Below, piece by piece: positions 1 through 64,000 of a DNA stretch of 64,000 bases. This stretch comes from Hydnum rufescens UP504. Its lineage: Eukaryota; Basidiomycota; Agaricomycetes; Cantharellales; Hydnaceae. Location of the stretch: contig MU128924.1 in assembly GCA_014904985.1 (NCBI GenBank), positions 252,036 through 316,035 of the forward strand. Reading direction: 5' to 3'. Numbering within the stretch: position 1 is the first letter of the stretch; every line of letters starts with the position of its first letter. The position numbers and the translations under genes are program-made. Below the pieces are notes generated by a model, which saw only the letters and a program-made list of their open reading frames with translations, was not told where the DNA came from and did no database searches.

Positions 1-256
1 AACTGATGGAGAAATTCAAAACATACTGAAGGGAAACATGAAACACATAGTAAAATTGACCTGGGAGGTGCAGTTTTGATTCGTTCGGCTCGTGTTTGGT
101 ATCGTCTGAAAGGTGTGAATCGCAGCTTTTTGGGCACTATCTTGCTGAGTCGATCCGATCAAAACTGAGGGAGATATTCCACGTTTACTCCTTGAGAGCA
201 CCGCATTAGCCCCTATTTGTCATGTGACAGGTCCATGAGTTGGAATCAAGGCCTGG
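1..256 (+). repeat. L2-family LTR fragment, interrupted by an L1 LTR
   Basis: This stretch matches 62635-62890 closely over its whole length, including the shared phrases 'GATCAAAACTGA' and 'CTCCTTGAGAG'. It is the middle of a long LTR family that I call L2. It starts outside the window and stops at 256, where the L1 LTR begins. The rest of this L2 copy is not found beyond that LTR, so the junction is not a simple insertion with both flanks kept. Confidence 0.75.
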
Positions 257-1086
257 TGTAGAAGATGCTTTATCACTCTGCAGAAATTACTAACACCACC
301 AAATGTTGGCTAAGGTTATAGGGATTGGGAATGAAAAGGTATGGGAGGGGCTCAGGTTAGTCTCAATGGGTTGATTGGCTTACTAGGTATAGAAATGGTA
401 TGGATGACTCTGATATGATGTAATGTTTCTGACTCTAGCTGGACTACTTGTATCATGATTGTCAAATTGGAACTTAGAAGCTATTTCTGATTTTAAACTT
501 TTATGGGCTTGAACCTATTATCATATGATTCAGGGCTTAGACATCTAGCAACACCTACACTGAGGGTCCTACAACTATCTACAACTTCTCGTTGTTGCTC
601 TGAGTATGCCTTTCAGTTACTTGGCCACTTGAATTTCTCATCTGTAACTACTTTATTTCAAGGGGAGTCTTATCTAAAAGCTACCTAAAACTACAAAATT
701 TGATTCCTTATATGTATTTTTGGATGTCTGTGTACTTTTCTGCACCAAAGTCTGTGTGATGTTTGGAATGGTGCAGTTGTTGGATGTTTGGATGACTAAA
801 TCAGGCTGAGTCATATCTTTTGCTTAGTCATACAAATGGCTTTGTCATACTTTTGAGTCCGGGTGTTTGATTACAAATCTTGGTTACATAAGCATATTTT
901 TTGACATGTAGAAAACTTTTTATTTTGTTTGTTGAATGGAGTTATTTCAACTGAGTTTCCTTGATATATTTGGGCTGTAGCAAGATAAGGTTGTCCTAAA
1001 CACTCCAACAGATCATTGATCAAGGTCTAAGGTCAGAGCACTTTCAAACTCACATTTTCAGATACTAGACAGTTATTCCTTCCACA
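257..1086 (-). repeat. L1 LTR (Ty3/gypsy), apparently solo
   Basis: An 830 bp LTR nearly identical to 14631-15460 and in the same orientation. It begins TGTAGAAG and ends CCTTCCACA, the usual TG...CA ends with short inverted termini. No polypurine tract lies next to it on the minus strand, and the 5 bp flanks (CCTGG and GATGG) do not match. It is therefore probably not the 3' partner of the gypsy element further right, but a solo or recombinant LTR of the same family. Sequence 1087-1479 beyond it shows no convincing gene. Confidence 0.8.
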
Positions 1087-1479
1087 GATGGCAAACACTT
1101 TAGATTGCAGTCCCTTGCAATGCACTGTGAATTCCTACTTCTGCCACCCATATTCAGTAAAGACTTCATCTTCATTCCTCCTACTTTTCCACTCTTGAAA
1201 CCACCAAGTCCATCCTTCCATCCACTGCAATGCCTTGTCCAATGTAAAATGTTGTGCTCAATAGATTTGACTGATTGTTGGGTAGATATCTGCTCTCATT
1301 CAATTAAATGGTCTTTTGTCACATGGAGAAAACCTCTCACCCTGGACAGTGTCTATTACTTCCAGATTGAGAACAGAGGTTGGGAATACTTGAGGAGGTA
1401 TCTTGTCACCAGTTGAAATTTGTAAGGCGACTACCAGGACAACTTTGAGGTCCTTTCATTGGTAGGGGGCATAGTGATC

Positions 1480-2131
1480 TCATACCCAGATAATGTATCT
1501 CATCCACTTGATACTTTTTGATAGAACAATTCCTTCAAACAAATTTTCAGGTGTAGGAGAATAGCAAATGGGAGTGGAGGAATGGATGGCAATGAAAGGA
1601 TCATCATCAATGTGATCAAAATGGCAATAGACAAGTGAAAGTTGCTGGATAGGCATGGCTGGGGCTGATGCTAACAAGGTCTGTATTCAATGGGTCCTTT
1701 ATAACTATTTCTTGATGGCCTCATGACTCTTTCCTTTTGTGTTGAACTTGTCCTGAAGATCATTTATTCTTTTGTAATTCTTTTTAGGAAATGAGGGGTG
1801 GGGGAACAGGACAAGACATGATTCAAATACGTGCATCAAAGGGATTATGGGTGAAGAGGGGATGGATACAAGCTTCCTTTTCAGGGGCGTTCTGGACTGC
1901 AATCCCTAATCTAACTTTGACTTTAAAGTTTGGACTCTCAGATACCACAGATTTAACCATCATCCAGTTTAGAAATGCCCTAGTAAACTTCCTCTCCTTG
2001 GCAAGCAGATCTGGACAAAACCATCCTGGTTTTCCAGCCTGGAATGAAAGATAAAATGATGTGTCATCCTCTACCAGAAGGTATAACTCGATGAACTTCT
2101 TGGTTCCTGATTCTTCTTTTTGATATATCAT
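1480..2131 (-). pseudogene. Unrecognised minus-strand coding fragments
   Basis: Two open stretches lie on the minus strand, 2131-1823 (about 102 codons) and 1677-1480 (about 65 codons). They have mixed, protein-like composition rather than low complexity, for example 'KKFIELYLLVEDD' and 'KPGWFCPDLLAKERKF' in the first. I do not recognise the family. They could be exons of one gene, since a short AT-rich stretch separates them, but I could not settle the splice sites. The sequence just upstream, 2132-2534, holds only low-complexity purine-rich DNA. They share strand with the two small genes to the right, so they may be parts of one captured or decayed locus. Confidence 0.3.
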
Positions 2132-2534
2132 TTAAAGACCTTGGGAAATTTGAAGGACTAATCATACCTTCTGTGCATTTTTCCACAGCTGGGACGATAG
2201 TGGGGTCCATTGGAAATGAAAGAAAAATGATGATAGGATCTGAGAGAGAGATGAGGGAGAAAAGATGAGAAAAGAGAAAGAAAGAGGAGAGAAGGAACCC
2301 AAACAAACTGAGAAGGATGAGGAGGAGAATGGAGTTCTGGAAGGACTTTTGCTGTCCTTTTATCCTTGTCCTGAGTTTGACATGATTTCCTTATTCATTT
2401 TACTTCTGACAGCTGTCATTCCCTTGTGAATCATTTTCAAATTCAAATCAAATCCTTTGCCTTCATTCCATTTTTAGCATATGAATCACATTTGAAAAGA
2501 AAGAACAGCTGTCTAGGTTCCAGATCCTTTTGAA

Positions 2535-2963
2535 TCAGAGATGATGAAGGAAATTACACATAGAACGTCTGACAGATCTCCAGTGGAGTGGGTTTGTGAT
2601 GGAATAAACAAGAGACATGAAGGGAGAGATGGGTGGGAAAGGAAAGTCCTTGGGCTCCAAGATCAATGATAGGAGAATATTCCCAAATGAACAATCAACG
2701 TGTTGGTAACCAATGGGAAGAAGGATCATAACAAAGGTGAAATTGTATTCATCCATGGATTTGATGTAGGCCTGGAAAATTAATGGGATGCCTCTGGGAA
2801 TATATGCCACCATCAATCCACTCGCGTTCTCCACTCCAAGGCGGAAAACAACTTCGCCAAACCCCTTTCGCTCGATGAATTGATGGGACAGATTGAATAC
2901 ATCATCGGGATATTTGTAGCACAGGTAACGTCCTTCAGGATATGAGAATTTAATTGCAGACAT
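2535..2963 (-). CDS. Hypothetical protein, 142 aa
   Basis: A single open frame from an ATG at 2963 to a stop at 2535. The first 70 residues look like a soluble domain rich in aromatic and charged residues, for example 'FSYPEGRYLCYKYPDDVF'. They are followed by a hydrophobic stretch near 'FTFVMILLPIGYQ'. I see no signal peptide and do not recognise the family. It lies 250 bp downstream of another small minus-strand gene, and both proteins begin Met-Ser followed by an aromatic-rich stretch, which may be chance. The hydrophobic second half may be a shifted frame of a longer gene, so the C terminus is uncertain. Confidence 0.35.
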   Translation of the reverse strand: MSAIKFSYPEGRYLCYKYPDDVFNLSHQFIERKGFGEVVFRLGVENASGLMVAYIPRGIPLIFQAYIKSMDEYNFTFVMILLPIGYQHVDCSFGNILLSLILEPKDFPFPPISPFMSLVYSITNPLHWRSVRRSMCNFLHHL

Positions 2964-3212
2964 GATGAGTGATAATAGAGTAATCTTGGGGAATTCTACA
3001 TAATTCAGTGTTCCTTAAATTGCTTTTTGGAAGTCGGCAGTTAATTTCTTGGGATGGGGACTTAATTAGACACCTGAGCCTTGGCGATCACTTGTAGTTT
3101 TAATTCCAGGGTGTATTTGATCACAAGGCATTTGCAATTAATTTGTGGTGATTCAATTTTTCAATTCCCAGATTTGACTTGGCTTTCAGGGTCAGAAACA
3201 CATGATATTCTT

Positions 3213-3524
3213 TTAACTGGGAGGGGGTGAAAAGTCACATGAAAAGAAGGGGTGGGTACATTGAGTTGGATCAATCCCTCCAAACACAGTAAGACCCAGA
3301 ACAATCTCAGCCAAAAACATAGGGCCATCTGGATGCATGTTGTGATAACGAATTCCATCAATTTGGGCGAAGAAATAAACTGTGGGATCATTTTTGTCTG
3401 GGTAAACTGCACCAAAATCACCTAGTCAAATAGAAAGGAAGGGTGAATTTCAATCAGTTGTATACATGCCCACATCAATGTGAACTGCATGGGGAACTTC
3501 AGGAAAATTGAATTCATCAGACAT
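3213..3524 (-). CDS. Small hypothetical protein with a 48 nt GC-AG intron, 87 aa
   Basis: Exon 1 runs 3524-3470 and exon 2 runs 3421-3213. The 48 nt intron (3469-3422) starts GCATGT and ends CTAG, a GC-AG intron of the short size usual in basidiomycetes. Splicing joins a split Gly codon and gives one uninterrupted 87-residue frame; without splicing the frame stops nine bases on. Exon 2 is convincingly coding, with stretches such as 'DPTVYFFAQIDGIRYHN' and 'LTVFGGIDP'. I do not recognise the family and see no transmembrane segment. The stop is TAA at 3215-3213. It may be a complete small protein or the 5' end of a longer gene. Confidence 0.5.
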
Positions 3525-3689
3525 TTTGCCTAATTTGGGAAGGATTTTTAGAATCCACTCATCAATATTTGTTCTTGGCTTACAAGTAGTATGGGATTCA
3601 AGGTATGTCTGGCCATGGCCATTTTCCTCTGTTTTTTATACCTCTCTGAGTCCTTAATTTGACTGATTTTTTTAAAAGTTTCCTTATTT

Positions 3690-3880
3690 AGGGATTCTAG
3701 GTAGGGTATTGCAAGGGGTCCCCCCAGGGGATTTTTTGACCTCCTCCCCCACGGGTTCAAAAACCCACCCCCGTGAGTCACAGGGGAAAAAGCCGCGGGA
3801 TACAAGACGGGGTTGAAAAACCCGGGGGGACCCTGCGGGAACCCTGTGGGAACCCCGCGGGACAATGGTTTCATCCTCAG
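3690..3880. repeat. GC-rich quasi-palindromic block
   Basis: Runs of G and C alternate with short 'GGGTTTTT' and 'AAAAACCC' stretches, and many near-repeats of CCCGCGGGA and GGGACCC can fold on each other. Local composition differs sharply from the AT-rich flanks. The overlapping long frames on the minus strand (3548-4019) are proline, serine and glycine rich and look like a by-product of composition, so I do not call a gene. The rest of 3525-4150 shows nothing else clear. Confidence 0.45.
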
Positions 3881-4200
3881 CACATGTGGTCTTGCTGCCA
3901 CTAGCAGGTGTACCAATGGACTTTGCATTAATATAATCCCTCAAACTCCTTGCACAATGTAGCAAGAGGGAGTGACTGGAGGGAGAAGGATCAGGTCCTC
4001 GAATGAGATTGACTGCCAACTCTCCACATGGAGCCAGTGATTCAAAACTAATGACACTAAGTAGTTAGGTAGGGAGGGGCCAAAGGGCTCATGCATTGGG
4101 ACAGTCAAGGTGTTCATCTTCCGCTGATCTTGCCGTCCACATATTTTCAACCATAATCCAAAGATTCCAGTAAGTAGAAAGGCCTAATGCGAAAACTGAA

Positions 4201-4634
4201 CTATTTGGAGCATGTGCAGAACATACTTTGGAGCCAGAGAGCAACTGATGTGCCATCATCCTTCATTCGTGGCTTTGAAGAATTTGAGAAGGCTGTAGGA
4301 ATTGTGTAAATCAAAACGTCATAGCCAAGGAATGTCAAAGATCGGGCAGATTCAGCTATCGCTTCGATCAAATTGTCGCAAGCCATTGCCTGCTTGACAC
4401 ACTCAGAGAAGACAAGGCACGGGTTGCTGTGAGCAGGTTTTGTGGAGCCCCGGCCTGCGTCCCGCGAGCAGGAACATCGCCCATACTTGGAAGACCGGAC
4501 GATTGGGCAGCGATGGCTTTCTCCTTCATGTTGCTTTCATGCTTTGCCATGTCTTTCTGCATTTCAGGATCAGAGGGTGACAGCCAAATAATGAAACCAT
4601 TCAGTGGATTGGAACAAGAACAAAAATCTGACAT
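4201..4634 (-). pseudogene. Possible THO complex subunit 2 (THOC2/Tho2) fragment
   Basis: Reading the minus strand with one frame change near 4400-4440, the fragment contains 'NLIEAIAESARSLTFLGYD' and then 'RMKDDGTSVALWLQS' shortly before a stop at 4201. This resembles the helical-repeat part of Tho2, where a conserved stretch reads roughly L-T-x-L-x-x-D-V-L and is followed by K-x-D-G and W-L. THO couples transcription with mRNA export in the nucleus. The upstream part (4634-4440) has a lysine- and glutamate-rich segment I cannot place. The frame change and abrupt end mark it as a fragment. The family call rests on memory of the conserved motif and should be treated as tentative. Confidence 0.4.
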
Positions 4635-4859
4635 GATTATAAACGTCTTCTAGTTTGATTAGGCCTTCATGAATAAGTAAGGCAGCCGTAATGTAAAGTT
4701 TGCGACCGTTAGACTCGATTTTTTCGGAGGACTGGCTCGATTAAAGTGAGTCGCCTGGTTCAAATCCGCATCTGGATGGTCTTACCTGGTATTGCTGAAA
4801 TTTGAAACCTAGAATTTGGCTAAGGACTGGACATTGACCATCGTACGATGAATCTGGAC

Positions 4860-5720
4860 CATCACCACCAAGCTCTGCAATGCGGAGCATGATCAGTCTT
4901 GCGAACACCCTCTCTCATTTGATGACGGGCCCGGTCGCGGATTTCACTTCCCCGATCCTGATACGACATCGTCCCGGGGTGCTGGTATTTCATCCGAGAC
5001 GAGCGGTCACTCAAGTGGTCTTTGTCGCAACACCTTGTTTCCTCTTACTCCTATCATTCGCGTGGATGTCCTGGGGCATTACATCGTTGAGTGATCTGTG
5101 GATTTTGAGTCTTGGGACGGGTGCCGGATACGGGATGATCTGGCACGTCTAATTTTTCAACGCCTCTCGGCACCTACGTTCTCATACCTCCTCTCCCAAC
5201 AACATTTTTTTTTTGAATTTCACACTCTCCATTGCAGGACTGTGGTGCCATCGCTCACTGAAGCAATATGGGGCTCCAAACACGTAGCCCGGAACTTTGG
5301 CACAATTTTTCGTACGCGCCTTTCCTGGGCACTCCGACCTTCACGCTGCTGTACGCCGCGGTATCCGATCATGTTCGGCGCTCTCAGTCTGGGCAAGATC
5401 CCATATGTCGAGGGACGGGCTGCTGGACCCCTACGTTCATCGCCTGTACGGCGATATTATGCGGTGCGGGTGGCGACCTTCATGCTGTTGTATGCCGCGG
5501 TATCCGATCATGTTCGGCACTCTCAGTCTGGGCAAGATCCCATATGTCGAGGGACGGGCTGCTGGACCCCTACGTTCATCGCCTGTATGGCGATATTATG
5601 CGGTGCGGGTGGGATGTCTGGGCTTTTGTGGTGAAGGTGGGGATGGTGTGTGTGATCATGAGCGGGAAGTTCGTAGCCAGCCATCTTGGCAGCCTGGTCA
5701 GCCAATTATCGGCATCTAAC
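4860..5720 (+). pseudogene. Decayed MFS transporter, MCH1/monocarboxylate-transporter-like C-terminal half
   Basis: The plus strand encodes remnants of a major facilitator. At about 4880-5146 there is 'SLANTLSHLMTGPVADF', then a hydrophobic helix, then 'DLWILSLGTGAGYGM'. After an intron of about 90 nt (donor near 5147, acceptor TTGCAG ending at 5238) follow 'TVVPSLTEAIWGSKHVARNF' and, one frame over, 'YAPFLGTPTFTLLYAAVSD'. The order and the RNFG/GTP-type motif fit the fungal MCH1 group of the MFS. The gene is broken: the N-terminal half is missing, there is a frameshift near 5310, and an exon segment is duplicated in tandem (5336-5613). The copy ends against the inverted repeat at 5690. Confidence 0.6.
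5336..5613 (+). repeat. 139 bp tandem duplication inside the MFS pseudogene
   Basis: Bases 5336-5474 are repeated head to tail at 5475-5613. The differences I can see are all transitions, and most are C to T or G to A at CpG sites. That is the footprint of cytosine methylation and deamination acting after the duplication. The repeat shifts the reading frame and would by itself destroy the transporter. Confidence 0.75.
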
Positions 5721-5889
5721 TAGATACTTCAAAGGTTGCATTTATATGCTCTAACTAGATATCAGACCCAGGGGGCCCCCAGGGGCCCCTGCAATTCAGT
5801 TGAGGGGGCCGGTCAAGCAGCCCAGGGGCCCCTGGGGCCCCTAGCCATTAGGATTATTGATTTCATTATTTATTTATTTATTTATTTAT
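5690..5889 (+). repeat. Left terminal inverted repeat
   Basis: About 195-200 bp. In order it holds the CAGCCTGGTCAGCC tip, a copy of 'TCTAACTAGATA', a very GC-rich part with several GGGGCCCC palindromes, and a TTTA microsatellite. The right-hand copy repeats all of these in reverse complement, with differences mainly in microsatellite length. Confidence 0.8.
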
Positions 5890-6164
5890 TATTATTATAT
5901 ACACTAGGCTCGCCCAGTGGGGCTCACCCATGCACCCAAGAAGAGCAGCCAGAGGCTGCTCTTCTTGCGCAATGTAGCTAAGGAAAATAAATACTAGGGG
6001 GGACTCACCGTATATAGGGCCACTCGTTGGGCGCGTTCGGTTCTCGTCTGGTGAATTGCCGTTTGTCGCGTCGCCGTTTGGCGTGTTGTCTGTCCATTGC
6101 GTCGCCCTTTGGTGTGTTGCCATTTGGGCCTTGTTCGTTTTGCGGGTTTTCATTGTGGCACAAT

Positions 6165-6272
6165 CTAGAGTAATAATAAGATATATTAGTACAAATATCC
6201 AAAGCAGCGCAAAAAGAGCAGCTTTCGCTGCTCTTTTTGCGCGGGTGTAGCTACTGGGGTGCGGGGACTCAC
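6165..6272 (-). other. Predicted hairpin intron 1, 108 nt
   Basis: Donor AAG/GTGAGT at 6272, hairpin A at 6207-6242 (16 bp perfect stem, TTTC loop), branch site ACTAAT near 6185-6190, acceptor CTCTAG ending at 6165. The exon-like spacer 6164-6009 that follows is open in two frames, one reading 'NTPNGDATNGNSPDENR'. Confidence 0.6.
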
Positions 6273-6501
6273 CTTAAAATCGTACCACACACCCGCTACG
6301 GCGGGTGTGTGGTACCTGGGGTCCTCATTTGGCGCCTTTGCGTGTCTCGCGTTGGTGCGTGTCGCGTTGGTGCGTGTTGTGTGTGTTGCGTGTTGCGTGT
6401 TGCGTGTCTGTGTCTGTGTCGCGTGTCGTGTGGCGTGTTCGCATTACCTGCTCGGTCCCTCGTTGTTTCGTGGGTTTTCGTCGTGTCTTGGACAAGTCAA
6501 C

Positions 6502-6614
6502 CTAGAATAATAAACGAAATCGTTAGTATGAATATTCAAGCAATGCAAAAAGAGCAGCTCATGCTGCTCTTTTTGCCCACAAGAATCAGAAATAAAAATA
6601 AAAATAAAACTTAC
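6502..6614 (-). other. Predicted hairpin intron 2, 113 nt
   Basis: Donor AAG/GTAAG at 6614, hairpin A at 6545-6576 (14 bp perfect stem, TCAT loop), branch site ACTAAC near 6522-6527, acceptor ATTCTAG ending at 6502. The donor differs from its neighbours (GTAAG instead of GTGAGT) but is equally good. Confidence 0.6.
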
Positions 6615-6772
6615 CTTGGAGCACCCTACACCCGCTGTGGCGGGTGTAGGGTACTGGGAGCACGGACTCCGGCTCGTACGTATCGGGTTCTCCCTGTGCC
6701 CGTCGTTCGGGCGTCGATAAGGGGGGGTACGGGGGGTTCTGTGTCGGTATTGGTTCGCGAGAATGGTTATAC

Positions 6773-6878
6773 CTATAAAATAATATTGTTAAATTAGTTA
6801 AAAATTAAACACCACGCAAAAAGAGCAGCTTTCACTGCTCTTTTTGCGTGGTTGTAGCTACTGGGGGTGGGGACTCAC
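6773..6878 (-). other. Predicted hairpin intron 3, 106 nt
   Basis: Donor AAG/GTGAGT at 6878, hairpin A at 6812-6851 with a CCACGC/GCGTGG base, branch-like TAACTAAT near 6793, acceptor TTATAG ending at 6773. The stem base differs from that of intron 1 on both arms, so pairing is kept. Confidence 0.6.
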
Positions 6879-7202
6879 CTTATATGGGACCACACACCCA
6901 CCGTAGCGGGTGTGTGATTCCTGGGGCCCTCATTTGGCGTGGTCGCGTCCTCATTTGGCGCGTTGCCATGGGTCGCGTCCCCATTTGACGTGGTGCCGTA
7001 TTTCGCATCGTTGCCGCGTTGCTGGGGGTCGTGTCCTCTTTTGGCGCGGTGCCGTATCTCGCGTCGTTGCCGCGTCGCATCCTCATTTGGTGTGCTGCTG
7101 TATTTCATGCATTGGCCCCTTGCTGTGGGTCGCGTGTCGGGCTGCCGTTTGGGTTCTCGTTATTTCGCGGGCTATTCGTCGTGTGTTGAACGAAGCCTCA
7201 AT

Positions 7203-7309
7203 CTAGAATAATTAAAGTCGCAGTTAGTAAAAAGTTTCAAAGCAGCGCAAAAAGAGCAGCTTTCGCTGCTCTTTTTGCGCCGTCGTACCGTACTAGCAGA
7301 AAAACTCAC
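7203..7309 (-). other. Predicted hairpin intron 4, 107 nt
   Basis: Donor AAG/GTGAGT at 7309, hairpin A at 7245-7280 (16 bp perfect stem, TTTC loop), branch site ACTAAC near 7222-7227, acceptor TTCTAG ending at 7203. The spacer upstream in transcription (7310 onwards) carries hairpin B at 7316-7345. Confidence 0.6.
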
Positions 7310-7423
7310 CTTATGACCACACACCCGCGGTGGCGGGTGTGTGGTTGCGCGCTTGCCTTTCCAGGCGGTTGTTTGTTGTGGTTTTGGAGATGAGAAGAAA
7401 GATCTGAAATTCAACGCCGGCAA

Positions 7424-7639
7424 TTGCCGATACTCAAGAAGCGCCCAAGTGCTGACGCTACAAGCACAATACAGATTGATAGCAAGCATGTAGATGTGGA
7501 ATATAGACTATACAATAAATATTTGTTTAAAAATTGTGAAGAAGAGGATAAAAATGAGCCAGAGCTCAATAAGGGACGATATGCCTCATTGCAAAGTGGA
7601 TTAGATCACTTCTATGCATCAGAATTGGCCCAAATTTAA
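7424..7639 (+). CDS. Small plus-strand frame inside the hairpin array
   Basis: A 71-residue frame, open upstream to about 7410, lies on the strand opposite to the splice signals. It is hydrophilic, with an acidic stretch 'NCEEEDKNEPELNKGRY', and ends 'ASELAQI'. It replaces the usual short intron of its unit, stretching that intron to about 350 nt (7756-7404). A second copy at 7876-8147 has many single-base deletions. I do not recognise the family. It could be the tail of a transposase or a passenger sequence. Confidence 0.3.
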   Translation: MPILKKRPSADATSTIQIDSKHVDVEYRLYNKYLFKNCEEEDKNEPELNKGRYASLQSGLDHFYASELAQI

Positions 7640-7875
7640 ATATAGTGATGGTATATATACACCCTACATGGGCAACCAATTATAAAGAGAAGAGATAAAG
7701 AGTAGCTTTTGTGCTACTGCTTGTTTGCGCTATTGTAATCTACTGACAAAACTCACCTTATGACCACACACCCGCGTCCCCAGCAGTGGGTGTGTGGTCG
7801 TTGGTTGTGGGGTCGTCGTGTCGTCGTGGTGGGATCGTTGTCGTCTCTTCTGTTGCTGGTGTGGCTGCGTAGTTG

Positions 7876-8147
7876 CGAAATTCAACGCCGGCAATTGCCA
7901 TACTCAAGAGCGCCCAAGTGCTGACGCTACAAGCACAATACAGATTGAAGCAAGCATGTAGATGTGGAATATAGAATATACAATAATATTTGTTTAAAAA
8001 TGTGAAGAAGAGGATAAAATGAGCCAGAGCTCAATAAGGGAGATATGCCTCATTGCAAAGTGATTAGATCACTTCTATGCATCAGAATTGGCCCAAATTT
8101 AAATATAGTGATGGTATATATACACCCTACATGGGCAACCAATTATA
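7876..8147 (+). repeat. Near-duplicate of 7406-7683 with single-base deletions
   Basis: The two segments agree base for base apart from about ten one-base deletions in the second. Most fall in short homopolymers. This pattern, next to an N gap, looks like uncorrected long-read sequence placed by gap filling, not like evolutionary divergence. Confidence 0.6.
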
Positions 8148-8243
8148 TCAGACGATTCTGGCATTTTTCAATTTTTCCGCCTTCAATTCCTATTTAGGGA
8201 ATTGAAGGCGTGAAAAATAGAAAAATGCCAGAATCGTCTGATA
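8147..8243. repeat. 97 bp near-perfect palindrome
   Basis: Arms TATCAGACGATTCTGGCATT and its complement flank a second paired stretch, CCGCCTTCAATTCC with GGGAATTGAAGGCG, around a 6 nt loop TATTTA. It abuts the N gap, so it could be a real foldback or a read that turned back on itself. Confidence 0.7.
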
Positions 8244-8268
8244 NNNNNNNNNNNNNNNNNNNNNNNNN
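8244..8268. other. Assembly gap, 25 N
   Basis: Twenty-five N. Sequence resuming at 8269 repeats the inner edge of the left terminal repeat and the first hairpin (compare 5890-5967), so the true number of array units is uncertain here. Confidence 0.98.
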
Positions 8269-8559
8269 ATTATTATATTATTATACACTAGGCTTGCCCA
8301 GTGGGGCTCAACCCATGCACCCAAGAAGAGCAGCCACAGGCTGCTCTTCTTGCACGATTGTAGCTCCAGAAAAAAAACTTACCTTGAGAGTACCGCACAC
8401 CTGCCGCAGCGGGTGTGGTACTCGCACGTTCGCGGTTTCGTTCACGGGGTTTGGGTTCACTCGGTGGGTTTGGGGTCGCGGGGCTTCGGGTCACGGGTTT
8501 TGTGGTCGCGGGGTTTCAGGTCGCGGGTTTGGTGTTGGGGGTTCCTGCGGGTTCAAGAT

Positions 8560-8941
8560 CTAGAAAAAAGGTGTTAGTTAAACATTAAAGCATCGCAAGA
8601 AGAGCAGCTTACGACTGCTCTTCTTGCGCCGCAAAAAAAAAATAAAAATAAAGAAAAAACTCAGCTTGGAGTACCGCACACCCCCGCAGCGGGTGTGGTA
8701 CTCGCACGTTCGTGGTTTCGTTCACGGGGTTTGGTTTCACTCGGTGGGTTTGGGGTCGTGGGGCTCTGGTTCAGGTTTTGGTTCGCGGGGTTTCAGGCGC
8801 GGGTTTGGTGTTGGGGGTTCCTGCGGGGTTCAAGATCTAGAAAAAAAAGGTGTTTAGTTAAACATTAAAGCATCGCAAGAGAAGCAGCTTATGCTGCTCT
8901 TCTTGCGCCGCAAAAATAAAATAAAAATAAGAAAAACTCAG
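8560..8941 (-). other. Two hairpin introns with altered donors
   Basis: Two neighbouring units (8664-8560 and 8941-8837, 105 nt each) keep hairpin A, a CTAAC branch site and a TTCTAG acceptor, but read AAGCTGAGT where the other units have AAGGTGAGT. The change makes a CT donor, or at best a weak GC donor one base over. The two units are near copies, so the change probably came before their duplication. Confidence 0.45.
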
Positions 8942-9198
8942 CTTGGAGTACCACACACCCGCCACAGCGGGTGTGTGGTTCCTGGGGCCACTCGTTGGCT
9001 GTGCGTCGTTTCGTGGTCTTCAGTGGTCCTTCGCCCGTGCGGTGTTCGTTTGGCGTGTGGCCTTTTGGCGCGTGGTCACCGTCTTAGCTGTGTGTTCGTG
9101 TGGTGCGGCTGTCGTTTCAGGGGGCTCGGGGTTCATTTAGCGGTCTTTTACTTGGCGGGCGTCTGTTCCGTTCATTGGTTGTGGGTCAGCCAACAAAC

Positions 9199-9298
9199 CT
9201 GGAAAAACAGATACGTTAGTTTAGAAATTAAACCAGCACAAAAAGAGCAGCTTTCGCTGCTCTTTTTGTGCGGCTGTATCTATTTTGGGGGGGATCAC
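9199..9298 (-). other. Predicted hairpin intron, 100 nt
   Basis: Donor AAA/GTGATC at 9298, hairpin A at 9236-9271 with a GCAC/GTGC base, branch site ACTAAC near 9214-9219, acceptor CCAG ending at 9199. The GCAC/GTGC base is another compensated change relative to the GCGC/GCGC form. Confidence 0.55.
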
Positions 9299-9531
9299 TT
9301 TATATATTCCACACACCCCGCCGCAGGGGGTGGTTACTTGGGCACTCATTGGGCGTGTTGTCGTCCGTCCGGCGTCGTTTGTCGGTTGGCGCATTATTTG
9401 TCTGTCGCGTTGTTTGCGCATGTTGTTTAGGGTCGGTGTTCCCCGTCATTCCGGGTGTCGATAGGCAGGGGTTACGGGGGTTCTCGCCGGGGTATTCGTT
9501 TAGTCGCGGAAAGTAGGTGGCCTATAATGTA

Positions 9532-9635
9532 GATGGTATGTTATTAAGAGTGAAAGGACCACGCAAAAAAAAAAAAAAAAAAAAGAGCAGCTTTCGCTGC
9601 TCCCTTTGCGTGGCTGTAGTACCTGGGGGACTCAC
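9532..9635 (-). other. Predicted hairpin intron with long A tract, 104 nt
   Basis: Donor AAT/GTGAGT at 9635, hairpin near 9559-9612 with a run of about 20 A on one arm not matched on the other, acceptor TTATAG ending at 9532. The branch site is weak. This unit looks as if slippage expanded the A run of one hairpin arm. Confidence 0.45.
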
Positions 9636-9973
9636 ATTATATAAGTACCACACACCCGCCTGTTGGCGGTGTGTGGTTCCCTGGGGTTCGGCTCTTCATG
9701 TGGTGCTTTGGTCGCGTCTTTGTCTTTGCGCCCTCCCATTCCCGTACGGTTGCGTTGCCCTGTATTGTCGCATTTGCCATGTGTCTTGCGCTACGTGCGT
9801 CACGTCTTTTGATTTGGCGCATTGCGTTTGGCGCCGTTGCCGTATGTCGTATTACCGTTATGTCGGCGTCGCCGTGTGGCAGCGTCCTTGTTTTGTTGTT
9901 TCCATGTGTCGCATCCAATTTGGTCCCTCGTCGTTTGTTGGGTTTTCGTTGGCACTTGGACCAGGCTCTCAAT

Positions 9974-10093
9974 CTAGAATAAAACAATTCATGTTAGTAT
10001 AAAAATTCAAAGCAGCCGCATAATATAGGCAGCTTTCGACTGCTCTTTTTGTCGCTCATTGTATTCTATTTTGTATATATAAAACCACCTCAC
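9974..10093 (-). other. Predicted hairpin intron, 120 nt
   Basis: Donor AAG/GTGAGG at 10093, decayed hairpin A at 10013-10052, branch site ACTAAC near 9991-9996, acceptor TTCTAG ending at 9974. The spacer that follows in transcription (9973-9636) contains an arginine- and threonine-rich open stretch. Confidence 0.55.
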
Positions 10094-10156
10094 CTTTTGA
10101 CCACACAAACCCCGCAGGCGAGGTTGTTTGTATAATCTTTCATCTTCCTTTTTTTT

Positions 10157-10352
10157 AATAAATAAATAAATAATAATGAAATCAATAATCCTAATGGCTA
10201 GGGGCCCCAGGGGCCCCTGGGCTGCTTGACCGGCCCCCTCGACTGAATTGCAGGGGCCCCTGGGGGCCCCCTGGGTCTGATATCTAGTTAGAGCATATAA
10301 ATGCAACCTTTGAAGTATCTAGTTAGATGCCGATAATTGGCTGACCAGGCTG
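10157..10352 (-). repeat. Right terminal inverted repeat
   Basis: Reverse complement of the left terminal repeat, including the GGGGCCCC palindromes and the AATA microsatellite. Its outer tip interrupts the gypsy pol frame right after the codons for 'KIKNWPRPT', a place where the RT domain normally continues. Confidence 0.8.
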
Positions 10353-11414
10353 GGTTGGGCGTGGCCAGTTCTTGATTTTTGAGACTATTCCATGGTGTGG
10401 TCTTCTTCCTTCTATGGAACAAACATTTCCTACTATATGAATAAGAGGAGTTGCTAACACAAGTTTAGTCCCTGATGCTGTACACCCTGCTTCAATGAAA
10501 GTTGCAAACAACCAATCCACAACATGTGCAAATTCCCATATAAAATGACATATTCCTGGGTTTTCTGGGATGGGCTCCTCATTGTATCTTGTTTTAGGAC
10601 CTTTTCCAGCAATGTCATCAATAAAGACTTCTGCGTGGTGGGGAATCATGGGTTTAATCATGTGTGTAACTGTGCACATAAATTCTTGCATGGAGTTCAT
10701 GTATCCCTGGGGTAATGAGGTGAGCTTGACTGGTCCTAATGGTGAGTCGCTTGTTGTCATCTCCTGGGATTCTTCTGCAACTCATCTTCCATCATATCCT
10801 GCAAACAGATCTGCAACAACATACACTGAATGGCCTACAAAACTGTCTGCAAAGTCATTTACATTTGGAGGGAGACTGGAGTCTTTTACTGAAACAGCAT
10901 TCAATGGTTGGAGATCATGTACAATTCTTATACCTCCTTTGGGTTTAGCCACAGCAAACATTTGGGATCTGTAAGATGACCATGATACTTTATATTTTCC
11001 TGCTTTTAATTGATCTCTAATCATCTGGACCATTGTGGACACAATTGCTTTTGGAGGCTTGATTGGGGGAAGTGCCCAAGGGACATGAGGCACAGTGTCC
11101 ATCACATAGTCTGGGAAATATTCTGGTTTGAAGATTCCTCTTTCTGTTTCATCAAATGCTATTCCTTTTTCTTGGCAAGCTACAACATGTAGGAGGAGAT
11201 TCAATTCTTCATCTGTTAGGAAATTGCTGGGGATGTTGGAAATGATTTTGTTGATTCTCTCTGGTGTTAATTTTACTGTGAATGGGAAGTCTGCAACTCC
11301 TGGAGGGTGTGTGGATAGTGGGGAAAGTTCTGGTACTCTGAGCTCTTTATAGGGTTTTCTAATAACAGGATTCCTGGATACACCTAGTGGAATGGGATTC
11401 TTCTTTTTGTCCAC
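10353..11414 (-). pseudogene. pol: Gypsy reverse transcriptase, 5' half, with in-frame stop
   Basis: The frame 11414-10782 contains the linker and first RT blocks, including 'FAVAKPKGGIRIVHDLQPLN' and 'YVVADLFAGYDG'. A TGA at 10784-10782 interrupts it, and the same frame resumes to 10353 with 'LTSLPQGYMNSMQEF' and the catalytic 'VFIDDIAG' (the F/Y-x-D-D box). The sequence runs out after 'IKNWPRPT', where the terminal repeat begins. One nonsense codon and loss of the thumb, RNase H and integrase make it inactive. Confidence 0.85.
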
Positions 11415-11687
11415 AGTCTTGTACTTGGTCTTGCCTACATTTCAAATTATTTGGCCTAGATGAGATCCAAATATTTGAGGTTCTGCTGAGGAGCTGCTTT
11501 GAGTCTTGGGGTTGAATAATTTGTATAACTTTGCAAGATTTTCTTCTAATTCTGTGCCTTCACATGCTGCAGATGCACTCCAGACTTTGTGTAAATATTT
11601 CACTGCTGTCCCTCCATCATTTATCAATGCATCAATGAGATACTTGTTTATTTCTGGTGCAATGTTTGCTGCACAGGTCTCTGGTAG

Positions 11688-12616
11688 TCATAAGGCCTCT
11701 GAAAGTTCTCTACCAAAAGTTGGAATTGATGGGGCATATCCTGCTAAGGAATTAACTGAAGGGGAAATGTGGAGGCAATCATATTGGTTATGTAGCTCCT
11801 CTAGGTCTGGGAAGTCTTCTTGTGGGTGAGGTTCTGGTGGTACAGGAGGGATCGCCCTGACTGCAGTGATCAATTTTGTTTGTTCTCTTGTTTCACTGAC
11901 TAGTGCTGGTACTATTACTGATGCATCCTCTGTGTTTCCCTTCTTGTATATCTGGAGTTTCATACTATGGTTTCCATCATTTGAACCACCATATCCTATT
12001 TGTGCACCATATGCCATCAGCCAGGGTTGTCCCAATAACAATTCATGGTCATTGAAGTTTCCACTTTTAACAAAGAAATCATGGTCAAAGCAAATACCTC
12101 CAACTTCTATGGGGACATTTCAACAGCATCCTAGGAGAGGTTCTGGTCCACTATTGACTCCTTGAAGAGACCATTGTTGGCCATCTGGATCCATTGGCAA
12201 GTGAAATTGTTCCATGGTCTCTTTCAATATGAGGTTCAGCTCAGAACCTGTGTCCAGCATTAGTATTACATCTTCTTCACCAGCAACTTTGGCCTGATCT
12301 TTCCAGTGGCCATGGCTAGCAGTTGTTTTGCCTTCAGCATGTGGGATTTGTAGAGCCATTTCAGTGGGTGCTGTTGTCCTGGAGGGTAAATGTCCTTGTA
12401 CATGGGTTCTTCATCTGAGCTGTCCAGATATTCAGCATTTTCAAGATCCTGAGTATCTTGGTATGCTGTGCTGTTGACAATGTTTACTGTGAGTGGTTCA
12501 CGATATTTTCCTGTGGGTTCCTTCTTTAACTTCAACCTTGATGCGAGTATTTTTGCTGGGCCAATGGCAGTTCCAAGGAAGTCTCCCAGTGATATTTCAA
12601 TCATCTGGTCCAACAC
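11688..12616 (-). pseudogene. Gypsy aspartic protease region
   Basis: The protease signature 'VILMLDTGSELNLI' (D-T-G active site) is in the frame 12359-12120. In 12041-11688 follows 'LLGQPWLMAYGAQIGY', the usual end of the retroviral-type protease. The domain is split between frames by small indels. It would process the Gag-Pol polyprotein. A proline-rich linker ('IPPVPPEPHPQEDFPDL') leads towards the reverse transcriptase. Confidence 0.75.
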
Positions 12617-12843
12617 CTTTCTCTGCTACATCTTTATCTTCACATGCATCCTGGAGATCAGTTGTAAATCGAAAGCTGGAGCCTGCTTTGGAATTTTCTT
12701 TTCAGGAGCATCAAACCCCATTTCAATATCTTCTTGAGGAATGTTGTCCTTCCAGCTTTGGGTGGAGCAGTTTCCTTGATTTCAACTATAGGCTGGGGCA
12801 CATGAATGGGAGGAGGTTGGATGGAAGGGGCTGCTTAAGAGTT

Positions 12844-14488
12844 TCAGCAGGTAAGATGCCTGATTCTGGTTTTCATGCATTCAAAAAAGGAGTATTCGAT
12901 GGGTGGTGCTGGGACATTTTCAATTACTTGTTTTCTTTCTGGGACTGGGTTCACCTTGGGAGCAGCTGTTGGTTCAGCAGGGTGCTTGGGACGATTTTCA
13001 GAATTTGGTTTGGCAAGATTTCGAGGAGGGATTTCCACTGTGACCTTGTGATCTGGCAATCGACTAACTTTGTGTTCCTTGGGAGGCTCTACCATTGGGT
13101 GTAATCGAACATTTGGTTTCTCCTGCTTGGCTGCTGGATAAACCCTGTAGTCTGCTTCTATTGCATAGGCTCGTCCTTGGAATGGAGAATGACCATAGTC
13201 ATCTACCAAACTGCATGCTCCAGAGCGACTAGTGTTGGGAATATCTGATCCAAACCTCTTAATCTCATCTATAATAGCTTGCTTGAATCCTCCTTGGCCT
13301 GGGATTCCTCGAGGTAGTCTAGATCCATCCATCTTCACAAGCTGTCCTTCGATTGAGTATTTGATCAGATTCTGTCTGATCATTGCCTGGGCATCTGGAC
13401 AATTCTTCATGCCTACATTATGAGTTCCTACTTTATCACAGAACCAGCAAACCAAATTGTTTCCTGATCCTTCTGCTGATTTATTGCATGTACTGATTCT
13501 GAGGCATTCCAAGGGGATAGTTGTTAGGATATGTCGCAGGGCTAGAAGTTTGAGGGTGAATCTGATTACTGTTGGGGCGAGGGTTATCATTGGGCAAGGA
13601 CCTAGCAAAGTGGATCTTCATCTCATCAAATGACCTGGCCAACTCTCCTACTTGATCAGCAACATTTCGAATGGTAGGAATTACTGGTGCTTTATGATGC
13701 ACAACTGCCTTTTTGGGAGAAGTAGTTGCTCGTACTGGGACTTCACTATCACTGTCACTTTCTGGCTCCTTTGCTGGGGATTCATCATCTGAGGAGTCTG
13801 AAGAACTTGAGCTTGAGGAATCTGAATCTGATTTGTGCTTGTAATAAGACTTTTTCGCTTTAGACTTCTTGTGAGCTACCAACAACTTGCTGCTGGATTT
13901 AGGGAGGTGTCCTGTATTATAGTAAAGATCCTCAGTAACACACAGCTTGATACACTTGTAAGCAGCAGAATATTCCAGTGGTTTTGTAGGATCAAACCCT
14001 TTAGTCTCTCGTAAGTTTGGATATGCCACCTTCTGCAGTCGTCGAGGGATTCCTTGCCAGAACAGGTCATCTCGATCTCTGTCAGCAATTGTACCTTTCT
14101 TAGCAAGGTGTTGTACTTGTGTAACAAATTCTCGATAATATTCATCCAGGTCTGCCTCACTCTTGATGGATCTTGAATGGTAGCAGAACTTGGCCAACCT
14201 TTCTCGAGTATACTTTTGTCTCCTGTCACTCAAACCATAGAAGTCGCGAAGTCTCTCTGATAGGGCTTTGAAGGATCCTCCTTTTACTTCAGGAAGATTT
14301 TTAATTAGTTCTCTGGCATCATCATTGCAATACCTTGCTAAATTTTCACATTTCTTGATATCATCATACAGGGCTTCATCACAGCAGGCTTCATAGTCAG
14401 TGAGAAAGCTTTCAAGTCATTTGCCCTTGAAGTAAGGAGCATCCTTGGCAGATGGCCTAGGCATTGGTCTAGCAGTTGGGGTAGCCAT
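12844..14488 (-). pseudogene. gag: Gypsy Gag with zinc knuckle
   Basis: Starts at the ATG at 14488 ('MATPTARPMPRPSAKDAPYF'), but an extra A near 14420 shifts the frame after about 23 codons. The main capsid-like block lies at 14233-13481 and ends in an acidic serine-rich linker of the SDSDSSSSSSSDSSDDE type. A second frame, 13608-12844, carries a knuckle-like 'CWFCDKVGTHNVGMKNC' (C-x2-C, H, C) and 'SRLPRGIPGQGGFKQ', then a proline- and charge-rich tail. Gag would package the element's RNA into cytoplasmic particles. Two frame changes make this copy non-functional unless one is a programmed shift. Confidence 0.75.
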
Positions 14489-14630
14489 AGTAGGTGTGTG
14501 AGTCTAAGAGTGTACTTGGAGTGTGTTTGGAAGGAAGGAAATGGAGGATAGGTTCTGGAAGATTCTAGAGGTTCTAGTTGACAAAAGGTTGACTGAGTTT
14601 TTGAATTGATCCCCTGTAAGGACCACCAAT

Positions 14631-15460
14631 TGTAGAAGATGCTTTATCGCTCTGCAGAAATTACTAACACCACCAGATGTTGGCTAAGGTTATAGGGATT
14701 GGGAATGAAAAGGTATGGGAGGGGCTCAGGTTAGTCTCAATGGGTTGATTGGCTTACTAGGTATAGAAATGATATGGATGACTCTGATATGACGTAATGT
14801 TTCTGACTCTAGCTGGACTACTTGTATCACGATTGTCGAATTGAAACTTAGAAGCTATTTCTGATTTTAAACTTTTATGGGCTTGAACCTATTATCGTAT
14901 GATTCAGGGCTTAGACGTCTAGCACACCTACACTGAGGGTCCTACAACTATCTACAACTTCTCGTTGTTGCTCTGAGTACGCCTTTCAGTTACTTGGCCA
15001 CTTGAATTTCTCGTCTGTAACTACTTTATTTCAAGGGGAGTCTTATCTAAAAGCTACCTAAAAACTACAAAATTCATTCCTTATATGTATTTTTGGATGT
15101 CTGTGTACTTTTCTGCGCCAAAGTCTGTGTGATGTTTGGAATGGCGCAGTTGTGGGATGTTTGGATGACTAAATCAGGCTGAGTCATATCTTTTGCTTAG
15201 TCATACAAATAGCTTTGTCATACTTTTGAGTCCGGGTTTTTGATTACAAATCTTGGTTACATAAGCATATTTTTTGACATGTAGAAAACTTTTTATTTTG
15301 TTTGTTGAATGGAGTTATTTCAACTGAGTTTCCTTGATATCTTTGGGCTGTAGCATGATAAAGTTGTCCTAAACACTCCAACAGATCATTGATCAAGGTT
15401 TAAGGTCAGAGCACTTCCAAACTCATGTTTTACAGATACTAGCCAGTTATTCCTTCTACA
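14631..15460 (-). repeat. L1 LTR, 5' LTR of the gypsy element
   Basis: 830 bp, TGTAGAAG to CCTTCTACA, nearly identical to 257-1086. The sequence next to it inside the element, read on the minus strand, starts ATTGGTGGTCC, where the primer-binding site should be; I cannot name the tRNA. Beyond it at 15461 the reading frame of a copia polyprotein starts abruptly. Confidence 0.85.
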
Positions 15461-17239
15461 ACGCTCCACACGTGTCCCCAAACCGTCTCAATATGTGCAA
15501 CACCTTGCACAGGGCGAAGGTACAGTTCATGGATACACACACAAATCCGACTCTCAGATCCCTGGCGTCAGGGGGAGCAGTGATAATATCGGCAAGAATT
15601 CAGCATCTCTCGTAAATGATGCCGTATATCATATAGAATTTAACGACGCAGCTTTTGCAATGATTCAAGATATCGACGGTGATCCAAAATCTCTGGAAGA
15701 GGCGAAGTCACGAATGGATTGGCCACAATGGAAAAAGGCCATCGATATCGAACTCAAAACCATCAAAGACACCGGAACTTGGGACGAAGTACCAAGGCCA
15801 CCTGGCAAGAATATCGTCGATTGCAAGCTCGTATTCAAAATCAAACGAAAAGCTGATGGAACCATTCTAAAGTACAAGGCACGTCTAGTTGCCCATGGTT
15901 TCACACAGATTTATGGTGTTGATTACTACGAAACATATTCCCCCGTCACATGACTCGCAAGTTTTCGGACGATTATTGCATTCGCTGCCCGAAACAATTG
16001 GGATATCGACTCTTTCGATTTCAACGGCACATACCTCAATGGCGAACTTGACGAGAACAAAGAAATTTATATGAATTTCCCCCTGAGTACAGACCCCAGG
16101 GGGAGAATACAATCCTACGCCTACGGAAGACTCTGTACGGTCTTAAGCAAGCCGGACGGCGATGGTACGACTCATTATCCTGCGCACTCAATAGTCTCGG
16201 TTTTAGCGCAAGCCACGCCAATCCCGGTGTGTTCCGTACCCAGAAAGATGGGGAGGAATTAATTTTGGCAATCCATGTGGACGATTGCATGTTTACGGGC
16301 CCGTCAAGGGCATTGCTTGACAAATACAAGCAGAAAATCAACGAAAAGTACTCGATTACCGACTTAGGGCCACTCCATTGGCTACTCGGCATTAAAATCG
16401 AGCGAGATCATGAACTACGGACAATCCGATTATCACAGACATCGTACATTGACTTGATTGTTTCACAGTTCTCACTCAGCGACTCGAAACCCATTAATAC
16501 CCCAATGGAACCTGGGGCCACACCCACTCGAGAGGATTCTGCGATGAATCCCACAGATATCGAACGAATGAAGCAGACCCCCTATCACGAGGCCATAGGG
16601 AGCCTTATGTACGCATCCGTGGCCACGAGGCCGGACATTACTTTTGCGGTATCGACGCTATCGCAGTTCCTTGACAGGCCAGGACCCACACACTGGGAGG
16701 CAGCAAAACGAGTTATACAGTACCTATCAACAACGAAGAGTCTTAGCCTGACATATGGGTTAAAACAACACGACCTACTCGGGTACACGGATGCGGATGG
16801 AGCAACGCAGGAGCACCGTTGCGCAATAACGGGATACACTTACCTGATAGACGGAGGAACCATCTCCTGGAGCTCCCAAAAGCAGGAGCTGATCACACTC
16901 TTGACGGCCGAGGCAGAATATGTCGCCGCAACTCAAGCTGCCAAGGAAGGCATTTGGCTACGAGGCCTCATTGCCGAAATATTCCATACTCAACTCAAAG
17001 CCACAACTCTATATTGCGATAATCAAGCAGCGTTAAAGCTTGCAATGGGCGATAATTACCACACCCGGATGAAACATATCGATATCCGTTTTCATTTTAT
17101 CCGCGAGACGATTAAAGACGGCATTTTCAATTTGGTCTACTGTCCTACAGAGACTATGATGGCCGACATTCTTACAAAATCCCTCAGGGCAACAAAATTG
17201 AATTTCCACACCAAAGGACTCAGACTACGTCACACTTGA
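15461..17239 (+). pseudogene. pol: Ty1/copia polyprotein, RT and RNase H part
   Basis: The 5' end is removed by the gypsy LTR. The remaining frame starts in the integrase-RT linker, then RT with 'VARLVAHGF'-like block (here 'KARLVAHGFTQIYGVDY'), 'IHVDDCMFTG' as the catalytic x-V-D-D box, and 'SLMYASVATRPDITFAVS'. It continues through RNase H ('WSSQKQELITLLTAEAEYVA') to the end, 'GLRLRHT', just before the 3' LTR. Lesions are a TGA in place of an Arg codon at 15951-15953 (CGA to TGA fits CpG deamination) and a one-base loss near 16080 that shifts frame until about 16229. From 16229 to 17239 it is uninterrupted. Codons are GC-richer than the gypsy element's. Confidence 0.9.
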
Positions 17240-17246
17240 GGGGGAG

Positions 17247-17653
17247 TGTTGGAGCGAGTGGATACGGAAGTGACCGGGTATGATGTCAGAGACAAGCGCG
17301 ACCCCTGTGAGGCTATGCCGATGACCTCACCAATCATCAATCCACCAATCTAGCTAAAACCTGTAGCCGAGTTTCACTGGCGATCTTTTACCTCTTTGTT
17401 TTGCTGGCACCACTGGCAGTCGGACATTCTTTTTCTTTTCTCTAACCCATTTTCATGTGTCTTCTACCCTCCTGTAAATACTATAAAAAGTCAGGCTTAG
17501 GCCCTCTAAATGCTAAGGACTTCTCTGTGTGTATTCTTCCCACCACCTGCTTAATTCACCTGGGCGACTCGAGTCTCGCTGATCTACCGAATTTGTCCTC
17601 ACCCGCTTAGTAATCAGGGGGAGTTGTTCTCGCGCGCATACCATAACTCTCAC
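17247..17653 (+). repeat. 3' LTR of the copia element
   Basis: Starts TGTTGGAGCGAG right after a purine tract (GAGGGGGAG) and the pol stop, the expected layout. It contains a TATA-like CTATAAAAAG. The right end is my estimate, since the 5' LTR is not in the window for comparison; sequence near 17653 (ATAACTCTCA) is a plausible end. Confidence 0.65.
17481..17490 (+). promoter_or_regulatory. TATA box in the copia LTR
   Basis: CTATAAAAAG, about 235 bp into the LTR, where the U3 promoter of a copia element would lie. Confidence 0.5.
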
Positions 17654-17870
17654 TAGGATGCCCATCATACTTGTCTATGAGAGTCTCATGCATAAATAGG
17701 CTGTCTCCAATGAAGGACCCCAATCACCCTAGGCTGCGGCTGGCCACAATAGGGACTACAGTTGATGGGTCGGATTCTCATAGGCTTGTTCCCAGCCTCT
17801 TTGAGCATTTTCGGATGCAAATGAAGGAATGACGCAAACACCCATAAGAGGCTGGTACATTTGCCTTGTG

Positions 17871-18763
17871 TAGTGTTGCCGCGGACTCGGACTTGAGGTG
17901 GCTTAAGTCCTGAGCCAGTCCGTTTCAAGTCGAGTCAAGTCAAGCCATCTGATTACAAATATTTGGTTTGGACTTCGCTTTGAGGGACTTCGCTTGACTT
18001 GAAGTGCGCTCAAGTCAAGACTTCAGTAGCCAATATATCCACATTACAATAATACAAAACTGAGCATCATGTATAGCTAGAGCAATATGGGGCCCAACAG
18101 GTGCTGCCCCAATGCAGTGGCAAATCATATAAAAACTGAATACAATCTTAATCCCGTTTTTTTTTTCCACCTTCCTACTATGTCAAACTCAAGGCAGTCA
18201 ATCGAGGAATCTCAATCTGAGGCTCAGAAGCATGCAAGGCTTGACATTGATCCTTGTTTAATTCCTCAGACACTATTTCCATCAACAAATGTAGTGGAAA
18301 CAGATCCAAGTGGATCCAGGCCATGTCCATCCCATGCGAGCGAGTATTTTCCTCAAGTTCCGAGACCATGACTAAAAGACGCAACTGCATCAAACCCGAG
18401 CTTATGGAAGCTTTACAGATGCTCAAGTTCATGCTCAAGAAACAGCGACTGAATTTTACGGATACCTGGGAGACACCGGTAGCTGAGATGCGGGATGACC
18501 ACGAGGATATGGGCGTGCTTGAAGACATATTGGGGGCTCAAGATATGGAGTTAGACAAGGTCCTGGAAACATTGGATGAAGAGGAATAGGAGAGTATACC
18601 TTCACCGCTCTCATTATGTACATATAGGACTCAAGTCAGCTTTGAGTCTAAGTCAAGTCCCAAATTTGGCTCGGACTTCGGAGATAAGTCAAGTCTCTCG
18701 GAAGTCCCGTGGAGTCGCCCGAAGCCAGTCTAAGCCGAGCCAAGCTGAGTCGCGGCAACACTA
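17871..18763 (+). mobile_element. hAT element, 893 bp, with exact 8 bp target duplication
   Basis: The ends are inverted copies, TAGTGTTGCCGCG on the left and its complement on the right. Directly outside both ends is GCCTTGTG (17863-17870 and 18764-18771), an exact 8 bp duplication as hAT elements make. Inside is the C-terminal dimerisation part of a hAT transposase. Repeated 'AAGTCAAGTC'-like motifs near both ends could be subterminal transposase-binding sites. The element is internally deleted and non-autonomous. It landed in the left edge of the gene-family array. Confidence 0.9.
18181..18589 (+). pseudogene. hAT transposase C-terminal dimerisation region
   Basis: Across two frames, the region reads towards 'SIPCERVFSSSSETMTKRR' and 'KPELMEALQMLKFMLKKQRL', the classic hATC dimerisation block with the conserved P-x-x-R-x-F-S and M-x-L-K motifs. 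It ends in an acidic tail ('LGAQDMELDKVLETLDEEE') and a TAG at 18587-18589. The catalytic core and zinc finger are absent and a frame change lies near 18300. It lies within the hAT element with matching terminal repeats. Confidence 0.85.
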
Positions 18764-19411
18764 GCCTTGTGTAAACACAGAGCCTCGACACAAACAAATA
18801 TCCGGATACATTCCGGAGCACTGTATCGTTATGAAAGGGCTGCATTGCTGTTCGAATACCTTGGTGGCTCTGCACCGATTCCTCAACATCATGCGCCATA
18901 TACCTAACCCGTCATTGTATAAGTCCTATGTAATGAAATCGGCACTCGCCAACTCCATTCTACCAGAAAGACTCTACTCACACTATGGAAGGAGAGGTTT
19001 CGCCATGGTAATGCTGATTGTCAATTACATGGATCTGGTGCCAACACCCTAGAACGACCGGCGCTTGAGTCGGCCGGCAATTTGCATGGAAGGCTTCTCT
19101 TCATAGCAGCCTTGAAGAATTTTCATACCGCACCTTGAAGTTTGGATTGCATTTTCCTGCTCGAGAGTCAATATATGGTTCCATCGGTGGCGAGCTCTTT
19201 TTTGGTTTTTTCTTCGCTGCTTACTTGCTCACGGCATCGTTATCTGTTCTCATAAGCATTGATCCGTCCACCTGCAATCGTTCGCCTCAGGATTTATGTT
19301 CGCGACCCATACATACTGGTGAGTTGAAGATATTGGCCCTCGCACTACCGGGCTACACCCTCTCTTTCCAAGGAAGTACAAAGAGATCAGTGCGCTAGTC
19401 CAGTTTCGAGG

Positions 19412-20753
19412 ATGCCTGCTTCGTATTCGTTCGTTTGTTGTGCTTTGACTAAGGACGGCACCGGTCTGGCCAACATAGCCCAAAGGATATCCTTGGTCTG
19501 ATGGCTAATCTCCTTTCCATTTCAGGGCTACTTGCCCCCCGTCATATCCGCTAGTCATTCCATACTATCCCCCAAATTCCTTCGACCCGACTCCCGATCA
19601 GTTTCGCCCACGTCGAGTTATGCCAGCAATCCCTCGCCGTTGCAAGCGTAATCCTAGTGACTCCTGCCCCTTCTTCATTACCCCAAAGGCACATTCGCCG
19701 CCTGTAGTACAGACACCCGTGGTTCCCGCCTCCCATTGTATCTCTGCAACATTCAAAATCAAAGCCGAAACATGCTATGGTGCTCCTCCCGTAATTCTTC
19801 CACCGCTGCAAGCAGCAATGGCAGCCAGGTTGAGATCCAAACTTCATCTTCACACTCATGAGGGATCGCCGATCCGCCCACCTATTGTGCAACGACCTCG
19901 TAAAGCGGACTAAACTAGACAGCACTTCTCCCCGAACCAGGATTCTAACAGAGATTCTTAGGCACCCTCTCTTTTCGTATCGTTCGGACCGGTTTGCGCT
20001 GCGACCCGCTCAGCAAAATCCAAATGCACCGCAGGCAGCGCGGCTGCCAGTCCAGAGCGCTGTGGACTCGAATGCCGATTCTTATTCAGCTCCATCCCCA
20101 CACTTCCAGATGAAACCATAAGCAGAGCCCGGTAATGGAGTTCTTGCAGAGTATTCCGTCTGCTCCTCTGGCATCCCCTTGTCTCCGGGAAAACCAACGG
20201 CTGACGAAGAACCTCAATCAAATGTTTCTACGACATTGGCACGACCCGCATCTCCCGTCCGGCAAAATCCAAAATCACCGCGGGCACCATCGCCACCAGT
20301 ACAGAGGGCTGTGGATTCAGATGCCGGTTCTTTTTCATGGCCACTCCCACACTTCCCATATCCAGAACTCGCCGATTTGACAACGGATTTCTCAGCGAGG
20401 AGTCCGTCTGCTCCTCTGGCATCTCCCTTACCACCGAGAAAACCTACGGCTGGTGAAGAACCCTAATTGAATATTTCCCCGACATTGGCACGACCCACAT
20501 CTTCCACTCCGCAATATACAAATTCACTGCGCGCAGCGCCACCAGTACAAAAGGCTGTGGATTCGGATGCCGATTCTTATTCAGCACCATCCCCACATTC
20601 CCTGTCGAGAATGAGGTAGAGGCTCTGCTAACGGATTTCTCCCAAGAACAGTCCGTCTGTTCTGGCGTCGCCCTTGTCTCTGAGAAAGCCTACGGCTGAC
20701 GAGAACCGCTACTAAATGTTCCTACGCTACTGGCACCGAGTTCCCAGCCGTAA
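19412..20753 (+). pseudogene. Array gene copy A (alpha type), broken
   Basis: First member of the family. The tiny first exon ('MPASYSFVCCALTKDGTG') is present, but the donor that reads CAG/GTCAAT in the other copies is changed to CTGGCC, so the conserved 57 nt intron could not be cut normally. Exon 2 starts 'GGCTACTTG', as in the alpha copies C and G, but a C-run of altered length shifts the frame early. Three modules with motifs like 'VDSNADSYSAPSPH' follow in mixed frames, and a TAA closes the copy. A partial 3' block lies after the stop (20760-20990). Function unknown; this copy is not expected to make the full protein. Confidence 0.65.
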
Positions 20754-22150
20754 GCCATTTCTGGTTTTTAAATATTTGGGATCCGAGATATCACGCCATG
20801 GCCAGCTTCCAACTGGGGCGTCAATAACATATCTACTTCCTTGGTGTCCGATACTCTTGGCACTCTTCACGCACGGGGGATCCGGGCCCAACAAGTTTTG
20901 TTTGAGAAAAACTGGATGCGCTGCTGTGAGTGGTGTAGGTCTGTATCATTGCACATTCGGTGCATTTGAATTGGCCACTGATTTTGACTAGCCTTGAACT
21001 CGAGACCCTTTTGAATCCTACACACCTATTGTTCCGTGCTTCCTGTTATTTTTTTTTCGCAAATGCATATAATGCTACAATGCTAAGGAAGGTATCTCTA
21101 CATGGATCCCGGAAAACATATCCTTGATCATTTGGTGGATTTTATCTGTTGTCTGTCCACCAGCGGAGTGGGTCCCCTGCCTATTCCGATCGGTATTCCA
21201 CTCAGTCCCATATCCCTAATCCGCCATTGTCTTAAGTAATGAATTCGACACTCGAGTTTCGACATCTTGCAGAATGACTCCACTCACGAAAGAGAGGTTG
21301 GGTGATGCTAGTTGTGGTACAAGGACTGCAGGTGCTCACCCTCTAGAAGCTGGACCGGAGATTTGCATGGGGGCACAGAATTCAAATTCCCTATCAGTAT
21401 CTCGATATGACTATTTGACGAGCAGTCTGCTGCTCGTTCTTACTCGTAGTTGGAGTATTTTCACGAGAGTTTGAAGTTTGGATTGGGTTCTACTCTCGAT
21501 GAGTCAATGCATGGTTCCATAGGATATCAGCAGTGATTTCTTTTCTTTGTGCTTTGCTTGTTCCATCTTTTCTCATGTCGTCGTCATCTGTATTGGTCCG
21601 ATCGCGTGGGATGGTGCAATCGTAGTGGAAACGCATACAGCTGGAGAATTATAGAAGCATCAACGTAGGCAAGCAGGAGCCTGTCGTGGACTTAGAGATG
21701 CCCATGAGCGGTCTTCCGTCAAAAGCATGTACCACGCACCAAAGCCTAGGCGCGCTCGCTTCCGTACAGATAGGGGTTAATGCAGTTCGCATTGGATCCG
21801 AATTCCAACAAGCAGTATTCGGCAGCTCCACCAAATGTATGCTGTGGAGCAGCTCCGTCACAAGTCCTTCCGGGCCTCAATGTGCCTGCTCTCTTCGTTG
21901 TCCCGGGATCCTGGCTGGCCCTGATACACGTCTTTGTTCGCGACTATGCAAACTCTGTTTGGTCCTCATCATCTCTAGGACCATTATGACGTAATCGGAT
22001 CTTTCCGCAATGGACCCAGAACCATGTAAAAAATTGCAAAATGCCTATATATATTGTACGGAATGGAATTGAAGATATTGATCCTTGTGCTATCGAGCTA
22101 CGCCCTCTCTGTCCAAGGAACTGCAAAGGCACGCCAGTCCAGCTTCAAGG

Positions 22151-23985
22151 ATGTCTTGTTCGTGTTCGTTCGTTTGTTGTGATTTCACCAAAGGCGGCTC
22201 GGCTCAGGTCAATATGGCTTGGAGGATACCCTTGGTCTGAAGGCTTATCTCCTTTCGATTTCAGCGCCACTTCACTCCTGGGTCACTGCCAGGCATGCCA
22301 TACTATCCCCCGGTTTCCCTCTACCCGACTCCCGATCAGTTTGACCGACAGCGAGTTATGCCAGCAATCCCTGGTAGGTACCAGCCTAATCCTGATGGCC
22401 CCTCCCCTTCCTTATTCCCTCCAAATGTACATCCCCCCCTGTAGTATGGGAACCTCCGGCTCCTTATGTCTCGCCTCTAATTCGATCTCAGAGATACCCA
22501 AGAGCAAGCCCGGAACCTGTTAAAATACCCTCTCCTGTAGTTCTTCGGCCGCCACAACCGCAGTGGCAGCCAGTTGAGGTCCCAACTTCGTCTCGACCTT
22601 ATGAGGGGTTTCCAATCCCTCCACCTATTGCCCAACGACGTCGTAAAGCGGATCGAACTAGACATCGCTCATCAGCGAACCGGGATTCTGACCGTGATGT
22701 TCACGCCTCCTCTCGCCCACATCGTCCGGACAGATTTGTGCCACGACCCGCATCTCCCCCTCAGCAAAATCCAAATTCACCACGGGCAGCACGACCCCCA
22801 GGACAAAGGGCTGTGGACTCGGATACCGATTCTTATTCGGCTCCACCCCCACACTTCCAGATGGAACCACCAGCAGAGGTTGCGATTCCGATAATGGATT
22901 TCCCACAGAGCTTTCCGTCTGCTCCTCTGGCGTCCCCCTTGTCTTCGAGAAAGCCAACGGCTGACGAGGAACCCCAATTGAATGTTTCTACGACATTGGC
23001 ACGACCTGCATCGTCCATTCGGCAAAATCCAAATTCACAGCGGGCACCACCGCCACCAGTACAAAGGGCCGTGGACTCGGATACCGATTCTTATTCAGCT
23101 CCATCCCCACAGTTCCCATTAATAGCCCTTGCCGATTCGATAATGGGTTCCTCGCCGAGCAGTCCGTCTGCTCCTCTGGCGTCGCCCTTGTCTCCGAGAG
23201 GAGCCTAGTGGCTGATGAAGAACCCCAATTGAATATTTCTACCACAGTTGGCACGACCCACCATCTCCCGTTCGGAAAAATCGAAATTCACCGCGGGCAC
23301 CACCAGCCACCAGTACAAAGGCCTGTGGATTCGGATATCGATTCTTTTTCATTGCCACCCCCACACTTCCTATATCCAGAACTTGCCGATTTGACAACGG
23401 ATTTCTCAGCGAGCAGTCCGTCTGCTCCTCTGGCATCTCCGAGAAAACGTACGGCTGATGAAGAACCCCAATTGAATGTTTCCACGACATTGGCACGACC
23501 ACCTCTCCCGTTCGGAAAATCGAAATTCACCGCGGGCACTACCGCCACCAGTACAAAGGCCAGTGGATTCGAATGTCGATCCTTATTCAGCACCATCCAC
23601 ACACTCGCAGGAGACACTATTAGCACGGCATGCGTCTCTGGTAAGGAAATTCTTGCAGAGCCTTCCGTCTGATCCTCTGGCGTCCTCTTTGTCTCCGGGA
23701 AAGCCTGAGGGTGATGAAGAACCCCAATTGGATGTTTCTACGACATTCGCACGACCCACATCTTCCACTTTGCAAAATCCAAATTCACCGCGGGCAGCGC
23801 CACCGGTACAAAAGGCTGTGGATTCAGAGACACTATTAATACGGCATGCGTCTCAGGTAAGGAAATTCTTACAGGGCCTTCCGTCCGATCCTCTGGCGTC
23901 CCCCTTGTCTCCGAGAAAGCCTACGGCTGCCGAAGAACCCCAATTGAATGTTTCTACGCGACTGGCACTGAGTTCTCAGCCGTAA
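22151..23985 (+). pseudogene. Array gene copy B, five repeat modules, broken
   Basis: Exon 1 is 'MSCSCSFVCCDFTKGGSAQ' (22151-22207). The 57 nt intron 22208-22264 starts GTCAAT, has a GGCTTATC branch-like site, and ends TTTCAG. Exon 2 opens 'RHFTPGSLPGMPYYPP', but a frame change follows within about 60 codons ('FPPNVHPPL' then stop). Downstream are five modules in changing frames, with 'VDSDTDSYSAPPPH', 'VDSDTDSYSAPSPQ' and 'VDSDIDSFSLPPPH'. This is the longest module run in a broken copy. The N terminus mixes alpha and beta features, which suggests recombination between types. Confidence 0.65.
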
Positions 23986-24901
23986 ACTATTTCTGGTTTT
24001 AAAATGTTTGGGCTCCGAGATATCACGTCATGGCCAGCTTCCAATCTGGGCGTCAATAACATACGTACTTCCTTGGTATTTGATGCTCTTGGCACTCTTC
24101 ACGCATGGGGGATCCAGGCCAACAAGTTTATTTGAGGAAAATTGGACATGCTATGAGTGGTATGGGTCTGTATACTTCGTCCCCGCGCTTCCTATTATTT
24201 TTTCTCGCAAACGGATATAACCATTTATTATAATGCTAAGGGAGGTATCTCTGTAGTGGCCTTGACAACAGACCCTTGATCTTTGGTGGATTCCATCTGC
24301 TGTTTATTGAAATCACGTCCAACATCCGCTACGGTGTGAAATTCAGACGCATAATTCTGTTCACACAGGACGGACATGAAGGACTATGGGATGCTGGGCG
24401 CTTGGGTTGACTGGCAAATTGCGTGGGACCAACCGCAAGACGCAACGGGAATTAAAATTTCCTACAGTATATGACTGTTTGAGGTGCAGTATGCTCGCTC
24501 TTCACTCACAGTTTTGCAGTCTGAGTGCTTTCACATCGGGGTTTGAACCATGTCATTTCACCCAGTTATGTGAGGTTTAGATCTTTGCATGGTTTTGCAT
24601 TCCATAGGTTTAGGCACAGGACTTGTAGCCTGGAACCCGTGACTAGTTCATAGCATCGCATCGCGTCGTTCCATAGAAGCAGTTATCCGAGCACAGGGGA
24701 TCGTGAAATCGGTTCATGATTCGCGACCGCTAGAGAGTTGAAGATGCTGGCTCTCGCCTCACACCACCGAACTACACCCTCTCCATCCAAGGAAGTGTAA
24801 CGAGATCAGCGCGTCACACCCACCCTTCCCCACCTCTGTGAATCCGGCAGGGACCGTCTTTTCGATTTCCCCGAGAGCGAGGTCGCAGTCCAGCTTCGAG
24901 G

Positions 24902-25954
24902 ATGCCTTCTTCGTATTCGTTCGTTTGTTGTGCTTTGACTAAGGACGGGACTGGTCAGGTCAATATAGCCCAAAGGATATCCTTGGTGTGATGGCTAATC
25001 TCCTTTCCATTTCAGGGCTACTTGCCCCCCCCGTCATATCCGTTAGCCATTCCATATTATCCCCCAGATTCCTTCGACCCGACTCCCGATCAGTTTCGCC
25101 CACGTCGAGTTATGCCAGCAATCCCTCGCAGTTACCAGCGTAATCCTGGTGACCCCGCCGCTTCTTCATTGCCCCCAAAGGCATATCTGCCGCCTGTAGT
25201 ACAGACACCCGTGGTTCCTCATGTCCCGCCTCCCATTCTATCTCCGGAACATTCAAAATCAAGGCCAGAACCTGTTACAGTGCCCCCTCGTGTAATTCTT
25301 CCACCGCTGCAAGCGCAATGGCAGCCGGTTGAGATCCAAACTTCGTCTTCACCTGACGAGGGGTCGCCGATCCGCCCACCTATTGCGCAACGACGTCGCA
25401 AAGCGGACCAAACTAGACAGTGGTCCTCCCCGAACCAGGATTCTGACAGTGATCACTCTCTCTTCCGTATCGTCCGGACCGGTTTGCGGTGCGACCCGCT
25501 CAGCAAAATCCAAATTCACCGCGGGCAGCACGGCCACCAATCCAGAAGGCTGTGGACTCGGATACCGATTCTTATTCAGCTCCATCCGCACACCGGATGA
25601 GACGATCAGGAGAGCTTGCGAGTCTGGATTTCTTGGAGAATATTCCGTCTCCTCTGTCCTCCTTGTCTGCGACAGAGCCAACGGCTGACAAAGAACCCCA
25701 ATTGAATGTTACTACGGCATTGACACGACCCACATTTTCCACTTCGCAAAATCCAAATTCACGGCGGGCAGTACACAAGATCGTGGATTCGGATGCCGAT
25801 TCTTATTCAGCACCATCCCCACACTCCGTGTCGAGAATGAGGGCTGCAGTAGACCATTCCGTCTCCTCTGGCGTCGCCCTTGCCTCCGAGAAAGCCCACG
25901 ACTGATGAGGGGCCCCCACTAAATATTTCTTCGCTACTGGCACCGAGGTCTTAG
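24902..25954 (+). pseudogene. Array gene copy C (alpha type), one frameshift
   Basis: Exon 1 'MPSSYSFVCCALTKDGTGQ' (24902-24958), intron 24959-25015 (57 nt, GTCAAT...GGCTAATC...TTTCAG), exon 2 from 25016 in phase 0. The N-terminal part reads 'YPPDSFDPTPDQFRPRRVMP', and the frame stays open for about 150 codons. A deletion near 25465 then shifts it. The other frame continues with two modules ('VDSDTDSYSAPSAH', 'VDSDADSYSAPSPH') to 25905. Compared with copy G, the region between 'DSDSD' and 'AQQNPNSPRAARPP' is shortened, which marks the lesion. No recognised domain; proline is very abundant. Confidence 0.65.
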
Positions 25955-26881
25955 CCCTAACCTATTTCTGGTTTTAAAATATTTGGGATCCGAGATATCA
26001 CGTTATGGCCAGCTTCCTGGGCGTCAATAACATATCTACTTCCTTGGTGTCCGATGCTCTTGGCGCTCTTCACGCATGGGGGACTGGTGGAAACTCGATA
26101 CCCTTTTGAATCCTACATGTCTATCGTCCCGGCACTCCCTATTATTTTTTCCCACAAACAGATAGCCCGGCAAACATACCCTTGCTATTTGGTGGATTGT
26201 CTATTGAAATCGTGTCAAAACATCAGCTATGTTATAAAATTCGGATGCTCAGTTCTATTCACACAGCACGTGAAGGACTAGCTGCCCTTTCTGCAGCAAA
26301 TCTACACACTCCCACTGAGGCGTTTGCATGGGCCCCTTCCCCCGATTTATCTTGTTTACACTACAATCTCTTGTCTCATCAACACCAACATCCTAGGGCA
26401 TTCTGCAACATGTACTAGAAAGGAGGGATTAACCTTGTGAGTCCATTGTCCAGCACAACATCTTGGTGGTGATGCATCATCGAAATGTGCTTAGAGCCGC
26501 GTGCTGTAGGGACCCGAGCTGTGGATTCGAGTACCAATTCTTATTCGGCACCACACTTCACGGCGAAATTAGTCCCAACCGGAAACATCGATATGACTAT
26601 TTGACGAGCAGTCTGCTGTTCGCTCTTACTCATAGTTGGAGTATTTTCACGTTCCAGTTTGAAGTTCGAATTGGGTTCTATCCTTGATGAGTCAATATAT
26701 GGCTCCATATGTGGTGACTTTTTTTTCTTTTTCCCTTTCTTTGTTCCTTCTTTTCTCACGGCATCATTATCCGAAGGCATAGATACTGGTGAATTGAAGA
26801 TAGTGGCCCTCGTACTACCAAGCTACGCCCTCTCTGTCCAAGGAAGTGCAAAGACATCAGCACGCCAGTCCAGCTTCGAGG

Positions 26882-27880
26882 ATGCCTTCGTGTTCGCTCG
26901 TTTGTTGTGATTGGACTGTGGGCGGCACCAGTCAGGTCAATATGGCACGAAGGGTACCCTTGGTCCGAAGGCTAATCTCCCTTCGATTTCAGCGTTACTT
27001 CACCCCCGGGTCATATCCAACAGCCATGCCCATGCCATACTATCCCCCAGTTTCATTCGATCCAACTCCTGATCAGTTTCACCGACGTGGAGTTATGCAA
27101 CCCATCCGCGGTAGTAGTCCCGACGGCCCCTCCCCGACTTCACTGCCCCCAAAAGCACACCCACCGCCTGTAGTATCTCCGGAATCCCTTGAACCATTGC
27201 GAAAACCTGTTGTAATCTCTCCTGTGATTCTTCCGCAACCACAACCGCAGGGGCCGCCAGTTCACATCCCACCTTCACCTCTGCCTATTGTGCGATCGCC
27301 GACCCAGCGACTTAAAGCCCAACGATTACGGACACGATCGCCACGGACACCATCGTCGCGGGAGCGATCACGACGATCGTCACCGGAGCGATCGCGACGA
27401 ATACAAAGGATTGTGGATTCGGACGCCGATTCTTATTCTCCACCATCCCCACACCAGCGGGAGACAGCGTTAAGCCGGGGCCAGGCCTCGGGAACGGATT
27501 CTTCACAGAGCAGTCGGTCTGGTTCCCCAAGAAAACCTGTGGTTGACGAGGAACTCCAATTGAATGTTTCTACAGTGGCACAACCCACATCTTCCCCTCA
27601 GCCGAATCCAAATCCACCGCGGGCATCACTGCCACCAGCACAAAGGGCTGTGGATTCAGATGCCGATTCTTATTCACCACCATCCCCACACTTGCCGCCG
27701 AAACCATTAGCAGAGCGTGCAGTCTTGATAACAGATTTCCCACAGAGCAGTCCATCTAGTCCTCTGGCGCCTCCCCTGCCTCTGGGAATGCCCACGGCTG
27801 AAGAAGTACCCCCACGCCATGTTTCTACGCCATCCCCACCCAATGTTTCTATACCCCCGACCCCGGGTTCTCAGCCGTGA
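26882..27880 (+). CDS. Array gene copy D (beta type), intact Pro/Ser/Arg-rich protein, 313 aa
   Basis: Exon 1 (26882-26935) encodes 'MPSCSLVCCDWTVGGTSQ'. The intron 26936-26992 is 57 nt with donor GTCAAT, branch-like GGCTAATC and acceptor TTTCAG. Exon 2 (26993-27880) is uninterrupted for 295 codons to TGA. Order of parts: conserved 'YPTAMPMPYYPPVSFDPTPD', a proline-rich linker, an RS/SPR-rich tract ('RSPRTPSSRERSRRSSPERS'), then two modules with 'VDSDADSYSPPSPH'. There is no signal peptide or membrane segment, and the composition predicts disorder. In this copy the intron is a multiple of three without stops, so a retained form would add 19 residues. An inverted-repeat element has inserted exactly at the stop codon. 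Function unknown; RS-like and acidic-serine motifs could be phosphorylation sites (inference). Confidence 0.6.
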   Translation: MPSCSLVCCDWTVGGTSQVNMARRVPLVRRLISLRFQRYFTPGSYPTAMPMPYYPPVSFDPTPDQFHRRGVMQPIRGSSPDGPSPTSLPPKAHPPPVVSPESLEPLRKPVVISPVILPQPQPQGPPVHIPPSPLPIVRSPTQRLKAQRLRTRSPRTPSSRERSRRSSPERSRRIQRIVDSDADSYSPPSPHQRETALSRGQASGTDSSQSSRSGSPRKPVVDEELQLNVSTVAQPTSSPQPNPNPPRASLPPAQRAVDSDADSYSPPSPHLPPKPLAERAVLITDFPQSSPSSPLAPPLPLGMPTAEEVPPRHVSTPSPPNVSIPPTPGSQP

Positions 27881-28793
27881 GCAAAAAAACACAAAATTTT
27901 CGCGGCGATAGTATTTTGAGGATAACTCGGCCATTGAATATTTCGCCTTGGTGTAATATAGAAACTGTCTCCACTTGGTCTTCCGCACGTGCAGGTTTAG
28001 ATTCATGAAATTTGAAATTTAAAAAATACAGCTGTGTCATTTTCCATTTCTCAGGAGAACTACAGTAGCTTAAGCCATAAAAACATCATATTCATGGAGT
28101 ACTTGTCAATATCTACCTGCTTGGACAAAAAGCAGAGTGAAACTCGAAGATTTGAGTGTTGAATCTGTCACTCCCTGCATATTGCATCTTGTGGATGAAC
28201 CGCAGTGAGATACATTGCAAAAAATGTATATTATTGGAGCCCTCATCTACGTCTATCCTCTCCAGAAGAAACTAGAATAATCCAACAAGTTTTGATCAAA
28301 GTCGCTGGTTCAGCTATGTAGTCACGTGACTTGTTGTTGACTCCCTGGCACAACTTTTCAATCGAAACTTGTTGAATTATTATAATTTCTTCTCAAGAGG
28401 ATAGACGTAGATGAGGGCTCCAATAATATACATTTTTTGCAGTGTATCTCACTGTGGTTCATCCACAAAATGCAAAATGCGGGGGGTGACAGATTCAACA
28501 CTCAAATCTTTGAATTTCACTCTGATTTTTGTCCGAGCAAGTAGATATTGACAAGTACTCTATGAATATGTTGTCTTTATGGCTTAATCTACTGTGGTTC
28601 TCCTGAGAAATGCAAAATGACACAGCTGTATTTTTTAAATTTGAAATTTTCGAATTTCATGAACCTAATGGCACCTACAGGTGCAGAACCCTACATGGAG
28701 ACAGTCTCCATATTACACCAAGGCGAAATATTCAATATTGGCCGAGTTATCCTCAAAATACTGTCGCCGCGAAAAATTTGTGTTTTTTCGCTC
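27879..28793. mobile_element. Foldback/MITE-like element with about 400 bp inverted arms
   Basis: The 915 bp segment reads almost the same on both strands. The left arm starts GAGCAAAAAAACAC and the right arm ends with the complement of GAGCGAAAAAACAC. Arms of about 420 bp flank a unique centre of roughly 70 bp (28301-28371). There is no coding frame of note. It is inserted at the stop codon of array gene D. Direct target duplication is not obvious. Long arms with no internal gene fit a foldback element or a MITE with long terminal repeats. Confidence 0.75.
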
Positions 28794-29130
28794 GGCGTCA
28801 TCCGAATTGCAAACAGCAGTAAAATATTTGGGATCCTTCGTCAGCCACAGGCTTTCTCCCAGACAAAGGGGGTGCCAGAAGACTGGACAGACTACTGTAC
28901 CCTCTAGGCACATTTCAATCATGCATCATTGCCAAGACATTATGGCGGTTAATGGACTCACAAGGTTAATCCCTCCTTTTTATAAGGTTCTGCAGAATAC
29001 CCTAGGATGTTAGTGTTGCTGAAATAAGAGACCAAGGTAAAACAGGATAAATTGAGGAAAGGGGTCCATGCAAATAGCTCAGTAGGAGGATATAGATTTA
29101 GCATAGAGAGGGCAGCCTAGAATTCCATAG

Positions 29131-29503
29131 TATTAAGGGTCGTTCGTAGTACGGGAACGTGATCACACGGGAAGCCCTTAATATATCTGACGGGTGGATT
29201 CGCGAAGTGAATGATTACATAATGTCGCGGAAGACGAGAACGCAGAGAGTGAGGTGAAAGAACTCTCCTAAGAGACTTAAGACAAGAGAGAATGGATGAG
29301 GAAGAGAGAGTCAGGTACAGACATATTCTCGATCTTTCTAAGGAGCTAGAGTACAAGCAGTAGCTACTTATATACTAAGATCAAGGGAGGATTGGTAAGG
29401 AGATTATTAAGGAACGTGGAGGTGGATATGCGGCGCTTATGTGGCAAGGCCGCGAGGTCACGTGATGTGATTATGTATGAGGTTACGAGTACAACTCGTA
29501 ACA
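29131..29503 (-). repeat. Solo LTR with 5 bp target duplication CATAG
   Basis: Read on the minus strand it starts TGTTACGAGTTG and ends CCTTAATA (probably mutated from a CA end). CATAG lies directly outside both ends (29126-29130 and 29504-29508), and the array unit sequence continues across when the LTR is removed ('GGACTATG' joined to 'GAAT'). A TATA-like 'TATATAAGTAG' lies inside. This is a copia-like LTR left after recombination between two LTRs. It dates after the array inversion or duplication that made this unit. Confidence 0.85.
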
Positions 29504-29978
29504 CATAGTCCTTCATGTGCTGCGAGAACAGAATTAGGCATCCAAATCTTATAATATAGCTGATATTTGTTGACATGATTTCAATACACAACAGTTACTG
29601 TAAAATGCACCCAAGATCGAGGGATGTTTTCCAGGGTACAAGTAGAGATACCTTCGTTACCATTATATCCATTTGTGAGGAAAAATAATAAGGAGCATGG
29701 GCCAGGGACGACAGATGTATAGGATTCAAAAGAGTATCAAGCTCAAGGCTTTTTCACCGCTAGTCAAAATCAGTTGCCAATTCAAATGCACCAATGTGCA
29801 ACTATCCAGACCCATGCCACTCACAGTGCATCCAGTTTTCTGAAGCAAAACTTGTTGGACCTGGATCCCCCACGCGTAAAGGGTGCCAAGGGCATCGGAC
29901 ACCAAGAAGTAGGTCCTGGATGGAAGCTGACCATAACGTGCTATCTCGGATCCCAGATATTTTAAAACCAGAAATACG

Positions 29979-30917
29979 TCACGGCTGAGAACCCGGTGCC
30001 AATGGCATAGAAACATCGAGTGGGGGTGGCACAGAAAAATTGAGTGGGGGTGCATCGTCAGCCGGAGACAAGGGGGACGCCAGACGACGAGATGGACTGC
30101 TCTGTGGGGGATCCGTCATCGAGACCATACTCTCTACTACTATGTTCATCGGCACATGTGGGGATGGTGGTGAATGAGAATTGGCATCCGAATTCACAGC
30201 CCTTTGTACTGGTGGCAGTGGTACTGGCGGTGAATTTGGGTTCGGCTGAGTGGAAGATGTGGGTCGTGCCAATGTAGAAACATTCAATTGGAGTCCCTCA
30301 TCAGCCGCAGGCTTTCTTGGAGACCCGGACGGACTGCTCTGTGAAGAATCTGCTCCCGAGGCCGAACGCAGGCTTGATGCTTTCTCCCGGAGGTGTGGGG
30401 ATGGTGGTGAATAAGAATCGGCGTCCTCCCGCTCCTGCTGCTCCCGCTCCTGCTCCAATCGCTCCTGCTCCAATCGCTCCTGCTCCAATCGCTCCTGCTC
30501 CAATCGCTCCTCCTGTTCCCGCTCCAACCGCTCCCGCTCCTCCTGCTCCTCCCGCTCCAATCGCTCCTGCTCCAATCGTTCCTCCTGCTCCCGCACCAAA
30601 CGACGACCTGCTGGTGCCAATAATACAGGCGGCGGGTGTCCTTTTGGGGCCAATGAAGTAAGGGAAAGGCCGTCGGGATTATTACCATGTGTTGGTGGCA
30701 TAACTCGACGTCGGTGAAACTGATCGGGAGTCGAGTCGAAGGAAACTGGGGGATAGTATGGCATGGGCATGGCTGGCGGATATAACCCCGGGGTGAAGGA
30801 GCGCTGAGATCGAAAGGAGATCAGCCTTCAGACCAAGGGCATCCTTCGGGCTATATTGACCTGACTGGTGCCACTTATAGTCCAATCACAACAAACGAAC
30901 GAACACGAAGAAGGCAT
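29979..30917 (-). CDS. Array gene copy E (beta type, inverted), intact, with coiled-coil insert, 293 aa
   Basis: Exon 1 (30917-30861) encodes 'MPSSCSFVCCDWTISGTSQ'. The intron 30860-30804 is 57 nt with GTCAAT and CAG ends. Exon 2 (30803-29979) is open for 274 codons to TGA. The start of exon 2 matches the other beta copies ('PMPYYPPVSFDSTPDQFHRR'). Where they carry an RS-rich tract, this copy has about 55 residues of E/R/L/Q repeats such as 'ERLEQERLEQERLEQ', likely a long charged helix or coiled coil. Two modules follow ('EDADSYSPPSPH', 'VNSDANSHSPPSPH'). It is head to head with copy F, 862 bp between start codons. Function unknown; self-association through the helix is an inference. Confidence 0.6.
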
Positions 30918-31778
30918 CCTCGAAGCTGGAGTGGCGTGTTGATATTTTCTCACTTCCTTGGACAGAGAGAGTGTAGCTCGTCGGTAGTACGAGGGCCAAT
31001 ATCTTCAAATCACCAGCATTTATGCCTTCGGATGACGGTGCTATGAGAAAAGAAGGAACCAAGAAGGAAAAAAAAAACGAGTCACCGCTGATATCCTATC
31101 GAACCATATATTGACTCATCAAGAGTAGAACTCAAATTGCAACGTGAAAATGCTCCAACCCTGAGTAAGAGTGAACAGCAGACTGCTCGCGATATCAATA
31201 CTATAGGAGATTTTCATTTTGTGCCCATGATGGTTGCATGCAAATTGCCCACCAACCAAAGAACCGGTCCAGCTTCTAGATGTGCCAGTAGTCCTTGTAG
31301 TACAACTAGCATCACCCAACCTCTCTTCCGATAATAATGCGAGCGGATGTCAGAAACTCGGGTCGGCAAGTGCCGATTCCATTACCTAAGACGCATACAA
31401 CGGCGGATTAGAGATATGGTGAAGTGAGTGGAATACTATACCAATCGGAATCGGGTGCAGACCCACTCCCCTGGTGGATCCCAAATATTTTAAAGCTAGA
31501 AACAGGTCTCCAGCCGCAGACTTTCGCAGGGACGCCAGAAGACCAGATGGACTCTGGTACCCGAATCTACAGCTCGGGTTTTGGCTCCTATTCTTGATGA
31601 GTCAATATATGGTTCCATTCGCGGTGACTTCTTTTTTTTCCCTTCTTTGTTCCTTCTTTTCTCATGGCATCGTTGCCCGCAGGCATAGATACTGGTGAAT
31701 TGAAGATACTGGCCCTCGTACTACCAAGCTACACCCTCTCTGTCCAAGGAAGTGCGGAACACCGGCCCAGCTTCGAGG

Positions 31779-33217
31779 ATGCCTTCTTCATGTTCCTTCG
31801 TCTGTTGTGATTGACTATGGGCAGCACCAATCAGGTCAATATAGCCCGAAGGATACCTTTGGTCCGAAGGCTAATCTCCTCTCAGTTTCAGCGTTACTTC
31901 ACCCCCGGATCATATCCAGCAGCCATGGCCATGCCATACTATCCCTCAGTTTCCTTCGACCCAACTCCTGATCAGTTTCGCCGACGTGGAGTTATGTAAC
32001 CCATCCCCAGTAGTAGTTCCGACGGTCCCTCCCCGACTTCATTGCCCCCAAATACACACCCACCCCCTGTAGTATCTCCAATCCGATCTCTGAAATCCCG
32101 TGAACCATCGCCAAAACCTGTTGTAATCTCTCCTGTGATTCTTCCGCAACCACCACCGCAGGGACCACCAGTTCACATCCTACCTTTACCTCCGCCTGGT
32201 GTGCGGTCGCCGACCCGGTCACTTAAAGCCCAACCATCATGGACACGATCGCCGCGGGAACGATCACGGGAACGATCTCCACGGACACGATCGTCGCGGG
32301 AGCGATCGCCACGGACACGACCATCGTCACCGGAGCGACCGCTACGAATACAAAGGATTGTGGCTTCGGACGCCGATTCTCGATCCTCACACTTCGGGCA
32401 GATGCCACCACCAGTGGTGCCCCCTCCAAAAGCGGATTCTTCACAGAGCAGTCCATCTGGTCCTCTGGCGCCCCCCTTGTCTCCAAGAAAGCCTGTGGCT
32501 GACGAAGAACCCCAATCGAATGTTTCTACGACATTGGTACCACGACCTACATCTTCCGGTCAGCGAAATCCAAATTCCCCGCGGGCACCACTGCCACCAG
32601 TACCAAGGGCTGTGGATTCGGATGCCGATTCTTATTCACCCCCATCCCCACACCTCGGGGCGAGAGCATTACGACGCCCTCCGAGAGAGGATTCTTCACA
32701 GAGCAGTCCGTCTGAGTCTCCGAGAATGCCTGCGGATGACGAGGAACCTCAATTGAATGTTTCTACACTGGCACGACCCGCACCTTCCAGTCGGCCAAAC
32801 CCAAATTCACCGCGGGCACCACTGCCACCAGTACCAAGGGCTGTAGATTCGGATGCCGATTCTTATTCACCACCACCCGCACACTTGCAACCTAAAGCCT
32901 CAGCAGCGGATGTGGTCTTGATAACGGGTTCCCCATCGAGTAGTCCATCTAGTCCTCCGGTACCCCCTCCGAGAACGCCCAGGGCTGACGAAGTACCCCC
33001 ACTCAATGTTTCTGCGCCATCCCCACCCAATGTTTCTACACCCCTGGCACCGGGTTCTCAGCCGTGCCCTATTTCTGGTTTTAAAATATTTGGGCTCCGA
33101 GATATCATGTCATGGCCAGCTTCCAACCTGGGCGTCAATAACATACGTACTTCCTTGGTGTTTGATGCTCTTGGCACTCTTCACGCATGGGGGATCCAGG
33201 CCAACAAGTTTACTTGA
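31779..33217 (+). pseudogene. Array gene copy F (beta type), two lesions, longest C terminus
   Basis: Exon 1 begins 'MPSSCSFVCCD', but one G is missing from the following Trp codon, giving TGA. The intron position 31835-31891 (57 nt) is kept. In exon 2 a CAA codon conserved in copies D and H is TAA at about 31996, a C to T change. After that the frame is open from 32042 to 33217, about 390 codons. It has an RS-rich tract ('RSPRERSRERSPRTRSSRER'), three modules, and, unlike the other copies, no stop at the usual end: TGA is replaced by TGC, so the frame runs on through the 3' block ('ISGFKIFGLRDIMSWPASN') to 33217. The copy looks dead at its 5' end yet keeps a long frame. Confidence 0.6.
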
Positions 33218-33980
33218 GGAAAATTGGACATGCTATGAGTGGTATGGATCTGTATACTTCGTCCCCGCGCTTCCTATTATTTTTTCACGCAAACAGATAT
33301 AACCATTTATTATAATGCTAAGGAAGGTGTCTCTGCGGTGGGAAAACAGACCCTTGATCTTTGGTGGATTCCATCTGCTGTTTATTGAAATCACGTCCAA
33401 CAGCCGCTACGTTGTGAAATTTAGACGCATAATTCTGTTCACACAGGACGCACATGAAGGACTATGGGATGCTGGGCGCTTGAGTTGACTGGCAAATTGC
33501 GTGGGACCCATCGCAAGACGCAACAAGAATTAAAATTTCCTACAATGTAGATATGACTGTTTGAGGTATGTTCGCTCTTCACTCACAGTTTTTGCAGTCT
33601 TGGAGTGCTTTCACATCGGGGTTTGAACTATGTCGTTTCACCCAATTATGTGAGGTTTAGATCTTTGCATGGTGTTTAGGCACAGGACTAGTAATTCCCA
33701 GACTTGTAGCCTGGGACCCGTGACTAGTTCCATAGGAGCAGCATCGCCTCCGTTTCCATAGAAGCAGTTATCCGAGCACAGGGGATGCTGAAATCGGTTC
33801 ATGTTCGCGACGCTAGAGAGTCGAAGATGCTGGCTCTCGCCTCACACCACCGAGCTACACCCTCTCCATCCAAGGAAGTGTAGATCAGCGCCTCACACCC
33901 ACCCTTCCCCGCGTCTGTGAATCCTGCGGGGACCGTCTTTTCGATTTCCCCAAGAGCGAGGTCGCAGTCCAGCTTCGAGG

Positions 33981-35080
33981 ATGCCTTCTTCGTATTCGTT
34001 CGTTTGTTGTGCTTTGACTAAGGACGGCACTGGTCAGGTCAATATAGCCCAAAGGATATCCATGGTGTGATGGCTAATATCCTTTCCATTTCAGGGCTAC
34101 TTGCCCCCGTCATATCCGCTAGCCATTCCATACTATCCCTCAGATTCCTTCGACCCGACTCCCGATCAGTTTCGCCCACATCGAGTTATGCCAGCAATCC
34201 CTCGCAGTTACCAGCGTAATCCTGGTGACCCCGCCCCTTCTTCATTGCCCCCAAAGGCACATCTGCCGCCTGTAGTACAGACACCCGTGGTTCCTCATGT
34301 CCCGCCTCCCATTCTATCTCCGGAACATTCAAAATCAAGGCCAGAACCTGTTACAGTGCCCCTCCTGTGATTCTTCCACCGCTACAACCGCAATGGCAGC
34401 CGGTTGAGATCCAAACTTCGTCTTCACCTGACGAGGGGTCGCCGATCCGCCCACCTATTGCGCAACGACGTCGCAAAGCGGACCAAACTAGACAGCGGCC
34501 CTCCCCGAACCAGGATTCTGACAGCGATTACCCACTCTCTCTTCCGTATCGTCCGGACCGGGTGGCCCTGCGACCCGCATTTCCCGCTCAGCAAAATCCA
34601 AATTCACCGCGGGCAGCACGGCCACCAATCCAGAGGGCTGTGGACTCGGATACCGATTCTTATCCAGCTCCATCCCCACACCAGATGAAACGATCAGCAG
34701 AGCTTGCGAGTCTGGATTTCTTGGAGAACATTTCGTCTCTTCCGCCCCCCTTGTCTGTGAGAGAGCCAACGGCTGACAAAGAACGCCAATTGAATGTTCC
34801 TACGGCATTGGCGCGACCCACATTTTCCACTCCGCAAAATCCAAATTCATCGCGGGCAGTGCCAGCAGTACATAAGGTCGTGGATTCGGATGCCAATTCT
34901 TATTCAGCACCATCCCCACACACCCTGTTGAGAATGAGGGATGCAGTGGCTCCGTTAGCAGATTCCTCATAGAACAGTCCCTCTGCTCTGGCGTCGCCCT
35001 TGCCTCCGAGAAAGCCTACGACTGATGAGGGGCCCTACTAAATATTCTTCGCTACTGGCACCGAGGTCTCAGCCCTAACC
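33981..35080 (+). pseudogene. Array gene copy G (alpha type), one frameshift
   Basis: Exon 1 'MPSSYSFVCCALTKDGTGQ' (33981-34037), intron 34038-34094 (57 nt), exon 2 in phase 0 beginning 'GYLPPSYPLAIPYYP'. The frame holds for about 92 codons, then one missing C in a C-run near 34362 shifts it. The shifted frame 34367-34972 continues through an acidic-serine stretch 'NQDSDSDYPL' and two modules ('VDSDTDSYPAPSPH', 'VDSDANSYSAPSPH'). With that single base restored in nature the copy would be complete, so it may be a recent loss or a sequencing error. It closely resembles copy C. Confidence 0.6.
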
Positions 35081-36373
35081 TATTTCTGGCTTTAAAATAT
35101 TTGGGATCCGAGATACCACGTTATGGCCAGCTTCCTGGGCGTCAATAACATATCTACTTCCTTGGTGTCCGATGCTCTTGGCGCTCTTCACTCATGGGGG
35201 ACTGGTGGAAACTCGATACCCTTTTGAATCCTACATGTCTATCGTCCCGGGGCTCCCTATTATTTTCCCCCGTAAACGGATATAATGCTAACCAAGGTGT
35301 CTCTACATGTAGCCCGGCAAACATACCCTTGATATTTGGTGGATTGTCTATTGAAATCATGTCGAAATATCAGCTATGTTATAAAATTCGGATGCTTAGT
35401 TCTGTTCAGTTCACATAGCATGTGAAGGACTATGGAATGCTGAGCCGCCCTCCCACTGAGCCGTTTGCATGGGCCCCTTCCCCCGATTATCCTGGTTACA
35501 CCACGATCTCTTGTTTCAGCGACACCAACATCCTAGGTCATTCTGCAACATGTGATAGGGATTAACCTCGTAAGTCCATGAGTCCATTATCCAGCACAAC
35601 ATCTTGGTGGTGATGCATCATTGAAATGTGCTTAGAGCTGCTTACTGTAAAAACCCGAGCTGTAGATTCGGGTACCACACTTCACGGCGAAATTAGTCCC
35701 AACCAGAAACATATTCTCCCAGAGTACAGTTTACGTAGTCCATCTGGTCTTCTGGGGTCCTCGCGAAAGTCTGCGGCTGGAGACCTATTTCTAGCTTTAA
35801 AATATTTGGGATCCACCAGTGGAGTGGGTCTGCACCCGATTCCGATTGGTACAGTATTCCCATATCTCTGATCCGCTGTTGTATACGTCTTAGGTAATGA
35901 AATCGGCACTCCCCGACCCGAGTTTTCGACATGCAGACTCCGCTCGCATTATTATCGAAAGAGAGGTGGGGTGATGCTGGTTGTCCTACAAGGACTGCAG
36001 GTGCTTACTAGCACCTCTAGAAGCTGGACCGGTTCTTAGATTGGTGGGCAATTTGCATGCAACCATCATAAGCACAAAATGAAAATCTCCTACAGTATTG
36101 ATATCATGAGCCGTTTGCTGTTCACCCTTACTCATAGTTGGAGCATTTTCACGTTGCAATTTGAAGTTCGGATTGGGTTCCACCCCCGATGAGTCAATAT
36201 ATGGTTCGATAGGATATCAGTGGTGACTTCTTTTTTTCCTTCTTCTTCCTTCTTTTCTCATGGCACCGTTATCCGAAGGTATAAATGCTGGTGAATTGAA
36301 GATATTGGCCTGGGCTACGCCCTCTCTGTCCAAGGAAGTGCAAAGACATCAGCACGCCAGTCCAGCTTCGAGG

Positions 36374-38113
36374 ATGCCTTCGTGTTCGTGCCTTTGTTGT
36401 GATTGGACTATGGGCGGCACTAGTCAGGTCAATGTGGCATGAAGGGTACCCTTGGTCCGAAGGCTAATCTCCCTTCGATTTCAGCGTTACTTCACCCCCG
36501 GGTCATATCCAACAGCCATGCCCATGCCATACTATCCCCCAGTTTCTTTCGACCCACCTCCAGATCAGTTTCACCGACGTGGAGTTATGCAACCCATCCG
36601 CGGTAGTAGTTCCGATGGCCCCACCCCGACTTCATTGCCCCCAAAAGCACACCCACCGCCTGTAGTATCTCCGGAATCCCTTGAACCATTGCGAAAGCCT
36701 GTTGTAATCTCTCCTGTGATTCTTCCGCAATCACAACCGCAGGGGCCGCCAGTTCACATCCTGCCTTCACCTCGGCCTAGTGTGCGGTCGCCGACCCAGG
36801 CATTTAAAGCCCAACGATTACGGACACGATCGCCACGGACACCGACGTCGCGGGAGCAATCACCACGGAGACGACGACCGTCACCGGAGCGATCGCGACG
36901 AATACAAAGGATTGGGGATTCGGACGCCGGTTCTTACTCTCCACCATCCCCACACCGTCGGGAGAAAGCATCAAGCCGGCGCCCGGCCTCGGGAACGGAT
37001 TCTTCACAGAGCAGTCGGTCTGGTTCTCCAAGAAAGCCTGTGGCTGACGAGGAACTCCAATTGAATGTTTCTACGACACTGGCACGGCCCACTTCTGCTG
37101 TTCACGCAGGTCCAAATTCACTGCGGGCACCACTGCCACCAGTACGAAGGGCCCCAGATTCGGACGCTGATTCTTATTCACCACCACCCCCACACCGCTT
37201 GGAGAGACCATTAGCACACAGCCGGGATACAGCATCAAGCCGGCATTCGGCCTCGGGAACGGATTCCTCACAGAGCAGTCCGTCTGGGCCTCCAAGAAGG
37301 CCTGCGGCTGATGAGGAACTCCAATTGAATGTTTCTACATTGGCACGACCTACATCTTCCCCTCAGCCGAATCCAAATTCACCGCGGGCATCACTGCCAC
37401 CAATACAAGGGGCTGTGGATTCGGATGCCGATTCTTATTTACCACCATCCCCACACCTCCGGGAGGAAATGGCAAGCCTGCGTGACGCCTCGGGAACGGA
37501 TTCTTCACAGAGCAGTCGGTCCGGTTCTCCAAGAGAGCCTGTGGCTGACGAGGAACCCAAATTGAATGTTTCTACATTGGCACGACCCGCATCTTCCACT
37601 CAGCAAATCTAAATTCACCGCGGGCATCACTGCCACCAGTACAAAGGGTTGTGGATTCGGATGCCAATTCTTATTCACCACCATCCCCACACCTCCGGGA
37701 GGAAATGGCAAGCCTGCGTTACTCCTCGGGAACGGATTCTTCACAGAGCAGTCCGTCTGGTTCTCCAAGAGAGCCTGTGGCTGACGAGAAACCCAAATTG
37801 AATGTTTCTACATTGGCATGACCCGCATCTTCCAGTCAGCCAAATCCAAATTCACCGCGGGCATCACTGCCACCAGTACGAAGGGCTGTGGATTCGGATG
37901 CTGATTCTTATTCACCACCATCCCCACACTTGCGGGCGAAACCATTACCAGAGCATGCGGTGTTGATAACCGATTTCCCACAGAACAGTTCATCTAGTCC
38001 TCCGGCGCCCCCCCTGCCTCCGCGAACGCCCACTGCTGCGAAGTACCCCCACTCACTATTCTACGCTATCCTCACCTGTTTCTACACCCCTGGTACCGGG
38101 TTCTCAGCCGTGA
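36374..38113 (+). CDS. Array gene copy H (beta type), five modules, late frameshift; first 393 aa intact
   Basis: Exon 1 (36374-36427, 'MPSCSCLCCDWTMGGTSQ'), intron 36428-36484 (57 nt, contains an in-frame TGA, so splicing is needed), exon 2 open from 36485 to 37612 (375 codons). Parts in order: 'YPTAMPMPYYPPVSFDPPPD', proline-rich linker, RS-rich tract ('RSPRTPTSREQSPRRRRPSP'), then modules with 'GDSDAGSYSPPSPH', 'PDSDADSYSPPPPH' and 'VDSDADSYLPPSPH'. A missing base after 'ASSTQQ' ends the frame, and two more modules (to 38113) lie beyond it in another frame. Without that lesion it would be the longest member, above 500 residues. Disordered composition; function unknown. Confidence 0.55.
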
Positions 38114-39553
38114 CCTATTTCTGGTTTCAAAATATTTGGCATCTGAGATATCACGTCATATGGCCAGTTTCCGCCCAGGACCTACTTCCTTGGTGTCCGA
38201 TGCTCTTAGCGCTCTTCACGCATTGGGGATGTAGGCCCAACAAGTTTCTTTTGAGAAAACTGGATGCGCCATGAGTGGCGTGGGTCTGCATAGTTGCACA
38301 TTGGTGCATTTGAATCGGCAACTGATTTTGACTAGCGGTGAAAAAGCCTTGAACTCGATACTCTTCTGAATCCTATACACCTGTCGTCCCTGGCCCGTGC
38401 TCCTATTATTTTTCTCGCAAATGGATGTACTGTAGTGCTAAGGAAGGTATCTCTACATGTACTCCGGAAAACATACCCTCGATCTTGGGTGCATTTAACT
38501 GTTGTATATTGAAATCATGTCAAACATCAGCTGTGCTATAAAATTTGGATGCTGAATTCTGTTCTCGCAGCACATGACGGACTATGGAATGGTAGGCTGC
38601 CCTTTCTATGCCAATTCTATATCTCCCACTGAGCTATTTGCATGGTCCCCTTTCCTCTATTTATCCTGCCTTAGTTAACATCCTAGGGCATTCTGCAGAA
38701 CCTTATCCTAAAAAGGAGGGATTGACCTTGTGAGTCCATTAACCAGCACAACATCTTGGTGTCGACGCTGATTGCAATGTGCCTAGAGGATACAGTGGTC
38801 TTCTGGCACCCCCCTTGTCTCCGAGAAAGCCTGCGGCTGACGAAGGCCCTCGATTGAATATTTCTACGACATTGCTGCTGAGTTCTCAGCTCTAACCTAT
38901 TTTTAGCTTGAAAATATTTGGGATCCAGCGGAGTGGGTCTGTAGTCGATTCCGATTGGTATCACTCACTCACTAGATCTTGTAAACGTCTTAGGTAATGA
39001 AATCGGCATTCACCGACTCGAGTTTTCAACATCCTGCAGGCTAACTCCACTCGGATTATTATCGAAAGAGAGGTTGGGTATGGCTAGTTGTACTACAAGG
39101 ACTGCAGGTGCTTGCCGTCACCTCTAGAAGCTGGACCGGCTCTTGCGTTGACCGGCAATTTGCATGGAACCATCATGGGCACAAAATTCAAATTTCCTAT
39201 AGTACCGATCCCTTCTGTTATAGATGTGGCGAGCAATCTGCTGTTCGCTCTTACTCATAGTTGGAACATTTTCACGGAGTGTGAAGTTTGTATTGGGTTC
39301 TACTCTCGATGAGTCATTAGGATATCGGTGATTGTGATTTCTTTTTTCTTTCTTTCTTTGTTCCTTCTTTTCTCACGGCATTGTTATTTGTTTCCATCAG
39401 CATTGATTCAACCACGTGGGATACCGTAATTGTGCCTGAGTTCGCAACGCATACGTACAGGCGAATTCAAGATATTGGCCCTCGTGCTACCCAGCGACAC
39501 CCTCTCTGTCCAAGGACGTGCAAAGACATCAGCACGCCAGTCCAGCTTCGAGG

Positions 39554-40618
39554 ATGCCTTCGTGTTCGTTCGTTTGTTGTGATTGTACTATGGGTGGCAC
39601 CAGTCAGGTCAATATAGCCTGAAGGATGAGCTTGGTCTGAAGGCTGATCTCCTTTCGATCTCAGCGCTCCTTCACCCCGGGGTTATATCCGCCAGCCATG
39701 CCCATGCCATACTATCCCCCAGTTTCCTTCGACTCGACTCCCGATCGGTTCCGCCGACGTCGAGTTATGCCTGGTAGTGATTCCGACCGCCCCGCCCATA
39801 CTTCATCGCCCCCAAATGCACACCCACCGCCTGTAGTATTGGCACCGGCAGGTCCCCCTCTAATTCGATATCCGGAATCCGTGAACCATCGCCAAAACCT
39901 GTTGTAATCTCTCCTCCTGTAATTCTCCAGGAACCACAACCGGGCCACCAGTTGAGATCCCAACTTCGCCTCCGCGTCGTGTGGGGTCGCCGACCCGCCG
40001 ACATAGCGCCGAACGATCGCGAACACGATCGTCGCGGGTGCCATTGCGGACACGATCGTCGCGGGAACGATCGCCACAGGAGCGATCGTCGCGGGAGCGA
40101 TTGCCACTAGTACAAAGGGCCGTGCATTCGGATGTCGATTCTTATTCACCACCATCCCCACACTTGCAGCCGAAAACATTAGCGGAGCGTCGGGCCCCAA
40201 GTACAAACTCTTCACAGAGCACTCCGCCTGCCCCTCTGGCGTCCCCCCCGCATTTGTCCCCGAGGAAGCCTGTGGCTAACGAAGAGCCCCAATTGAATGT
40301 TTCTACGACATTGGCACCACGACCCACATCTTCCATTCAGCCAAATCCAAATTCACCGCGGGCACCACTGCCACCAGTACCAAGGGCTGTGGATTCGGAT
40401 GCCGATTCTTATTCACCACCATCCCCACACTTGCAGCCGAAAACATTAGCAGCGAGTCCGGTCCTGATAACAGATCTCCCACCGAGCAGTCCATCTACTC
40501 CTCCGGTACCCCCTCCGACAATGCCCAGGGCTGACGAAGTACCCCCACTCAATGTTTCTATGCCATCCACCTCCCACCAAATGTTTCTATGCCCCCGGCC
40601 CCGGGTTCTCAGCCGTGA
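39554..40618 (+). pseudogene. Array gene copy I (beta type), last in the array, one frameshift
   Basis: Exon 1 (39554-39607, 'MPSCSFVCCDCTMGGTSQ'), intron 39608-39664 (57 nt, with TGA inside), exon 2 starts 'RSFTPGLYPPAMPMPYYPP' like copy E. A missing C near 39890 ends the frame after about 80 codons. A second frame (39981 onward) holds an RS-rich tract ('RTRSSRVPLRTRSSRERSPQ') and two modules, 'VHSDVDSYSPPSPH' and 'VDSDADSYSPPSPH'. The usual TGA follows 'RVLSR'-type text in a shifted frame at 40616-40618. The 3' block (40625-40845) is present. Copies E and I share 'LAPAG' in the linker, so they are probably closest relatives. Confidence 0.6.
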
Positions 40619-41030
40619 CCTATTTCTGGTTTTAAAATATTTGGGATCCGAGATATCACGTCATGGCCAGTTTCCAACCAAGACCTACTTCCTCGGTGTC
40701 TGATGCTCCTAGCGCTCTTCACGCATGGGGGATCCAGGCCCAAAAAGTTTTGTTTGAGGAAAACTGGATGCGCGGTGAGTGGTGTGGGTCTGTATACTTG
40801 CACATTGGTGCCTTTGAATCGGCAATTGATTTTGACTAGCGGTGAAAAAGCCTTGGACTCGATACCCTTTTGAATCCTATACGCCTATCGTCCCCGTGCT
40901 CCCTATTATTTTTTCTCGCAAACGGATATAACGCTAAGGGATTTCTACATGTAGCCCGGAAGCATACCCTCGATCTTGGGGCGAATTTTATCTGTCAGCT
41001 ATACTATGAAATCTGGATACTTAGTACTGT

Positions 41031-42645
41031 TTGTTACGGGGTTCGCCGGACAACCCTAGTCCTTGGACAAATGCCCATAACACTCAATTTTTCTCATTTG
41101 TGTGTCAAGTAAGCTTTTCCAGGTACTGTCAGTGTGCTGCTAGGGTCTTGGGCGAAAATAATCATGAAAAACCATCAGGTGGTTGGTGAGGACTCAAAAT
41201 AGTGTTTCTATATTCTGAATTTAGTGTTTTTTGAACAATACAAAATGCTCTCACAGCTTATAAAGCCAGCAGGTAGCAAAACTACTACTTTGAGGCCTTT
41301 GGCTACCATACTGGCTATCTTTCATGTGAGTTTCAGTGGCTCATGATGAGAATTGAAGCTGCTAGCTTGGGTACAATGAGGGGGCATTGATCTAATTTCG
41401 CCAATCAAAGGCAAAGCTTGCAAAGAAAGCAGAGCCCTTGAAGCAGTTCCCCAAAAGGAAAAGGAAGATCAGCACTGGGCATGCCGTTGATGTCATTGAA
41501 CAAAGAAAATGGGCAGGGTGCACCCAATCCTTCAACCCAACCTCCCAAATGTCTCCGCACACTCTCACCTATTCCCATCAATGGAAATCCTGCCAGTTGG
41601 TCCCCACAACACTGTCCTCACCCCCAACCAATAGTACAAGTGAATGCCTGGAGACTGTGAGATTCTCCAACAGGTGTCCGAGTACTAGGGTTCAGTACTG
41701 GCTGACACCAAAATGAGACCATAATGTGGATCCCTCACTGCACCTTACTGCATGCATAGATTTCCTTATAATTTTTATCCAATGTATATATGATTATAGT
41801 ACATATTATTACCAAGTTTGGGACCTAGCCGGCCAGTGTGTCGTGAGTAGTGGTCAATTTTGTTACTTCTGTCCGAGATCCCGGTTACAAACAGTACCCA
41901 GGATTTACAGAGATGCTGGGTGGCTGCCCTGGGCCGCAGCTGCAGAACCAGATGGAAATTATATAATATATGGTCCCCCATATAAATACTATATAAATAT
42001 ATATCCCCGACTCTGAAAGAGAGGGTTATGGCGAGCATGCTTTTGGATCCGAAATTGAATTCTGCCCAAAATTGTGTCACCGATGGCACTGAGACCACAA
42101 TTATCATTGTTTTTCTGATATGTTTAAGGGTTTCATGCAATGGTCTAGTTGTGTCTTTCTTCAGTTCCATAGCTTTCTGATGTGTGGATGTCTGACACTA
42201 TATTGGGCTATCTGATCATGTGACTCACTCATTATCTGCTTATCACTGGTGTCTTCCAAAGCTCATACTTGTTCTTGTTGGTATCCTGTCTCAGACAACT
42301 ATGGGTATAATCACTTGTCTCCACAAGACCCATAAGCGGGATTGGGAGACTGCCCACCATCCCACTAGTACATCTCAGAGGCAGCTTGGGATCTGTGCAC
42401 AAAACTGTAAGCTAGTTTCTCATATCCTCAAACCTATGTCCAAATACAAGGGTACATGTGGGACATGATGCATGGGCATCCCTATGTATCTACATGTGAT
42501 TATCTGGGGATGAACAGAACTGGATGAGGGACTCATAATCCCTGTTCATAGAGAGCAATGAGAGGAGTTTTTTTTACAGACAGTGCACCACAGCAGGTGA
42601 AATCGTATCAGCAATGGTAATGAAGGAAACAAGATGCTTGCCAGA
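41031..42645. other. Array boundary and unassigned sequence
   Basis: Unit sequence of the array stops at about 41030. Next comes a short TGTTACGGGGTTCG...CCATAACA piece (41032-41082) that resembles the start of a copia-type LTR and has TGTTA/TAACA ends. An open frame at 41438-41716 (92 codons, beginning 'MKQFPKRKRKISTGHAVDVI') and a frame at 41775-42170 show no family I know. A TATA-rich patch lies at 41960-42005. I see no other gene. Confidence 0.35.
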
Positions 42646-44206
42646 TTGTGCACTGTAAGCAAGAGAAAAAGGGGGAATCTCTGCTACAGTCTGTGATATG
42701 GAATTGAGAATGAAGAATGGGGGCCACCAAAATAATTCGAATATTCAGGTCTGGGTGTAGGAAGGTCTTTGGGATAGAAGATAATCTGCTGTAAGCAGTA
42801 GTTGCCCAAGCAGATGAATAAAGGGGAAAATGTGCCACAAATACCACACTCTAAGGTCCTAATCTTGTGGCCCTAGACAAAGTGCAGTAGGAACAGTGTC
42901 CTCAGATGGAATTCGCCCAGGAATCCAGCAGCAATACTTCAGTGCTTCAGACTGGGGAGGGGGAAGACAATGGAATTTTCAACACAATTTGCTTAATATA
43001 CAACCTGGCTATGAGATCAAATATCCGACGGAAGCAGGGGGATAGGGGAAATATGTAGAAAAAGGAATCAAGTCAAAAGCTTCAAAACTGACAGAGATAT
43101 TCAATTTACAAGTCTGGGGATAGGATAGAGCATAAAATGACTATTTCTCCTTCCCTTTTGGACAGATTCCCTTGAGGAATGGTGGAATGCGTCGTCCTGA
43201 ACGTCCTATCCTTTGGATATAAGGCTGCCGGACAATATTCGATATTTGAAAATTGGAAGGGGGAATGATGTTCTCCTGAGACAAGGGGGAAATTTGTATG
43301 TAGAACACCGAGTTCTTCGTCGTTCGTGATGCCCTTCATACCGCTGGATGGGCATTTTCAATACCTTTCTAGGAGCGGTCGTTTCATGCAAATCTGATCA
43401 AAACTGACGGAGAAATTCGAAAAATACATCTTCTTATTATGAATGAGCAGGTGAAATCGTTCCAGAAGCCTCAGTTCTAATCCGATGAACACGTAATCAG
43501 TATCATTCGATAGGTATTGATCACAGCTTTCAGGGCGCTATATTTACGAGTCGATCAGATACTAATTGACTTCGAAAAGCGGAAAATACTCCTTAAGAGC
43601 ATGGATTCCATAGTAAAATCGTTCTAGAACATGCAATTTTAATCGGATCAACTCGTGCTCAGTATGGTTGGATAGGTGTGAATCATATATTTCCGGACGC
43701 TACTTTTTCAAGCCGATACGATCAAAACTGACAGAGAAATTTGACGGATACTCCTTAAGAGTGCCGCATTTGCCCCTATTTGATTATGTAACTGTATCCG
43801 CAAGTAGGAATGAAGGCCCGGGTGTGTAATCCATCGTATTACATAATCACCATTCGTTAGGGTTGCCCTTAAGGCAGCAAGATCCATATGAGCAGATTGA
43901 AGGAGAATTCAAGACGATATACAGAAGGGCAAGTTGAATTGCCGGGTCCACCATATCATGGCTTATGGTAGGACATAGATGAATACAGTCCCTGTGGCCT
44001 GTTGAAGACCCTGGGAGATTGACTCGTGTACAAAGGAAATGAGCATTCCATTTACATCTTTTCAGGCATATGGAATTCATGCTCATCCATGAACGGATGA
44101 AAGGTTTGTTATTGGAATGACATATTGGTACATTTTTAATTCATTCATCAGAAAATTTGACACTGAAATGGAACTCTATGTGGTAGGGATTTTTCCCTCC
44201 AACAGT
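42646..44206 (+). repeat. L2 LTR, long copy
   Basis: About 1.56 kb, ending GGGATTTTTCCCTCCAACA. It matches 61895-63270 along its length, including the shared 'GGCCCTAGACAAAGTGCAGTA' region and the closing CCCTCCAACA. Inside are three imperfect repeats of roughly 150-170 bp, each with 'GATCAAAACTGA' or a close variant. The left end is approximate. The near-palindrome described next begins directly after its right end. Confidence 0.65.
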
Positions 44207-44254
44207 GGACAAGATATCCCTCCAGGAGGTGCAGGGAGAGGGGGGGAGGAGAAG

Positions 44255-44509
44255 ATGGGTGATAGTGAAGTGAAAAATAATCAGATAGACACACAAAGGG
44301 ATCGACCAGAAAGAGGGGATCAAGGTGCATCCAACAAGCATAAAGGTTTTGAAATCCGTCCAGATGTGAGCCCAGGGGAGTTGATTGATTCAAGCTGTTC
44401 TGGAAGGATGACAGCCACCATGAGTAGCCCAAAGCCAACAGGGGGAAAACAAAAGGGATATCACTGGGGATGCACCCCAAAGGAAATAAAAGACACTTTT
44501 TCAAAATGA
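44255..44509 (+). CDS. Small hydrophilic protein in left palindrome arm, 84 aa
   Basis: ATG at 44255, stop at 44507-44509. The product is very hydrophilic: 'MGDSEVKNNQIDTQRDRPER', then 'PTGGKQKGYHWGCTPKEIKD'. It sits about 50 bp after the L2 LTR end, where the leader or gag start of a retroelement would be. I see no zinc knuckle or other known motif. The mirror copy lies at 47444-47190 on the minus strand and differs by one residue (T to A). Confidence 0.3.
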   Translation: MGDSEVKNNQIDTQRDRPERGDQGASNKHKGFEIRPDVSPGELIDSSCSGRMTATMSSPKPTGGKQKGYHWGCTPKEIKDTFSK

Positions 44510-47189
44510 AAAGCCACTACACAAGGTGTAGCCTGGCATTCTGCTCAAAGTGTGGATAAGACCCCAAAAAGGGAGAGAAAGGAAGAGTGAAACTACAGGG
44601 GACCCCATAGAATAAAAGACCCCCACTGAATGGAAAGCCATGACACTAAGTGTAGCCTGACATTCAGCTTGAAGCCTTGAAGTGAAGAGGAAGGTGGCCA
44701 GCAAAAAGAAAGAAACCAAGGGGAAGGAAACCAAGAACAAGTGAGGGGTGCCCCAGAAAAGACAAAGCCCACTCCTGCTGAATGGAAAGCCACAACACTA
44801 GGTGTAGCCCAACATTCAGCTCAAAGTGAGGTGATGTTGAAAAACACTGGCAATTGCTGGGGGACTCAGCACCAGCAATTGCTGGCATTCACTAAGTGCC
44901 CAAGTGCTGTGCAAAACCAAGCCACAAACCTTATATACTGCTGTAATATGGTTACATATGCTTTCATCCTCTGTCCCCCTATCTATTTGGTATGGGTAAT
45001 GTGCCAAAAGTGGCCTAATTCATTTCCTTTGAGGTATTGAATTACAAGTACTGCTAAAAAATAACATCTTGGTAGGTGACTCTGAAACTTAGGATGTGAC
45101 TAGGGATTATTTAGGTGAAACCATATCAAAATTTCAGCCAAATCTGTCCAGTAGTTATTGAGATACAAAGTACACATGTTTTGACATTGAAAATGGATTT
45201 ACTGCCCTTACAGATCAGGTAAAGACTTGAAAATTTGCATGTGACAGGGCACCATGGTGAATAAATCACATCCTGAATATCAGCCTATTCATTTCACTTT
45301 TATGCATTCAACTGCCTTGGCAAGCAACAAGGGAACAACAACCTACCATGAATGTGAACCACTCCATATCAGACCTAAACTAGGTGGAATAGGCTTAAAT
45401 TATTGCAACAATGACTATATCCAAAAATGGAATGAATTGGATGTGTGGAAGTGGCTGAACTTGAGGGGGGGGGGATCAAAAGTGAATTACATAGGATGTA
45501 GAGCAGAGCAGCCTCTGACATTATGCTGCTAGTAAAATAGGTATATGGGAAGTACACATGCAATATATGAGTCTAAGTGGACTCCATTTAGGCACTGTTT
45601 CACAGTCCTCCTCCCAAAATAACACTTTCCCCCCCAGAGCCTTCCACCTGTTCAATTGCCTTGAAAGTCCACACTTGGATCATCCAAATACATTCACAAC
45701 ACCCCTTCAAGTTTCAGAATGATGGGCCTAATATCTGAGTTTCCATAATATGTTTGAGTTCCACCAAAATACATCCTCCAGCTGAGACATTTCCACAGCT
45801 CCAATCACTCTGATTTTTTGTAGGTCACAGCTGGCCACCATTTGAGGCTCATCCTCAAATGGTGGCCAGCTGTGACCTACAAAAAATCAGAGTGATTGGA
45901 GCTGTGGAAATGTCTCAGCTGGAGGATGTATTTTGGTGGAACTCAACATATTATGGAAACTCAGATATTAGGCCCATCATTCTGAAACTTGAAGGGGTGT
46001 TGTGAATGTATTTGGATGATCCAAGTGTGGACTTTCAAGGCAATTGAACAGGTGGAAGGCTCTGGGGGGGAAAGTGTTATTTTGGGAGGAGGACTGTGAA
46101 ACAGTGCCTAAATGGAGTCCACTTAGACTCATATATTGCATGTGTACTTCCCATATACCTATTTTACTAGCAGCATAATGTCAGAGGCTGCTCTGCTCTA
46201 CATCCTATGTAATTCACTTTTGATCCCCCCCCCCTCAAGTTCAGCCACTTCCACACATCCAATTCATTCCATTTTTGGATATAGTCATTGTTGCAATAAT
46301 TTAAGCCTATTCCACCTAGTTTAGGTCTGATATGGAGTGGTTCACATTCATGGTAGGTTGTTGTTCCCTTGTTGCTTGCCAAGGCAGTTGAATGCATAAA
46401 AGTGAAATGAATAGGCTGATATTCAGGATGTGATTTATTCACCATGGTGCCCTGTCACATGCAAATTTTCAAGTCTTTACCTGATCTGTAAGGGCAGTAA
46501 ATCCATTTTCAATGTCAAAACATGTGTACTTTGTATCTCAATAACTACTGGACAGATTTGGCTGAAATTTTGATATGGTTTCACCTAAATAATCCCTAGT
46601 CACATCCTAAGTTTCAGAGTCACCTACCAAGATGTTATTTTTTAGCAGTACTTGTAATTCAATACCTCAAAGGAAATGAATTAGGCCACTTTTGGCACAT
46701 TACCCATACCAAATAGATAGGGGGACAGAGGATGAAAGCATATGTAACCATATTACAGCAGTATATAAGGTTTGTGGCTTGGTTTTGCACAGCACTTGGG
46801 CACTTAGTGAATGCCAGCAATTGCTGGTGCTGAGTCCCCCAGCAATTGCCAGTGTTTTTCAACATCACCTCACTTTGAGCTGAATGTTGGGCTACACCTA
46901 GTGTTGTGGCTTTCCATTCAGCAGGAGTGGGCTTTGTCTTTTCTGGGGCACCCCTCACTTGTTCTTGGTTTCCTTCCCCTTGGTTTCTTTCTTTTTGCTG
47001 GCCACCTTCCTCTTCACTTCAAGGCTTCAAGCTGAATGTCAGGCTACACTTAGTGTCATGGCTTTCCATTCAGTGGGGGTCTTTTATTCTATGGGGTCCC
47101 CTGTAGTTTCACTCTTCCTTTCTCTCCCTTTTTGGGGTCTTATCCACACTTTGAGCAGAATGCCAGGCTACACCTTGTGTAGTGGCTTT

Positions 47190-47444
47190 TCATTTTGAAA
47201 AAGTGTCTTTTATTTCCTTTGGGGTGCATCCCCAGTGATATCCCTTTTGTTTTCCCCCTGTTGGCTTTGGGCTACTCATGGTGGCTGTCATCCTTCCAGA
47301 ACAGCTTGAATCAATCAACTCCCCTGGGCTCACATCTGGACGGATTTCAAAACCTTTATGCTTGTTGGATGCACCTTGATCCCCTCTTTCTGGTCGATCC
47401 CTTTGTGCGTCTATCTGATTATTTTTCACTTCACTATCACCCAT
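47190..47444 (-). CDS. Mirror copy of the 84 aa protein in right palindrome arm
   Basis: Same 84-residue frame as at 44255-44509, with Ala instead of Thr at residue 13 ('NNQIDAQRD'). It depends on the palindrome being real. Confidence 0.3.
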   Translation of the reverse strand: MGDSEVKNNQIDAQRDRPERGDQGASNKHKGFEIRPDVSPGELIDSSCSGRMTATMSSPKPTGGKQKGYHWGCTPKEIKDTFSK

Positions 47445-47494
47445 CTTCTCCTCCCCCCCTCTCCCTGCACCTCCTGGAGGGATATCTTGTCTGC

Positions 47495-48055
47495 TGTAGA
47501 AGAGACCTAATAGGCTTTATTTGTTTTGGTCAGTTAAAATGTTATAAGATGTTTGTTTAGAATGCGTTAGATGAGGACAGATCAGTTTTGATGGGTTATG
47601 TGCTACTCAGCTGTTGTTTTGTACTAGTTTTTGTTGTTGGTTTGACTTTAGGACTTGAACACAAGACTCCAAGATAGATGCTCAGCACAAGATTTGAACA
47701 CAGGACCTTCAGATACTCCAAATGCAGATAGCAAGACACCAAGATTCAAACACAAGACCTTCAGACACTTCCAAGACACTTCAAGACACAACTGCAAGAC
47801 TCAAGATTTGAACACATGACTTCAAGAATGGATGTCTAGCAACTCCTACTCTGAGGGTTCTACAACTATCCACTACTCTTCACACGACTAAGCAAGACTG
47901 ACACACTCTGATTCTCTTATTCCCTTTTATACTCTTCTCCTTGTTTGAGATACTATTATTCTCTCTACTAATGGGTACTTGGATACTAGGGTACAATGAT
48001 CCTCAGGGAGCACTTTGATCCTTGGAGGGGACTCCTCTTCAGATGCTCCTCTACA
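47495..48055 (-). repeat. LTR related to L1
   Basis: Starts TGTAGAAGAG and ends GCTCCTCTACA, with matching inverted tips, 561 bp. Part of it ('TCTAGCAACTCCTACTCTGA') is clearly related to the L1 LTR at 543-573, in the same orientation. It carries several copies of 'CAAGATTTGAACACA'-like text. It abuts the right end of the palindrome. Sequence 48056-48373 next to it is CT-rich and holds no gene. Confidence 0.55.
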
Positions 48056-48373
48056 CTAAATCCCCCCCTCTCTTTATACCTTTCTGAACCCTCCACTTAC
48101 CAATCCCCTTACTCACCCTTTAGTCATGCTCACTAATTGCCTTACCAATTGTCTTACTCATCTCCCTCCTTACTAACCCCTTGCTAGATCACCTGCCTTT
48201 AAGTCATGTGCCAAAATGTGGACTTCCTTAGTATAAGTGGTTATACTTCTTTTCCAGAGTTCAATGCTGGTAAGATGCAGATTTTCTTGAAGGGCTTAAA
48301 CCAAGGGGCTTTTGAGGCCAGAGCATTTTCTCTTCTACACTGCTCATTCTGTTTTTGCGCTTGTTCTCTTTGT

Positions 48374-49043
48374 CTAGACTCCCTCTTTCCAACGCATCCA
48401 CTCACGAGTCATTTGGAGCACTTTTGGCTCCATTATGATGAGTGCTCTCCTCCTCCCCCACTCAACACCTTGTATGGGTAAATCCTGGCCATTTGTGGTG
48501 TTTTTGGACTTGGGCTTGCGACTCAGGTACTCTTCAAGCTTTCCCTTGATCTTTTCATTGTAGTAGAGCTGTGAGTATACTTGGTCACTGTGCAAATGCT
48601 TTGGTTTTGGAACCACAAGCCTTGTTCTGAGTCAAGCTGCCATTGCCATAGGATCTGTGGTCATCTCCATCAATTTTGTTGATGGACAGGATTTCTGCTT
48701 GGAATTCCATTGCCACCTGAACCATCACCATATCACCTAAGGCCAATTAGCTGATTTACCTCAAGGCCACACTAGTAAGCATGCACCTCCTTCTTGTTAT
48801 GGATCAATTTTTCCTTGGCATTCAATCCTCTTGAGTCTCTGGCTCAATATATGTGGAATTGGGGGATGGTTTGTCTTTATCACCTAAACTCCAGTGGTAC
48901 TTCTGAAAGTAGTCATGGAAAAATTTGTGAAAAAAATCATCCCTTGCTTTCTGTCCAAGTTGGTGAGACCAAAAGTATTCCTTGCTGTAGCTGTCCATGA
49001 AGGCTTTATGACTAGTCAAAGTGGCCCAGGCCTGCAGAGGCAT
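48374..49043 (-). pseudogene. Fragment of a multi-copy agaricomycete hypothetical protein
   Basis: On the minus strand, 49043-48822 contains 'KARDDFFHKFFHDYFQKYHW' followed by an acidic stretch and, one frame over, 'LNAKEKLIHNKK'. The segment 48616-48374 continues with a lysine-rich part. The pattern of an aromatic F-x-x-F-F-x-x-Y-F-x-x-Y-x-W block, then 'ExxLxAKE', is one I associate with abundant hypothetical proteins in mushroom genomes that travel with transposons. Frame changes show it is broken. Function is not known to me. Confidence 0.35.
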
Positions 49044-49319
49044 TTCGATAGATCACGAATGTGGGAGGAGTTGGGATGAGGAGAAGAAGACAACTTGCTT
49101 GCATGCACACCAGATTATCGGCACAACAGGTACAATACCCCTCCCATGATGAAACAAGATGTCAATGGTGCCCACAACGGCAGGAGCAATGGAGTCCCCC
49201 TATCTGTGAGTCCTTCACATGCATATTAAAACTATAAATGTGTTAACCACTTTTGAGGTCATTCTGGATATCATTGACAATCATTCGGCATCATTCCATT
49301 GTGGGTGAGCCCCCTCAAA

Positions 49320-50114
49320 GCTCTTGACACCCTTCGTGACATTATCACCTCTAAACTTAAGAAGGTCGAGGACTTAAACTCTTTCATCAGTGAATCGGGA
49401 GAATTTGACCTTGCAAAATGAAATTCCCAGCAATCTCAATCTCAAGTTTGTATTCACCCCAGAGAAGGGTTGCCCATGGATAAGCACTTGAAGACATAAA
49501 GAAGAGCCCTCCAAAGACCCAGAGGCAGCATTCAGTTCACAGGTTACTACAACATCCTGTCCTGTAACTAAGCCATTCATTATCTAGAAGTCTGTCTCAG
49601 ATTGAATCCAAAAACCGTCAGTTGTGGCTGCAGGGTTCCAGCAGATATCCATCTGCAGTTTCCTAACCACCCAAGGACCCCTGGGAGCTTTAGGTGAACC
49701 AGTCATGTCCTGTCCCCACACGATGTGCACCTCATGAGCCAGAATCCAACAGATGCTCTCACTTCCAAGAAGCCATCTTGCAAGTTGCAAGCACCTTACC
49801 CCATGAAAACCACACTGGTGAGCACATTGACAACCACAGCACAGTCTGCCACGAATGCTATCCGTTATATTCCCCATACAGACACCAAGATTGGAGCCGA
49901 AGTCAACACCCTATTGGAGGTCATCAAGAGGATCAACAGTGTCAGTGCAGACTTATACTGTGTCAGTGAACTGCCATTATCCATCTCACATTACTTACTC
50001 CCTTGGTATAATTTAGAAGGAGGTGGGGGACGAAAAGACACTGGCACAGCTGGAAGATCTTTCAGGCACATTGTGGCATCGCCTGTCCATCATTCATCGC
50101 CTTCAGGATTGTGA
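49320..50114 (+). other. Unassigned region with one protein-like frame
   Basis: The plus-strand frame 49725-50114 (129 codons) has a normal composition, including 'PHTDTKIGAEVNTLLEVIKR'. It ends 10 bp before the L3 LTR. I do not recognise it. Minus-strand frames at 49374-49877 overlap it and are weaker. Bases 49080-49320 show nothing clear. Confidence 0.25.
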
Positions 50115-50123
50115 CAAAGAAGT

Positions 50124-50665
50124 TGTAATATAGTGTATTACGTAATTAAGTTAGGACTCAAAAGTCATGTATATACAGCAGTTGCTGAGATGAATCAAGT
50201 TAACCTTTGCCTGGATCTTCGTCACCTAGTGAGAAACCGTGAATATCTGTCTCTACTCTGCTTCCATCTGCCTAGCTGGTTGGCCTGTCTAGCAGCCATC
50301 AATACTAGCCCTTTCCCTGGCTTTGGGACTGCACCTTTGGACCCTAGCTGGGAAAGCAGTGAGTAGGATAGCCCTTTCCTCTCACTGACCCCCCACTCTC
50401 TCTTTAGTTAGTGACTGTGCCACTTGGCCAGTCACTACTTTATGCCTTTCATCATGACTTCCCTTCCTTCACATCCTTTTCTCCTGTGTCCAGGGCAAAG
50501 CCAGTGCTTAGCCCTGTTTGCAGCTTCCCCACCTGAAGCCAGTGCTAAGGGTGGTGTGATTACCCCTTCTCCTCTTCTCCCTATTCCTACTCCCTCCCCT
50601 GTCAACTCCACTTTGTCCAAGTATGACAGCAGGTGCCCTCCTGAACTGGGAGGCACTTTGTTACA
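50124..50665 (+). repeat. L3 LTR, plus orientation
   Basis: 542 bp from TGTAATATAG to CTTTGTTACA. It is repeated in reverse at 53631-54162. The match stops at exactly these points, which defines the LTR ends. Confidence 0.75.
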
Positions 50666-52046
50666 CTGGTTCCCTCTAGCCGACAAAGTGGTTGAACCAA
50701 CACTCTCCCCTCCATCCACTTCCTCTTCTGTCTACTCTATCAGGAAGTGGAGGCCTAGCCAGCCCAGGAGTGCTCCCCTCTCCTTCTCTGCACCATCCCA
50801 GGAGACTGTCATCTACCATCCCACAACCTGCGAGTGTACCTCCATCCCTTCCCACCTCTGCTCTCCACACCAGTTCCTGGAGATCCTCAGGCATCTAGAT
50901 CAGCCTAGGGATGAGTACTCTTCCTTCTCCTCAGGGCCTCCCCTCACAACATATCAGTTCCTTGTCACCTGGGCCAGCCCCATACCCAGGGAGTGCCCCT
51001 CCTCTTACTTCCTATTTGATGAGGACCTGGGTGGATGGTATATGGATAGAAGGTTGATGGTTGCTGTGCAGCTGGCTTTAGAGAAGCTCCAGGCTGTCAT
51101 TAGGGATACTCTAGCCCTTGTATCCACAGATGGCCCTGGATTCCTAATAGATCCTCATTTGGAATTATCTGAGAAGCTATGGAGGGCTAGAGATCTAAGG
51201 GAACTAAGGACAGCTGACAAGCTGCTCAAGCTTTGAGTCCAGCTGGCCTTTGCCCATCTTGAGAAGCTGGAGAGGCTGCATAAGGGTCTCAGTTGGGCTT
51301 CTCCCTTGGTCCCCAAGAGCCCTTTCTTCCTCCCCTTGGAGCCCTGTGGAAGTCTACAGGTGGCCTGGAAAGCCCCAGCTCAGGAACCTTCACCCAAGAG
51401 CAGACTATGGCCCCTCATTTTGGTACAAGGTGGCAAGCAGCTAGGGACTACTCCCAGTGGAGGAACTCCTAAGCCACCTGGACCAGCAAGAAGGCTCCCT
51501 GGACCACCAATTCCTCCAGCAGGTCTCCCCCTCCCTCATCTGCAGCCCCTGTGTGCAAGGATTCCCCCTCCCATCATCAATATCATCCAGGAATCCACAC
51601 AGCTGCTGGATCTAGGAGGACAGCCATCCCCTTCTCTTCCTCACCCCCAGTCATTTGGGAACCTCACTATTCTGCCTTGTCACCATTCTCCACAGAATAC
51701 CCCTAACAGAGGCTCCCCCATGACCCCAAGCACAAGTGGATTGGATGAGTATTGCAGGCCTAGTGGTCATGCTCCCCTCATCCCTTTCCAATATGGCCTT
51801 TCTCATTCCCCTTCCTGGAAATGGCCTCTAATTGCCCCAGGAGTGCATCCAGAATGTGCCCCTGCACCTCATGATCACCAGCAGGGCCTTGTCTGGACAA
51901 TCTGGCAAGAATTACCAGCCCGGCAGGTGCATGACCCTGGGGGCCCTGAAATCCATTCCCCCTTCTCCCAGTTCATGCATGAATCCCCTGCATATCCCCT
52001 TGCCTTTATACTTGATTGGAAACCCCCAATTGTGGCCTTCCAATAG
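50424..52046 (+). pseudogene. Unrecognised Gag-like or passenger frame with one stop
   Basis: One reading frame runs from 50424 (inside the L3 LTR) to 52046, interrupted only by TGA at 51234-51236. The middle has a helical, charged segment ('MDRRLMVAVQLALEKLQAVI', 'WRARDLRELRTADKLLKL') that continues after the stop with 'LAFAHLEKLERLHKGLSWA'. The C-terminal 250 residues are proline-rich. Position directly after an LTR suggests Gag of a basidiomycete LTR element or a non-autonomous relative. I see no zinc knuckle, protease or RT. The stop could derive from CGA by deamination. Confidence 0.35.
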
Positions 52047-52244
52047 CCCACTTTCAAGATAATTGGCTGGATATTGTTGGAGGACTCATCATTTCACTGG
52101 ACTTCCCTGCACCCCCTCCTCTTCCCCTTGTACATTGGCACAAACTCCTCCCTTCACATTCATGTACATTCAATGGAAATATACAGTCTATCCCTTTCCC
52201 ACAAGCCCAAGCTTGGCCAAACCCTTGAGGAGCTTGTATCCAGG

Positions 52245-52590
52245 CCTGGATCATGTGATTCTGGAAGCAAATGCGGCAATTTCCGCATGTTCCATGAACA
52301 TGCTCATACAAGGTCTGGATCATGTGATTCCGAAGCAAATGCGGCAATTTCACATGTTCCATGAACATGCTCATACAAGGTCTGGATCATGTGATTCCAG
52401 AAGCAAATGTCGGCAATTTCCACATGTTCCATGAACATGCTTGTACAAGGTCTGGATCATGTGATTCCATGGAAGCAAATGCAGGCAATTTCCGCATGTT
52501 CCATGAACATGCTCGTACAAGGTCTGGATCACATGATTCCAGAAGCAAATGTGGCAATTTCTGCATGTTCCATGAACATGCTCATACTTG
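52245..52590 (+). repeat. 61 bp minisatellite, about five copies
   Basis: Units contain 'GGTCTGGATCATGTGATTCC', then 'GCAAATGCGGCAATTTC' and the palindrome GCATGTTCCATGAACATGC, then 'CATACAA'. Small differences occur between units. The reverse-complement form appears at 56296-56440. It sits at a fixed point of the L2 LTR, between 'GGCTTAACCAA' and 'GGTATTCCTCC' (read on the L2 strand). Confidence 0.85.
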
Positions 52591-53520
52591 GTTAAGCCAT
52601 ATTCCCCTATTCTGACTTGTTAATTGAATATCTCCTTCAGTTTTGAAGCTTTGACTTGATTTCTTTTTCATCATTTTTGCCTTAATCCCACCTTTCGCCG
52701 GTTACCATACATTTTTCGTGATGTATATTAAGTGCAGGAGATGCGAATTTCTATCGTCTTTCCCCCCATCTCAGTTGAAAAGGCTAGTTGAACTGCTACT
52801 GTGTTAGGGTAAATNNNNNNNNNNNNNNNNNNNNNNNNNGCGTTCTGTAATTTAGTCTCCCCATGGCTCATTTCACTTTTTACCTCCGCTTTTCTAATTA
52901 CTAAAGCAATTATGGTTCCGGCATCCTATGTCGATGGAGGGTACATCTAGGGCGACCAGTTACACCTTTCCCCAAGGGATTTTATTCAGTAGGAGAGGAG
53001 GAATACCTTGGTTAAGCCATATTCCCCTATTCTGACTTGTTAATTGAATATCTCCTTCAGTTTTGAAGCTTTTGACTTGATTTCTTTTTCATCATTTTTG
53101 CCTTAATCCCACCTTTCCGCCGGTTACCATAGCATTTTTCTGTGATGTATATTAAGTGCAGGAGATGCGAATTTCTATCGTCTTTCCCCCCATCTCCAGT
53201 TGAAAGCTAGTTGAACTGCTACTGGTGTTAGGGTAAATTCCACATCTCAAACCCAACTTATCACACTTTTGATAGATTCTCAAGAGGAGGACCTAGGGTG
53301 TGATTCCCTGATTCAACAACCCCTTCATTTATTGTCTGGATAGGCTCTGTCTATACAGGACAATTCTACCCATCCAAAGACCCTTCCTTCCCTCGGACCC
53401 TAACGTTCGTATTGGCCCCGTGATCCCCTTCTTAGTCCTCATTTCCATTTTGCGGACTGTAGCTGGATTCATCTTCCATTTCCCGCTTACAGCAGCAGTC
53501 TATGAGCAAAGCAAGTAAGC
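52591..53520 (-). repeat. L2 LTR fragments in reverse orientation, with duplicated segment and gap
   Basis: Reverse-oriented L2 sequence. The stretch 52591-52814 is repeated at 53011-53237, the first copy having extra one-base deletions. A 160 bp L2 piece (52840-53000) and an N gap lie between them. 53340-53510 matches the left part of L2 near 61900-62030 in reverse. The duplication is probably an assembly artefact. Confidence 0.6.
52815..52839. other. Assembly gap, 25 N
   Basis: Twenty-five N, the same length as the gap at 8244-8268. A fixed length suggests a placeholder rather than a measured gap. Confidence 0.98.
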
Positions 53521-53630
53521 AGTGAGGCATCATGCAGATTATTTTTAACAAAGCGATTGGCAAATGCACACAAAACTGATCCAATGCCATTTTAAGGTCC
53601 TGTGTGAACACATATACTTCTGTAACAAAG

Positions 53631-54162
53631 TGCCTCCCAGTTCAGGAGGGCACCTGTTGTCATACTTGGACAAAGTGGAGTTGACAGGGGAGGGAGTAGG
53701 AATAGGGAGAAGAGGAGAAGGGGTAATCACACCACCCTTAGCACTGGCTTCAGGTGGGGAAGCTGCAAACAGGGCTAAGCACTGGCTTTGCCCTGGACAC
53801 AGGAGAAAAGGATGTGAAGGAAGGGAAGTCATGATGAAAGGCATAAAGTAGTGACTGGCCAAGTGGCACAGTCACTAACTAAAGAGAGAGTGGGGGGTCA
53901 GTGAGAGGAAAGGGCTATCCTACTCACTGCTTTCCCAGCTAGGGTCCAAAGGTGCAGTCCCAAAGCCAGGGAAAGGGCTAGTATTGATGGCTACTAGACA
54001 GGCCAACCAGCTAGGCAGATAGAAGCAGAGTAGAGACAGATATTCATGGTTTCTCACTAGGTGACGAAGATCCGGGCAAAGGTTAACTTGATTTATCTCA
54101 GCAACTGCCGTATATACATGACTTTTGAGTCCTAACTTAATTACGTAATACACTATATTACA
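53631..54162 (-). repeat. L3 LTR, minus orientation
   Basis: 532 bp reverse copy of 50124-50665. Upstream on the minus strand is a G-rich run (CTGGGGGGCAC) directly before its TGTAATATAG start, in the place of a polypurine tract. So it is the 3' LTR of a minus-strand element whose inside lies at higher coordinates. Confidence 0.75.
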
Positions 54163-56285
54163 GTGCCCCCCAGTTTGGACTCCAAAAGTCTCAACTGAGC
54201 ACCTGGACATAAGGAAGGTGGATAAAGCAGAAAGAATGTGGGGATGTTAGACAAAAGCAAAGAAAAGACAGGATTCAATGAGAGTTTATAATCCAGCAGT
54301 GGGCTTTGAATTTTAAAACAATGAATCTTAGCCTTTGAATGGGGGAAGATGAAAAGAGGCAAAAGAAAGTGGTGAGGAAGATGGAGAGAAAAGGGGAGGG
54401 GAAGGCCAAGTGTTGTGGCCTTATCCAAATGTCTTCAAGCCTCTAAGATCCTTATAAACCATGGCTGCTGCCCCCCAGACTTGATGGCATTGGATAGCCA
54501 TGGATAGAACACCAAAGACTGGGTGGGTGGGTGGGCAAAGTCTTTGGTGGGACTAAGGATTACCATGCTGTGAAGTCCCACAGCCCATATGCAGAGGAAG
54601 GCTGGGTCAGGCAAGGCCTTAGGGAGGACTAGGCCACAGGGAAGGGTGAAGCCACAGGGAGGAAGGCCATGGCAAGGGGCAAGGCTGTAGCAGGAGGCCA
54701 GGCCATAGCAGGAGGCAAGGCCATAGTGAGAGGCCAGGCCATGGCAAGGGGCAAGGCCATGGCAAGAGGCCAGGCCATGGCAAAGGCAAGGCCACAAGGA
54801 GCAAGGCTATGCTAGGGGCCACATAGGTAGGCACCACATCCTGGCCAGGCAATAGGGATGGGTTGGGCCACAGGCAAGGCCAGGGAGGAGGGCCAAGATG
54901 CCATACAGGCTGGACTGCATAAGGGGGGTTAGGCTGCAGTCCATAGCCTGGGCTAGCTGTAGCATCAAGGGGGCTGGCCTGCCACTGTATCTGGTGGAGG
55001 TGGCTGTGGCCCTAGAAGCAGCTGTGCCTGACATAGTGATGGGCTGCAAGGGCCACAGTGGTACAGAGGTGGCAGCCACAGCCAAGGTGAGGCTCTGGCA
55101 AGGGCTAGTGCTGTGGCCATGGCCATGGCCACAGGAGAGGTCCCTGAGGCTGGGGCCACATTCCCTGAAGAGGCCCACACCTGGGAGATAGCTTCCATTC
55201 CTGGGAAGCTTGCCTATTGCAGGATGTCCCATCCTGCCTAAGTCTGCCTTACAGCCAGGGGCCTGTAGTTGTATTCCCATCCTGGAGGCACATAAAACAA
55301 TTCCTTCCTTTCCCTTGGCCCCTCATACTACTAGGTACCCCCTACTGCCCCCCATTTTTTTTGGTGTTGATTTCCTTCCACACCAAAAGAAATCTTTCCC
55401 AGAATATTTATCCATAAAGCTGGGATAGGGACATGTTTCTGGGGTTTGGTGGGTGAAATATGATTGGAAGGGGCACAATGGAGAGTAGGAGTTTTGGGCA
55501 TCCATTGGGGCCATTTGGGAGTGATTTTGAATAGGGGTAGACCTGGGAAAAGAGATCTGGAGGAGGGATTTTGAAATTCATGGACTGAAGCACTAGCTTG
55601 ACAGTCCAAGAATTGGGGATGGCCAGGTGGAAAAAAATAAGACAGGAAAAGACAGTCTTTCACCATGGGAATTAAAACCATGTAAATTGGGCCAAAATTG
55701 AGGAAGACATGGTGGAACTGGTGGGGAGTCCAATTGGGCCTAAAGTGAGGGAGGAATGTCCCACTATTCCACAATGGAAGCTCCAAATTCTAATATTAAG
55801 ATGAATTATGGAGGCTTTTGATCTGACACTTCCATGGGAATTTAAATCATCCAAATCCATTAGAAATTGAGGCAGATACAGGAAAATTGGCAGGGGGCTC
55901 TCCAATGTGCTTTGGTGAGGAGAAGAGTGCCTCTTTACTCCACAGTGGCTGGACCAAAATCTCCAAATAAATTGATGATGGAAGACCCAGATTTCATGTA
56001 TCCACAATATCTGAGATCACCCAAATGGCCATGAATTGAAGGAGATATGGGAGGACTAGTGCCAAAGGAGACCCATTTGGAGACACCACTGCCCAGTTCT
56101 CAATATTTGTCCCCTTGAGCTGGAATTAGGCCAAATGCAGAGTGGAAAGCATAGCTTTCTGTGGGATATATTCACATGGGAATGAGTAGGAAACTCAGGG
56201 AGAATTGAGTGAAGGAGTGGAGTGGCCTTAAAGGTTTGCCAGGATAGGACTCCTGAGTAGTGGTGTGCAAAACTTGATTCCAGAA
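54163..56285 (-). mobile_element. Internal region of the minus-strand L3 element, low complexity
   Basis: Upstream of the L3 3' LTR on the minus strand. The part 54640-54800 is an 18 bp-type repeat (AGGCCATGGCAAGGGGCA and variants) giving peptides like 'CHGLASCYGLA' in one frame. Frames at 54807-55280 and 55331-56007 are proline- and histidine-rich and not recognisable. No RT or integrase is visible, so this is a non-autonomous or heavily decayed element. Confidence 0.4.
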
Positions 56286-56295
56286 TTATGTCATC

Positions 56296-56440
56296 CAGAC
56301 TCTGTGAGCATGTTCATGGAACATGTGGGAATTGCCGCATTTGCTTCCAGAATCATGTGATCCAGACCTTGTACGAGCATGTTCATGGAACATGCAGAAA
56401 TTGCCGCATTTGCTTCCAGAATCATGTGATCCAGACCTTG
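56296..56440 (-). repeat. 61 bp minisatellite, about two copies, reverse orientation
   Basis: Same unit as 52245-52590 in reverse complement, including the palindrome GCATGTTCATGGAACATGC. It runs directly into the L2 LTR piece starting GGTATTCCTCC. Confidence 0.85.
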
Positions 56441-57315
56441 AAGGTATTCCTCCTCTCCTACTGAATAAAATCCCTTGGGGAAAGGTGTAACTGGTCGCCC
56501 TAGATGTACCCTCCATCGGACATAGGATGCCGGAACCATAATTGCCTTTAGTAATTAGAAAAGCGGAGGTAAAAAGTGAAATGAGCCATGGGGAGACTAA
56601 ATTACAGAACGCCGAGTTCTTATCCGCTCGTTTTGCCCTTGGTACTGTTCGATGCGGATTTTCAGCGTCTTTCCAGGGGTGGTCGTTTCGAACGAATCGG
56701 ATCAAAACTGATGGAGTTATTCACGAAATACTGAAGAATAGTGTGGAACATGAGATAAAATCGACCTGGAGGATGCAGTTCTCATCCGATAAATGCGTGT
56801 GTGGTACCGTTAGACAGGTATTAATCGTAGCGTTCTAGGCGCTGTCTTGCCGAGTTGATCCGATCAAAATTGGTGGAGATATTCGCAAAATACTCCTTGA
56901 GAGTATTGGAATAGCCCCTATTCAACATGTGACAAGTCTGCGAGTCAAAGTGGGAGTCGTGTTACGTAATCCAAGGTCAAATACTGCCCTTGAGGCAATT
57001 GGATATGCTGATGGTGATACAATAGATGGACGAAAGTAAGCAAGTTGAATTGCTATAGCCTGGTTGAACTGGCTTGGAAATAAGTACAAATTGGATGGCC
57101 TGTTGAAGTGCCAAGGACAGACAAATAATTGTCTCATATATAGGGTGGAGGAAAAGTGAAAAGGACCATGGGTCCTGGGATGTGAATCCATGCTATTTGA
57201 TGGCCAGAGGAATAACGAGTGTGGATACAAGAGAAATGTAAGAATATGGATTCGTTTGAGGAGGTAATTGGGCCTGGATGAGGTATGTACGTAATGGGAT
57301 TTTATCCCTCCAACA
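56441..57315 (+). repeat. L2 LTR, 3' part
   Basis: From GGTATTCCTCC to TTATCCCTCCAACA. It matches 62371-63270 along its length and includes two imperfect internal repeats with 'GATCAAAACTGA' and 'GATCAAAATTGG'. From 57316 to 58479 I find no recognisable gene, only short frames. Confidence 0.75.
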
Positions 57316-58479
57316 CCGCCCTACCAATGTACACCACCAGCACCATTGAGATGACAATGCTTTGCCTTGGCATCAAGGAAGAATTTTCTCGCTTTTTGAA
57401 TGCGGTTGTTTCACATGAGCATAGACCACCACCTCAGCACTGTCAAAAGCATACAACTCTATAGAGACAATCACCCCAGACACTCTGGGCTCTACAAATT
57501 CCTCCTCGTAGGTCTAGTGGACAAACACAGCATAGAGAATTGGGTGTGCTTGGAGCAGCCGGCCAGACTCAGTTGCATGGATACATTACATTCGTTTCTC
57601 TCATCCCTACTCCTGCTCACTTGTGTTATGAAAGGCATATGATGCCTAGCCAACTTTATCAAAGTTTCCACAGCTTTCACAAAGCTAAGTTCAACATAAT
57701 AAACTTGGATCAACCATATTGAAACATTCCACCCTATATGCATATGCCCTATGCCCCTCCCAAAAACAAGGAAACACAGCTCTGAGCCATATGGTAGATG
57801 AAGTTAGGAATGTCAGATCGGTGGAGGTGATGGAAACAATATGAGTCCAAGGGAGAGCAAGCAGTCAGAGTCAGGACAGAACCGATACACATAATTTACA
57901 ACCCTGTAAAAGGACCACCCTAGGCACCTCACCATTACCTGTAGGCAGCCTGATGCAGTATATAAAACAAACCTCGCCCATCCAGGATCTCCCTCAAGAT
58001 GGATTTTTTGGGTATCAGTAGAGAAACCCAGAGATAATACATTGCAGTATATATGCACAAGCTTGCATATTTTGTAGTAACCAACTGCGATTCCTGACCA
58101 TAACCATGGTTTGAATGTACCGGTTCCTCAACTGTACAGTTACCAACCAAAACCAAAACCATTCAAACGAGCATGATGATGCTTACATCAGCAGTATTCC
58201 CTGTTCTTTAAGAGACATGCCAGCTGGCAACTTATTAATAATGTGCAGGGTGGCTCTCAATTATCCTCCATGTACAAAGAAGGTATGTGTGATTCAAATA
58301 AACAAAGGTAGTGGTAGTGGTGTATAGTGAAAGTGATAATTACTTCCCCTGATTACTAAGCGAGTTGGAATAGGGGCATCAGCAAGTCTGTAGGCCATTT
58401 AGTTGCACTGTGAGAAAATGTTCCTCAAAATCTCAAAACACCTCAAACAAGGAAAAAACCACAAAGTCCTGTGGTCTTA

Positions 58480-58936
58480 ATGGCTGTATTGTATGTAGAC
58501 CTCTGCGTTGGCACTAACAAGGGACACCCCACAACTCCCATCAAAAAGGCTGCTAAGCTAAGTCACCGGAAGGGCATTCAGTTGCCAAAGCAAAAGCTGG
58601 TGCAGTCAATTGTTCATGAGGTAGCTGGCCACATTCCATACAAGTGCTGGGTGATGGAATTACTCCAAAACAGCAAGGTATGTTTCTTTACTTCAAAGAC
58701 TTCCATATATATATCTGTGTGGTGGGATTCTGACTTATTTATGCACTTCTAATAGGACAAGAAGGCATGAAATTGACCAAGAAGAGACTATGTGATCCCA
58801 CAAAATTATCCCATTTATCTGGTGTCCAAGATATGTTTTTCACACAATTATTTTACACCTTGGCATGCTTCTGCACTCCAAGCACAAGCTTGAAGAGCTG
58901 TCCACCATCATTGCAGAATCCCGTCATGCACATTAA
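58480..58936 (+). pseudogene. RPL36: Ribosomal protein eL36 pseudogene
   Basis: Exon sequence from 58498 reads 'GTNKGHPTTPI', 'KLSHRKGIQLPK', 'HEVAGHIPYKCWVMELLQNS', all aligned with the conserved core of eL36, a protein of the large ribosomal subunit. An intron follows (58678-58755; GTATGT donor, TTCTAAT branch, TAG acceptor). The next exon starts 'DKKA' but then meets TGA. The true C terminus, 'KLEELSTIIAESRHAH', appears in another frame and ends with TAA at 58934-58936 after an extra stretch of about 70 bp. The conserved Y-E-R-R is replaced by Y-K-C-W and the N terminus is damaged. An intron-containing copy implies duplication at DNA level, not retroposition. The nearest functional copy must be elsewhere. 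Confidence 0.8.
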
Positions 58937-59446
58937 TAAACCAGAATAATTATTCCTGTTACCTCTGGTTGTTTCCCAGAGGGCATTGATCGACATCATG
59001 GAGAGATGCTTATGTTATCAACTGGTTTTCTTTTGGCTGTAATCTCATGCTTATGCCACCACTTGAAATGAAATCACAACCATGACATGCCATGAATCTC
59101 TGCATACAACATTTGCTACTGGTCCATTGTCACACATCACAATGGTCTGTATTGTAATAAGTACTAGGTGTCACAAGTGAGAAAAGGGCCCCAAACCACT
59201 GAAAGTGGGCTATTGTGATCCCCAGTGCCTCTCTTGCCCCAAACTTGTTTCCATACACAGATGCATGAGTAGGAACTCAAGCAGCATATATAGATACATT
59301 TCAGACAGACAGATCTCAGGTCTATAGGCAACATCCTGGACTACACTCTTAAAAAATCTAAGAAATATTGTGGGCTTTGTTTGACCACTGGTTAGAGATT
59401 TTTTCATGAAGAATTTGAGATCCCCGGACCACCACACACCATTCGG

Positions 59447-61820
59447 AATGGCTAGTTCCGGTGTCAAGTTCATGCTCCATGGGTGGGACATGTCAGCCAG
59501 CTAAGAAGGCCAAACTCACTTTCACTCATGACTTTGAGCTCCAAAGTCAAGCCACTGTCCACCATATCTCCACTACTTCATCTGAATCTGTCCTCACCTC
59601 TGATCATCTCATTGTTCCAGTGACTCCTGATAAACCCACGAGGCCCAACTACTCACACTTGTCCCCAATTTCTGGTCCAGATTTTGGTCAGGACATCCCA
59701 GGCAATAATGATGACCTTGGCACTGTGCACTATCTACCAGGTCCTGCCTCACACAAGCATTATTCCAATACAGTGTGTTTTTCTCTACTGCATGGTTTTC
59801 ATGCATTGAAATAATGTTTAGGATGAGCCCCTGAAACAATGGAAACCCCTGCAAGATGAGTACCTTGATGCCTTGCTGTTCTGTGATGGCAGACAAGGCT
59901 TCTCATCTGGATCATGTGAAGAATGCTGTGATACTAATGTACAGGCTATTTATCGGTGTCAACAGTGCTTCAATGGAGGTCTACTGTGTCAGAATTGTTG
60001 CGTTAATCATCATCACCACCTCCCTCTACATCAAATCGAGGTAGGCCTATGTATTTCTTCATATTTTGATGTTTGTATTTTGACTTGTCTCATGCATCCA
60101 ACACAAAAGACATGGGACAGCGGCTGCTTTGAACACACAACCCTTTTTGAGTTAGGCCTTGTGGTACAGCTTGGCCATGGCAATTGTCCCTCCCCAAATC
60201 TGAAGAAAGGCGCATCGTCATTCACTGTAATTCACATAAATGGCCTTCACAAAGTTTTGATTTATTTTTGTGATTGCTCTACTGCTCCTCATGCTCATAT
60301 CCAACTACTCCATTCTGGTTGGTTCCCAGTGACTGTTGTTTTGCCACAAACATGCGCTACTTTCAACATACTCCGCCACTTCCATCTCCTCAGTCTTCAG
60401 TCCAAATTATCTGCGCACCAGTTCTACTGTGCACTCAAAAGGGGGACCAACAATACTGGCTTATTGAATCTGCAGGTGATTTCCCACTCGCCTGTTCATT
60501 GCCTGGTACTCATTACATCCCTCAGACATGATATGTTTCCTTCCTTTGCATTATCCATGAATGGCAAAATCTCAAATTATTGAAGTGTGGTGGATGTGCA
60601 CATGACCCAAGTGGTACTGATGGCATGAAACCTGGCAAACTTGCGATTACATGTCCTGCGTGCCCTGATCCAGATATAAACCTCCCCCCCCAATTGGGAG
60701 AAATCACCTCAGGAACTTCAGTGAGTTCATAATGTTTAGGATGCCAGAGTGTTTTACGTTATAATCCTGGGCAGATATCTATACACATACTTTCAGGCCA
60801 ACGACGCCAATTTTCATTTGAAAAATTGTTTGAATACTGTCATTGATGTTGATCTCGGGACCAGATGGTCATATTTTGTTGAGAATGAGCCCTACAAATG
60901 ATTTCTTGCACAGCAAGGTGCCCAGACCGAGGTAAGCCTTGTCTGAGCCACGTCTTGTTCACTATTAACCCGCTTACATAGATGTCGACTTGCAGTGGCC
61001 TTGCTGCAATTGATCATGCAAATACGAAGAATTCTAAGGGTCTCCACATTACTGGGGTGGGGGCTTCAATCTGCACACATCATGGGTTTCTTCACCCTCT
61101 TGGAATAGGCAACCTCCAGAAGGGCGAATGGTATGTTGATCAGATGTCCATATACAGTCCATGATGGGCTCAACATGATTTCAGCTTTTCCAATATGGAT
61201 TATATCATATTTTCCACACTCAGAGGCTATTCTCCACCATCGCTTGCGCTTTCATATGATCTCATCTGCCAATACTGGACAAAAATTAGGCAATGCATGC
61301 CCTGGCTCCCTCCTGAACTGTGGGTTGATTTGGACAAGCTCTCAGTCAAACTCTTTCTTCCCAAGCTCCATGCACTTGCCCATAAATCTGAATGCAGTGT
61401 CTTATATTCCCTTAATTTCACCCCTGGTGTTGGTTGCACAGATGGTGAAGGCATTGAATGGGAATGGGCGGAGATTAACATCGCTGCGAACAGTACAAAG
61501 GAGATGAGTGAGGGTGCATGTCATGATACATTGGATGATCTTCTCAGTGACAAGAATTTCTGGAAGGAAATTGGGTTAGGTGGGTTCCCTTGTCATCTTA
61601 CTTTTTTTTGACTGATGTTGCACCCTCTTATGCAGGGAAATCTCTTCTTATGAAGCTGAAGACCACCCAAGTTGAGAGTGCAAAGCATGTCGAACAGTTC
61701 AAGTCATTTACAGGTGGACTGGACCCAGCGACAGTTTGAGAGTATGAGAATGCTATATTGGCATGGGAAGCAGATTGTTCCAAGCTGAATCCCTACTATG
61801 TTAGGTCTTCGTGTGAGTAA
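59447..61820 (+). pseudogene. KDZ transposase with CxC2 domain, decayed and 3' truncated
   Basis: A multi-exon transposase of the Kyakuja-Dileera-Zisupton group, abundant in mushroom genomes. The first exon (to 59772) is hydrophilic. After a 49 nt intron (59773-59821) comes the CxC2 zinc domain, with 'SCEECCDTNVQAIYRCQQC' and 'LCQNCCVNHHHHLPLH'. After a 69 nt intron (60041-60109) follow 'WDSGCFEHTTLFELGLVVQL' and 'CDCSTAPHAHIQLLHSGWFP'. Later exons contain 'GMKPGKLAITCPACPDP', 'NDANFHLKN' (first catalytic Asp), 'ALSYDLICQYW' (second Asp) and 'TDGEGIEWEWAEIN' (Glu). Stops and one-base shifts occur near 60580, 60895 and 61160. An L2 LTR begins 75 bp past the last recognisable codons, so the C terminus is lost. 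Confidence 0.9.
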
Positions 61821-61894
61821 TACTTTTCTGCATATCAGTGCCTCCATTCCCGGGACCTCACTATTCTATTGTGGTCAGCTAAAATGCAAGCGGA

Positions 61895-63270
61895 TGTTGT
61901 AAGCGGGAAATGAATGGAGGAATCCAGCCACAGTCCATGATATGGAATCGAGAACAAAAAGAGGGGACCACAGGATCAATCCAAATGTTAAGGCTCGAAG
62001 GAAGGAAGGTCTTTGGTGATAGAAATCTAATGCTGTAAGCAACACCTGCTCAAGCAATAGAATAAAGAATGAATATGGGTCACAAAACCACACCCTAAGG
62101 CTCTCCTCTTGAGGCCCTAGACAAAGTGCAGTAGTCTTAGTGGAATTCACCCAAGGAACCAGTGGCAATACAGCAGTGCCTCAAAACTGGGGAGGGGGAA
62201 AACTATAGAAATTCGCATCTCCTGCACTTAATATACATCACAGAAAAATGATATGGTAACCGGCAGAAAGGTGGGGTTAAGGCGAAAATGATGAAAAAGA
62301 AATCAAGTCAAAAGCTTCAAAACTGAAGGAGATATTCCAAAGTCAGAATAGGGGAATATGGCTTAACCAAGCTATTCCTCCTCTCCTACTGAACAGAATC
62401 CCTTGGGAAATGGTGGAACTGGTCATCCTAGATGTACTATTTGTCGGATATAAGAGGGGCAGAGAATAATTGCCATTAATAATCAAAAAAGCGGAGGCAA
62501 TAATGGAATGAGACATGGGGGAGTTAAATTGTAGAGAGCCGAGTTTTAATCCGCTCATTTTGCCCTTGGTACCATTGGATGCGGACTGTCAACAGCTTTC
62601 TAGGCATGCTTTTTCCGAACGAATTGGATCAAAACTGACTGATAAAATCGAAAAATACTGAAGGGATATATGAAACACATAGTAAAATTGACCTGGAAGG
62701 GGAAGTTTTAATTCGTTCGGCTCGTGTTTAGTATCGTCGGAAAGGTGTGAATTGTAGCTTTCTGGGAGCTATCTTTCTGAGTCGATCCGATCAAAACTGA
62801 GGGAGATATTTCGCATTTACTCCTTGAGAGCACCGCATTAGCCCCTATTTATCATGTGACAGGTCTGTGAGTCAGAATCAAGACCCGGGTGTGTAATCCA
62901 TCGTGTTACATAATCACAATTCATGAGAGTCACCCTTGAGGCAACAGGAAGCATGTATCAGGAGTGGGATTGATTGAAGATCAAACAAAGCAAGCAAAGT
63001 TGAATTGCTGTTGCCACATTGAGGTACAGCATAAAAAGGTGGAATTTAGGGTGGCCTGTTGAAGTGCTGCGGATGAACAATAAATTGGTTTGTGTATAGG
63101 TAAAGGAATGACATGGATTTGTGGATTCTAGGCATATGGGATTCAGGCTTGTTCTCAAATGAATGATGACATGGGAATTGACATCCGGATTGACACGAGA
63201 AATGGTTCATTTAATTGAAAGATCGTCCTCGGATAGGGTTTGCACATAGTAGGGATTTGTCCCTCCAACA
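61895..63270 (+). repeat. L2 LTR, most complete copy
   Basis: 1,376 bp from TGTTGTAAGC to CCCTCCAACA. It matches the copies at 42646-44206 and 56441-57315 and the window start. Flanking 5-mers (GCGGA and ATGTC) do not match, so no target duplication is evident. Its insertion, or a linked rearrangement, ended the KDZ gene. Confidence 0.75.
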
Positions 63271-63523
63271 ATGTCCAGCTAGAACTGCTGGAATCAGAGC
63301 AGAGCCACTTGTCGTTGACTGGTGGTCATGCTATCCACAATACGAGTGTGACATCATTTCTGTTTGTTGGCCTGGAGATTGAGGAGGCACAGTACATATC
63401 CATAACTCTGTTTCACCTAGTTTTTTTTGTCTTACTCATTCTTGTGGAGGTGGCAGCTAGTGAGGGATGTTGCAGCAGTTGGATTGCTACCCACAAGCAC
63501 CCAATCCGCCAATATTCAAAGCC

Positions 63524-63672
63524 GTTGTTGGAGGGACAAATCCCCACCATGTACAAACCCTATCCGAGGATGATTCTTCAAATAAATGAACCAATTTCCA
63601 TGTCAATCTGGACATCAATGCCCATGTCATCATTCATTGGAGAACAAGCCCAGATGCCATATGTCTAGAATT
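63524..63672 (-). repeat. Reverse-oriented end of an L2 LTR
   Basis: Starts TGTTGGAGGGACAAATCCC and follows the reverse complement of 63122-63270 for about 150 bp. It then leaves L2 sequence. The 253 bp between the two facing L2 ends (63271-63523) holds a frame of about 80 codons that I do not recognise. Confidence 0.7.
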
Positions 63673-64000
63673 GTCAGAGTTTGTCCGCTTCCCAGTTAAT
63701 TCCGGATTTGTTTCCAGTTTGTTTCCGGTTTTGGTTCCAGCCTGTTTCCGATTTGTCCCCGTCTCCGTTTCATTCCCCCTTCATTTCCGCATTTCCTTTA
63801 CTTCCGGTTCCCACACACTTACCCTGGCCCTGTCCCTGTCCCCTCCACTTTCCTGTCCCTGCCCGCTCCCCCTCTTGTGCCTGCCCCCCTGTAACCACCT
63901 CTCATTAAGTGATCAGTCCCCCATAGTATAGACCTATGTATAAGTAGTCCGGGGCGAAATCCAGAGACTCAGCTTTGGTCTCTCAGGATTTCGCTTCTAA
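63673..64000 (+). promoter_or_regulatory. LTR-like promoter region with TATA box and downstream hairpin
   Basis: A T/C-rich stretch with many TTTCCGGTTTG-like repeats (63680-63810), then CT-rich sequence, a TATA-like TATGTATAAGTA (63935-63946), and 10 bp later a hairpin 63954-63994 whose arms GCGAAATCC and AGAGAC pair with GTCTCT and GGATTTCGC. The layout resembles the U3/R boundary of an LTR. The window ends here. Confidence 0.4.

Follow-up and report, generated by a model that had tools for sequence, protein, structure and literature searches.

The systems closest to the locus described here are found among KDZ transposons, the zipper stems of yeast introns, and introners, and we compare them in the portions of the four cited papers on which our account draws. 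KDZ1 of Cryptococcus is about 11 kb long, with 241-bp terminal inverted repeats (TIRs) and 8-bp target site duplications (TSDs), and the TSDs of KDZ2 and KDZ3 measure 4 to 8 bp (PMC12810828). Kyakuja of Laccaria bicolor belongs to the KDZ group, has 5'-CA..TG-3' termini and a 7-bp TSD without TIRs, and encodes a transposase together with TET/JBP; the term "hairpin" is absent from the main text of that paper (PMC12730594).

An array of hairpin-bearing units from Hydnum rufescens UP504, contained in a 64,000-nucleotide stretch of contig MU128924.1 (the window), shares features with each of these systems. Like KDZ1, it has an 8-bp TSD and a terminal sequence of some length, 241 bp in KDZ1 against 181 bp in the array, but a protein gene was not found, the ends are only partly alike, and the interior consists of two outward-facing arms of predicted hairpin introns, a layout of which those portions make no mention (PMC12810828). 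The 5'-CA..TG-3' termini are those of Kyakuja, in contrast to the difference in TSD length, 7 bp there and 8 bp here (PMC12730594). As in the zipper stem of yeast RPS17B, pairing within the stretch from donor to branch site would shorten the branchpoint distance; zipper stems, however, belong to single host introns, whereas here the predicted introns occur serially within a transposon (PMC2536676). Introners are likewise non-autonomous DNA transposons with intron features, but they supply one intron per host gene, in contrast to about 9 to 11 predicted introns within one element here (PMC9860276). On the reading to which we give a probability of about two in three, the array forms the interior of non-autonomous cut-and-paste DNA transposons, a family whose members measure about 4.75 kb and whose ends, beginning CAG, are probably acted on by a KDZ (Zisupton-type) transposase. 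Foldback-type elements have arms with repeats in inverted orientation, and the present family resembles them in its inverted repeat arms; it departs from them in having unlike L and R ends and arms that run outward from a palindrome at the center.

Table 1. Features of the hairpin array, in window positions. Hairpin A lies at 5937, 6207, 6545, ~6830, 7245, ~7700, 8322, ~8610, ~8890, 9236, ~9585, and ~10036 (minus strand).
Feature	Position	Strand	Remarks
L terminus, copy 1	5690..5870	+	181 bp; starts CAGCCTGGTCAGCC at 5690; 99% inverted repeat at 10172-10352
Copy 1 unit 1, terminal type	5904..6012	-	donor-like site 6008; hairpin A 5937-5967; without acceptor, then AATAAA-rich tail
Predicted intron, copy 1 unit 2	6165..6272	-	hairpin A 6207-6242 (16 bp, GAAA loop)
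Hairpin B, unit 2	6284..6313	-	directly upstream of donor 6272
Predicted intron, copy 1 unit 3	6502..6614	-	hairpin A 6545-6576
Hairpin B, unit 3	6623..6652	-	arms ACCCTACACCCG/CGGGTGTAGGGT
Predicted intron, copy 1 unit 4	6773..6878	-	hairpin A 6811-6852
Predicted intron, copy 1 unit 5	7203..7309	-	hairpin A 7245-7280
Hairpin B, unit 5	7316..7345	-	
Central palindrome region, copy 1	7407..8243		palindrome arms at 7407-7684 and 7876-8243; rearranged in comparison with C1:368710-374716
Copy 1 unit 6, decayed	7701..7756	-	donor 7756
25 N separating copies 1 and 2	8244..8268		assembly gap or withheld letters
Copy 2 terminal-type unit	8269..8382	-	donor 8382; hairpin A 8322-8352; without acceptor
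Copy 2, two units	8560..8956	-	hairpins ~8610 and ~8890; donors GCTGAGT; acceptors 8560 and 8837
Predicted intron, copy 2	9199..9298	-	hairpin A 9236-9271 (GCAC/GTGC)
Predicted intron, copy 2	9522..9635	-	hairpin A ~9585-9602
Predicted intron, copy 2	9974..10093	-	hairpin A decayed
Second L terminus, inverted	10172..10352	-	ends at 10352

The family has fixed ends, CAGCCTGGTCAGCCA...GGCTGACTGAGTTG or ...GTGCTG, each present in about a hundred or more copies (L ends, 49 + 52 at no more than 3 mismatches; R ends, 65 + 81 at no more than 2). Among 100 listed L ends and 100 listed R ends, 35 pairs lie less than 16 kb apart, with a median of 4,750 bp, and 28 of these span 3.4 to 5.7 kb. Exact 8-bp TSDs were found in 12 of the 17 end pairs read; the TSD in C17 matches at 7 of 8 bp, C151, C135, and C157 have none, and the left end in C120 was not read. 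An empty site for the copy in C56 is present in C337, and at C1:912642-916924 there are reversed-ends junctions, ATGAAAAC and GTTTTCAT. With fixed termini, TSDs, and an empty site, and with no transposase gene in the four arms analyzed, the family has the marks of a non-autonomous cut-and-paste transposon. In two complete copies, the units of both arms face away from the central palindrome. The two ends of an element, L and R, are only partly alike. A design in which both long ends are identical had been considered and was rejected, because the R end differs in sequence from the L end and is only partly similar to it.

The preliminary description had reported about eleven tandem units on the minus strand, with donor, hairpin, branch site, and acceptor in the same order. 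The hairpin units are real and number 12 (13 motif matches, that at 7914 being spurious), but the array consists of the arms of two transposon copies, split by the 25 N, rather than of one tandem series. It is bounded by the two 181-bp inverted ends (Table 1), which, like the 25 N, that description had missed; their border, CAGCCTGGTCAG, is common to 30 loci, these two ends included, with flanks that are unlike when compared by eye. The sequence adjoining 10352 recurs uninterrupted in C209, where it is copia-like by eye. Unit order is conserved between the window array and the copy in C1, at 96% across 2 kb. The common order of signals holds for most units: the donor-like motif G[TC][AG]A[GT][TCG] precedes 10 of the 12 hairpins, the remaining 2 having GCTGAGT in its place, and branch site and acceptor follow 10 of 12 (the one at 7612 is doubtful), the two terminal-type units being without them. 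A second hairpin directly upstream of the donor, hairpin B, is a further addition to the earlier account. The six introns of 100 to 120 nt proposed there are present at their coordinates, yet the donor at 9298 reads GTGATC, that at 10093 reads GTGAGG, and the last hairpin is decayed. Elsewhere in the window, at 45754-45946, lies a perfect palindrome with a 94-bp stem. Matches to the KDZ, CxC, and RVT_2 domains were found, as would suit a basidiomycete host, and a search of the window against Rfam gave no match at the gathering score.

Across the genome, the core of the hairpin is matched 3,206 times. Of 255 unique hairpins picked irrespective of splice motifs, 151 have GGTRAGY 12 to 80 nt ahead of the loop in a single orientation, versus 4 of 255 in windows shifted by 120 nt; the strict donor is missing from the other 104, as expected of decayed copies. 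Of the 151 with a donor, 123 have branch site and acceptor on that strand, and 10 have them on the opposite one. Donor, branch site, and acceptor thus stand in order on a single strand, as in spliceosomal introns, and these motifs lead us to predict that the units are spliced as such. Within the arms of two complete copies, T content is 9 to 13% in predicted exons and 33 to 42% in predicted introns. The folding of five window introns has z scores of -4.6 to -10.0. The path from donor to branch site has a median of 84 nt, or 48 nt when the stem-loop is subtracted, and this removal does not narrow its spread (standard deviation, 11.4 before and 14.3 after).

The stems show compensated change. 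All four stem variants that had been noted as changing on both arms are present in the sequence, and both-arm changes occur at 7 of the 13 inner stem pairs among 28 unit classes. These classes derive from 274 unique hairpins, 27 of which could not be oriented; 81 of the 247 oriented hairpins were without a strict donor and were left out, the remaining 166 were grouped by average linkage into 37 classes, and the 9 classes whose loops are not 4 nt long were omitted. At the inner 13 pairs, 356 of 364 positions are Watson-Crick, 1 is G-U, 2 are A-C, and 5 are other, against 331.6 +- 2.3 Watson-Crick pairs and 9.8 G-U pairs expected from shuffles; the observed pairing was reached in 0 of 2,000 shuffles, in a test that takes one consensus per unit class and accounts for ancestry no further. 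The proposal that the introns each carry a compensated hairpin is consistent with these counts.

That the palindromes are maintained at the DNA level, through arm-to-arm template-switch correction or a need for cruciforms, and not as RNA structure, is a real possibility that falls short of an even chance. The near-strict Watson-Crick pairing of the inner stem, with its single G-U, is in keeping with such upkeep, as is the other perfect palindrome in the window. RNA selection alone should favor G-U, so the lack of a clear excess of G-U over A-C counts against an RNA-only reading: hairpin B has 68 G-U and 62 A-C in 147 units (10 and 9 in 36 classes), which also suits DNA-level upkeep, and hairpin A has 61 and 43 in 246 single units, or 32 and 40 when the closing pair is excluded. 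Greater tolerance of G-U than of A-C on the sense strand was not found in hairpin A or B, the closing pair excepted. U-G closing pairs (26 versus 2 C-A, in 4-nt loops) were dismissed as proof of RNA selection, since CpG decay of C-GAAA explains them equally well. Because G-U is no commoner than A-C, these counts do not separate RNA selection from DNA palindrome correction. The loops, however, speak for RNA: a GNRA loop is read on the sense strand in 12 of the 28 classes and on the complement in none, and among 204 units the sense strand has 109 and the complement 2. That A-rich and GNRA loops are nearly all on the sense strand is not predicted by a strand-blind DNA process, with shared GAAA ancestry explaining part of it, and hairpin A keeps a fixed place in the intron frame on one strand, which also stands against DNA-level upkeep.

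The element seems to be a transposon without a protein. No open reading frame (ORF) clearly above chance, relative to shuffles, was found in the four arms of two complete elements after predicted splicing; a single antisense intron call in each left arm (C56 and C69) had been dropped before the final test, and the C69 stretch was offset by 30 bases from the true element. A 130-amino-acid ORF in the right arm of C69 had a P of 0.06, and the left arm of C56 with the antisense intron included gave a 215-amino-acid ORF (P, 0/300). Pfam matched none of three long ORFs on the plus strand of the window array. The earlier suggestion of a structured non-coding RNA agrees with the data.

As to the mover, a KDZ element in C56, C337, and C164 forms one family (PF18758, 3e-43 in C56), one end of which, CAGGCTGGTCAGCCA, shares 14 of 15 bases with the L end of the hairpin element; the R end agrees with the KDZ end at 10 of 15 terminal bases (by eye). 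The left end of the KDZ element was not located. In C260, the 15-base end of the KDZ family sits 2.5 kb beyond a KDZ match. An 8-bp TSD fits the KDZ superfamily (Zisupton type), and 8-bp TSDs and CAG ends are also features of hAT elements. A hAT rather than a KDZ transposase as the mover is nevertheless unlikely: TSD length and terminus suit both equally, and Dimer_Tnp_hAT has 90 matches in this genome (all those listed above the cut-off), but the 14 of 15 terminal bases are common to the KDZ element and to the end near the C260 KDZ match, in a comparison confined to KDZ ends. The KDZ gene in C56 is part of a separate element into which the hairpin element has inserted with an 8-bp TSD. That this transposase was the hairpin element's own gene, with the introns in its untranslated regions, was rejected on account of this nested insertion and of the copies in C337 and C164, which are without hairpins. 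Also set aside were C6:202944-213974 as a proven autonomous member (Pfam was blank for the 4 ORF pieces given, and the R end was not located; one ORF piece used as the query found no second full copy among 22 candidate places) and a link to host TET/JBP (a single weak Tet_JBP match, none above the cut-off).

Alternatively, the transposase might bind the hairpins as repeated sub-terminal sites, with the intron look as a by-product. Ac/Ds and Spm have repeated sub-terminal motifs, and the almost invariant core GAGCAGC...GCTGCTC and the numerous copies that both arms carry between the ends would suit such sites. We consider this quite improbable, since protein sites conserve sequence and compensated double changes such as GACCAGC/GCTGGTC are left unexplained, as are the flanking donor and acceptor on one strand. 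The introner-like origin first considered, in which the hairpin intron is itself mobile and seeds host genes, has in its favor the intron-like unit and the number of core matches and is scarcely credible, because all 6 of the apparently lone hairpins that were sampled sit in arrays of 3 to 6, none of these 6 places has a single unit as a host-gene intron, the 8-bp TSDs border the whole ~4.75-kb element and not the unit, and unit order is retained between the window and C1 copies.

Under the preferred reading, that of a KDZ-moved, non-autonomous transposon, the central palindrome would act as a bidirectional promoter, and the corresponding region of copy 1 is a possible one. Each outward transcript would be a non-coding RNA whose exons are poor in U and rich in A and C and mostly end in hairpin B, and it would be cut by about 4 to 6 spliceosomal introns, each with hairpin A lying between its donor and its branch site. 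In that place hairpin A may act in the manner of a yeast zipper stem and shorten the path from donor to branch site, and the unit nearest the L end would offer a donor without an acceptor. Most likely, the spliced RNA would shield the element's transcripts or expression state, through intron-dependent expression or escape from silencing, and would not serve as a transposase binding site. We put forward more tentatively, as a rather doubtful extension, that a protein-free transposon amplifies in the form of two divergent non-coding RNAs that undergo serial splicing and that repeated splicing via stem-shortened introns is the selected trait.

About 3,200 matches to one hairpin of a stem-bearing intron design in one genome make a data set for the study of intron structure and the evolution of splicing, and a gene-free transposon that retains introns poses the question of why they are kept. 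If splicing itself is selected, it may be, for example, that splicing-coupled silencing is escaped or that the locus is kept open for a transposase supplied in trans. If the introns are spliced, splicing would serve a selfish element beyond the making of protein.

The array of hairpin units is the interior of a transposon, enclosed in the window by 181-bp inverted ends (5690-5870 and 10172-10352). This left terminus stops at the identical base, CAGCCTGGTCAG, in 30 genome loci (the two window ends counted), and the flanks outside it are, by eye, unlike among these loci, except for L010 and L011, which have a common flank; four others (L013, L016, L025, and L038) adjoin other copies of the family. 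In the 63.2-Mb genome, where the window occupies C16:252036-316035, the hairpin core is matched 1,595 + 1,611 times (≤2 mismatches), and there are 101 left ends and 146 right ends, the latter a different, partly similar terminus. When 100 listed left ends were paired with 100 listed right ends, 35 pairs lay within 16 kb, with a median of 4,750 bp and 28 of 3.4-5.7 kb; two of the longest pairs reuse a right end belonging to a nearer left end. An exact 8-bp target site duplication (TSD) was found in 12 of the 17 pairs whose flanks were read, the others comprising one 7/8 match, three pairs lacking a TSD, and one with its left end unread. Contig C337 shows the empty site of one copy. At C1:912642-916924, an inverted piece is bordered by one left and one right end, with junctions ATGAAAAC and its complement, GTTTTCAT; the end segment is inverted, with an inverted 8-bp duplication, as expected of reversed-ends transposition. 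Two elements at C187:34570-39155 and 39167 stand head to tail, 11 bases apart, which we read as insertion beside an existing end.

In the complete copies C56:73598-78060 and C69:126087-130860, the units face away from a palindrome at the center, which spans about 1.25 kb (86%) in C56 and about 1.0 kb (91%) in C69, and a mid-element palindrome is also present in C1:368710-374716 and locus L039. The window copy is a mosaic: positions 5690-7684 align, at 96% and with order kept, to the C1:370210 copy's left arm, 7697-8243 match the center of that copy in reverse, 25 N follow directly (8244-8268), and 8269-10155 resemble the left arm of a second copy. Because the end at 10172-10352 lies on the opposite side relative to contig C209 and to the order in C170, the window copy contains an inversion or an assembly error. 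Its central region includes a short palindrome at 8146-8243 (TATCAGACGATTCTGG...CCAGAATCGTCTGATA), and a similar hairpin lies at the center of the C56 copy (L053, 2271-2334).

The preliminary description had reported eleven or so minus-strand tandem units; 12 are recognizable between 5904 and 10093, and the predicted introns that it named are present where it placed them, five of them with folding z-scores of −4.6 to −10.0. Full units run from a predicted exon ending in a stem-loop (hairpin B) through donor, hairpin A, and branch site to acceptor; several window units lack one of these features. Rfam gave no match in the window.

Splice signals were assessed in 255 unique hairpins, each taken with 250-nt flanks from the collected loci and chosen independently of splice motifs. 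In 151 of 255, GGTRAGY lies 12-80 nt ahead of the loop in a single orientation, versus 4 for windows shifted by 120 nt; with orientation set by the donor, 123 of the 151 have a branch site plus acceptor downstream on that strand, and 10 have them on the opposite one. Predicted introns have a median length of 105 nt and a median donor-to-branch-site distance of 84 nt, which falls to 48 nt when the stem-loop is not counted (n = 135 for each). Since removing the stem-loop leaves the spread unshrunk (standard deviation, 11.4 to 14.3), these distances are compatible with, rather than proof of, distance control. Hairpin B (at least 10 of 12 pairs Watson-Crick, in the 62 nt 5′ of the donor) was found in 118 of 161 donor units (shuffled, 0/161; stretches further upstream, 12/153). 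A looser cut of 8 pairs gave 147 of 161 (shuffled, 43/161; further upstream, 61/153), and in 136 of these 147 hairpin B ends 4-11 nt before the donor.

For in silico splicing of the arms, 5 (C56) and 6 (C69) predicted introns were used on the right and 4 and 5 on the left, the C69 borders being rough because several script-picked donors fall in hairpin B (GGGTGTGTG). The T content of the predicted arms is 9-13% in exons and 33-42% in introns. Against shuffles, the longest spliced open reading frame (ORF) gave P values of 0.61 (C56 right), 0.16 (C56 left), 0.06 (C69 right), and 0.53 (C69 left), and Pfam gave no match to three plus-strand ORFs of 161-186 amino acids in the window array.

The four hairpin A stem variants match those first described. 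Clustering sorted the 166 units that have a donor into 37 classes, of which the 28 with a 4-nt loop were used for stem-pair counts. Inner-stem cells comprise 356/364 Watson-Crick pairs, 1 G-U, 2 A-C, and 5 others, versus 331.6 ± 2.3 Watson-Crick, 9.8 G-U, and 10.6 A-C for shuffled partners, and a second Watson-Crick type occurs at pairs 4, 5, 6, 8, 10, 12, and 13; pairing in the stem is therefore maintained. Pairs 14-18 show G-U as often as chance predicts and Watson-Crick slightly more often. DNA palindrome correction and RNA selection, neither of which we rank above the other, could each keep the pairing. Although RNA permits G-U, it is as rare as A-C in the 28 classes. Single copies, probably mostly decaying without selection, have 32 G-U and 40 A-C at inner pairs minus the closing pair, and 68 and 62 in hairpin B. 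A strand-blind process such as palindrome correction would give these counts, as would very strict pairing. The loop, however, is A-rich on the sense strand of the predicted intron, where 12 of the 28 classes (complement, 0/28) and 109 of the 204 units (complement, 2) have a GNRA tetraloop; this speaks for RNA selection, but common descent of GAAA may account for part of the strand bias.

Zisupton elements generate 8-bp TSDs (PMC12730594), and Cryptococcus KDZ1 has 241-bp terminal inverted repeats and 8-bp TSDs (PMC12810828), the TSD length of the hairpin element. The genome holds at least 154 Kyakuja-Dileera-Zisupton (KDZ) domain matches, with 150 of 584 candidates scored. One KDZ family, with PF18758 (3e-43), CxC1, and CxC2 in its C56 copy and further copies on C337 and C164, terminates in CAGGCTGGTCAGCCA, compared with CAGCCTGGTCAGCCA in the hairpin element; on C260 the same 15 terminal bases lie 2.5 kb beyond a KDZ match. 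The C56 transposase was rejected as the element's own gene and is a neighbor, because the hairpin element is nested inside the KDZ element there. A hAT transposase stays a rival as mover: hAT elements likewise produce 8-bp TSDs, and 90 hAT domain matches occur in the genome. At L103/L104 (C6:202900-213400), a left end and 4 hairpin units precede minus-strand ORFs without Pfam matches, no right end was found, and the ORF closest to the KDZ match looks, by eye, like the C-terminal portion of the KDZ ORF on C56. This single case is a possible autonomous relative.

The domain matches listed below make the window transposon-rich. The perfect palindrome is either a recent foldback or an assembly artifact, and the tandem arrays, whose consensus sequences look alike, are possibly coding repeats.

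Other features of the window
Feature	Position	Strand	Basis
CxC2/CxC1 cysteine cluster of KDZ transposases	59873-60583	+	domain match
RVT_2 (copia)	16229-17239	+	domain match
DUF4100	12844-13608	-	match just under its cut-off
hAT dimerization domain	about 18314-18433 (C16:270349-270468)	+	domain match
Perfect palindrome	45754-45946		stem 94 bp, spacer 5 nt
Tandem arrays	20059-20707, 22742-23822, 37250-37936		236-258 bp units

Stems that shorten the path from donor to branch site are known in single yeast introns (PMC2536676), and introners are nonautonomous DNA transposons turned into single introns in genes (PMC9860276). Searches of an open-access literature collection turned up no account of a transposon that lacks genes and consists of serial hairpin introns. 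The interior of the hairpin element is unusual, and it is testable.
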